From assembly GCF_014201835.1 (NCBI RefSeq), contig NZ_JACHFH010000025.1:1-41647 (forward strand): a stretch of 41,647 nucleotides of DNA, given 5' to 3'. How positions within the stretch are numbered: position 1 is the stretch's first letter; each line of letters opens with the position of its first letter. Position numbers and translations under genes: made by a program. This document shows positions 1 through 41,647 of the stretch, in pieces. Source of the DNA: Pectinatus brassicae. GTDB lineage: Bacteria; Bacillota; Negativicutes; Selenomonadales; Selenomonadaceae. Below the pieces are notes generated by a model, which had not been told where the DNA came from, made no database searches, and saw only the letters and a program-made list of their open reading frames with translations.

Positions 1-825
1 GGTTTTCCTAAATTCAAGTCAAAAAAGAACAGGCATAAATCCTACAAGACAAACTTTACCAATGGCAACATTGAATTTTTGGGAACAAAGATAAAGCTTC
101 CCAAGCTGGGTAAAGTAAAAATAAGAGACAAACAAATACCACAAGGCAGAATATTAAATGCTGTAATCTCACAAACGCCTGATGGTAAGTACTTTGTATC
201 TCTATGCTGCACCGAAGTAGAAAAACCTGTTTTTAAGCGAACTGACAACTATGTTGGTATCGATCTTGGCTTAAAAGAATTTGCAATTACCTCCGATGGC
301 GGCAAACATCCCCATCATAAATACCTCAAACAGTCACTGGAAAAACTTGCCAAACTGCAAAGAAGCTTGTCCCGAAAAACAAAGGGCAGCGCAAACAGAA
401 ATAAAGCAAGAATCAAAGTGGCCAGATTACAGGCACGTATTGCAAATCAGCGAAAAGATATGCTGCATAAACTCTCTCGCAAACTTATAGAAAACTACGA
501 TGTTATCTGCTTAGAAGATTTACAAGTAAATAACATGCTGAAAAACCACAAACTTGCCCGTAGCATTATAGATGCCAGCTGGTCAGAATTTACTCGTCAG
601 CTAAAATATAAAGCTCAGTGGTATGGCAAAGAAATAATGCAAATAGATAAATTCTATCCATCAAGTCAGCTTTGTCATAATTGTGGTTATCAAAACAAAG
701 AAATAAAAGACTTTACTATAAGACAGTGGGAATGTCCTGAATGTAAATCACATCATGACAGAGATATAAATGCCGCCATAAACATTCGCAATGAAGGATT
801 AAGAATTTTAAACACAGCAGTGTAA
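1..825 (+). CDS. tnpB: TnpB RNA-guided nuclease, 5' end outside window
   Basis: The reading frame is open from base 1, so the N-terminus is missing; the first in-window ATG at 79 is internal. TnpB proteins are RNA-guided DNA nucleases that help IS200/IS605 elements persist, and are the ancestors of Cas12. The visible 274 residues contain a complete-looking catalytic half: RuvC-I Asp in GIDLGLKEF (codon near 262), RuvC-II Glu in CLEDLQ (codon near 514), a CxxC...CxxC zinc finger (CHNCGY and CPECKS), and RuvC-III Asp in HDRDINAA (near 757-765). No frameshift or premature stop is seen, so the protein is probably active if the missing start is intact. Family assignment is firm; activity is inferred. 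Confidence 0.93.
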   Translation, partial: GFPKFKSKKNRHKSYKTNFTNGNIEFLGTKIKLPKLGKVKIRDKQIPQGRILNAVISQTPDGKYFVSLCCTEVEKPVFKRTDNYVGIDLGLKEFAITSDGGKHPHHKYLKQSLEKLAKLQRSLSRKTKGSANRNKARIKVARLQARIANQRKDMLHKLSRKLIENYDVICLEDLQVNNMLKNHKLARSIIDASWSEFTRQLKYKAQWYGKEIMQIDKFYPSSQLCHNCGYQNKEIKDFTIRQWECPECKSHHDRDINAAINIRNEGLRILNTAV

Positions 826-943
826 TAACATATATAAGAACCGTAGGAACTACGGGGATAGCCTGTGGAGATAATGTAAGACGTGTTTTTTGCGCAACTA
901 TCTATGAAGCAGGAACCCTGCGACTTTAGTCGTGGGAGGTTCA
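826..943 (+). ncRNA. Probable omega-RNA (reRNA) scaffold and IS right end
   Basis: The stretch after the tnpB stop is non-coding and structured: a perfect 6-bp hairpin at 841-846/850-855 with loop GAA, then the terminal hairpin at 917-936. In this family the 3' end of tnpB and the right end are transcribed as a guide RNA whose guide is the flanking DNA just past the element. Here the guide would start near 944, inside the ABC-F gene. The RNA 5' end probably lies within tnpB and cannot be placed by eye. Confidence 0.55.
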
Positions 944-2147
944 GATATATAATGGCAACTACAGCAAGGCTATGCTGGTACGCAATGATAGACGGGCGGC
1001 TCTGGAATCTGCTTTTATCAAACAACAGGAACACATAAAAAAAACGGAAGAGTATATTCGTAAGTATAAAGCCGGAATTAAATCCAAGCAGGCCCGCGGA
1101 CGGGAAAAACAATTGAATCGTCTAGAAAGAATAATACTGCCGCCGGATGTGGGGGGCTTTAATTATTTTCTGTTTAATCCACCAGAAAAGTGTGCACAGC
1201 GGGTATTAGAAATTGAAGAGATTGCTTTTGGCTTTGCGGAACAGTATCTGTTTAAGGATTTATCGATGCAAATACGCAAAGGTGACGGTGTGGCATTAGT
1301 GGGACCTAATGGTGCAGGTAAAACCACTTTACTGAAATTGGTAATGGGTGAGCTGGAAGCAGCTGGTGGGCGTATAAAAATTGGTAATCGTGTAAAAATA
1401 GGTTATTTTTCGCAGCATCATGATGAACTTTGCGGCACAAATTCTGTATTGGCAGAAATCGTCGATGAATATGGTGTTGATGATGAGCAGGCCCGTAATT
1501 ATCTTGGCGCATTTTTATTCCGTGGAGACGACGTCTATAAAATAGTTAATGAATTATCAGGTGGAGAAAAATCGCGTTTGGCATTATTAAAATTAATGAT
1601 GGGCGGGGCGAATTTTATAATTCTTGATGAACCAACAAATCATCTGGATATTCCGGCACGTGAAGCGGTAGAAAATGCGTTGATGTCGTTTCCAGGGACA
1701 TTTATGGTTGTGTCACATGATAGATATTTTCTCGACAAAGTTACTAATTGCACCTATGAATTAGAAAAAGGACAATTGACACAGTATAATGGTAACTATA
1801 GTTATTATCGGCAAAAAAAAGCTGAGTGGGAGGCTGAACAAATCAAGCAGCCTGTATTAGAAAAAACTGCTAAGAAAATAGAAAAGCCTGTTGAGAAAAA
1901 ACCTAAAACAACAGCTAAAGAAAAGAAAGCTATAATTCTTAATGAAGATAAACGACAGGAAGAATTACAACGCTGTGAGGCACAAATAGCAATGCTGGAA
2001 GTTGAGCTGAAAGCATTGGAAATGCAGATGAACGACCCGCAGATTCAGCAGCAGCTGGAGACAAGCCAGCAGATAGCTAAAGAATACCAGGCTAAACAGC
2101 TGGAAATAGATGCTAAATATAAACGCTGGGATGAATTAATGAATTGA
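944..2147 (+). pseudogene. ABC-F ATPase (YdiF-like), 3' part, interrupted by the IS element
   Basis: ABC-F proteins are soluble twin-ATPase translation factors or ribosome-protection proteins. The sequence joins the IS right end in frame at YNGNYSK, the usual end of the first ABC domain. It continues with the inter-domain linker (KSKQARGREKQLNRLERI), then the complete second ABC domain: Walker A GPNGAGKTT near 1300, signature LSGGEKSR near 1555, Walker B and D-loop FIILDEPTNHLD near 1620, and H-loop VVSHDRYF near 1710. A Lys/Glu-rich C-terminal coiled coil follows. The first ATPase domain (about 200 or more residues) should lie upstream of the IS, outside the window. Translation could restart at ATG 972 (391 aa), but a half protein is unlikely to do the normal job. 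Confidence 0.85.
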
Positions 2148-2193
2148 TTATAATAATGCAGCGGAAAATAATATTGTAAATTGGGATAAGATT

Positions 2194-4353
2194 ATGGAGA
2201 AAATTGAAGGCAGCATTGAAGCAATAATATTTAAAAGCCCTGATAATAGTTTTTGTGTATTTCGGTTAAAACCGGATCAACAAAATACATTGATTACAGT
2301 TACAGCAAATATGATAGCACCGTTAATGGGACAAAATGTTTGCATTGAAGGAAATTGGATAAAACATCCGCGCTTTGGACAGCAGTTTAAAGCGGAAAAA
2401 ATGGATATATCAACACCGGAAACAGCTGATGGCATCGAGCGATTTTTGGCATCAGGAGCGATAGATGGGATTGGTCCGGCTATGGCTAAAAGAATTGTAA
2501 ATAAATTTGGCAAGGATGCTTTGCAGATAATTGAAAAAGAACCAAAAAAATTATGTGAAGTGGCAGGGATTGGTGAAAAGACAGCCCAAAAGATATTTGC
2601 CTCATATAATGAACAGGGTGAGCTGCGGGAAATAATGCTGTGGCTGGAAACACATGGCGTTTCTGGTACATATGCAGGACGTATTTTTGCGGAATATGGC
2701 TCTTTTGCCATTGAAATAATAGAAACAGATCCTTATCAATTAGCGCGTGATATTGATGGTATTGGGTTTTTGACCGCTGACCAGATTGCTAATCGGCTGG
2801 GCATAGAAAAAAATAGTGACAGCCGTATAATAGCCGGTATTGATTTTTCCTTACAGCAGATAGCAGCTGGCGGTCATTGCTGTGTACCGGAAGATGTTGT
2901 CGTGAAAAAAGCGGCTAAGTTGTTACTGCTTGATCATAACAGCGTGCAGCAAAATTTACAGATGCAGCTGCAGACGGGCAATTTATACACAGAATATGTA
3001 GGCGGGGTGCAGCTTATCTATCCGTCATATTTATATTTTGCTGAAAAACAGGTAGCACAGCGATTAGAACAGTTAAACGAGGAAATTGTTCCTTTATCAG
3101 AAAAAAATGCTAATATGATAATTGCTGATTGGGAATATAATGGACAAATGAAGCTGGCGCAAAAGCAGAAAGAAGCTGTGCTGGCAGTATTAAAAAATGG
3201 TGTATTTATTTTAACTGGCGGACCGGGGACAGGAAAAACAACGGTTATTCAAGGGATAATCGCTATACTGGAAAATTTAGGCCAGAAAATTTTACTGGGA
3301 GCACCAACCGGAAGAGCCGCTAAAAGGCTGGCAGAAGCTACTGGTAAAAAAACATCAACCATTCATCGTTTACTTGAAGCTAATGGTGTAAGTAAAATGG
3401 ATGATGATGCATTTGGCAGGGACAGCGATGAGCCGCTTGAAGCTGATGTAATAATTATCGATGAAGTGTCGATGGTGGATATTGTGCTTATGCAGCATTT
3501 TTTAAATGCAGTCCCTGATGGTTGTCGTGTGGTATTAGTTGGTGATGTGGATCAGTTGCCAGCAGTTGGCCCAGGAGCAGTACTAAAGGATATTTTGCGT
3601 TCGGAAGCTATTAATTCAGTCAAACTTGACGAGATATTCCGCCAAACACAAGAAAGCATGATAATTTATAATGCCCATGCCATAAATGCCGGCCGCATGC
3701 CTGATTGTTCAAGCAGTGATGATTTTCTGTTCCATGAAATTACCAATGAAGAAGAAGCGGCAGCAGCAATAGTAAAACTTTGTAAGGAAAAATTACCATT
3801 ATCAGGCTATAATCCACTTATAGATGTACAGATATTATCACCTATGCACAGACTGCCATGTGGTGTCAGTAATTTAAATAAATTACTGCAGGCAGCACTT
3901 AACCCACCAGCCCGCTATAAGCAGGAATATAAAACGCCAATGAATATATTTCGTGTTGGCGACAAGGTTATGCAGATAAAAAATAATTATGAAAAAAATG
4001 TGTTTAATGGTGACATTGGTTTTATAAGGGTAATAAATTCCGAGAAAATAGTGATTGAGTATAGCGATAGCGAGGTCGACTACCAATTGGCGGAAGTTAA
4101 TCAGCTGGTGCTGGCTTATGCCATGAGTGTGCATAAAAGCCAGGGGAGCGAATACAAGATTGTTATTTTACCATTAACGCAGGGACATTTTATAATGCTT
4201 CAGCGCAACCTTTTGTACACAGCGGTTACCAGAGCGAAAGAAAAGGTTATATTATTAGGTTCTAAAAAGGCATTATATACGGCAGTGCAAAATAACCGTA
4301 CGCAAAAACGATATACCCTTTTAGCAGAAAGATTGACGCATAAAGTGAACTAA
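2194..4353 (+). CDS. recD2: RecD2-type SF1B ATP-dependent DNA helicase
   Basis: A 719-residue RecD-like helicase of the RecBC-independent type, a 5'-3' DNA helicase linked to DNA repair in Firmicutes. The N-terminal third has the OB-like segment and helix-hairpin-helix repeats (for example IDGIGPAMAKRI and VAGIGEKTAQKI). Walker A GGPGTGKTT is near residue 342, the DEAA-type Walker B variant IIIDEVSMVD near 420, and the C-terminal UvrD-like motifs AMSVHKSQGSEYK near 645 and YTAVTRAKEKV near 675. Length is normal for the family. ATG 2194 follows a GGGAT-type ribosome site. It sits between the disrupted ABC-F gene and comF and may be co-transcribed with comF (17-nt gap). Confidence 0.95.
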   Translation: MEKIEGSIEAIIFKSPDNSFCVFRLKPDQQNTLITVTANMIAPLMGQNVCIEGNWIKHPRFGQQFKAEKMDISTPETADGIERFLASGAIDGIGPAMAKRIVNKFGKDALQIIEKEPKKLCEVAGIGEKTAQKIFASYNEQGELREIMLWLETHGVSGTYAGRIFAEYGSFAIEIIETDPYQLARDIDGIGFLTADQIANRLGIEKNSDSRIIAGIDFSLQQIAAGGHCCVPEDVVVKKAAKLLLLDHNSVQQNLQMQLQTGNLYTEYVGGVQLIYPSYLYFAEKQVAQRLEQLNEEIVPLSEKNANMIIADWEYNGQMKLAQKQKEAVLAVLKNGVFILTGGPGTGKTTVIQGIIAILENLGQKILLGAPTGRAAKRLAEATGKKTSTIHRLLEANGVSKMDDDAFGRDSDEPLEADVIIIDEVSMVDIVLMQHFLNAVPDGCRVVLVGDVDQLPAVGPGAVLKDILRSEAINSVKLDEIFRQTQESMIIYNAHAINAGRMPDCSSSDDFLFHEITNEEEAAAAIVKLCKEKLPLSGYNPLIDVQILSPMHRLPCGVSNLNKLLQAALNPPARYKQEYKTPMNIFRVGDKVMQIKNNYEKNVFNGDIGFIRVINSEKIVIEYSDSEVDYQLAEVNQLVLAYAMSVHKSQGSEYKIVILPLTQGHFIMLQRNLLYTAVTRAKEKVILLGSKKALYTAVQNNRTQKRYTLLAERLTHKVN

Positions 4354-4370
4354 AGATATGGAGCATTCTT

Positions 4371-5024
4371 ATGAATATATTACAGACAGTGCTTGATTTT
4401 TTATATCCGCCGCATTGCCCAGCTTGTGAAAAATATGTTGAAAATACAGGTGATTGGTGTGATTCTTGTTTAGAAAAGACTTTTAATTTTCATATATTGC
4501 CAATTGCAGCAGGAAATTATGGGGTACTTTGTCAAATATATGCATTGGGACATTATCATGGTGCTTTGCAGAATTTAATCACAAGGCTGAAATACAAAAA
4601 TGATATGAATGCTTTAAAATGTATTCATAATTTTATTAATAAAATGGCAGGGCAGATAAAATTACCAGCAGATATTGAAGTAGTAATTGCCGTGCCATTG
4701 CATAAAAAGCGCTATGAGCAAAGAGGCTTTAACCAAACTGAGCTTATTTTTGCAAAGCTTTTACAAAAGGCAAATTTGAATTATAGTGACTGTATGGAAA
4801 GATGTGCCGTTACTATGCCTCAATTTGAACTTAGCCGTGAAGAACGTTTAAAAAATGTAAAAAATGCTTTTCAATTACAAGCAGGCATTACTATTAAAAA
4901 TAAAAATTGTTTGCTGCTCGATGATATATTTACAACGGGGGCAACAATGATGGAATGTGCTAAAGTTTTACAGAGAAATGGTGCAGGAAAAATTTATGGC
5001 ATGGTTTTGGCCAGCGATGCTTAA
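4371..5024 (+). CDS. comF: ComF family phosphoribosyltransferase-like protein
   Basis: A 217-residue ComFC-type protein. In competent bacteria ComFC acts in the late steps of DNA uptake. The N-terminus has a four-cysteine zinc site (C16, C19, C30, C33). The C-terminal half is a type I phosphoribosyltransferase fold with the PRPP-binding motif LLLDDIFTTGAT near residues 181-192 and a RGFNQ motif before it. ATG 4371 has a GGAG ribosome site 7 nt upstream. comFC directly before yvyF-flgM matches the Bacillus subtilis order. No comFA is present in the window; its place is taken by recD2. Confidence 0.9.
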   Translation: MNILQTVLDFLYPPHCPACEKYVENTGDWCDSCLEKTFNFHILPIAAGNYGVLCQIYALGHYHGALQNLITRLKYKNDMNALKCIHNFINKMAGQIKLPADIEVVIAVPLHKKRYEQRGFNQTELIFAKLLQKANLNYSDCMERCAVTMPQFELSREERLKNVKNAFQLQAGITIKNKNCLLLDDIFTTGATMMECAKVLQRNGAGKIYGMVLASDA

Positions 5025-5107
5025 ATACAAGTTTTATTTGTGAATTACGTGAATATGGATTATACTTATAATAAGATTACAATGTAGCAGAAATCGGAGT
5101 GAGTATC

Positions 5108-5515
5108 ATAGCTAATAAAATGAAAAATTGCCCGGAATGTGGCAGAGTATTTGTCGATGCAGGGGCGGGTCTATGTAATGCGTGCCTGCGTAAAGAAGAA
5201 GAATACGAAATCATAGTTTGTAGTTATTTGCGGGATAATCCCGGCAGTACTATAAGGCAGATATATGAAGCCACGGGAATAAAAGAAAGAACGCTTATGC
5301 GCATGATTCGTATGGGAAGGTTCTTGGATGCCGGTGAAATAAAATATCCCTGTGAACGCTGTGGAACACTGATAAATGAAGGTAAATATTGCGAAAAATG
5401 TGGTGCAGCTTTGCAAAATGAAATAAAAAAAGTAACAGAATCATTAAATAAGAAAATGCAGAATACTGCCGGGAAAAATGGTAGTGAAACATATTCGACT
5501 ATAAGAAAAGTATAA
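5108..5515 (+). CDS. yvyF: YvyF-type flagellar operon protein, copy 1 (possible ATA start)
   Basis: A small zinc-ribbon protein of the YvyF/TIGR03826 flagellar operon family, function poorly known. It has an N-terminal CPECG...CNAC pair, a central helix-turn-helix-like segment (GSTIRQIYEATGIKERTLMRMI) and a C-terminal CERCG...CEKC pair. The start is unusual: GGAG at 5096-5099 is ideally spaced for ATA 5108, which aligns with the ATG of copy 2. GTG 5099 overlaps that GGAG and has no ribosome site of its own, and ATG 5120 is about 20 nt away. Start is therefore ATA 5108 by homology, with GTG 5099 (138 aa) as the conventional alternative. Lies between comF and copy 2. Confidence 0.85.
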   Translation: MANKMKNCPECGRVFVDAGAGLCNACLRKEEEYEIIVCSYLRDNPGSTIRQIYEATGIKERTLMRMIRMGRFLDAGEIKYPCERCGTLINEGKYCEKCGAALQNEIKKVTESLNKKMQNTAGKNGSETYSTIRKV

Positions 5516-5540
5516 ATAGCTGAAATTGGGGTGGATGATA

Positions 5541-5954
5541 ATGGCAAATAAAATGAGAAATTGTCCAGAGTGCGGTAAGGTATTTGTAGATTCAGGTGCG
5601 GGTATTTGTAATCAATGCATTCGCAAAGATGAAGAAAATGAAATTATAATAGATAGTTATTTGCGTGATAATCCAGGCAGTACAATAAAACAAATACATG
5701 AAGCTACTGGGATAAAAGAAAAAACAATTATGCGCATGATTCGCTCAGGCCGATTTGGCTCGGGGGAAGTATCATATCCCTGCGAACGTTGTGGGGCACC
5801 AATAAGTGACGGACGTTATTGTGATGAATGTACAGCAGCGCTGCACAATGAGATAAAAAAAGTTTCTGATTCGATGAGTAAAAAAATTCAGCCAGTTAAG
5901 CCTAAAGTAGATAACACAGGTAAAAAGAGTCGTGGTATGTACTCTAATAAATAA
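5541..5954 (+). CDS. yvyF: YvyF-type flagellar operon protein, copy 2
   Basis: A tandem paralogue of the gene just upstream, with the same layout: CPECGKVF...CNQC zinc pair, central helix-turn-helix-like segment ending TIMRMIRSGRF, CERCG...CDEC pair, and a basic C-terminal tail. ATG 5541 is preferred because GGGGTGG at 5528-5534 lies just upstream; an in-frame TTG at 5526 would sit inside or before that site. The two copies are alike along their length except in the C-terminal tails, which suggests a local duplication followed by divergence. In Bacillus subtilis a single yvyF precedes flgM. Confidence 0.9.
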   Translation: MANKMRNCPECGKVFVDSGAGICNQCIRKDEENEIIIDSYLRDNPGSTIKQIHEATGIKEKTIMRMIRSGRFGSGEVSYPCERCGAPISDGRYCDECTAALHNEIKKVSDSMSKKIQPVKPKVDNTGKKSRGMYSNK

Positions 5955-6038
5955 AGGATTATGTAGATACAAGGAGCAATTAAAAGATAATTGTATAAAA
6001 CCCTTTATTAAATGCTGTAAAAAGCTGAATATAAAAGT

Positions 6039-6065
6039 TAATAAATTTGCAAAGAGTGCCGATAT
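6039..6065 (+). promoter_or_regulatory. Sigma-28 (FliA/SigD) promoter for flgM
   Basis: TAATAAAT at 6039-6046, an 11-nt spacer, then GCCGATAT at 6058-6065. This matches the flagellar sigma-28 pattern TAAAGTTT-N11-GCCGATAA, with one mismatch in the core TAAA. It lies about 45 nt before the flgM start, the expected position. The -10 element also forms the left arm of an inverted repeat. Confidence 0.65.
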
Positions 6066-6094
6066 TATTGATGAAATAATATCGGTGTTTTTTA
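6059..6094 (+). terminator. Hairpin with T-tract between yvyF copy 2 and flgM
   Basis: A perfect 9-bp stem (6059-6067 pairing with 6077-6085, 9-nt loop) followed by TGTTTTTTT. It resembles an intrinsic terminator for the comF-yvyF transcript. The stem is AT-rich and partly overlaps the sigma-28 -10 element, so termination strength is uncertain. Confidence 0.45.
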
Positions 6095-6109
6095 TGAGGA
6101 GGGAAAAAA

Positions 6110-6400
6110 ATGATATTAAATACTAATTCTATTAATGCTATAGCAGGAACGTATATAAAAAGTGTTGAAAAAATATCGACACGAGTAGAAACAAATGCAG
6201 CAAATGCAAATTCTAAAGATGAAATCCTATTATCAAATGCCAGCCAGGATTTTGCTCCATATTTACACAAACTTAGTGCTATGGCAGATATGTCGGCAGA
6301 AAAAGCAGAAAATTATAAGACAGCCATAAATAGTGGTAAATATGAAGTTGATTCACAAGGAACTGCTAATGACATATTGGATTTGTGTACCTTAAAATGA
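6110..6400 (+). CDS. flgM: FlgM, anti-sigma-28 factor
   Basis: A 96-residue FlgM-family protein. FlgM holds sigma-28 inactive until the hook-basal body is complete. The N-terminal half is polar and probably disordered; the C-terminal part has the family pattern, with a helix followed by MSAEKAENYKTAINSGKYEVDSQGTANDIL. The ATG is preceded by a strong GAGGAGGG ribosome site. Its own sigma-28-type promoter lies upstream, so it would be boosted by the factor it inhibits. It is followed by flgN after 19 nt, the standard Firmicutes arrangement. Confidence 0.9.
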   Translation: MILNTNSINAIAGTYIKSVEKISTRVETNAANANSKDEILLSNASQDFAPYLHKLSAMADMSAEKAENYKTAINSGKYEVDSQGTANDILDLCTLK

Positions 6401-6419
6401 TTTAAGGAAAGTGATAAAA

Positions 6420-6905
6420 ATGTGGGAAGAATTAATAAATATCATTGAAGCCCTTATAAAGACATACTTAAACATGTTGGAGCTTAATGAAAATAAACGA
6501 AAAGCCATATTAGCGATAGACATGAAGAGGCTTGATCAATTAATAGATGAAGAACAAAAGTTTATAAATGAAGTTGCCGAAAATGAACAAAAAAGGCAGC
6601 AGGTTTTACAGAAAATGATGCAAAAGAATCTTTTTAGCGAAGAAACAGTAACATTTAAACAATTGGTAAAATTTTGTCCCATAGAAAAAAAAGATAAATT
6701 TGAAACAGTTAATAAAGAGTTATCAGATACTGTGAAAAAAACAGCTGATTTGAACGATGCCAATAGAATGTTGATGCAGGGAGCATTGACAGCAGTAAAT
6801 GTTAATTTGAATTCACTAATGCAGGTGAGATCTGAGCCGGATTACGGACATGATGGACAGCAAAAATTTTCTTCACAGAATAAAAAATTTGATTTTAAAG
6901 CTTGA
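6420..6905 (+). CDS. flgN: FlgN-family export chaperone, copy 1
   Basis: A 161-residue, largely alpha-helical protein of the FlgN family, a cytosolic chaperone for the hook-filament junction proteins FlgK and FlgL. The N-terminal helix (ELINIIEALIKTYLNMLELNENKRKAIL), the segment around DMKRLDQLIDEEQKFI and the late Asn-containing helix (LNDANRMLMQGALTAVNVNLNSL) fit the family. ATG 6420 is preferred because AAGGA at 6404-6408 is too close to the in-frame GTG at 6411. It lies just before a second FlgN-like gene and flgK, its expected client. Confidence 0.85.
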   Translation: MWEELINIIEALIKTYLNMLELNENKRKAILAIDMKRLDQLIDEEQKFINEVAENEQKRQQVLQKMMQKNLFSEETVTFKQLVKFCPIEKKDKFETVNKELSDTVKKTADLNDANRMLMQGALTAVNVNLNSLMQVRSEPDYGHDGQQKFSSQNKKFDFKA

Positions 6906-6914
6906 GGCAGTATT

Positions 6915-7361
6915 ATGAAATACTTAATAAATATATTAAAAAATCAAAGTGTAAAGTATAAACAACTGTATGAAAGTGTTGAAAAACAAAAAAACTTATT
7001 AATAGTAGAGACAACTGCTGAATTTGCACATCATACACATAAAATTGAAATATTAATGAATGATATTCGTATATTGGAACGTAATAAACAAAATTGGTTA
7101 AATGATAATGCCTGTAAAATAGAGGATTTAGTATCAGCTAATTCAGAAATTGCTAGTTTATATGATGAAGTATTATTGTTAGCCAATAAGGTTAAACGTA
7201 TCAATGAATGCAACAGGCTGTTATTGAAAAATAAAATGGAATTTATAACGTTTAATATTAATGTATTAACACAAACAACAGGAAATTCGTCTTATCAATC
7301 AGGCGGGGATTTACCTGCTGGAAATTATAAAAAGATTAAGATGTTTGATCAAAGCATATAA
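6915..7361 (+). CDS. FlgN-like coiled-coil protein, copy 2
   Basis: A 148-residue, helical, cysteine-poor protein 9 nt downstream of flgN and 14 nt before flgK. Its C-terminal helix (INECNRLLLKNKMEFITFNINVLTQ) has the same Asn-rich, Leu-rich pattern as the FlgN C-terminal helix, and the length is similar. Overall similarity to copy 1 is weak, so this is a diverged paralogue or a separate chaperone, perhaps one for FlgK and one for FlgL. I am confident it is a real gene and less so of the chaperone role. Confidence 0.7.
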   Translation: MKYLINILKNQSVKYKQLYESVEKQKNLLIVETTAEFAHHTHKIEILMNDIRILERNKQNWLNDNACKIEDLVSANSEIASLYDEVLLLANKVKRINECNRLLLKNKMEFITFNINVLTQTTGNSSYQSGGDLPAGNYKKIKMFDQSI

Positions 7362-7375
7362 GAGGGGGATGTATA

Positions 7376-9100
7376 ATGAGATCGACCTTTGCAGGATTGA
7401 ATACTATGGTAAGTGGATTACAAAATCATCAACTTGCCTTGGATACTGTAGGACATAATTTAAGTAATGACAGCACTGAAGGATATTCACGTCAGAGTGT
7501 AAATTTAACAACTGTGGCGCCTAGTGACCAAATAACGATGTATGGGAAAAGCTATGTGGGCAATGGTGTAGATACTGCTTCGATAACGAGAGCACGTGAT
7601 ATATTCGCAGATAAACATTATTGGCGGGACAATGCGACTAAATCGTATTATGAAGAAAAACAAAATAATTATTCAACAATTGAAAATGTTTTTAATGATT
7701 CTCAAATAAATAGTGAAAATGTTGGATTAAAAAGTACTATAAATAAATTTTGGAAGTCTTGGCAGGATTTATCAACGGATGCTAGTAATGATGATTCACG
7801 AATCAGTGTTCGCGATACTGGCGCTACTATGGCTGATCAGATAAAAACAATGGCGCAACAAATGCAGCAACAGATTACATCACAATATGGACAGCTGCAA
7901 TCTGATGTCACAGAAGTAAATAATATTACATCACAACTGGCAGATTTGAATAAAAATATTAGACAGGCTGAAGCCAGTGGCGGAATGGCTAATGATTTGC
8001 GTGATAAACGTGATAGCTTAGTCGATAAACTGTCACAATATGTAAAAGTCGATGTAACGGTACAAAGTGATGGTTCATATTCAATAAGCAGTAATGGCAG
8101 CGTGCTTGTTGATGGAGACAGCAAACTGACACTTGATTTACAGGCACAAAATAATGATGAATATGGCATTACTGATTACAATTTAGTTTTTAAAGAAACT
8201 GGAACGATTTATAATCCTGCAAATGGTGAAATATCAGCAGTACAGGATAATGTAGCAGAGGATAAAAGTTATATTGACAAACTTGCTAATTATTCAGCCT
8301 TTTTTCTGACTACGTTTAATGCCCAGCATAAAGAAGGCTATGGTATTGATGGTGCAAACACGACCGACACTAATTTTTTTGGTGAAAATGCCAATTCTTA
8401 TAGCTGGATAAATAATTCAGCCAGCACATATGAAAAACCTTATATGGAAAAAACGACTGCAAGTGGTTCAGAAAAATTACGTGGCATAAATATAATTAAT
8501 GAGCTGACAGTGAATACAAAAATTACTGATCCTGGTGGCACCGATTATATAGCAGCCAGAGGTGCCAATGTTTATACTAATAATGAGCCAGACCCGGTTA
8601 CCGGTGCAAAAAAAGGCGACTATATAGATGCTAGTGGCAATATAGTAGATTATGATCATAGAATTATGGCTAAAAATGGTACGGCTGGGGGAGCCGATGG
8701 ATCTAATGCGGTTACACTTAGCACCTTGTTTGATACTTCATTATCAGAAGCTGCAATAAATGATCATGTCAGATTAATAGCAGGCAGCGATGGCAATGTG
8801 CTAACGCCAGGAGATACATTGAGTTCAACAAATGATAAGTCATTGTATTCATACTATAATGATGCCATGACAGAATTGGGAACAGCCTCCAGTGTTGCTG
8901 ATAATAATGTTACTAAGATGGGCGCAGTTGTTACACAGCTGGATAATGCTCGTCAGGCGGTATCAGGTGTAAACTGGAATGAGGAACTCACAAATATGAT
9001 TAAATATCAACAGGGCTATTCAGCTTGTGCCCGGGTATTGACTACAATGGATGAAATGCTTGATAAATTAATAAATAGTACAGGAACCGTAGGGAGGTAA
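7376..9100 (+). CDS. flgK: Flagellar hook-associated protein 1 FlgK
   Basis: A 574-residue FlgK, the first hook-filament junction protein, exported by the flagellar type III system. The N-terminus (FAGLNTMVSGLQNHQLALDT, then GHNLSNDSTEGYSRQ) is the axial-protein D0 helix with the NxNT/EGYSRQ hallmark. The C-terminus (NWNEELTNMIKYQQGYSACARVLTTMDEMLDKLIN) is the matching D0 helix. The middle is a variable Asn/Asp/Thr-rich domain. No cleavable signal peptide, as expected. A strong GAGGGGGAT ribosome site precedes ATG 7376. flgL follows after 6 nt. Confidence 0.95.
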   Translation: MRSTFAGLNTMVSGLQNHQLALDTVGHNLSNDSTEGYSRQSVNLTTVAPSDQITMYGKSYVGNGVDTASITRARDIFADKHYWRDNATKSYYEEKQNNYSTIENVFNDSQINSENVGLKSTINKFWKSWQDLSTDASNDDSRISVRDTGATMADQIKTMAQQMQQQITSQYGQLQSDVTEVNNITSQLADLNKNIRQAEASGGMANDLRDKRDSLVDKLSQYVKVDVTVQSDGSYSISSNGSVLVDGDSKLTLDLQAQNNDEYGITDYNLVFKETGTIYNPANGEISAVQDNVAEDKSYIDKLANYSAFFLTTFNAQHKEGYGIDGANTTDTNFFGENANSYSWINNSASTYEKPYMEKTTASGSEKLRGINIINELTVNTKITDPGGTDYIAARGANVYTNNEPDPVTGAKKGDYIDASGNIVDYDHRIMAKNGTAGGADGSNAVTLSTLFDTSLSEAAINDHVRLIAGSDGNVLTPGDTLSSTNDKSLYSYYNDAMTELGTASSVADNNVTKMGAVVTQLDNARQAVSGVNWNEELTNMIKYQQGYSACARVLTTMDEMLDKLINSTGTVGR

Positions 9101-9106
9101 TAAAAA

Positions 9107-10567
9107 ATGCGCGTAAGTAGTACAATGATGATAAATAATTACATGAATTCGCTCAATGGTAATTATGATACACAGGCAAAACTTATGGAACAAAATTCTA
9201 CACAGCAAAAATTAAATAGGCCATCAGATGATCCGGTGGACTATTCCAGATATTTATCATATACCAATAACGATGTATCCAATCAACAATTTCTTACTAA
9301 TGCCAATAATGGTATTTCATGGATGAACGCAACGGATAATGCACTGGTTAATATTAGTGAACATTTTACCACTGTTGTTGAGCAGACAAATCAAGCTGCT
9401 AATGGGACAAATCAAACAGTAGACAATCAAGCGACTGCATCACAGTTATTGGCATTATTGCAAGAAACAATCAGTCAGGGAAATAGTGAATTAGGCGATC
9501 GTTATTTATTTTCCGGACAAAAAGATAAAGTTGAGCCATTTAAAATATCAGATGAAAAAATAGAACGGGGCCTGGCAAAAACATTAAACGAAGGACAATC
9601 AGAATTTTTTAGTAAAACTGTAAGAATAGCTGGAGTGGATACAAAAGAGCCTGGCGGTACGCAGGTAGGTGGGTTGAATCAGATGCTTAATATGAAAGGC
9701 AGCGATGGTAATACTTATTATTTAGATACCAGTACAGGCTATGTCTTTTCACAGGATTTTGTAGAAAATGGTTATAAAGATAAAATTACTGCAGGACAAA
9801 CTACGGTAACGGCAGCGGATGCTGTAGGGCGCATGGCAATACCAAGCGGGACTAGTACTTTATCTGAATTATCCGGTGGTTCAGGCACATATCCGACTGT
9901 TTATGCTGATAAAGCCACATATGACAAAGTGGCTACAGATGTTCGTACTAATTTTACAAATTTATATTTTGATAAAGATGTAAATGGAGCAATTACTACA
10001 GCTGGTAAAAATTTAGCAAATAGTGGCAGTGGATTGACAGTTACTGATCCAAGTGTTACTACTGAATTTTCTTTTAATACTATAGAGCAATACGTAGTTA
10101 ATTATCAAGGTGATGATAATAAAATTTCAATGGTGAAATTAAGCGGTTCGACTGATGAAACGCGTGATAGTGTAAATGTTACAGGCAGTGATGTATTTGG
10201 TGATACCGATATTTTTGGTTCATCACATGGCACAGCAACACTGAATAATTTACTTACAGTTGTAGCACAAATGGATGGTGGGAATCAAAAATGGTTGTCA
10301 AGTGATGGAATAACCGTAGCTAATAATGCCAAGACTGTACTACAAAAAGCTCAAACATCATTAGCTTCGCGAAATATGGCATATTCTAATGCCGTAAGTA
10401 CAATGGAAGGTCAAAATACTGTAATTCAGGGCAATATTAATAATGTAAATGGTGTAAATACAGCAGAGCTTGCTACAAAATTAATTACAGCACAAACGAT
10501 ATATAATATATCGATATCTATGGGGAAAAATGTAATACCACAGTCAATTGCTGATTATTTAAGTTAA
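9107..10567 (+). CDS. flgL: Flagellar hook-associated protein 3 FlgL (long form)
   Basis: A 486-residue FlgL, the second junction protein between hook and filament. The N-terminus (MRVSSTMMINNYMNSLN, then QQKLNRPSDDPVDYSRY) is the flagellin-like D0/D1 segment. The C-terminus ends with helices rich in Asn, Thr and Gln, and ITAQTIYNISISMG. Many FlgL proteins are near 300 residues, so about 180 extra residues lie in the middle (roughly residues 140-400). That insertion is Gly/Ser/Thr/Asp rich and probably a surface domain that could also be glycosylated. GGGAGG precedes ATG 9107. Confidence 0.93.
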   Translation: MRVSSTMMINNYMNSLNGNYDTQAKLMEQNSTQQKLNRPSDDPVDYSRYLSYTNNDVSNQQFLTNANNGISWMNATDNALVNISEHFTTVVEQTNQAANGTNQTVDNQATASQLLALLQETISQGNSELGDRYLFSGQKDKVEPFKISDEKIERGLAKTLNEGQSEFFSKTVRIAGVDTKEPGGTQVGGLNQMLNMKGSDGNTYYLDTSTGYVFSQDFVENGYKDKITAGQTTVTAADAVGRMAIPSGTSTLSELSGGSGTYPTVYADKATYDKVATDVRTNFTNLYFDKDVNGAITTAGKNLANSGSGLTVTDPSVTTEFSFNTIEQYVVNYQGDDNKISMVKLSGSTDETRDSVNVTGSDVFGDTDIFGSSHGTATLNNLLTVVAQMDGGNQKWLSSDGITVANNAKTVLQKAQTSLASRNMAYSNAVSTMEGQNTVIQGNINNVNGVNTAELATKLITAQTIYNISISMGKNVIPQSIADYLS

Positions 10568-10661
10568 TAATTAATCATATTTATAAAAATGTGAAGTTTA
10601 ATTAGTAAATATATTTAGAAATATTTATAATGGATTATAGATAAAATAAAGGATTGGTAAT

Positions 10662-11219
10662 ATGCAATGTCTAAATATAAGAACGAGTAATTTAGTATTA
10701 CAGACTAAAAGTAAAATGGCTAAAGCTGATCCTAATATGCCACAGCCAACTAGTAAAGGTGAATACAAAGCACCTAGTGCGAATGTATATGCTGAGCCAA
10801 TAAAAGTCGAGATAGATGGCAGAAAAACAAGAGAAGCTTTAGGAATATATACTGATGCCGCATTCAATAAAAAGATGGCCAGTGATGGCAAGCAAAAATT
10901 TCTTGCGGGTATTGCTCGTAGAATGAGAGAGGGGCGGCAAGCTCGTACCAGTACTTCAACGGGCGTTTTTGCTCAAATAAGCAAGAATAAAATGATACCA
11001 CCAACGAAAGAAATTCGGGTTACAACTCTGCCATCGCCTGACTTTACAGTTACACCATCAAGGGTAAATGGCGATATCGACCCTGGTATATCTAAAATGC
11101 AGATAACAGCTGGAAAATATAAAATGGAATATACACCGCCAAGTGTGGATATCTCAGTAGACCAGTACTCATCTGTAAGGATGTGGACATCAGAAGATAA
11201 TTATGATACTTATGCATAA
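10662..11219 (+). CDS. yviE: DUF6470 (YviE-like) flagellar operon protein
   Basis: A 185-residue basic protein in the slot occupied by yviE between flgL and fliW in Bacillus subtilis. It has the family pattern: a short N-terminal strand (LNIRTSNLVLQTKSKM), a central basic helical stretch with GIARRMREGRQAR, and a C-terminal repeat-like region with PSPDFTVTPSRVNGDIDPG. No signal peptide or membrane segment. Molecular function is not established. GGATTGG lies before ATG 10662. The 94 nt upstream are AT-rich without a clear promoter. Confidence 0.8.
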   Translation: MQCLNIRTSNLVLQTKSKMAKADPNMPQPTSKGEYKAPSANVYAEPIKVEIDGRKTREALGIYTDAAFNKKMASDGKQKFLAGIARRMREGRQARTSTSTGVFAQISKNKMIPPTKEIRVTTLPSPDFTVTPSRVNGDIDPGISKMQITAGKYKMEYTPPSVDISVDQYSSVRMWTSEDNYDTYA

Positions 11220-11273
11220 ATGCTAAAATAAAAAGCATTGTAAGTAGATGAAAAACTAGAAAGGAGGAGGGGC

Positions 11274-11375
11274 ATTACAATACCAGACAGGAAGCAGGTG
11301 AAAAAAGGGGAAGTATCTATTGCGTTTTTAAGTAAAAGAATGGAATCGAAAATAGCTAAAACTTATATAGGATAA
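11274..11375 (+). other. Possible small ORF with strong ribosome site but no ATG
   Basis: A very strong purine ribosome site (AAAGGAGGAGGGG, about 11260-11272) is followed by an open frame of 33 codons ending at TAA 11373-11375. No ATG, GTG or TTG stands at a suitable distance; only ATT 11274 or ATA 11280 would fit, and GTG 11298 lies further in. The predicted peptide (for example VKKGEVSIAFLSKRMESK) is basic and unrecognised. It may be a decayed gene or a small protein with a non-standard start. Very uncertain. Confidence 0.2.
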
Positions 11376-11420
11376 AAAGGAAGTTATACTATATTCTTTT
11401 CAAATAAAAAGGTGATATAT

Positions 11421-11441
11421 ATGAAACTGGGAGGAATTTAG
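11421..11441 (+). other. Six-codon leader mini-ORF before fliW copy 1
   Basis: AAAAAGGTGAT at 11406-11415 is a near-perfect ribosome site for ATG 11421, opening a six-codon frame (MKLGGI) whose TAG stop is immediately followed by the fliW ATG at 11442. The fliW ribosome site (GGGAGGA, about 11429-11435) lies inside the mini-ORF. Translation of the leader could therefore couple to, or compete with, fliW initiation. Confidence 0.4.
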
Positions 11442-11876
11442 ATGAGACAGATCGATACTACACGCTTTGGTATGATTGACATTGATGAACAGAAAATAAT
11501 TAATTTTCCAATGGGAATACCGGGCTTTGAAGAAGATCATGAATTTGTTATGATTCCGTATGATGCCCCTTTTGTATTTCTGCAGTCTGTTACTTCAAGT
11601 GATTTAGCATTTATGATGATAAATCCATTTGATTTTTTTAAAGATTACGAAATCCCTATTGATGATGCTGATCTTAATCAATTACAAATTTATGAGAAGG
11701 AAGATTTGGCAACATTTTCTTTGTTGACAATAAGGGATAATGATGTTGAAAAAACAACAGCAAACCTTTTAGCTCCGATAATAATAAATAAAAAAACTCA
11801 TGAAGCAAAACAACTTATATTGAAAAATACGCAGTATACAACACATCATGAATTAGTACAAGCACAGGCTAGCTAA
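11442..11876 (+). CDS. fliW: Flagellar assembly factor FliW, copy 1
   Basis: A 144-residue FliW. FliW binds the C-terminal region of flagellin and, when free, binds and inhibits CsrA. The family pattern is complete: DTTRFGMIDIDEQKIINF at the start, GIPGFEEDHEFVMIPY, LQSVTSSDLAFMMINPF, and TTANLLAPIIINKKTHEAKQLIL near the end. It follows yviE as in Bacillus subtilis but is separated from csrA by a second fliW. A mini-ORF with a good ribosome site stops directly before its ATG. Confidence 0.95.
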   Translation: MRQIDTTRFGMIDIDEQKIINFPMGIPGFEEDHEFVMIPYDAPFVFLQSVTSSDLAFMMINPFDFFKDYEIPIDDADLNQLQIYEKEDLATFSLLTIRDNDVEKTTANLLAPIIINKKTHEAKQLILKNTQYTTHHELVQAQAS

Positions 11877-11997
11877 AGCTATAACGAGGGGCAGGGAAAC
11901 CCATGCTTAAACATGATGTTGTATGTGTGAGTTTAATGAAATATATATCAATAATAAATAACAAATATCACAGTCGTAATTACACATAATATGGGTC

Positions 11998-12053
11998 CCT
12001 CGCACATTAAAAAGTAAGTTAATAAAAATTGATTTACTTTTTAATGTGCGAGG
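11998..12053. repeat. Long perfect inverted repeat between the two fliW genes
   Basis: Arms 11998-12017 and 12034-12053 are exactly complementary over 20 nt, and pairing can continue inward through GU and AU pairs to a 4-nt A loop. The hairpin lies about 28 nt before fliW copy 2. No T-tract follows on either side, so it does not look like a standard terminator. It may be an RNA structure in the fliW-csrA leader, an RNase-processing site, or a small mobile hairpin. Confidence 0.75.
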
Positions 12054-12080
12054 AATAATATATACTTTTGGAGGCACTCG

Positions 12081-12527
12081 ATGAAAGAAATAAATACAAC
12101 GCGTTTTGGTGATATAGAAATAGACGAAGAAAAGATTATCCATTTTAAAGATGGCATTCCAGCATTTGAAGATGAACATGAGTTTGTTTTGATTCCCTAT
12201 GGAGATGAGAGTCCATTCTTGTTTTTACAATCAATAAACACATCTGATTTAGCATTTGCTATGGTTAATCCGTTTGTGTTTTTTAGTGATTATGAATTTA
12301 CAATAGATGATGAAATATTAGAAGAAATGGATATTAAAGAACAGGCTGATTTACTTATATTTGCTTTTTTAACAATACCATCTGGGGACGTTAAAAAAAC
12401 AACAGCCAATCTTTTGGCACCAATAGTAATAAATCAAAGAACATTTGGAGCAAAACAATTGATATTAGAAAACACTGATTATACAACAAAACATTCCTTA
12501 GGAGAAAATACGGAGGATGGTGAATAA
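12081..12527 (+). CDS. fliW: Flagellar assembly factor FliW, copy 2 (csrA-linked)
   Basis: A 148-residue FliW with the same motifs as copy 1: NTTRFGDIEIDEEKIIHF, GIPAFEDEHEFVLIPY, LQSINTSDLAFAMVNPF and TTANLLAPIVINQRTFGAKQLIL. Its TAA overlaps the csrA ATG by one base, so FliW and CsrA would be made together, as expected for interaction partners. The two copies are clearly homologous throughout but differ at many positions, more acidic here at the C-terminus. GGAGG lies before ATG 12081. This copy is the stronger candidate for the CsrA antagonist. Confidence 0.95.
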   Translation: MKEINTTRFGDIEIDEEKIIHFKDGIPAFEDEHEFVLIPYGDESPFLFLQSINTSDLAFAMVNPFVFFSDYEFTIDDEILEEMDIKEQADLLIFAFLTIPSGDVKKTTANLLAPIVINQRTFGAKQLILENTDYTTKHSLGENTEDGE

Positions 12528-12751
12528 TGTTAGTTTTAACACGTCGTCCGGGTCAATATATTACAATTGGTGATGATATCGTTATACATATATCTGATGT
12601 ACAAGGCGGAAATGTGCGAATGGCCATTGATGCACCACGTAACGTAAAGATATATAGAGGGGAAATTTATGAGGCGATTTTAGAAGAAAATAAAAAATCT
12701 GCATCACAATTTTCTGATATTGATTTAGGTGAATTATTAAAGAAAAAATAA
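12527..12751 (+). CDS. csrA: CsrA translational regulator
   Basis: A 74-residue CsrA, an RNA-binding dimer that represses translation by binding GGA motifs, classically near ribosome sites. The start MLVLTRRPGQYITIGDDIVIHI and the central VRMAIDAPRNVKIYRGEIYEAI are typical, including the VRMAIDAP strand and the C-terminal Arg segment that contact RNA. The ATG overlaps the fliW copy 2 stop. A sigma-28 promoter for flaG overlaps its 3' end. Flagellin mRNA is the likely target (GGA-loop hairpin at 16117-16126). Confidence 0.96.
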   Translation: MLVLTRRPGQYITIGDDIVIHISDVQGGNVRMAIDAPRNVKIYRGEIYEAILEENKKSASQFSDIDLGELLKKK

Positions 12752-12765
12752 AAAAATGCCGATAA
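12738..12765 (+). promoter_or_regulatory. Sigma-28 promoter for flaG-fliD-fliS-fliT
   Basis: TAAAGAAA at 12738-12745, a 12-nt spacer, then GCCGATAA at 12758-12765. The -10 matches the flagellar sigma-28 consensus exactly and TAAA is intact; the spacing is one base longer than usual. The promoter overlaps the csrA 3' end and leaves a leader of roughly 140 nt before flaG. Confidence 0.6.
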
Positions 12766-12836
12766 TTATTTGTAAAGGATTTTAGCATATTAAACAGATT
12801 TGCATTCATAGTATGAATTAATATTATTAAGGAATT

Positions 12837-12887
12837 ATGCCAATGTTTTGCAAAACTATAAAAGACATTGCAGCAATAAGGGAATAA
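12837..12887 (+). other. Possible short leader ORF in the flaG 5' region
   Basis: AAGGA at 12829-12833 precedes ATG 12837 and a better spaced in-frame ATG 12843. The frame stops at TAA 12885-12887 (16 or 14 residues, MFCKTIKDIAAIRE from the second ATG). It ends 24 nt before the flaG ATG. It may be chance in AT-rich leader sequence. Confidence 0.2.
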
Positions 12888-12911
12888 TTTTCAATATCTA
12901 TGGAGGGAATA

Positions 12912-13334
12912 ATGATGATTGATAAAATTGCCAATAATGCATCAAAAAATCTGACAACTACTAATACTAATATTTCTTTTAATCAGATAAAAACAAATAA
13001 TAATATAGACAATAACATTAGTGAAACAGCTCAGGTATCAGAAACAAATACTGCAACAGACCAGATAGATAAATTCATAGATGATAAAAAAAATAATAAA
13101 CAAAAACTATCTGATGAAGATGTAAAAAAATTAACAGACAAACTTAATAAAGAAATGTCAGAGATGAATTTGGAGCTTAAGTTTACTTGGTATGAAGATC
13201 TTGACCAATTAGGTGTTAAAATGATTGATTCATCAACGCAAAAAACGATTAAATCATTTCCACCTGAAGAGGTCATGAAGACTTTAGTGAAAACAAAAAA
13301 ATGGTTGGGTAAGCTTTTAGATAAGAATGTATAA
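12912..13334 (+). CDS. flaG: FlaG family flagellar protein
   Basis: A 140-residue FlaG. Members influence filament length in several bacteria, but the mechanism is unclear. The N-terminal half is Asn/Thr-rich and probably disordered. The conserved C-terminal half (LTDKLNKEMSEMNLELKFTW, then GVKMIDSSTQKTIKSFPPEEV) is the family signature. ATG 12912 (or 12915) is preferred: GGAGGG at 12902-12907 lies 4-7 nt upstream, while ATG 12900 would place that site inside the gene. fliD follows after 18 nt, matching yvyC-fliD in Bacillus subtilis. Confidence 0.88.
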   Translation: MMIDKIANNASKNLTTTNTNISFNQIKTNNNIDNNISETAQVSETNTATDQIDKFIDDKKNNKQKLSDEDVKKLTDKLNKEMSEMNLELKFTWYEDLDQLGVKMIDSSTQKTIKSFPPEEVMKTLVKTKKWLGKLLDKNV

Positions 13335-13352
13335 GTACAGGGAGGACTTAAG

Positions 13353-15173
13353 ATGGGAGTAAATGGAATTTATGGCTTATCCTCTGGGATGGATGTAGAC
13401 TCATTGGTAAAACAATCCATGCAGGCTAAGCAAAAACAATATGATTCAATGTACAAAAAAGAACAGGCAGCAGAATGGACAAAGGATGCCTATAATCAGT
13501 GGTATGACAAGTTATCAGATTTTCAGAACAATACGATTTATAAGTATTCATTATCAAGTGGCATGGCACCTAAGATGGCATCCTCTTCTAATAGTAGCGT
13601 AGTTACAGCTACAGCTGGTGGTGGCGCAGCCAATATATCACATAATGTTACTATTAATTCTATGTCATCAAATGCTTATTTAAAATCAACAACTGGGATA
13701 GACAGAATTTCTGGTGAATCTGGTAGTATAAAATTATCAGATATATTAGGACTTAGCAATATTGATTTAAAGGCTGTAACGGGCGAAACATCAGCTAGTG
13801 ATAAATTGACATTTACTAAAGATGGTGTAGACTATGAATTGACTGGTAGTCAAATGGATGAAACAGCAATTAGTTTTACACTTCGTGATGGCACTATATC
13901 GTTGGATACGAATACTGATACTGAGGTTAGGACAAATCAAACTATTTCTTTTAGTTATCGTGACTTGGCTGAGGGAACATTAAATGATTTAGCTAATAAA
14001 ATAAGTAATAGTGGTACTGATATAAGTGGAAATTATGATACAGTTAATGATTCGTTTAGTATTTACAATAAAAAAGGCGGCGAGGGTAATTTTATTGATT
14101 TAACAGTTGATACAATTGCGTTGCCGGGAGATTTGCCGGCAGGACTTAATGATAGTACGGCTAATACGCAAACATTGCTAAATGCATTAAAATTAGGCTC
14201 GTATAATGTTGCTACTGATACTTTGGGGACAGCAATGGCTGGTACTGATTTTTCAGCAACACCAGCTAATCCAGGAGATGCAACCGGGTCAATGTCAGCT
14301 AGTGCATTATCAGGTACATCAGGCAGTGTGAAAATTGATGGACGTGAATATAAGACTGATAGTAATCAAATAATGGTTGATGGTGTAACCTACAATCTTG
14401 TCTCTAAAGGAACTGGTAGTACAACAGTATCAGTAACGACAGATACTGATACAATTGTAAAAAATGTTAACGAATTTGTCGATAAATATAATGAATTGCT
14501 TAAAAGCTTAAAAAGTGATGTTAATACAGCACCCGATAAAAATTATACGGCTCTTACTGATGATGAAAAGAAAGAAATGAGTGATGACCAGGTAAAATCC
14601 TGGACAGAAAAGGCAAAGAAAGGGCTTTTGTATAAAGATAGTCCTCTTAGCAGCTTAATTGATGATATGCGCTCAGCAGTAAATCAGCCGATTTCAGGTA
14701 TTGGTGGTAAGTATAATAGTTTAGCGAATTTAGGTATAGGTGTTTCCGCTGATTGGAATAATGATAAAAGTGGACTACTGAGTGTTGATGAAGAGAAATT
14801 GCGCAAAGCTTTAGCTGATGACCCCGATGCAGTATACAAGGTTTTTAATAATCCAGCAGCTGATGATGACAGCAATACTTTTGGGGTGGTAAAACGACTT
14901 AATAGTGCATTAACTGATGCTATTGGTAAAGGTGATATTGCCACAGCATCAGGGATAAGAGGACAAGCGGGTGTTACTGATTCGAGTAATATATCAGACC
15001 AAAGCAATTGGGGAAATGAAATAGCTAATTGGAAGAAAAAAATGGCTGCTTTTCAAGATGAAATGGATAAGTATCAAGACCAATTATATAAACAGTTTGA
15101 TGCGATGGAAACAGCAATATCTAATCAGAATTCACAATACAGTTATATATCCAGCTTTTTAGGCGGGTCATAA
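13353..15173 (+). CDS. fliD: Flagellar cap protein FliD
   Basis: A 606-residue FliD (HAP2), the filament cap that helps flagellin fold at the growing tip. The N-terminus (GIYGLSSGMDVDSLVKQSMQ) and the following coiled coil with WTKDAYNQWYDKLSDF match the family. The C-terminal portion has NEFVDKYNELLKSLKSDV, SPLSSLIDDMR and a final coiled coil (MAAFQDEMDKYQDQLYKQFDAMETAI). The middle is Ser/Thr/Gly-rich, consistent with a surface domain. GGGAGG precedes ATG 13353. fliS follows after about 57 nt. Confidence 0.95.
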   Translation: MGVNGIYGLSSGMDVDSLVKQSMQAKQKQYDSMYKKEQAAEWTKDAYNQWYDKLSDFQNNTIYKYSLSSGMAPKMASSSNSSVVTATAGGGAANISHNVTINSMSSNAYLKSTTGIDRISGESGSIKLSDILGLSNIDLKAVTGETSASDKLTFTKDGVDYELTGSQMDETAISFTLRDGTISLDTNTDTEVRTNQTISFSYRDLAEGTLNDLANKISNSGTDISGNYDTVNDSFSIYNKKGGEGNFIDLTVDTIALPGDLPAGLNDSTANTQTLLNALKLGSYNVATDTLGTAMAGTDFSATPANPGDATGSMSASALSGTSGSVKIDGREYKTDSNQIMVDGVTYNLVSKGTGSTTVSVTTDTDTIVKNVNEFVDKYNELLKSLKSDVNTAPDKNYTALTDDEKKEMSDDQVKSWTEKAKKGLLYKDSPLSSLIDDMRSAVNQPISGIGGKYNSLANLGIGVSADWNNDKSGLLSVDEEKLRKALADDPDAVYKVFNNPAADDDSNTFGVVKRLNSALTDAIGKGDIATASGIRGQAGVTDSSNISDQSNWGNEIANWKKKMAAFQDEMDKYQDQLYKQFDAMETAISNQNSQYSYISSFLGGS

Positions 15174-15230
15174 GAAAAATAGTTAATGATATAATTATGT
15201 ATATGGTAAGACAGAAGGGAGCATTTGTTA

Positions 15231-15623
15231 ATGCAAAATGCGTCTTATACAGCGCAAGCGTATAGAAGACAGCAGATACTGACAGCAAGTCCGGAAATGC
15301 TGACATTAATGCTATATAATGGTGCCATAAGGTTTATAAATGAAGGAATAAAATTTATTGGCGAAGAAGAGAAAGAAAAATCAAATGCATCTCTTTTGCG
15401 GGCACAGGATGTAATGATAGAATTAATGTCAAGTCTTGATATGGAGTATGAGATTGCCAAGGAACTTTATCCGCTATATGATTATATTTATCGTGCTTTA
15501 ATAGTTGGTAATCTTGCTAATAATATAGAAAAGCTAGATGAAGCTAAAGAATTGGTGGTAGAGTTGCGCGATACTTGGCATGAGGCTATGAAAAAAGCAG
15601 GTAAAGCAAAGCAGTCCTCATAA
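15231..15623 (+). CDS. fliS: Flagellin export chaperone FliS
   Basis: A 130-residue FliS, the four-helix chaperone that wraps the flagellin C-terminus before export. Typical features are the N-terminal AYRRQQILTASPEMLTLMLYNGAIRFI and the later helices DVMIELMSSLDMEYEIAKELYPLYDYIYR and AKELVVELRDTWHEAMKKA. ATG 15231 is chosen over the in-frame TTG 15225 because AAGGGA at 15215-15220 is better spaced. In Bacillus subtilis FliS competes with FliW for flagellin, so this gene is part of the proposed FliW-CsrA circuit. Confidence 0.95.
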   Translation: MQNASYTAQAYRRQQILTASPEMLTLMLYNGAIRFINEGIKFIGEEEKEKSNASLLRAQDVMIELMSSLDMEYEIAKELYPLYDYIYRALIVGNLANNIEKLDEAKELVVELRDTWHEAMKKAGKAKQSS

Positions 15624-15695
15624 TATGAATATTTGTGATAGCGGGGTTAATCCTCGACAGTTTTGCATATGTTTATCCTTGTAAAGGTTGAGAAT

Positions 15696-16034
15696 ATGAC
15701 AATAGAAACTAAAGATGCTATATTATGGAAGAAATTTTATACGCTTACCAAGGAAATGCATCGTTTTATAAAAAAAAATGATGTGGATATGTTTTTTTCC
15801 TTGTTGCAACAGCGTATGGATTTACAGAAAATGTTGGAAGATATTCCTAATAAGACATACCATCAAACGGATGACGGTAGAGAACTTTTAACCAAAATTA
15901 ATATGATGAATGTCAAAATAAAGGCCTTGTCACAATCATGGCTTATACGGATGCGCAACCGCAACAATAAGGTGCGCTCGTATGATTATATGGCAGGGCC
16001 GGCAATGGGAAATATATTTAATAAAAAACTTTAA
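15696..16034 (+). CDS. FliT-like flagellar chaperone candidate
   Basis: A 112-residue, basic, helical protein in the slot of fliT directly after fliS. It begins TIETKDAILWKKFYTLTKEMHRFIKKND and has a long central helix (FFSLLQQRMDLQKMLEDI), like the FliT/FlgN helical-bundle family. Sequence similarity to FliT cannot be judged firmly by eye; position is the main evidence. ATG 15696 has AAAGG at 15683-15687, whereas ATG 15663 lacks a ribosome site. The next gene, flagellin, has its own promoter. Confidence 0.65.
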   Translation: MTIETKDAILWKKFYTLTKEMHRFIKKNDVDMFFSLLQQRMDLQKMLEDIPNKTYHQTDDGRELLTKINMMNVKIKALSQSWLIRMRNRNNKVRSYDYMAGPAMGNIFNKKL

Positions 16035-16052
16035 AAATATTTTATAAAACAC

Positions 16053-16079
16053 TTAAGTTTTATTATTTGTTGCCGATAT
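16053..16079 (+). promoter_or_regulatory. Sigma-28 promoter of the flagellin gene
   Basis: TTAAGTTT at 16053-16060, an 11-nt spacer, then GCCGATAT at 16072-16079. This fits TAAAGTTT-N11-GCCGATAA with one mismatch in each half and exact spacing. It lies about 120 nt before the flagellin ATG and implies a leader of roughly 110 nt. Confidence 0.8.
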
Positions 16080-16101
16080 TATTAATAGAATTGAAAGTAG
16101 G

Positions 16102-16190
16102 GCAAACTGAGCGATCGGCAGGAGCCTTGCTTTTAAGATAAATATGTCGTCCAGGAAGATGACAATAAAATTAACCAAAATCAGGGAGGA
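16102..16190 (+). promoter_or_regulatory. Flagellin leader with predicted CsrA sites
   Basis: GGC-AGGA-GCC at 16117-16126 folds into a small hairpin presenting AGGA in the loop, extended by GCAA (16102-16105) pairing with TTGC (16127-16130). A second GGA lies in the strong ribosome site CAGGGAGGA at 16182-16190. CsrA typically binds GGA in a loop plus a second GGA at the ribosome site, as shown for Bacillus subtilis hag. Here this is inferred from layout. Confidence 0.55.
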
Positions 16191-16197
16191 ATTTCTC

Positions 16198-17541
16198 ATG
16201 GCTTTAGTAGTAAAAAATAATATGTCAGCTATCAATACGCTGAACATCATGAACAGTAATAATAATGCTTTATCTAAGAGCTTACAAAAAGTATCTTCAG
16301 GTATGAAAATCAATAGTGCAGCTGATAACCCAGCTGGCTATGCAATTTCCGAACGTATGCGTGTTCAGATTCGTTCTTTGGACCAGGATAACCAGAATGC
16401 ACAAAATGGTCAGAATATGTTAAAAACAGCTGAAGGTTCTGTTTCTTCAACAGTTGACATTTTAAAAACTTTAAAAGAAAAAGTTCTTGATGCTGCAAAT
16501 GATACCAATACTACCTTTGACCGTAAAACTATTCAGGATTACCTGAATCAGGCAGTAGACCAAATTAATGATAATGCTAATACCACTTATAATGGTCAGC
16601 TTCTTATTGATGGTTCGAAAAATAAAGCAATTTCTACAGCTTCAACTGTTACTTATACTAATTCAAGCTTGTCTACAGCTACTACTTTTGGTTCAGCTTT
16701 ATCATCATTGTTAGATCGTAATGGTAATTCATTAAATATTTTAAAAGGTGATACCGTTAGTATTTCTTATACAAATAATGGTAAGACAACAACTACCAGT
16801 TTTTCTGTAGGAACTAGCAATTTGACAGATGTATTTAATAATGCAACATCTGGTACTGCTTATAATAAATTTGGCAATAGTGCTTCATTTGGTACTACTT
16901 CTGCTAATAGTGTTATAGGTACAACTGCTGAAGGTTTGACTATGTATACAGCAGATGGCAGTAGTGCACTTTCAATTTCTTCTAATCAAGCTGGTACTGC
17001 AGGTAATATTTCAGGATTTACTATTAGTATCACTGGTACTGATGGTAATGTAAAAAAATCTGTTAACTCAGTACTTGATGCTTGGAGTGAACAAATTAGT
17101 GCGCAGGATAAATCCAATGATAATGCTATTAATATGCAGATTGGTACTAAATCCAGCCAGACTATCCGCGTAGGTCTATCTGATATGCGTGCTAAGGCAC
17201 TTGGTCTTCAGGGTGTATCGACTGATGGTACTGTTCAGAATCTTGATGTTAGTACTCGTGCTAATGCTAATGCAGCTGTCAATGTTCTTGATAATGCTGT
17301 ACAAAAAGCACTTAAAGAACAGACTAAAATCGGTGCTGTTGAAAACCGCTTAGATTACACTCAGAGCAATTTGACAACACAGAGTGAAAACGTACAGGCT
17401 TCCGAATCCACAATTCGTGATGCTAATATGGCTAAAGAAATGACTGAATACACTAAGAACAATGTTCTTATGCAGGCTTCTCAGGCTATGCTTGCTCAGG
17501 CTAACTCCAGTAGCCAGAACGTATTACAGTTATTACAATAA
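16198..17541 (+). CDS. hag: Flagellin
   Basis: A 447-residue flagellin, the filament subunit. The N-terminal D0/D1 region (NNMSAINTLNIMNSNNNALSKSLQKVSSGMKINSAADNPAGYAISERMR) and the C-terminal half (ENRLDYTQSNLTTQSENVQASESTIRDANMAKEMTEYTKNNVLMQASQAMLAQAN...LQLLQ) are conserved. The middle (about residues 140-310) is rich in Ser, Thr, Asn and Gly with no Cys, a likely exposed and O-glycosylated domain. ATG 16198 is chosen because AGGGAGGA lies 8 nt upstream; an in-frame ATG at 16144 would add an unconserved tail. Codons such as GCT, GGT and GTT are frequent, unlike the neighbouring AT-rich glycosylation genes, as expected for high expression. A terminator follows. Confidence 0.97.
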   Translation: MALVVKNNMSAINTLNIMNSNNNALSKSLQKVSSGMKINSAADNPAGYAISERMRVQIRSLDQDNQNAQNGQNMLKTAEGSVSSTVDILKTLKEKVLDAANDTNTTFDRKTIQDYLNQAVDQINDNANTTYNGQLLIDGSKNKAISTASTVTYTNSSLSTATTFGSALSSLLDRNGNSLNILKGDTVSISYTNNGKTTTTSFSVGTSNLTDVFNNATSGTAYNKFGNSASFGTTSANSVIGTTAEGLTMYTADGSSALSISSNQAGTAGNISGFTISITGTDGNVKKSVNSVLDAWSEQISAQDKSNDNAINMQIGTKSSQTIRVGLSDMRAKALGLQGVSTDGTVQNLDVSTRANANAAVNVLDNAVQKALKEQTKIGAVENRLDYTQSNLTTQSENVQASESTIRDANMAKEMTEYTKNNVLMQASQAMLAQANSSSQNVLQLLQ

Positions 17542-17569
17542 TAGTTATAGGCTTATTTCGGTAAGTTTT

Positions 17570-17605
17570 TTAAGGCGGATGTTTATGGCATCCGCCTTAA
17601 TTTTA
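17570..17605 (+). terminator. Intrinsic terminator of flagellin
   Basis: A perfect 12-bp GC-rich stem (17570-17581 pairing with 17589-17600, 7-nt loop) followed by TTTTATAT. It stands about 30 nt after the flagellin stop and is the strongest terminator visible in the window. Confidence 0.85.
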
Positions 17606-17647
17606 TATCTAACCACATAAAGACTTTGTGTGGCTAGATATAAAATT
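17599..17647. repeat. Second long inverted repeat after the flagellin terminator
   Basis: Arms 17599-17617 and 17629-17647 pair over 19 positions with one A-C mismatch, loop TAAAGACTTTG. It sits directly behind the terminator and before the glycosyltransferase gene at 17677. It may be part of the leader of the downstream operon or a second stop signal; no T-tract follows. Confidence 0.6.
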
Positions 17648-17676
17648 AAGTAACAATTGAAGGACTAAGGATAATT

Positions 17677-20484
17677 ATGAAAATTTCAGCTTGTACAATA
17701 GTTAAAAATGAAGAAAAGAATATACAAAGATGGTACGATAATGCCAAACAATATGCGGATGAGATTATTGTAGTGGATACAGGGTCTACGGATAAAACTT
17801 TAGATATTTTAGAAAAATTACCAATACAGTTATATCATTATCAGTGGAAAGATGATTTTGCGGCGGCGAAGAATTTTGCAATAGATAAAGCAACTGGAGA
17901 CTGGATTACATTTTTAGATGCTGATGAATATTTTTCTGAGGAAAGTTTAGCTAAAATACGAAAAGTTATTGAGAAAAATAATATTGAAGATAATATCAAT
18001 ATTATATCGTGTCCTAAAATAAATATTGATATTGATACAGGCAAAGAAATAAGCCGTTTTTATGATATAAGAATTTTTAGCAATGCGAGTAATCTGCGTT
18101 ATACGGGGATAATTCATGAACAATTATTTAATGCAAATGGGAATTTGCAAATTAAAAAAGAAAAAGATATCGTGATTTTTCATACAGGGTATTCAACTAG
18201 TATTGCTAAACAAAAAGCACAGAGAAATCTGAAATTATTGCTAGAAAAAAAATACGAGAATAATGATATAATACCATGGCATTATATCGCCGATTGCTAT
18301 TATGGATTAGGTGAATACAAGAAAGTAATAGAAAGCCTTGATAAATATTTTAATTTAAAAGAGTATACCGTTATAAATAATGAATGCAGCAATTGGCGCA
18401 ATTATATTAATGCAATGTTAAAATTAGAATTACCAAAGGATAAAATACTTAATAAAGTGTTTTCAGCTATAGAAAAATTACCGGAAATACCTGATTTTTA
18501 TGCTTTTGCTGGTATTATTTATTTTGATGAAGGAAAATATTTATTAGCAAAAAAATATTTTAATATGGCAATTGATATTTATAATAATATAGAATTAGAT
18601 ATGGCAGGAAGTAGTTTCTCAGCAGATGTGAATGTAGTAAATAATAAATTATTACAAATAAAAGAATTAATGAAAAATAAATTAACAGTATCTGCCTGTG
18701 TAATAGTTAAAAATAATGAAGAAGATATAAAAAAATGGTTGGAGTCTGTTGAGAAATTTAGTGATGAAATAATTGTAATTGATACTGGTTGTACAGATAA
18801 AACGATTGATATCATTAAAGAAACAGATGCATTAATATATCAATATCAATGGCAGGATGATTTTGCAGCTGCTAAGAATTTTGCGATAGACAAGGCCGAA
18901 GGCAGCTGGATAGTTTTTATGGATTCCGACGAATATATAGAATCAGCGATTGATATTAAAAATATATTAGGGAAAATTATTGATGAAAAAATTGATGCCG
19001 TTTTTTCTCGGATGATAAATATAGATGCTGATAATAATAATGCGGAAATAAACAGATTTTTACAGACAAGAGTATTTCGTAACCATAGAAATATCTATTA
19101 TCAGGGAAGAATACATGAACAGTTATATAAAAATGGGCAGGATTTGCAGCAAGTTGTATGTGAAGATATTATTATCTATCATACTGGATATTCGCAGAAG
19201 CGATATTTGACAAAGATGAAACGTAATCTGAGGTTGTTGCAGGATGATGTAGATAATAATGGCAAAAATAAACGACATTATCGTTATATGGCCGATTGCT
19301 ATTATGCCTTAGGAAATTATAGTAAGGCAATATACTTTTATAACAAACATATTGCATCGGGGTTACAGTCTATAGGTAATGAAAATGATGTATATTATAA
19401 TTTAATTGAGGCAATGCTGCAGGAAAATTATAGTTTACAGGATATATTATTAATACTTGATGTTGCTAGTAAAAAATTTATAGATTATCCACAGTTTTTG
19501 ATGCAATATGGTAAGGTATATTTTTATTTGACAGATTATGAAAAGTCAAAGACATATTTTGAAAAAGCGCTGTTTAACCATAAGAATGTTGTGCAGTCTT
19601 CAGATAATTTTACAGCACTTATACCGAAAATTTATCGTTATTTAGCTAAGATATATTTATATTGGGTTGATTATAATAAAAGCATGTTTTATATAGATAA
19701 GTTATTATTATCAGACAAATACAATATTGAAAATATAAAATGTATGTGCCAAGTGCTGAAACAAATATCATGGCAGGATGCATTGATGTATATAAATAAA
19801 TATTACGCTAATAATTTACAGGACTATTTAAGTCTAATTGATGGAAGTTTTTGGTCAGAAACGCAAGAGATTTTTACTTATTATAATAATAAACTCTATG
19901 AGGAATATGGTATTATTTCAGAAAAATGGCGATTGGGGAATATAATGATGCAAAAAAATAATGAATTTGATAAACTACTGGCACAGGCTAGTGAAAAAAT
20001 AAAAATGATGGTTGTTGCTCTATTGATGTTGAATAAGTTACCGGAAGAATATCATACGATTTTACCTGAAAGTGTTTGGCATTGTTTACAGACATATTAT
20101 GGCAAACAAAATTTGCAATATGAAGATTTCTCTACGTATATGATGTTGTTACCAACAATAATATTAAAAACTAATGATAATATTTTAGGAACATATATTT
20201 TATTAATAAAAGATTTTTCAGTACAAGATAAAAAACAGGCAATAATCGGATTATGTAACTTGAAAAAATGGCAACAGGCATCATTATTATTAACAGAAGA
20301 ACTTGTTAAAGGTAATATAAAGGACAATGAATTAGTATTGAATTTTGCTAAATGTAATTATTATATGAAAAATTGGCAGACAGCTGAAAAATATTTTAAA
20401 GAAATAGCAAAGATAAAAGAATATGAAGCTGAAGCTGATTCTTATCTTACATGGATTGAAGAACGGAGAGCTGGTAAATGGTAA
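17677..20484 (+). CDS. Double GT2 glycosyltransferase with TPR-type helices
   Basis: A 935-residue soluble protein with two GT2 (WaaE/KdtX-type) modules, each followed by helical TPR-like repeats. Module 1 (residues 1 to about 225) has SACTIVKNEEKNIQRW, VDTGSTDKT, DDFAAAKNFAIDKA and the metal motif FLDADEYF. Module 2 (about 335-560) repeats these as SACVIVKNNEEDI, IDTGCTDKT, DDFAAAKNFAIDKA and MDSDEYI. Both have RIHEQL/IIHEQL and an IxYHTGYS/IFHTGYS stretch. The C-terminal 370 residues are helical. No membrane segment or signal is seen. It lies immediately after flagellin and overlaps the next gene by 7 nt. Probable role: sugar transfer onto flagellin (inference). Confidence 0.85.
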   Translation: MKISACTIVKNEEKNIQRWYDNAKQYADEIIVVDTGSTDKTLDILEKLPIQLYHYQWKDDFAAAKNFAIDKATGDWITFLDADEYFSEESLAKIRKVIEKNNIEDNINIISCPKINIDIDTGKEISRFYDIRIFSNASNLRYTGIIHEQLFNANGNLQIKKEKDIVIFHTGYSTSIAKQKAQRNLKLLLEKKYENNDIIPWHYIADCYYGLGEYKKVIESLDKYFNLKEYTVINNECSNWRNYINAMLKLELPKDKILNKVFSAIEKLPEIPDFYAFAGIIYFDEGKYLLAKKYFNMAIDIYNNIELDMAGSSFSADVNVVNNKLLQIKELMKNKLTVSACVIVKNNEEDIKKWLESVEKFSDEIIVIDTGCTDKTIDIIKETDALIYQYQWQDDFAAAKNFAIDKAEGSWIVFMDSDEYIESAIDIKNILGKIIDEKIDAVFSRMINIDADNNNAEINRFLQTRVFRNHRNIYYQGRIHEQLYKNGQDLQQVVCEDIIIYHTGYSQKRYLTKMKRNLRLLQDDVDNNGKNKRHYRYMADCYYALGNYSKAIYFYNKHIASGLQSIGNENDVYYNLIEAMLQENYSLQDILLILDVASKKFIDYPQFLMQYGKVYFYLTDYEKSKTYFEKALFNHKNVVQSSDNFTALIPKIYRYLAKIYLYWVDYNKSMFYIDKLLLSDKYNIENIKCMCQVLKQISWQDALMYINKYYANNLQDYLSLIDGSFWSETQEIFTYYNNKLYEEYGIISEKWRLGNIMMQKNNEFDKLLAQASEKIKMMVVALLMLNKLPEEYHTILPESVWHCLQTYYGKQNLQYEDFSTYMMLLPTIILKTNDNILGTYILLIKDFSVQDKKQAIIGLCNLKKWQQASLLLTEELVKGNIKDNELVLNFAKCNYYMKNWQTAEKYFKEIAKIKEYEAEADSYLTWIEERRAGKW

Positions 20485-22802
20485 AAATATCAGCTTGCGT
20501 GATAGTAAAGAATGAAGAAGAAAATCTGCCTGATTGGTTAAGATGCATGAATGATATTGCTGATGAATTGATAATAGTTGATACAGGATCAACTGATAAT
20601 ACTAAAAAGATTGCCAAGAGTTTTTCAAAAGTAAAATTATATGATTTTACATGGTGTGATGATTTTGCTGCAGCCAAAAATTTTGCTCTTTCTAAGGCTA
20701 CAGGAGATTGGATATTATTTCTTGATGCTGATGAATATTTTAATAAGAAAGATCTGGGCAGAATAAGAGAAAATATCGAAGTTTTAAACAGTAATAATAA
20801 ATTGAAAATAATAATGTTTAATCGCATAAATGTTGATAAACAATCTAATAAAATTCAAGGGGATGCATATATTGTCAGAGGTATAAAAAATGATTCACGA
20901 ATTCGTTATAAGGGAAAAGTTCACGAACAATTGTTTTATAATGATGAAGAAATAACAGATATAGCGGTTATTCCTAATGTAATGCTTTATCATACAGGTT
21001 ATTCGGAAACAATTGTAGAAGATAAATTAAAACGAAATTTGAAAATAATGCAGGAGGATATGAAGTTAAATGGCGAAAATCCTCGCTATTTTGCTTCAAT
21101 GGCAGATTGTTATTATGGCCTAGGCGAATATGAGAATGCAATTATTTGGGCGCATAAGTTTATTGATACAGGTTTGGTGGCATTAGGCAGCGAAAAGCAG
21201 GTATATTATACATTGCTGGCAGCTATGCAAAAAGCGCGATGTTCTTATCAAGAATTAGAAAAATGCTTATTAGAAAGTATAGAAAAATTTCCACAAGATG
21301 AAGTATTACAGCAGGAAAGGCAAGCATTATTAATGAGAAAAAAAGATGTTTTTATTTCAGCATGCGTAATAGTAAAAAATGAAGAAAAAAATATCGAAAA
21401 TTACTTAAAAAGGATTAAATCCATTGCAGATGAGATAATTGTTATAGATACTGGATCTACAGATAATACAATTAAGCTGGCAAAAAATAATGGTGTTTTT
21501 GTACATTCTTTTAAGTGGATTAATGATTTTGCAGCGGCGAAAAATTTTGCCTTGGAGAAGGCTAAAGGAAAGTGGATAATATTTCTCGATGCGGATGAGT
21601 ATTTTAAGTCTGAATGTGTAGAACAATTAGTAAATTATATAAAAAAATATGATATAACGAAAATAGAAGCATTAGCCTGTAAATTTTTAAATATTGATAG
21701 TGATAAAGATAATAAAATTTTAAATACTTTTTATCAGGTGCGAGTATTTCGTAATGACAAAAATATTCGCTACAAAGGACAAATTCATGAGAGATTATAT
21801 AAAAAAAATAATGAAAAAATAAATATTAAAATTTTACCGGAAGATATAGAGGTTATTCATACTGGATATTCTTCCGCAATAATGCAAAAAAAAGCTAAAA
21901 GAAATTTGGAATTATTGCAGAAAGAAATAATTGAAAAAGGTGAGCAATCGCATCATTATTATTATTTGGCAGATTGTTATTTTAGTTTAAGTGATTATGA
22001 AAAAAGTATTTATTATAGTAGAAAATTTATTGATAGTGGGTTGCAAATGATTGGAGTAGAAACCAATGTTTATACAAGATTAATAGATTCATTATCGTTA
22101 GCTAATTATCCTGTAGAAAAAATTTTAGAAGCGGTAGAGTTGGCAATAAAAAAATTTTCAGAAATACCCGATTTTTATTTTATGAAAAGTTTTTTTTTGC
22201 TGCGAGAAAAAAACTATATAGAAGCTGAAAAATATTTGAATATTTGTTTTAAATATTGGCACGTAGCTGATCGTAGAGAATTTGCAATATCAATCATGGA
22301 AAACGTAAGAGAGCAAATTTATTTGGTAGCGGGTATACTAGCTGAAACTAAAGGGCTGGATGCACTGGCTATAAATTTTTATATTAAAGGATTGGAACAG
22401 GATAAATATAATAAAGAAGTTTTGGTACGATTGTATAACTTTTTTTTAAAAAGACCAGTTAAAGTTGTAATAAATATGTTTAATAAATTATATTTATCAG
22501 ATATTAAAGATAGTAAATTTATAATAAATACATTGGATGAATATTATCATGGAGAAGTATATTATTTTTATTACAAAAAAATTAATAAAGTATCAAAATT
22601 AGATGAAGCAGTTGCACAGAAAAATTTTGAATGTGTAGTTGAAAATTTGAAAAATGATTTGGTTAATATATATAAAAAAATAATTTTAAAAAGTATCGAA
22701 GCTGGTAACTCCGATTTAATAAAAACAGCATATGTTATATTGCCTATTCAGTATAGAGTAGTATTGAATAACGCATATAAATTGTTTAAGCAGGTGACTT
22801 AA
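20478..22802 (+). CDS. Double GT2 glycosyltransferase with TPR-type helices, second gene
   Basis: A 774-residue paralogue of the preceding gene, translationally coupled to it by an ATGGTAA overlap. Module 1 (residues 1 to about 225) has SACVIVKNEEENLPDW, VDTGSTDNT, DDFAAAKNFALSKA and FLDADEYF. Module 2 (about 290-515) has SACVIVKNEEKNIENY, IDTGSTDNT, NDFAAAKNFALEKA and FLDADEYF. Both carry the VHEQL/IHERL and YHTGYS-type stretches (IHTGYS in module 2). A TPR-like helical tail of about 250 residues follows. All GT2 hallmark residues look intact in both modules, so both may be active. Substrate and acceptor are unknown. Confidence 0.85.
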   Translation: MVKISACVIVKNEEENLPDWLRCMNDIADELIIVDTGSTDNTKKIAKSFSKVKLYDFTWCDDFAAAKNFALSKATGDWILFLDADEYFNKKDLGRIRENIEVLNSNNKLKIIMFNRINVDKQSNKIQGDAYIVRGIKNDSRIRYKGKVHEQLFYNDEEITDIAVIPNVMLYHTGYSETIVEDKLKRNLKIMQEDMKLNGENPRYFASMADCYYGLGEYENAIIWAHKFIDTGLVALGSEKQVYYTLLAAMQKARCSYQELEKCLLESIEKFPQDEVLQQERQALLMRKKDVFISACVIVKNEEKNIENYLKRIKSIADEIIVIDTGSTDNTIKLAKNNGVFVHSFKWINDFAAAKNFALEKAKGKWIIFLDADEYFKSECVEQLVNYIKKYDITKIEALACKFLNIDSDKDNKILNTFYQVRVFRNDKNIRYKGQIHERLYKKNNEKINIKILPEDIEVIHTGYSSAIMQKKAKRNLELLQKEIIEKGEQSHHYYYLADCYFSLSDYEKSIYYSRKFIDSGLQMIGVETNVYTRLIDSLSLANYPVEKILEAVELAIKKFSEIPDFYFMKSFFLLREKNYIEAEKYLNICFKYWHVADRREFAISIMENVREQIYLVAGILAETKGLDALAINFYIKGLEQDKYNKEVLVRLYNFFLKRPVKVVINMFNKLYLSDIKDSKFIINTLDEYYHGEVYYFYYKKINKVSKLDEAVAQKNFECVVENLKNDLVNIYKKIILKSIEAGNSDLIKTAYVILPIQYRVVLNNAYKLFKQVT

Positions 22803-22804
22803 TA

Positions 22805-24316
22805 ATGAATATAACAGCGTGTGTAGTAGTAGAAAACAAAGGAAGAACATTAACTAGATGGTTTAAATGTATGAGGCAGATTGCCAATGAAATAGTCATT
22901 ATAAATATAGGTTCTATAGATAATATAAGAGAAATCGCAATGGAGGTTAATGCTAAAGTTTATAGTTTAAAAAATAAGGATGATCTTGCTGCAGCTAAAA
23001 ATTGTGCATTGGATAAAGCGACTGGTGATTGGGTGATATTTCTTGATGACAATGAATATTTTACGGATGAGTCATTAGATATATTGAAAAGAGACATGTT
23101 GGTAGCTGATGATAAGATTGATGGATTTGTATGCAGAAAGAAAAAATATGTAAAATGTGAAGCAATAGATAATTTTTATAAACTATGTGTATTTCGCAAT
23201 AATAGAAATTTATGTTATAAAGGTTGTAGTTATACACAATTAGTAAATGGGTTACAGAAAAAAATAAATATAACAGTATTAGATGATCTAGTTATATATT
23301 ATACTAAGTGTTCATCAAGAGTAATGGCGGAAAAAATACGATATAGTTTAAAGCTATTAAGACAAAATAACGGTGAAACAGCAACTCTTATTCATTTAGT
23401 AGAATGTTATATAGATATAAAGCATTACGATAAAGCAATAAAATGTTGTGAAAAGTTCATTATAAGTAGTAATAATGATAATAATTTGCGAATATATATA
23501 TATAGTAAGTGGTTGGAGATGGTAATTGATATAAAAAGTAATTATGTTGCAGCTCAAAAAGTATTAAAAAATGCAATAAAGGAATTCCCTAATAATGGTG
23601 AAGTACTTTATTTTAAGGCTAAATTATTGTATTTACAGAAAAAATATACAGAGGCCGAACAATGTTTCAAAGAAATATTAGTATTAAAGACGGATAATGA
23701 AAATTTAAATGCAAGTATGCTAGCGGGAAGATATGCCGACATCTATGCTGATTTGGGACGATTGTATGAATTAAAAGGTCAAAATAATAGAGCTATAAAA
23801 AATTATGTTAAATCGTTGCAAATAAATTGTTTTAATAATGACATATTAGTTTATTTATATAGACAGATAAATAAACTGGATGATATCTATAAAATAGAAC
23901 TATTAAATAGCATTTATGACGGTCAAAATAAAATAGGATTTTTATTGAATATGCTGTATAATACTTTGTCAGAAAAAATAAGCTTATATTATAAAAAGAT
24001 GCTGCAGGAAAAATATAATGTTAAATTTCCCTGTAGTATAGCAAATGACTTTTTTATTACAGGTAATATAAAAGGGACTATAAATATGTTGGGATTTGGA
24101 TTGGAAGACACTTATAAATTTTTAGCAGCAGATGCTATTATGAATAAACGGGGAAAAACTCAATTACAAAATAAAATACCAGCTGTCTATAATAATATAG
24201 TAAAAGACTATGATTTGTTGAAGGATATCAAAATAGATACAGATAATAAGAAGAAGTATAGTGATATTAGTGTTATAGTAAAAATGAGTGACAGGGATAA
24301 AAATAATGGAAAATAA
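22805..24316 (+). CDS. Degenerate GT2-like protein with TPR helices (probable pseudoenzyme)
   Basis: A 503-residue protein homologous to the modules upstream but with hallmark positions changed. VKNEE becomes VENKG, VDTGSTD becomes INIGSID, the metal motif DADEYF becomes DDNEYF, HEQL becomes YTQL and YHTGYS becomes YYTKCS. The frame is open and the fold-defining stretch DLAAAKNCALDKATGDW is kept, so this looks like a maintained protein that has lost catalysis, with a TPR-like C-terminal half (around EVLYFKAKLLYLQKKYTEAEQCF). It starts 2 nt after the previous stop and overlaps the next gene. It could be a scaffold or regulatory partner of the active modules, or an early pseudogene. Confidence 0.75.
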   Translation: MNITACVVVENKGRTLTRWFKCMRQIANEIVIINIGSIDNIREIAMEVNAKVYSLKNKDDLAAAKNCALDKATGDWVIFLDDNEYFTDESLDILKRDMLVADDKIDGFVCRKKKYVKCEAIDNFYKLCVFRNNRNLCYKGCSYTQLVNGLQKKINITVLDDLVIYYTKCSSRVMAEKIRYSLKLLRQNNGETATLIHLVECYIDIKHYDKAIKCCEKFIISSNNDNNLRIYIYSKWLEMVIDIKSNYVAAQKVLKNAIKEFPNNGEVLYFKAKLLYLQKKYTEAEQCFKEILVLKTDNENLNASMLAGRYADIYADLGRLYELKGQNNRAIKNYVKSLQINCFNNDILVYLYRQINKLDDIYKIELLNSIYDGQNKIGFLLNMLYNTLSEKISLYYKKMLQEKYNVKFPCSIANDFFITGNIKGTINMLGFGLEDTYKFLAADAIMNKRGKTQLQNKIPAVYNNIVKDYDLLKDIKIDTDNKKKYSDISVIVKMSDRDKNNGK

Positions 24317-27300
24317 TAATATTAAAATATATAGAAAAAATTTGAATGAAGCATCACAAAAAGCAGATTTTAAAGAAATATTAACAATTTCCTTAAAAAT
24401 ATTAGAAATACTACCAAATGATTATCAGGCATTATTAAGTATTGCTAAGGTTTATATTACATCAGCTAAAGAAAAAACAGCGCTAAAAATATTTAAACGA
24501 TTGATAGCTCTCTATGGCGATAAAGATTGGGATATTATGTATTATCTGGCTCGGGCCCAATATCAAATGACTGAGACCATGGGGGATGTAGAACCAGTAA
24601 AAAAATTGCTGCAAATTCCTAAATTGACTAAGTATCAAAAAGAACAGACATATGATTTATTTAAACGACACTATATACTAACAGGTGATACGGGATTGGC
24701 TTTAAAATATAATAAAAGATGTATTGAATATAGTACTGATATAGATAAGAAACATGATGAATATACAAATTATTTGTTTAATCTGCACTATTTACATAAT
24801 ATAAAAGCAGAACATTTATATAAAGAACATAAGAAGTTCAATAATCTTTTTAGTGACATACCACAGTATGAACATAAAATGGAGCGTACTGGAAAAAAGA
24901 AAAAAATAAGAATTGGCTATATCTCACCAGACTTTCATAAACATGCTGTAGTATTATTTGTTTATCATATGCTTAATAAATATGATGAAAAGTATTTTGA
25001 GGTTTATTGTTATGCCAAATGCGATGAAGATGATATCAGCCGACAAATAAAATCATATGTGGATAAATGGACAAATATATTAGGAATGTCAGATAAAAAC
25101 ACAGCTGACTGCATTTATAATGATAAAATCGATATATTATTCGATTTAGCAGGTCATACTAAGGGAAATTCACTTGCAGTTATGGCAAGAAAACCAGCGC
25201 CTATTCAAATATGTGGCATTGGTTATTTTAATACTACAGGGTTAAAAGCAATGGATTACTTTTTGACGGATGTATTTTGCGATGAGCCAGGTAAGAATGA
25301 TAAATATTTTACAGAGCAGCTTTTATACATGCCACATTCTCATTTTGGCTATACAGCAGTTGATATGTCATGGAAACCTAAAGATGCCGCCTGCTTGAAA
25401 AATAATTATATTACATTTGGCAGTATGAATTTTTTTACAAAAGTAAATTCGCAGGTAATAAAAGTGTGGCAGAGTATTTTAGATAAGGTACCAAAGTCAC
25501 GTTTGTTATTAAAAGATCGTACGGTAATGACACCAGTTGTTTTGGCGAAAATAAAAAAACGCTGGCAAAAAGCTGGACTTGATTTAAATCGGGTTGATTT
25601 TGAAATTGCTACACCTGATTATTTTAAGTCATATTATAAAATAGACATAGCACTTGATACATTTCCTTATCCCGGTGGAGCAACTACTTGCGATGCGCTT
25701 TACATGGGCGTGCCGGTAATTACATTAAAAGGTCAGCGGCATGGAGCTAGATTTGGCTATAGTCTTCTTAAAAATATTGGCAGCATTGATGACTGTATCG
25801 CTTATTCATTAGAAGATTATGTTAATAAAGCTGTGCGATTGGCAAATAATTATCAGCGCATAAATTATTTGCATTTAACATTGCGGGAAAAAATGCAGCT
25901 ATCACCAATAATGAATGGCTATCTATATATGCAAAATCTGGAAAAAAAATATATTGAAATCTGGGAAAAATATACAGGCATTGAATTTAAAATAAATAGA
26001 GAGGATAAAATTCGTTCTGCTGAAATATATCGTCAAAGTATGCAACATAAACAAGAAATTAATATATTAAAACAACTTAATAATGATAAAAAATTTTATT
26101 CGAATATGGCAGAAGGGTATACTGGACTAGGTGATACTAAAAAAGCAGCTAAATATTATTTATTAGCAAGTAATAGTGTGAATGATATAGATGAAAAAAG
26201 GAAAAATTATAGTGCGTATCTTTTTAAATTATTATTTTATAAAAATGATATATTAAAAATAGTTGCCACACACAAAGCCTATCAGCAATTTTTTACTGAT
26301 GTAAAAAAAATGCCAGTAAAAAAAAGTAATAATGATAAAATTCGTATTGCTTATATTTCCAGCGATTTTCGACAAAATGTAATGTTTTCTTTTTATCAGG
26401 CAATGTTTAACAAATATGATAAAGGAAAATTTGAAGTTACATGTTATTGTCTTAATAAAGAAGATGTTTTTACTGAACAAATAAAAAATAAAGTAGATAG
26501 TTGGAAAAACTTATTTAAAGTTGATATTTTGAGAGCAGCAAAAATAATTAATAATGATAATAATGATATATTATTTGATTTATCTAGTCATACAGCAAAA
26601 AACATTTTGTCGATTTTAGCATATAAACCGGTAGGAATACAAATATCAGGATTAGGTTACATGGGACCGATTGGGCTTGATGCAATTGATTATTATTTAT
26701 CGGATAGGTACATTTGTCCGAATGAAAATGAAAAATATTTACCAGAAAAACAAATAAAAATGAAACAAAGTGTATTTTGTTATACAGCAAAACCGGATTT
26801 GCCAGAAAGTATTGGTGCACCGTGTGAAAAGAATAATTATATAACTTTCGGTTCATTTAATAATATAAATAAAATTACTGATGAGGTATTACAGACATGG
26901 AATAAAATATTGCAGGCAGTTCCAAATTCCATTCTTGTATTAAAAGATCATTCATTTATAAGTCTTGATACTAGGATTGAATTTCAGAAACGGTTAGAAA
27001 ATTTAATGATTGACCAGCAGAGGATATATTTGGAATGTGCTGATTCTTTTTATATGCAGCGGTATCTTGAAATGGATATAGCACTGGACACATTTCCCTA
27101 TAACGGGGGCGGAACTACTTGTGATGCACTTTATATGGGAGTACCGGTCATTTCACTAGTAGGCAATAATTATGTATCACGCATGGGAAATAGTATTTTG
27201 AATAATCTTAATTTAGGTGAATTAATAGCAGAAAATATTACAGAATATGTTCAGAAAGCGATAAATTTAGTTAATGATGTTGAGTTAGTAAACCTTTTAC

Positions 27301-27416
27301 ACAAAAATTTACGGATAATAATGCAAAGATCCCCGTTAATGAATGAAAAAAAATATATACAAGAATTAGAAGAAAAATATATCCAGATCTTAAAAAGTAG
27401 AAAAGTAGAAAAGTAG
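24306..27416 (+). CDS. Tandem GT41 (O-GlcNAc transferase-like) protein with TPRs
   Basis: A 1036-residue cytosolic-type protein with an N-terminal TPR-like region and two complete OGT/SPINDLY-type (GT41) modules. Module 1 (about 202-560) has IRIGYISPDFHKHAV, including the His expected at the active site, APIQICGIGYFNTTG and DTFPYPGGATTCDALYMGVPVITL. After more TPR-like helices, module 2 (about 679-1030) has IRIAYISSDFRQNVM, where that His is Asn, GIQISGLGYMGPIG and DTFPYNGGGTTCDALYMGVPVISL. GT41 enzymes add sugars to Ser/Thr of cytosolic proteins, and some modify flagellin. ATG 24306 is preferred over the in-frame GTG 24288, with AGGGA upstream; it overlaps the previous gene by 11 nt. Best candidate for initiating flagellin O-glycosylation. 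Confidence 0.88.
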   Translation: MENNNIKIYRKNLNEASQKADFKEILTISLKILEILPNDYQALLSIAKVYITSAKEKTALKIFKRLIALYGDKDWDIMYYLARAQYQMTETMGDVEPVKKLLQIPKLTKYQKEQTYDLFKRHYILTGDTGLALKYNKRCIEYSTDIDKKHDEYTNYLFNLHYLHNIKAEHLYKEHKKFNNLFSDIPQYEHKMERTGKKKKIRIGYISPDFHKHAVVLFVYHMLNKYDEKYFEVYCYAKCDEDDISRQIKSYVDKWTNILGMSDKNTADCIYNDKIDILFDLAGHTKGNSLAVMARKPAPIQICGIGYFNTTGLKAMDYFLTDVFCDEPGKNDKYFTEQLLYMPHSHFGYTAVDMSWKPKDAACLKNNYITFGSMNFFTKVNSQVIKVWQSILDKVPKSRLLLKDRTVMTPVVLAKIKKRWQKAGLDLNRVDFEIATPDYFKSYYKIDIALDTFPYPGGATTCDALYMGVPVITLKGQRHGARFGYSLLKNIGSIDDCIAYSLEDYVNKAVRLANNYQRINYLHLTLREKMQLSPIMNGYLYMQNLEKKYIEIWEKYTGIEFKINREDKIRSAEIYRQSMQHKQEINILKQLNNDKKFYSNMAEGYTGLGDTKKAAKYYLLASNSVNDIDEKRKNYSAYLFKLLFYKNDILKIVATHKAYQQFFTDVKKMPVKKSNNDKIRIAYISSDFRQNVMFSFYQAMFNKYDKGKFEVTCYCLNKEDVFTEQIKNKVDSWKNLFKVDILRAAKIINNDNNDILFDLSSHTAKNILSILAYKPVGIQISGLGYMGPIGLDAIDYYLSDRYICPNENEKYLPEKQIKMKQSVFCYTAKPDLPESIGAPCEKNNYITFGSFNNINKITDEVLQTWNKILQAVPNSILVLKDHSFISLDTRIEFQKRLENLMIDQQRIYLECADSFYMQRYLEMDIALDTFPYNGGGTTCDALYMGVPVISLVGNNYVSRMGNSILNNLNLGELIAENITEYVQKAINLVNDVELVNLLHKNLRIIMQRSPLMNEKKYIQELEEKYIQILKSRKVEK

Positions 27417-27528
27417 ATTTAGTTGTAGTAGGAGCTATAAAAAGGTAATTATATATTCTATCTAGAATATATACAAGTATTATATGTCAAATTGAAGGAA
27501 AATAAAAAAATACAAGGACGGTAATAGT

Positions 27529-28518
27529 ATGAGTTTAACAAATGAAAATTTTAATAACATGGAACTAAATACAGAAAAAGCAGTACAAGAATGTCGTGAA
27601 GAAATTGACAAATTAAAAAGAGAATATAAGTATAATGCTGTGATGGAGAAAATAATAAGTCTATTTAATGCTGGGCATACAGATAGTGATTTAATGCTTG
27701 ATTTATCGCAAATTTATTATAATATACAGGATTATGAACGAGCAGAAAAGTGGGCAATAAATGCTTTTACTAAAGATGGTAATTTGGACGCTCATATTTT
27801 TTTGGCGAAAATATATTCCGCCGATGATAAGATAGAAAAAATGGCAGAAATATTAAATTTAATATTAATAAATTCTAAAGATGAATTTACAAGTGAACAA
27901 TCAAAAATAATTGATGATTTATTATTTTATATTGAATTATCATATGAGGAAGATGAAATAAAAAATAAATTCCCCAATATTGCTAAATGGATTAATATGG
28001 ATGATGATATAGGAATATCTCCCCGAAATATAGTTCAGGCAGATGAAATTATAGAGGACTTAAATGAAGAAAGTATCATCCAGCCAGAATTGATAGATGA
28101 AAATGATAGTGTTTTTTCCACAAGCGATATATGTAGTAATAAGGTTGTGTTTGATTTAAAAACAGTTGTTGTTAAATCTGCCGAAGGTACAGCTATAAAT
28201 GAAGATGAAATATGTCAACTACAAACTTGTAAGCCAGCTGACATTATAACTGAGATAGAAAATTTAAAAATCAGTCTTCATAAAAAGCTGTTAGTGTACA
28301 ATTTTATGGCTTCAGTATATTATAAGATAGCTAAATTTGATGAGGCAATTGTTTTATTAAAAACAGCACTTTCTATTGATGATGAAAATGAGTTTATATT
28401 AAAAAATCTTGGTTTTGTTTTTTATAAAAAAGGCGAGCTAGAAAATGCTAAAATTGTTTTCATGGCAATTACTAATAAGGATTTTATGATCTGTGAATTA
28501 TTAGAAAAATGCATTTGA
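27529..28518 (+). CDS. TPR-type helical protein
   Basis: A 329-residue acidic protein with TPR-like helix pairs near the N-terminus (LDLSQIYYNIQDYERAEKWAINAF and the following repeat) and at the C-terminus (YNFMASVYYKIAKFDEAIVLLKTALSIDDENEFILKNLGFVFYKKGELENAKIVF). The middle (about 150-230) is acidic and low in structure. There is no catalytic motif. It may be a scaffold or adaptor for the glycosyltransferases on either side. It follows a 112-nt gap containing a short palindrome near 27455 but no clear promoter. Start ATG 27529 has AAGGACGG upstream. Confidence 0.75.
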   Translation: MSLTNENFNNMELNTEKAVQECREEIDKLKREYKYNAVMEKIISLFNAGHTDSDLMLDLSQIYYNIQDYERAEKWAINAFTKDGNLDAHIFLAKIYSADDKIEKMAEILNLILINSKDEFTSEQSKIIDDLLFYIELSYEEDEIKNKFPNIAKWINMDDDIGISPRNIVQADEIIEDLNEESIIQPELIDENDSVFSTSDICSNKVVFDLKTVVVKSAEGTAINEDEICQLQTCKPADIITEIENLKISLHKKLLVYNFMASVYYKIAKFDEAIVLLKTALSIDDENEFILKNLGFVFYKKGELENAKIVFMAITNKDFMICELLEKCI

Positions 28519-28528
28519 TAATTAAGAA

Positions 28529-28564
28529 AAAGCTGCTAAGATAGATATTCACCTTAGTGGCTTT
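28529..28564 (+). terminator. Hairpin between the TPR gene and the next glycosyltransferase gene
   Basis: Arms 28529-28540 and 28553-28564 pair over 12 positions, two of them GU, with a 12-nt loop. The downstream T-tract is short, so this may be a weak or partial terminator that tunes expression of the genes beyond. Confidence 0.4.
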
Positions 28565-28581
28565 AACTATAGGAGATATAA

Positions 28582-30663
28582 ATGCGAAAAACAAAAACCA
28601 GCATTATTATATTAACATATAACAAATTAGAATATACAAAGCTTTGTATTAATAGTATAAGGTATTATACTGCAGGTAATGATTATGAGATAATTGTGAT
28701 TGATAATGGTTCTACAGATAATACCGCAGAATGGTTAAAACAACAAAACGATATAATTAGTATTTGTAATAAAGCTAATAAGGGTTTTTCAGGTGGTTGT
28801 AATCAAGGAATAAAAATTGCAACAGGGACGGAAATATTGCTTTTAAATAATGATACAATTGTAGTTCCAAATTGGCTTAGTAATTTAAAAAAAGCATTAT
28901 ATAGTTCAAATAAAATAGGTGCTGTAGGACCAGTAAGTAATAATTGCACTAATTGGCAAACAATTGAAGTAGAGTACAATAGTAATAATTTATCGGAAAT
29001 AGTGGAATTTGGCAAAGCATATAATTGTATAAGTGATAACACAAGGTGGTATTTGAAAGTTAAATTAGTTGGTTATTGTATGTTAATAAAAAAAGAAGTA
29101 ATTGATAAAATAGGTTTACTGGATGAACAATTTTTCCCAGGTAATTTTGAAGATGATGATTATTCTTTACGCATTTTGCAAGCTGACTATAAACTTTTGC
29201 AATGTAGTGATACATTTATTCATCATTTTGGAAATATATCATTCAAGGACAATGATGAGATTTTTAGGAAAAATTTATTAGATAATCATAAGAGGTTTGT
29301 TGAAAAATGGAAAATTAATGCAGTATATTCTAGTCGAGATGATGACATATTGGACAATTTAAATATCAACCCACAGACAAGATTATTAGAAGTGGAATGT
29401 TCATGTGGAGCATGGTTAGCGGAAGTTAAAAGAGTTAGTCCAACAACTAATGTATATGGGATTGATATAAATAAAAATTCAGTTGACATAGCAAGAAAAA
29501 TATTTCCTATAACTTGTGGAGATATTGAAACAATGGAATTACCATATAATGAAAAGTTTTTTGATTATATTATTTTGCAAAATGTATTACCACGTATAAA
29601 AAATCCAATAAAGTTATTAAAAAAATTAGCAAGGTATATAAAAGATGATGGACTAATAGTATTAAGTTGTTATAACTTTATGCATTATAGTAATATAGAA
29701 AAAATTTTATCAGGAAAACTTGATTATGAGGATAATCTTTGGGAAGGAGCATTTGCTGAAAATAATATACGGGTTTTTAATTTAAATATGTTACGTACAA
29801 TAGTTAAAAAAAGTAATTTGCAAATATCTTTTTGTGTAGCACCAGTGAAAGAATCTATGGATAAAAATATTAATAATAATTTAGTAGAAAATATATTAAA
29901 AAGTCAGTTAGTATCAGGAAAATCTGAATGGGAATTAAAAGCATATAAATATATTATGCATTTAAAAAAGAAAAATTTATCAAATGTGGGTAAGAGAAAG
30001 TTAAATAATAAAAAAATAGAGTTTATTACATGTGTTAATAATATAAAGGAATATGAACTTTGCGTAAAATGCATTCGAAATTTAAAAATACCGTCAGATT
30101 ATAATGTTGAGATAACGCCAGTACTAAATGCTTCATCTATGGCGCAAGGATATAATAAAGGAATGCTTAAAAGTGATGCTAAATATAAAGTTTACTTGCA
30201 TCAGGATGTGCGAATTATAAATAAAAACTTTATATATGATATATTGCGGTTGTTTAACAAATCATCAAAGATTGGATTGATAGGTGTTGTTGGTGCAAAA
30301 AAAATACCTGACAATGGTGTTTGGTGGGAAGCAAAGGAACGTTATGGATGTTTAATTCATAACCCTGGAGGAGTATTATTTGAAGATCGGTTTGAAGAAC
30401 AGCAAATGACTGGAGAATATGAGGAAGTACAAGCTATTGATGGGAATCTTATGATAACACAATATGATATTTATTGGCGTGAAGATTTATTTAAGGGATG
30501 GCACTTTTATGATACGTCGCAATCAATGGAATTCGCAAAAAAAGGATATACTGTAATAGTACCTAATATAATGGAACCATGGAATATTCATGAATGTGGT
30601 ATAAATCCGATGAATGGATACGATATTGATCGGGAGATATTAGTAAAAGAATATGAATTATAA
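28582..30663 (+). CDS. GT2 - methyltransferase - StrF-type glycosyltransferase fusion
   Basis: A 693-residue protein with three domains. Residues 1 to about 230 are a rhamnosyltransferase-type GT2 domain (TSIIILTYNKLEYTKLCINSI, VIDNGSTDNT, LLLNNDTIV, DDYSLRILQADY). Residues about 260-380 resemble a SAM-dependent methyltransferase, with a weak motif I (LEVECSCGAW) followed by YGIDINKNSVDIA. Residues about 476-690 are a StrF/Glyco_tranf_2_5-like domain (YKVYLHQDVRI, WREDLFKGWHFYD, IMEPWNIHECG). The enzyme may add and modify sugars in one chain. GGAG at about 28571 precedes ATG 28582. The next gene has the same domains in another order. Confidence 0.82.
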   Translation: MRKTKTSIIILTYNKLEYTKLCINSIRYYTAGNDYEIIVIDNGSTDNTAEWLKQQNDIISICNKANKGFSGGCNQGIKIATGTEILLLNNDTIVVPNWLSNLKKALYSSNKIGAVGPVSNNCTNWQTIEVEYNSNNLSEIVEFGKAYNCISDNTRWYLKVKLVGYCMLIKKEVIDKIGLLDEQFFPGNFEDDDYSLRILQADYKLLQCSDTFIHHFGNISFKDNDEIFRKNLLDNHKRFVEKWKINAVYSSRDDDILDNLNINPQTRLLEVECSCGAWLAEVKRVSPTTNVYGIDINKNSVDIARKIFPITCGDIETMELPYNEKFFDYIILQNVLPRIKNPIKLLKKLARYIKDDGLIVLSCYNFMHYSNIEKILSGKLDYEDNLWEGAFAENNIRVFNLNMLRTIVKKSNLQISFCVAPVKESMDKNINNNLVENILKSQLVSGKSEWELKAYKYIMHLKKKNLSNVGKRKLNNKKIEFITCVNNIKEYELCVKCIRNLKIPSDYNVEITPVLNASSMAQGYNKGMLKSDAKYKVYLHQDVRIINKNFIYDILRLFNKSSKIGLIGVVGAKKIPDNGVWWEAKERYGCLIHNPGGVLFEDRFEEQQMTGEYEEVQAIDGNLMITQYDIYWREDLFKGWHFYDTSQSMEFAKKGYTVIVPNIMEPWNIHECGINPMNGYDIDREILVKEYEL

Positions 30664-30725
30664 CGATAAAAATAGTTAGTAAAAAATATAGCATGTAATT
30701 AATTTACATAAAGGGTGGATATTAA

Positions 30726-33029
30726 GTGAAAAAAATTTCTTTTATTATTTATAAGAAAAATGATATAAAGTATAAAAAATTAATTATTTCTTTATCGTTT
30801 TTAAATATTCCTGATAATGTTTTTGTTAATGTTGTTACATTAACAGGGGAGGGATCTATTGCATCAATATATAATGAAGGAATAAATGTTTCTAAGGATG
30901 CTGATTATAGAATTTATGTGGATGAAAATATAAAAATATTAGAGAAAAATTTAATTAGTAAAGTAGTTGGAATTTTCGATAATGATTCTAAGATTGGGAT
31001 TATGGGATGTATTGGGACAACAGCGATTTCATTAACAGGTGGTTTTTTAGAAAAAAGTGGAAAAGTTAAAATAAATGAAAATGAAAAAATATATGATGAA
31101 TTTCTTGAAAAATATAAAGAAGTAATCGCTGTAAGTGGAGTATTAATGGTTACACGTGGTAATATTTTATGGAGAGAAGATCTATTTAAGGGAAATGGAT
31201 TTTGGGATATTGCGCAATGCATAGAGTATAAACGTAGCGGATATAAAATAGTTATACCACAACAAAATAATTGTTGGATTCAGACTGATGAAATAAAAAC
31301 TAATATTGAAGAAAAAAGTAGGAAAGAATTTTTAGATGAATATTCAAAAGATATATTTCCACTTGTAACTGTAATAATCCCTACATACAATAGGCCTAAA
31401 TACTTTAAAATTGCACTTGATAGTGTAATAAATCAAACATATAAGAATTTAGATATTTTTATTACTGATAACAGTACAAATAATTTAACAGAAGATTTAA
31501 TGAATGAATATTTAGCTAGGGATAAGAGAATAAAATATATTCATCATAAGAATTATGCTGCAATAGATAACTGGAACTGTGCGAGAAAATATAATAATCC
31601 TAAAGCCGAATATGTGAATTGGCTTATGGATGATGATGTTTTTCACCCTAAAAAAATAGAAATAATGATGGGATATTATTTAAATAATAATGGGATAAGT
31701 TTAGTAACATCATATCGTAAACGAATAGATAAAGATGGAAATGAGATTAGAGATATCGAAACTACTAAGCAATTGAGTAATGTTCTAAAAAGATATAATG
31801 GGATAAGTGTAGGCAGGATGATTTTATGTAATTTTGATAATATCATTGGAGAACCAACAACTGTGTTAATAAAAAAGAAATTTTTAAAAAATAATAATTT
31901 GGGATGGGAAAAAGATGCGGGAAAATATAATGTGCCTGATTTTCCAACGTGGCTTAATTTACTTAGTAAAGGTGATATGATATATATTCCAGAGGCACTA
32001 AGTTATTTTCGTTGTCATGCAGGGCAGAGACAATTCCAGCCAATGGTACAAATATATTGCATAATATGTTGGTTAATACAAGCTCAGTATGCAATAAATA
32101 ATAGAATATTTTTGTTGGAAGAAAAAGATATTCGAACAACATTATTTACCGGCACGATGTTTGTCATTAATGGATTGAAAATTTTAGAAAATATAAATGA
32201 GTATAGAACTGAAAGGGAAATGTTGGAGAATATATTACAAAGCATAGGGAATGCTTTTTTTAATGGATATATTTTAGATTTTAGCATAGATATTAATAAT
32301 GAAGAACAAAAAAAATGTGCATGTTGTGGACAAAGGGTAGAAGAATATTTGCCACTACCTGATTATTATTTAGAACAATATAAGAAATATAATGTAACGG
32401 CCAAAGTGAGACCAGAAATGCTGAATAAATATGCATATACTTGTCCGAAATGCGGTGCTACTGATAGGGAACGCGCATATGCGGCTTGGATGATAAGAGA
32501 AATTCCATCAAATAAAAAAATTAGAATATTAGACATAGCACCAGTAAGATCTTTACAGAAATTTATATTAAAAAATTATCCATTGGCAGAATATCGAACA
32601 GGAGATTTTTTAAGAGATGATGTTGATTATAAATTAGATATTATGAATATGTATCAGATAGAGGATGAAAGTATTGATTTCTTTATTTGTTCGCATGTAT
32701 TGGAACATGTGAGTGATGATTTAAAGGCTATGAGAGAATTTAAACGAATACTGAAAAAAGATGGAAAAGGTATTTTGGTAGCACCGATAAATTTAAACCA
32801 AAAACATATTGAAGAGGATCCAGACTGTACAGATGTTGGAGAACGTTGGCGAAGATTTGGGCAAGAGGATCATATAAGAAGGTATTCAAAACAGGGCTAT
32901 ATGGAAAGATTGAAGATGGCAGGATTGGAAGTACAGGAGTATACAAAGAAAGATTTTGGTAGAAAAGTAATGCAAGAAAATGATCTATCTGATACATCAA
33001 CTATTTATATAGTAGGGAAAGGCAAATAA
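30726..33029 (+). CDS. StrF-type - GT2 - methyltransferase fusion (reordered relative of the preceding gene)
   Basis: A 767-residue protein using the same three domain types as the gene before it, in a different order. Residues 1 to about 200 are StrF-like, with WREDLFKGNGFWDI kept but the metal-binding HQDV changed to VDEN. Residues about 210-440 are a GT2 domain (VTVIIPTYNRPKYFKIALDSV, TDNST, WLMDDDVF) with intact DxD. Residues about 530-580 carry CACCG and CPKCG, a likely zinc site. Residues about 600-765 are a methyltransferase (ILDIAPVRSLQKFI, FFICSHVLEHVSDDLKAM). Start GTG 30726 follows GGGTGG. The TAA overlaps the next ATG by one base. Confidence 0.82.
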   Translation: MKKISFIIYKKNDIKYKKLIISLSFLNIPDNVFVNVVTLTGEGSIASIYNEGINVSKDADYRIYVDENIKILEKNLISKVVGIFDNDSKIGIMGCIGTTAISLTGGFLEKSGKVKINENEKIYDEFLEKYKEVIAVSGVLMVTRGNILWREDLFKGNGFWDIAQCIEYKRSGYKIVIPQQNNCWIQTDEIKTNIEEKSRKEFLDEYSKDIFPLVTVIIPTYNRPKYFKIALDSVINQTYKNLDIFITDNSTNNLTEDLMNEYLARDKRIKYIHHKNYAAIDNWNCARKYNNPKAEYVNWLMDDDVFHPKKIEIMMGYYLNNNGISLVTSYRKRIDKDGNEIRDIETTKQLSNVLKRYNGISVGRMILCNFDNIIGEPTTVLIKKKFLKNNNLGWEKDAGKYNVPDFPTWLNLLSKGDMIYIPEALSYFRCHAGQRQFQPMVQIYCIICWLIQAQYAINNRIFLLEEKDIRTTLFTGTMFVINGLKILENINEYRTEREMLENILQSIGNAFFNGYILDFSIDINNEEQKKCACCGQRVEEYLPLPDYYLEQYKKYNVTAKVRPEMLNKYAYTCPKCGATDRERAYAAWMIREIPSNKKIRILDIAPVRSLQKFILKNYPLAEYRTGDFLRDDVDYKLDIMNMYQIEDESIDFFICSHVLEHVSDDLKAMREFKRILKKDGKGILVAPINLNQKHIEEDPDCTDVGERWRRFGQEDHIRRYSKQGYMERLKMAGLEVQEYTKKDFGRKVMQENDLSDTSTIYIVGKGK

Positions 33030-34138
33030 TGGAAAAATTAAAGCAACCTACATATGTTACAAGAGCGTTTTTGCCACCAATAGAAGAATATGAAAAATAC
33101 CTACATACAATTTGGGAAAAACATTGGTTAACAAATAACGGAGAATTGCATAAAAATCTAGAAAAAGCATTAACAAATTATTTAGGTGTAAAAAATGTTA
33201 CATTATTTGTAAATGGACATTCAGCGTTAGATGTGGCAATAAAAGCATTAAAACTTAAAGGTGAAGTTATAACGACACCATATACATTTGTTTCGACTAC
33301 GCATGCAATTGTCACAAATAATTTAAAACCTGTTTTTTGTGATATAAAAATGTCGGATTATACAATTGATGAAGAGCAAATAGAAAAACTGATTACACCT
33401 AAAACATCAGCAATCATTGCAGTACATGTATATGGATATCCATGTAATGTAGATCAAATAGCAAAAATAGCTGATAAATATAATTTAAAAGTTATATATG
33501 ATGCAGCTCATGCTTTTGGCGTTAATGTAAATGGAGTTCCTATTGGCAATTTTGGTGATGTATCAATGATGTCATTTCATGCCACCAAAGTTTTCAATAC
33601 AATTGAAGGCGGTGCTCTATTATATAAAAATGATATATATAAACGAGAATTTGAGCTATATAAAAATTTTGGAATTACAGGGCAGGAAACAGTTGAAGCA
33701 GTAGGTGAAAATGCCAAAATGAATGAATTTCAGGCAGCAATGGGATTAGTTAACTTAAATTATGTAGATAAAGAAATAGAAAAACGTAAAAAAATAACAG
33801 ATATTTATGTAGATAAATTAAAGAAAATTTCCGGAATAAAAGTGATTGATATTAAGTTTGAAGGGCATAATTATGCCTATTTCCCGATATTAGTTGATGA
33901 GACTAAATATGGTAAGACAAGAAATAATTTATTTGAACAGCTCAAACAATATAATATATTTGCCAGAAAATATTTTTATCCATTAACATGTGATAGTCAG
34001 TGTTTTTTAGAACAATATAAGAATGTGTTATTACCTGTAGCTAGATATGTAAGCGATAGAATATTAACATTACCAATTTATGGTGATTTATCTGAAGATA
34101 TAGTTTTAAATATTTGTGAAATAATAGAGCAAAATTAA
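33029..34138 (+). CDS. DegT/DnrJ/EryC1/StrS family sugar aminotransferase
   Basis: A 369-residue PLP-dependent aminotransferase that makes amino sugars from nucleotide-activated keto-sugars. Visible features are VNGHSALDVAIKAL (PLP phosphate region), YGYPCNVDQI, YDAAHAFGV and the Schiff-base Lys187 in SFHATKVFNTIEGGA. It resembles enzymes that make 4-amino-4,6-dideoxy sugars (VioA/DesI-like), but the exact substrate cannot be told. It overlaps the previous gene by one base and is followed after 29 nt by cysD. No nucleotide-sugar synthase or dehydratase is in the window, so the substrate pathway must lie elsewhere. Confidence 0.9.
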   Translation: MEKLKQPTYVTRAFLPPIEEYEKYLHTIWEKHWLTNNGELHKNLEKALTNYLGVKNVTLFVNGHSALDVAIKALKLKGEVITTPYTFVSTTHAIVTNNLKPVFCDIKMSDYTIDEEQIEKLITPKTSAIIAVHVYGYPCNVDQIAKIADKYNLKVIYDAAHAFGVNVNGVPIGNFGDVSMMSFHATKVFNTIEGGALLYKNDIYKREFELYKNFGITGQETVEAVGENAKMNEFQAAMGLVNLNYVDKEIEKRKKITDIYVDKLKKISGIKVIDIKFEGHNYAYFPILVDETKYGKTRNNLFEQLKQYNIFARKYFYPLTCDSQCFLEQYKNVLLPVARYVSDRILTLPIYGDLSEDIVLNICEIIEQN

Positions 34139-34167
34139 AAATAATATTTATTTAGGGAGACTTTTTT

Positions 34168-35067
34168 ATGAAACAATTATCGCATTTAGATAAATTAGAA
34201 GCAGAAGCAATTTATATAATGCGAGAAGTAGCAGCAGAATGTGAAAATCCTGTGATGCTGTATTCCATAGGAAAGGACAGTTCTGTAATGCTTCATCTGG
34301 CATTAAAGGCGTTTTATCCAGAAAAACCACCATTTCCTTTTTTACATATAGATACAACATGGAAATTTAAGGAAATGATAAAATTTCGTGATACAACTAT
34401 GCAAAAATTAGGTCTTAATTTATTAGTTTATACAAATGAAGATGGTGTAAAAAAAGGAATAAATCCTTTTGACCATGGAGCTGCTTATACAGATATCATG
34501 AAAACGCAGGCTTTAAAAGAAGCTTTAAACAAATATAAATTTACGGCGGCTTTCGGTGGTGGTCGGCGTGATGAAGAAAAATCTCGGGCGAAAGAGCGTA
34601 TTTTTTCATTCCGTAATGAATCACAAAGCTGGGATCCCAAAAATCAAAGACCGGAAATGTGGAAATTATATAATACTAAAATTAATAAGGGCGAAAGTAT
34701 GCGGGTATTTCCTCTTTCTAATTGGACAGAAAAAGACATTTGGCAATACATACAAAGAGAAAATATAGAAATTGTATCATTATATTTTGCTAAAGAACGG
34801 CCTGTTGTTATAAGAGATGATAATATTATTATGGTCGATGATGAGCGTATGCGTTTCTTGCCGGGAGAAAAAGTCCAAATGAAAAAAGTTCGATTTAGAA
34901 CATTAGGCTGCTATCCATTGACTGGGGGCGTAGAATCTGATGCCGATACACTCGATGCTATAGTAGATGAAACTTTAGGCGCTGTATCTTCGGAACGAAC
35001 CAGCAGAGTAATAGATCATGAAGCAGCAGGAAGTATGGAACGTCGTAAAAGAGAGGGATACTTTTAA
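34168..35067 (+). CDS. cysD: Sulfate adenylyltransferase subunit 2
   Basis: A 299-residue CysD, the catalytic subunit of the ATP sulfurylase that makes adenosine 5'-phosphosulfate (APS). The PP-loop [10 protein letters not shown] spans residues 33-42, and the [34 protein letters not shown] and ATP-binding C-terminal regions match the family. Normal length. The stop overlaps the cysNC ATG by one base. No cysH or sulfite reductase gene is in the window, and an apparent sulfotransferase lies downstream, so this copy may serve sulfation rather than assimilation, as NodP does in rhizobia (inference). Confidence 0.96.
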
Positions 35068-36917
35068 TGACAAATAGAAGTAATAGTTTATTAAAATTTA
35101 TTACATGCGGCAGTGTTGATGACGGAAAATCTACTTTAATTGGTCATATGCTGTATGATGCCAAATTATTATTTGCAGACCAAAAAAGAGCATTGGAATT
35201 AGACAGCAGAATTGGCAGTAATAACGGTGAAATAGATTATTCCTTACTGCTTGATGGTCTAATGGCAGAACGAGAACAGGGAATAACAATAGATGTAGCT
35301 TATCGTTATTTCACAACAGAAAAACGCAGCTTTATTGTTGCTGATACACCGGGGCATGAAGAATATACGCGTAATATGGCAGTAGGGGCATCATTTGCTG
35401 ATTTGGCAATTATTCTGATAGATGTGACAAAAGGTGTACTTCCGCAGACAAAACGCCATACAAGAATTTGTGCTTTTATGGGAATAAAACATGTTGTTTT
35501 TGTTATTAATAAAATGGATTTAGTATCATATAATAAAAGTACTTTTGCAGATATAAAATTGGATATAAGAAAATTGACAGCTGAATTTGAATTTTTATCG
35601 CAGTATATTATTCCTGTTTCGGCTACTAAAGGGGATAATATAAACACATTAGCGGAGAATATGAAATGGTATACAGGCAGTCCTCTATTAGATTATCTGG
35701 AAAATATAGAAATAAATCAGGCAAGAGAAAACCAAGGATTTCTTATGCCTGTACAAAGAGTAGTACGTCCTGACCATACATTTAGAGGATTTCAGGGACA
35801 GATAGAAGTTGGGAATATATGTACAGGTGATGAAATTACTGTTTATCCCAGCCGAGAAACAGCAAAAATATCATCGTTATTTTTAACAGATAAAAAAGTA
35901 GAACAGGTTCAGGCAGGGCAGGCAGCAACAATTCAGCTTGATCAGGAAATAGATATATCCAGAGGCTGTGTATTAGCAAATAACTTTAATATTGAAGTTA
36001 GTAATGCCTTTGTGGGAACCTTACTATGGATGGATGATCAGGAACTTATAACGGGGCGGAATTACTTTCTTAAAATAGGTACTAATTTAGTGCCGGCAAC
36101 AATTATGCGCTTAAAATACAAAATTGATATTAATACAGGTAAACATGTAAGTGCAGAGCATATTTACAAAAATGAATTTGTAGTTTGCGAAATTATACTT
36201 GCTTCTAAAATTGGAATTACATCATTTTTAGAAAATAAAGAGCTGGGGGCATTTATTCTAATTGACCGTATAACAAATATGACATCAGCTTGTGGGACAA
36301 TAACAAATACATTAAGACGAGGCACTAATTTAAGTTGGCAAAAACTGGATATAAACAGAGATATCAGGGCAAAACAACTAGGACAAAAACCTGTTACCAT
36401 TTGGTTTACTGGTCTTTCAGGATCAGGGAAATCCACATTGGCTAATGCCTTGGAGAAACAACTTGTAGCGATGGGCAGACATACCATGCTGCTTGATGGA
36501 GATAATATTCGTTTGGGATTAAATAAAAACCTTGGATTTACCCATGAAGACAGAGTAGAAAATATCAGGCGAATAGCTGAAACAGGCAAATTAATGAATG
36601 ATGCCGGATTAATTGTACTAACATCATTTATTTCCCCTTATCGCGAAGACAGAGAAAATGCCCGTAATATTATAGGACAGGAATCATTTATAGAAATATT
36701 TGTTGATACACCACTCGAAGAATGCGAAAAACGTGATGTAAAAGGACTTTATAAAAAAGCCAGAAATGGCGAAATTCCTAACTTTACCGGGATAACAAGT
36801 CCATATGAAAAACCATTAAACGCAGATATAAAAGTGAATACTGTTGAACATAAAATAGAAGAAATTATTGCAGCAATCATTGAAAAACTGAAACAAACTG
36901 GTGTGCTAAAAGTGTAA
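35067..36917 (+). CDS. cysNC: Bifunctional sulfate adenylyltransferase large subunit / APS kinase
   Basis: A 616-residue CysN-CysC fusion (NodQ-like). The N-terminal GTPase domain has P-loop GSVDDGKST (residues 15-23), DTPGH (93-97) and NKMD near 149. The C-terminal APS kinase domain starts near 440, with P-loop GLSGSGKS (about 449-456) and the TSFISPYREDR and KGLYKKAR motifs. With CysD it makes APS and then PAPS, the donor for sulfotransferases. Both domains look intact. Linkage to cysD is by overlap. Confidence 0.96.
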   Translation: MTNRSNSLLKFITCGSVDDGKSTLIGHMLYDAKLLFADQKRALELDSRIGSNNGEIDYSLLLDGLMAEREQGITIDVAYRYFTTEKRSFIVADTPGHEEYTRNMAVGASFADLAIILIDVTKGVLPQTKRHTRICAFMGIKHVVFVINKMDLVSYNKSTFADIKLDIRKLTAEFEFLSQYIIPVSATKGDNINTLAENMKWYTGSPLLDYLENIEINQARENQGFLMPVQRVVRPDHTFRGFQGQIEVGNICTGDEITVYPSRETAKISSLFLTDKKVEQVQAGQAATIQLDQEIDISRGCVLANNFNIEVSNAFVGTLLWMDDQELITGRNYFLKIGTNLVPATIMRLKYKIDINTGKHVSAEHIYKNEFVVCEIILASKIGITSFLENKELGAFILIDRITNMTSACGTITNTLRRGTNLSWQKLDINRDIRAKQLGQKPVTIWFTGLSGSGKSTLANALEKQLVAMGRHTMLLDGDNIRLGLNKNLGFTHEDRVENIRRIAETGKLMNDAGLIVLTSFISPYREDRENARNIIGQESFIEIFVDTPLEECEKRDVKGLYKKARNGEIPNFTGITSPYEKPLNADIKVNTVEHKIEEIIAAIIEKLKQTGVLKV

Positions 36918-36945
36918 TTATACAGTAGGCAAAGGATTTGAACTT

Positions 36946-38370
36946 ATGAAAGAACTTCTGTTACTAATGTTTAGAATAGGGATAATTGGCTTTGGCGGAG
37001 GCAGCGCCTTAATACCAGTTATTGAAAAAGAAGTTGTAAAAGAAAAAAAACTTATTACCAGTAATGAGTATAATAAATATATTGTGGTGGCCAGTATTAC
37101 GCCGGGCGCATTGCCAGTGGAATTAGCTGGTGGGATTGGTTGGAAAGTTGCCGGAATCAGGGGCATGATTTTATCAGCAATAGCGATGGCTTTTCCTGGC
37201 GCTATATTTACCTATCTGTTTTTATTACTAATATCTTTTGCAGATAAATCAATACTACAGCAAATATCATTTATGTCATTTGGTGTAAATATATTTATAA
37301 TAATTATACTAACAGAGTATGTGTGGCGGATTATAAGACAGGCGATAACATCAAAACGATTTCTCAAACAAATATTTATTATGTTGTTGGTTTTCTTTTT
37401 TACAAGTGAAAAAAACTTGTCAATACTCTTAGGTATCAATTATACACCAACATTTAATATATCAACACTAAATATTTTTGCCATGGCATTTTTTATAGCA
37501 GCATTTACACAAGGAGTATTTAACAAAAAAAATTGGATTATAATTATTAGTGTGTGTAGCTTATATTTATTATGTATTAGTAAAATAGGACTTATACAAA
37601 ATGTTTATATAAAATATATGGTTGAATCAATCATGGTATTTTTAGGTATATGGGGATTTATGCACAGCATAACAGCCAATATTATAAAGCGAAAACTTCC
37701 AACAAAACTATGGCAGGGAGAGTGTACGTTTTTTTTGATAATATTAGTATTAAGTATTATCGCTGCCAGCTATATATCATTTGCCGGAATAGAGTTTGTA
37801 TTTCATGGTATTTTATCCTCGTTGATGTCCTTTGGCGGAGGTGATGCCTATTTAGCAGTAGCAGATGCCATGTTTGTGCAGGCTGGTTTTCTACCAGGAG
37901 ATATTTTTTATGGGCAGATTATACCTATTATAAATGTATTGCCGGGATCAATTTTATGTAAAACACTTACAGGAATAGGATATTATATAGGGCATACTTT
38001 TATTGGCACGTATTTAGCGGAGATAACTTTTTCTGTTATTGGACTTATTACTGGTGTAATTGGTTCATGCAGTGTTTTTTATTTTATATTAGTATTGTAT
38101 GAAAGGCTGGAGGCCTTACCGTTTCTTCAGGTTATGAGACGATGGATACAGCCAATTATTGCTGGAATGCTGCTTATGGTAGCAGTTTCTTTAATAATTC
38201 ATAATATTAAGATAGGGCAGCAGAGCTACTTCACATCTTTGGAAATATGGGGAATTATCGCAGTGATATATCTAGGTGGAATTTTTTTTCTTTATAAGAT
38301 TAATATAAATCGTTTTATTAGTGTTGTTTTTTTAATACTAGTCTCTAGTTTTATTTTTAATATGAAATAA
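36946..38370 (+). CDS. CHR (ChrA) family anion transporter
   Basis: A 474-residue integral membrane protein of the chromate transporter family, in the long two-domain form. Each half begins with a family motif: FGGGSALIPVIE near residue 18 and FGGGDAYLAVADA near 298. About ten or more hydrophobic segments are visible. CHR proteins move chromate, and relatives have been linked to sulfate uptake. Directly after cysNC and before the sulfotransferase group, it may supply or balance sulfate (inference). ATG 36946 follows AAAGGA. Confidence 0.85.
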   Translation: MKELLLLMFRIGIIGFGGGSALIPVIEKEVVKEKKLITSNEYNKYIVVASITPGALPVELAGGIGWKVAGIRGMILSAIAMAFPGAIFTYLFLLLISFADKSILQQISFMSFGVNIFIIIILTEYVWRIIRQAITSKRFLKQIFIMLLVFFFTSEKNLSILLGINYTPTFNISTLNIFAMAFFIAAFTQGVFNKKNWIIIISVCSLYLLCISKIGLIQNVYIKYMVESIMVFLGIWGFMHSITANIIKRKLPTKLWQGECTFFLIILVLSIIAASYISFAGIEFVFHGILSSLMSFGGGDAYLAVADAMFVQAGFLPGDIFYGQIIPIINVLPGSILCKTLTGIGYYIGHTFIGTYLAEITFSVIGLITGVIGSCSVFYFILVLYERLEALPFLQVMRRWIQPIIAGMLLMVAVSLIIHNIKIGQQSYFTSLEIWGIIAVIYLGGIFFLYKININRFISVVFLILVSSFIFNMK

Positions 38371-38390
38371 TATATAAGGTGGGAATCTAT

Positions 38391-39101
38391 ATGAAAGTGG
38401 CTATTATGCAGCCATATTTTTTACCGTATTTAGGTTATTATAGTCTTTTAAAGCAGGTTGATTACTATATTTATTTAGATGAAGTACAATATATTTATCA
38501 TGGATGGATTGATCGTAATCGAATATTAAAACCAAATGATGGATGGCAATATATAAAAGTGCCTATAAAAAAACATAATAGGGAAACGCTAATAAAAGAT
38601 ATTATTATTAATAATGATAATAATTGGAAAGATCGTATTTTAAATCAAATCATACATTACAAGAAAAAGGCAAATTATTATTATAAGGTTAAAAATTTAT
38701 TAGAGTATGTTTTTGATGAAGAATTCACAACGATTAGTCAATTGAATATTGCAATGGATAAAGCTGTTTGTGATTATTTAAAAATAGATACACCAATAAA
38801 TGTTTTTTCAAAAATGGACTTGAATATTGAAACGCCTGTAAAAGCAGATGAATGGGCTTTAAATATATGTAAAGCCTTGGGTAACATTGAAGCTTACTGG
38901 AATGCGCCGGGAGGAAAAGAATTTTTTGATGAAAAAAAATATAAGGATGCAGGAATAGAAATAAAATTTCCTAAAATAAATCTTACAAATTACAATCAGG
39001 GCAATGCTGTTTTTGAACATGCATTATCAATTTTAGATGTTATGATGTTTAATTCAGTAGAAGAAATAAATAAAATGTTGGATAGTTATTCTTTTATTTA
39101 A
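38391..39101 (+). CDS. WbqC-like family protein
   Basis: A 236-residue WbqC-like protein (PF08889 type) with family signatures near the N-terminus (MKVAIMQPYFLPYLGYYSLL, YLDEVQYIYHGWIDRNRI) and near the end (AGIEIKFPKINLTNYNQG). Members occur in polysaccharide and surface glycan clusters; their function is unclear. ATG 38391 is preferred because AAGGTGG at 38376-38382 is upstream; the in-frame GTG 38379 would lie inside that site. The neighbours are ChrA and an FkbM-type protein. Confidence 0.85.
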   Translation: MKVAIMQPYFLPYLGYYSLLKQVDYYIYLDEVQYIYHGWIDRNRILKPNDGWQYIKVPIKKHNRETLIKDIIINNDNNWKDRILNQIIHYKKKANYYYKVKNLLEYVFDEEFTTISQLNIAMDKAVCDYLKIDTPINVFSKMDLNIETPVKADEWALNICKALGNIEAYWNAPGGKEFFDEKKYKDAGIEIKFPKINLTNYNQGNAVFEHALSILDVMMFNSVEEINKMLDSYSFI

Positions 39102-39112
39102 GGGAGTATATA

Positions 39113-40231
39113 ATGTTTAATGAGCAAGATTTTTTAATAAATATTGTAGACAATTATCACAAAAAAAATTCTATAATCGAACAAATAAAAATGGATAAAA
39201 ATAAACTAATTCTTTGGGGGTGTGGAGATTTAGCAAAAGTTGTTCTAAAATATTTAAGAAAAAATAAAATAAATTTAACAGCATGTGTAGTAGATTTTTC
39301 AGTTGAAGAAAATGAAATTTTCGATAATATTCCTGTTTTATCGAGGAGAAAATTGCGAGAAAAAAATGAATACTATAGTGTGATTATAGGGCACTCACAT
39401 TATGATAAAGAAAAAGAAATTATACAAGAAAAGAATATAGAAAAAGTTTATGCAATAACAAGTATATGTTATGATCAGGAAAAAATAATACCATATGATT
39501 TTATTATAAAGCACAAAGATGAGTTTCAAAAAAATTTTGAGCTATTCGATGATAAAAAATCAAAAGAAAACATGTGTGCATATTTTAATGCTCGAATAAA
39601 TGACGATTTTAAATATATTCTTGATTGTGATATTAGTGAAAAAACATATTTTAATAATGATGTATTTAAATTATCAGAGTGTGAGAGTTTTATAGATATT
39701 GGGGCTTATAATGGAGACACTATAAAAATGTTTCTAAATGCTGTTAACAATAAATATGAATATATTTTAGCATTAGAGCCAGAGAAAAATAATTATAAAG
39801 AATTAGAAAAATATATATCAAAAGAAAAGATAAAAAACATAGATACTTTAAATATTGGAACATGGAATAAAAATAAAAAATTATACTTTAATATAGATGA
39901 AACTTCAGGATCTTCTATCGTAAAAAAAGAATCTAAGCAGGTAATTGTTGTCAAAATGTTAGATAATATTTGTAAGAGTAAAAAGGTAACTTTGATAAAG
40001 ATTAATTTTTTATCAGGCGTATTAGAAACAATTGAAGGGGCAGCCGAAATACTAAAAACTCAAACACCTAAATTGGCAATTGTAGTTGGATTTGATGAAT
40101 GGAGTCTATTAAAAATACCATTAAAAATAAAAGAAATACAACCAAATTATAAAGTATATTTAAGGTATAATAGTGCAATGCCGGCAAGATTAGTTTTATA
40201 TGCTGTAAAAAAAGAAGAAAAGGTAAATTGA
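39113..40231 (+). CDS. FkbM-type methyltransferase-like protein with N-terminal nucleotide-binding-like domain
   Basis: A 372-residue protein. The N-terminal 130 residues look like a Rossmann-type domain (KLILWGCGDLAKVVLKYL). The C-terminal part is FkbM-methyltransferase-like, with SAM motif SFIDIGAYNGDTIKMF near residue 193 and EPEKNNYKEL near 224. The usual FkbM stretch IKxDxEGAE appears as IKINFLSGVLETIEGA, so two acidic positions are lost and activity is uncertain. Many FkbM enzymes O-methylate sugars. It ends 3 nt before the sulfotransferase ATG. Confidence 0.8.
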   Translation: MFNEQDFLINIVDNYHKKNSIIEQIKMDKNKLILWGCGDLAKVVLKYLRKNKINLTACVVDFSVEENEIFDNIPVLSRRKLREKNEYYSVIIGHSHYDKEKEIIQEKNIEKVYAITSICYDQEKIIPYDFIIKHKDEFQKNFELFDDKKSKENMCAYFNARINDDFKYILDCDISEKTYFNNDVFKLSECESFIDIGAYNGDTIKMFLNAVNNKYEYILALEPEKNNYKELEKYISKEKIKNIDTLNIGTWNKNKKLYFNIDETSGSSIVKKESKQVIVVKMLDNICKSKKVTLIKINFLSGVLETIEGAAEILKTQTPKLAIVVGFDEWSLLKIPLKIKEIQPNYKVYLRYNSAMPARLVLYAVKKEEKVN

Positions 40232-40234
40232 TTT

Positions 40235-41056
40235 ATGTATAAAAAAATTGTAGCATTATATGGTGTACCACGTTCTGGAACTTCATGGGTGGGAGAAATA
40301 TTGGACAGCTGTCCAAAGGTTATATATAAATTTCAACCATTATTTTCCTATGCTTTTAAAAATTACATAAAACCTGAATCGAAAGAGTCTGATATTAATA
40401 AATTTTTTCATGAATTATATAATAAAAAAGATGATTTTTTAGATCAAAAAGACAAAAGGGAAAAAGGAACATACCCACGTTTTGAAAATAAAAATGAAAA
40501 ACCTGATGTTTTAGTATATAAAGAAGCTAGATATTTGTATACAATACCTATTATCTTGAAATTAATTGATAATATAAAAATGATATTTATTGTACGTAAT
40601 CCGTATGATACGCTGGAATCATGGATTAATGCACCTTTGGAATATAATGCACAATGGAATATTCAAGATGAATGGGAGTTTGCGCAAAGTAAAAATGAGT
40701 TTTTACCAGAAAATTATTATGGGTATTATAAATGGAAAGAAAGTATAATGCTTTTTAGTAAAATGAAACAGTTATATCCCAATAAGGTAAAAATTATAAA
40801 TTACGAAAAATTAGAAAAACAGGCTGAAGATGTAACAAAAAATATGTTTTCTTTTTTAGAATTTCCATATACAGGGCAAACGGAAGAATTTTTAAGACTA
40901 TCTCAGTCAAAATCAGTAGATGATCCTTATGGTGTTTATAGAAAAAAAGGTGAAATAAGAAAGAGACGAATTTATTTACCAGCAGATATAAAATTGAAAA
41001 TAGAAAAAGACTTAGAAAAATTTTTTGAGTATCAGCAGTTAAATAAAATAGTATAA
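40235..41056 (+). CDS. PAPS-dependent sulfotransferase
   Basis: A 273-residue sulfotransferase (Sulfotransfer family). The PAPS 5'-phosphosulfate loop GVPRSGTSW spans residues 10-18, and the 3'-phosphate motif FIVRNPYDTLESW is near 117-130. Later sequence (KMKQLYPNKVKIINYEKLEKQAED and KGEIRKRRIYLP) is typical of carbohydrate sulfotransferases. It could move sulfate from the PAPS made by CysD/CysNC to a sugar, as NodH does for Nod factors. The stop is immediately followed by the left end of an IS3 element, so the very C-terminus may be altered by insertion. Confidence 0.9.
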   Translation: MYKKIVALYGVPRSGTSWVGEILDSCPKVIYKFQPLFSYAFKNYIKPESKESDINKFFHELYNKKDDFLDQKDKREKGTYPRFENKNEKPDVLVYKEARYLYTIPIILKLIDNIKMIFIVRNPYDTLESWINAPLEYNAQWNIQDEWEFAQSKNEFLPENYYGYYKWKESIMLFSKMKQLYPNKVKIINYEKLEKQAEDVTKNMFSFLEFPYTGQTEEFLRLSQSKSVDDPYGVYRKKGEIRKRRIYLPADIKLKIEKDLEKFFEYQQLNKIV

Positions 41057-41647
41057 TGGTCTCGTAAATTAAGACATTTTTGAACACGTTTATAATGAAC
41101 CTGATATACTGTAGGTAACACTCGAAAGAAGGTTCATTTATGTCTCGAAAAAGAAGAAATTTTACAGCAAAATTAAAATCGGATCTTGTTCTTGAACTGC
41201 TCAAGAGCGAGAAAAATCTCAACTCGATAGCTACCGAAAATAGCATACAGCCAAATCTTTTGCGAAATTGGAAAAAGGAATTTCTCGATAAAGCCTCTGT
41301 TGTCTTCGATGATTCCCGTGAGGAGAATATCAGAGAAAAGCTTGACAAGGAACGCAAAGAGAAAGAAGCATATGCTAAAAAGGTTGGTCAGCTCACCATG
41401 CAGGTAGACTGGTTGAAAAAAAATCTACAGAACTCCTTGAATCTGACTACGAAAGTAAATTTAGTCCGAAACCTTTTGACGACTAAAGAACTTCCAGCTC
41501 AAAAGGGCGCTGAATTACTTAAAGTAAATCGTACTAGCATTTATTACAAGGGTGTTGTTGCTCGCCGTTTTTGTCCTTGCCTTGCCCAAGACATTTGCCA
41601 AAACCTGCTCCCATGTTTTGCCGCATAACGGCTTAAAATTTGGCACC
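41057..41647 (+). mobile_element. IS3-family element, 5' part, cut by window end
   Basis: The left terminus begins TGGTCTCG directly after the sulfotransferase TAA. It is followed by an inverted-repeat-like ATGAACC...GGTTCAT (about 41095-41138) that may mask the ribosome site in read-through mRNA, then the transposase gene. From about 41555 the sequence is no longer IS3-like and is less AT-rich, so the copy is chimeric, nested or misjoined at the window edge. Confidence 0.75.
41140..41628 (+). CDS. IS3-family transposase, OrfA fused to the start of OrfB, truncated
   Basis: A 162-residue frame beginning with an OrfA-type helix-turn-helix (SRKRRNFTAKLKSDLVLELL, PNLLRNWKKEFL) and a leucine-zipper-like helix ending QVDWLKK. 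At an A8 run (about 41415-41422) the frame enters the OrfB start (LTTKVNLVRNLLTTKELPAQKGAELLKVNRTSIYYKG). The alternative frame after the A run reads like the normal OrfA end (DYESKFSPKPFDD then stop). The fusion may therefore reflect a one-base slip, the site of programmed frameshifting, or a sequencing error. After YYKG the sequence is unrelated; the DDE catalytic domain is absent. Confidence 0.75.
   Translation: MSRKRRNFTAKLKSDLVLELLKSEKNLNSIATENSIQPNLLRNWKKEFLDKASVVFDDSREENIREKLDKERKEKEAYAKKVGQLTMQVDWLKKNLQNSLNLTTKVNLVRNLLTTKELPAQKGAELLKVNRTSIYYKGVVARRFCPCLAQDICQNLLPCFAA

Follow-up and report, generated by a model that had tools for sequence, protein, structure and literature searches.

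Introduction

Among solved structures, the nearest sequence relative of the protein described here is Arabidopsis SPINDLY (SPY), a GT41 protein O-fucosyltransferase in which helical repeats precede one GT41 domain. Its SPDFxxH motif ends in a histidine, H495, equivalent to H558 of human OGT (hOGT); the H495A and H495F variants are dead and D491A is active (PMC9715652). The role of this His in GT41 is disputed, and the SPY authors now prefer the alpha-phosphate of the donor over any residue as the base (PMC9715652). They also argue that the residue at SPY Y744, C917 in hOGT, sets the size of the pocket and disfavours GlcNAc (PMC9715652). In OGT, H558F is cited as inactive with a donor affinity like that of the wild type, and the Drosophila variant DmOGT H596F had a measured activity of 3.0% (PMC4703063), while hOGT H558A reduced Nup62 glycosylation and left HCF-1 cleavage full (PMC4840301). 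We found no Asn mutant of this His in the accessible portions of the GT41 mutagenesis literature.

The bacterial counterpart that probably does the same kind of job is Caulobacter FlmG, whose TPR part binds flagellin and whose C-terminal GT part is needed for flagellin modification (PMC7591256). The gene described here lies near flagellin and flagellar genes; its product has modelled helical repeats, none of which scores above cut-off as a Pfam TPR. FlmG differs in having 596 residues and one GT domain, in its sugar, pseudaminic acid, and in having no second, altered module. The Caulobacter vibrioides control genome contains a PF13844 match, a result that applies at the level of the genome only. 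By titles and abstract openings, we found no description of tandem or pseudo GT41 proteins in the bacteria considered below in the open-licence literature.

Here, we describe a tandem GT41 protein of Pectinatus brassicae, encoded in the window, by which we mean the whole stretch of DNA analysed (41,647 nucleotides; GCF_014201835.1, contig NZ_JACHFH010000025.1, positions 1-41,647, forward strand). Our preferred reading, to which we give a little short of an even chance, is that its second module is a crippled, non-catalytic half with an intact donor lobe, belonging to a SPINDLY-like flagellin glycosyltransferase whose first module works, within a locus that has been reduced.

Architecture of the Tandem Protein

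The tandem gene (24306-27416, + strand, as are all of its parts given below) encodes 1036 amino acids in a frame that is open from a GTG at 24288 or an ATG at 24306, with its stop at 27416. The original prediction placed two GT41 modules in one chain at these coordinates, and both the ORF and Pfam confirm it. Glyco_transf_41 (PF13844) matched the whole chain in four stretches with E = 5.2e-89 and 299.4 bits (cut-off 25), and a profile search of the bacterium's own genome assigned two of them to each module, each of the four above the cut-off. Aligned over 354 positions, the two modules share 45% identity, far above chance.

From the ORF, Pfam and an AlphaFold2 model, the chain consists of two GT41 modules, each preceded by helical repeats. 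The N-terminal repeats span residues 1-195 (24306-24890), with modelled helices at 2-182; at E <= 0.01, Pfam yields no TPR match there. Module 1 follows at residues 196-560 (24891-25985) and is separated from module 2 (residues 673-1036, 26322-27413) by a helical block of residues 561-672 (25986-26321), with modelled helices at 565-663. This block is the quickest-evolving section of the chain, and its TPR_7 match in Pfam, at 599-622, is weak and under the cut-off. We call the repeats TPR-like, a name that follows their predicted helices; no Pfam TPR match rises above the cut-off.

The model, computed from an alignment of 33 multi-module chains, has a mean pLDDT of 89.6 and a pTM of 0.71, and places the repeats, a GT-B module, the second helical block and a second GT-B module in succession. 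In VIA-align, residues 539-1034 of this predicted model superpose on SPY bound to GDP-fucose (8dti_A) with Z 45.8 and an rmsd of 2.0 Å over 473 residues, giving module 2 a SPY-like catalytic fold in the model, and residues 31-560 superpose on 5djs_A with Z 42.8 and an rmsd of 3.9 Å over 512 residues. Four SPY rows with higher Z span both modules, at an rmsd of ~19-20 Å. Folded alone from its single sequence, module 2 reached a pLDDT of 39.1, which is unusable.

The protein had been called OGT-like. Human and Drosophila OGT have the GT41 fold of the window protein and counterparts of its His (H558/H596), Lys (K842/K872) and Asp (D925/D955); the human enzyme differs at C917, which is Tyr in both modules (Tyr455 and Tyr932), as in SPY. 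SPY is the nearest solved relative of both modules (E 1.1e-70 for module 1 and 8.6e-69 for module 2), heads the fold comparisons, and has its Y744 and K665 matched by Tyr and Lys in both. It differs in having one GT41 domain where the window chain has two, the second of them without H495. Furthermore, of the residues Y744, S496 and T748 that mark the O-fucosyltransferase, neither module has the last two: S496 is replaced by Ala or Val in the two modules, and T748 by Ala or Gly. With Tyr at the C917 position, GlcNAc is an unlikely donor on the SPY authors' argument; with S496 and T748 also missing, we replace 'OGT-like' by 'SPINDLY-like' and leave the donor unassigned.

Active-Site Residues in the Two Modules

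Module 1 carries the motif SPDFHKH exactly (residues 207-213, 24924-24944), and its H213 corresponds to SPY H495 and hOGT H558. At the same place, module 2 reads SSDFRQN (residues 685-691, 26358-26378), with Asn691 in place of the His, encoded by AAT at 26376-26378. Both motifs are exactly as first noted, and the accompanying claim that the altered His matters in OGT enzymes agrees with the behaviour of SPY H495A/F, hOGT H558F and DmOGT H596F described above. The essential Lys, SPY K665 or hOGT K842, has a counterpart in each module, K379 (25440-25442) and K856 (26871-26873). Of the two residues by which we judged an active transferase, module 1 thus has both, and module 2 has the Lys with N691 at the position of the His.

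The donor region is present twice. In module 1, it covers residues 449-470 (25650-25715) and includes Y455, equivalent to SPY Y744, and D463; in module 2, it is kept as DTFPYNGGGTTCDALYMGVP (27087-27146). The original reading that module 2 retains DTFPY...TTCDALYMGVP is borne out, together with K856, Y932 and D940. We then compared both modules with 39 near-invariant columns, defined by a conservation of 95% or more across the 237 modules with both the His and the essential Lys, a choice of set that by itself fixes the His and Lys columns. Module 1 breaks none of the 39. Three are broken in module 2, namely those of the His, of the GHT-motif Gly, replaced by S761 (26586-26588) in the sequence SSHT, and of an Ala, replaced by V776. 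With a boundary between columns 139 and 173 that we set ourselves, all three fall in the N-lobe (3/16, or 2/15 with the His column excluded) and none in the C-lobe (0/23).

An assembly or sequencing error at Asn691, with His as the true residue, is a further explanation to consider, as the two codons are one base apart and the analysis covered a single assembly of the species. We regard such an error as very improbable: the second N-lobe change from Gly to Ser and the Lys-to-Gln change adjacent to the Asn argue for real divergence, and Asn recurs at this position among relatives.

On a wider scale of 74 columns conserved in last modules (reference: 76 last modules with His and Lys), window module 2 breaks 10, more than any of the 76 reference modules. 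The module 2 of P. haikarae breaks 9/75 and that of P. cerevisiiphilus 7/75, and last modules with eroded donor sites break 12-16/74. Judged from these residues, window module 2 appears deviant, not wrecked.

GT41 Modules across the Selenomonadaceae

Two GT41 modules in one chain had been thought unusual. This does not hold within the Selenomonadaceae, where at least 25 of the 40 genomes with fetched loci, the bacterium's own included, have a chain of two or more full GT41 modules. Two- and three-module chains of Selenomonas, Anaerovibrio, Quinella, Megamonas and Pectinatus have the same architecture as the window protein. Among the matches listed, GT41 occurs in 43 of 60 relatives, and the fetched loci of the 40 genomes, window included, yield 103 complete GT41 ORFs, with one full module in 74 cases, two in 21, three in seven and none in one. 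We therefore rejected rarity of tandem GT41 proteins as a description of this family; it is GT41 itself that is rare in the phylum, as a phylum-wide draw gave a match in only 2/119 genomes, one of them the window's own.

In a tree of 142 rows, from which 10 module fragments with fewer than 280 filled columns had been dropped (the same filter was applied to the pooled set), the two window modules fall in separate deep groups. Module 2 belongs to a group of 32 rows (98% SH-aLRT by the quick method) made up of 23 last, eight single and one mid module. The chain therefore appears to have joined old paralogues and not to stem from a recent duplication.

Of 291 distinct modules, two that are gapped at the His position were set aside; among the rest, His was present in 242/289 modules (two of which are the solved references SPY and 5DJS) and lost in 47/289. 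On a FastTree tree built with the motif columns excluded, parsimony counts 15 changes of the His state, one Fitch reading being 14 losses and one regain. Twenty-four of the His-less modules keep their donor residues, with Asn in 15, Gly in five, Gln in two, and Ser and Thr in one each. Asn appears at separate places of the tree: in the window, in Selenomonas (L137, L141 and L143 with the single gene L052), in a group of 14 rows and in L084. Loss of the His thus recurs in Selenomonadaceae GT41 modules, often towards Asn and with the donor residues kept.

The original prediction had assigned the loss of the His to the second module; as a trait of second modules as such, the loss is not supported, for the His is retained in 77/98 distinct last modules and, as described below, in both Pectinatus orthologues. 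In 92 chains, His stands in both end modules in 68, in the first only in 20, and the reverse is found in two. The pooled set does suggest an asymmetry (21/98 last modules without His vs. 3/95 first modules; Fisher p 1.2e-4), and so do the 79 named loci (0/78 first vs. 19/80 last), which had been selected with donor-motif patterns and sorted by their similarity to the window protein (best 80 of 196). However, in the set of 60 relatives, which was not chosen by pattern, the His is lost from 3/29 first and 4/31 last modules among the matches listed. Because the pattern-picked loci show the asymmetry and the pattern-free set does not, we claim recurrence and make no claim that His loss is concentrated in last modules.

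The 14-row group consists of single-module genes, none with the His (Asn in nine, Gly in four, Thr in one) and all with the Lys (14/14); the Gly of GHT is Val in 10/14, recalling the Gly-to-Ser change of the window. Ten of the 14 start at, or inside, the end of a tandem GT41 gene (loci of the group: L165, L164, L175, L186, L187, L189, L191, L158, L180, L097 and L046). A further observation concerns L084 (2130-13441, genome G030), where four consecutive two-module GT41 ORFs have degenerate first modules, with the Lys changed in three of four, and second modules in which the checked residues are kept, bar one His changed to Asn.

These data bear on the idea that module 2 is still active, with Asn691 as a structural stand-in and the donor phosphate as base, and that it adds a second sugar or serves other sites. 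If the phosphate acts as the SPY authors favour, Asn might do, and the 23/23 near-invariant C-lobe columns that module 2 keeps would suit a working enzyme. The recurrence of Asn in separate places points the same way, as do the 17/24 His-less, donor-intact modules with Asn or Gln, though nine of the 15 Asn come from one related group and the preference for Asn was spotted post hoc. In Selenomonas, the last modules that carry Asn depart from no more than 1-4/74 conserved columns (8/74 in L052). Nevertheless, Ala and Phe at this His kill SPY (PMC9715652), and Phe leaves DmOGT the residual activity given above (PMC4703063); window module 2 has also lost the GHT Gly, and with its 10/74 it is more deviant than the modules of the two congeners. 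We consider an active module 2 unlikely, if worth keeping in mind.

The Pectinatus Congeners and a Probably Reduced Locus

Among the matches listed for four genomes of the same genus, a tandem orthologue occurs in two and a single-module GT41 gene in another, and the fourth has no GT41 match. The tandem orthologues, in P. haikarae and P. cerevisiiphilus, are 59-60% identical to the window protein and differ from it in keeping both His residues: their module 2 reads SADFRKH. By parsimony, His was probably the ancestral state of module 2.

The congeners also differ in what stands next to the tandem gene. In both, it is directly followed by a third, single-module GT41 gene of 560 and 578 amino acids (L117 11125-12807 and L118 11095-12831). 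The corresponding place in the window is a gap (27417-27528, + strand); the third gene is absent from the window downstream of the tandem gene, and the next window gene is the orthologue, about 50% identical, of the congeners' TPR gene. The third GT41 gene was probably lost in the window species, not gained in the congeners.

Directly before the tandem gene lies a GT2-TPR protein (22805-24316, + strand) with broken GT2 motifs: DTGS has become NIGS, DAD has become DDN and HTGY has become YTKC, all of which are intact in both congeners. Its Pfam GT2 score is 46 bits, vs. 68-69 in the congeners, and it is 36-38% identical to its congener orthologues, which are 60% identical to each other. On these motifs, 22805-24316 looks like a second in-frame pseudo-transferase adjoining the tandem one. 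Several transferase functions of the locus seem to have been lost jointly, in two cases with the reading frame preserved, and the change of the His would accompany a wider shrinkage of the glycosylation gene cluster in the window species.

We also compared rates, taking the ratio of dN between window and congeners to dN between the congeners; with three orthologues and saturated dS, this ratio has little power. It is 2.06 for the linker with module 2, 1.91 for the repeats with module 1 and 2.14 for the degenerate GT2 protein, and 1.52-1.93 for four other genes of the locus, with a fifth at 1.08 on 203 aligned sites. These ratios, from three sequences with saturated dS, give no sign of a burst after the loss of the His. 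Relaxed selection in the window lineage was considered and dropped, as the ratios give no clear sign of it, and the saturation of dS precludes a claim on dN/dS. In each of the three Pectinatus species, the rate of module 2 is about double that of module 1.

Module 2 could then be a relic that drifts without function in a simplifying locus and is carried along by its in-frame fusion to an essential module 1. The missing third GT41 gene, the GT2 protein with its lost motifs and low identity, and the higher rate of module 2 in three species would all fit such a relic, and full decay is found in other last modules (10/98 lack both the His and the Lys). Conversely, the donor lobe is untouched, the ORF has neither frameshift nor stop, and the window lineage shows no clear acceleration (2.06 vs. 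1.91); the fast rate of module 2 extends to the comparison of P. haikarae with P. cerevisiiphilus, both of which keep the His, where dN is 0.223 for module 2 and 0.092 for module 1. A functionless relic is, in our judgement, about as unlikely as an active module 2.

A Proposed Non-Catalytic Half within a Probable Flagellin Glycosyltransferase

In the explanation we prefer, that of a crippled but retained module 2, the protein would be a SPINDLY-like GT41 glycosyltransferase of the cytoplasm that probably acts on flagellin, with module 1 as the working transferase. Module 2 would have lost efficient transfer to Ser/Thr through the change from His to Asn691, together with that from Gly to Ser761 in the same N-lobe; we infer this loss of transfer by analogy, from the literature on the equivalent residue. 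Because hOGT H558A is only reduced in activity and DmOGT H596F retains 3.0%, 'crippled' is a safer word than 'dead'. As a folded, non-catalytic half, module 2 may have been kept to bind acceptor or nucleotide sugar on behalf of module 1, or to hold the complex together, and its change would be part of a reduction of the locus at the level of the species, together with the missing third GT41 gene and the degenerate neighbouring GT2 protein.

The proposal draws on the importance of the equivalent residue in SPY and OGT, the intact donor lobe, the predicted fold, the His of the congeners, the lack of any burst of change and the seemingly reduced locus. A precedent exists in the 24 His-less, donor-intact modules (Asn in 15), among them the 14 single-module genes that retain the Lys. 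Against it, the 10/74 broken columns of module 2 also fit slow decay.

A broader and rather speculative idea, which we think unlikely to hold as it stands, is that flagellin-type loci of the Selenomonadaceae repeatedly evolve GT41 half-enzymes, a distinct functional class with a constrained C-lobe and the His changed to Asn, Gln or Gly. If true, half-enzymes would be acceptor clamps gated by nucleotide sugar or transferases with altered chemistry, serving both as the second half of tandems and as stand-alone partner genes, and the change of the GHT Gly to Ser or Val in the window and most of the 14-gene group would accompany that of the His. For the dispute over the His itself, it matters that other residues, often Asn, have taken its place several times in domains that are well preserved elsewhere, and the Pectinatus species with and without it form close natural pairs for a direct test of its role. 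The tandem GT41 enzymes of flagellin loci may thus carry non-catalytic modules, a concept like that of other enzyme/pseudo-enzyme pairs.

The Flagellar Neighbourhood

The genes for FlgK, FliD and flagellin lie within 7376-17541, followed by the transferase genes. The flagellin (16144-17541, + strand; Flagellin_N and Flagellin_C) is the presumed acceptor of the tandem GT41 protein, to judge from this gene order, with flagellin, FlgK and FliD upstream.

Between the flagellin and GT2-TPR genes, 17677-22802 encodes two more tandem transferases, each with two GT2 modules per chain, whose best NCBIfam match, the SunS peptide S-glycosyltransferase, is well under the cut-off; doubled modules are a recurrent feature of the transferases in this locus. 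Farther downstream, 28582-33029 encodes two long chains that combine GT2, methyltransferase and Glyco_tranf_2_5 domains and are perhaps multi-step glycan enzymes. Within the same glycosylation locus, 33029-36917 encodes a DegT-type aminotransferase, a PAPS-reductase-family protein and a GTPase-APS kinase fusion; the last two are, by our reading, a CysD and CysN/CysC-like pair, and these genes hint at amino- or sulfo-sugars.

Apart from the tandem gene, the search of the bacterium's own genome gave one GT41 gene (G000:C58:6061-7644, L036). It encodes one module of 568 amino acids with the His kept, and in the tree it is sister to the single GT41 gene of another congener (G004, L039).
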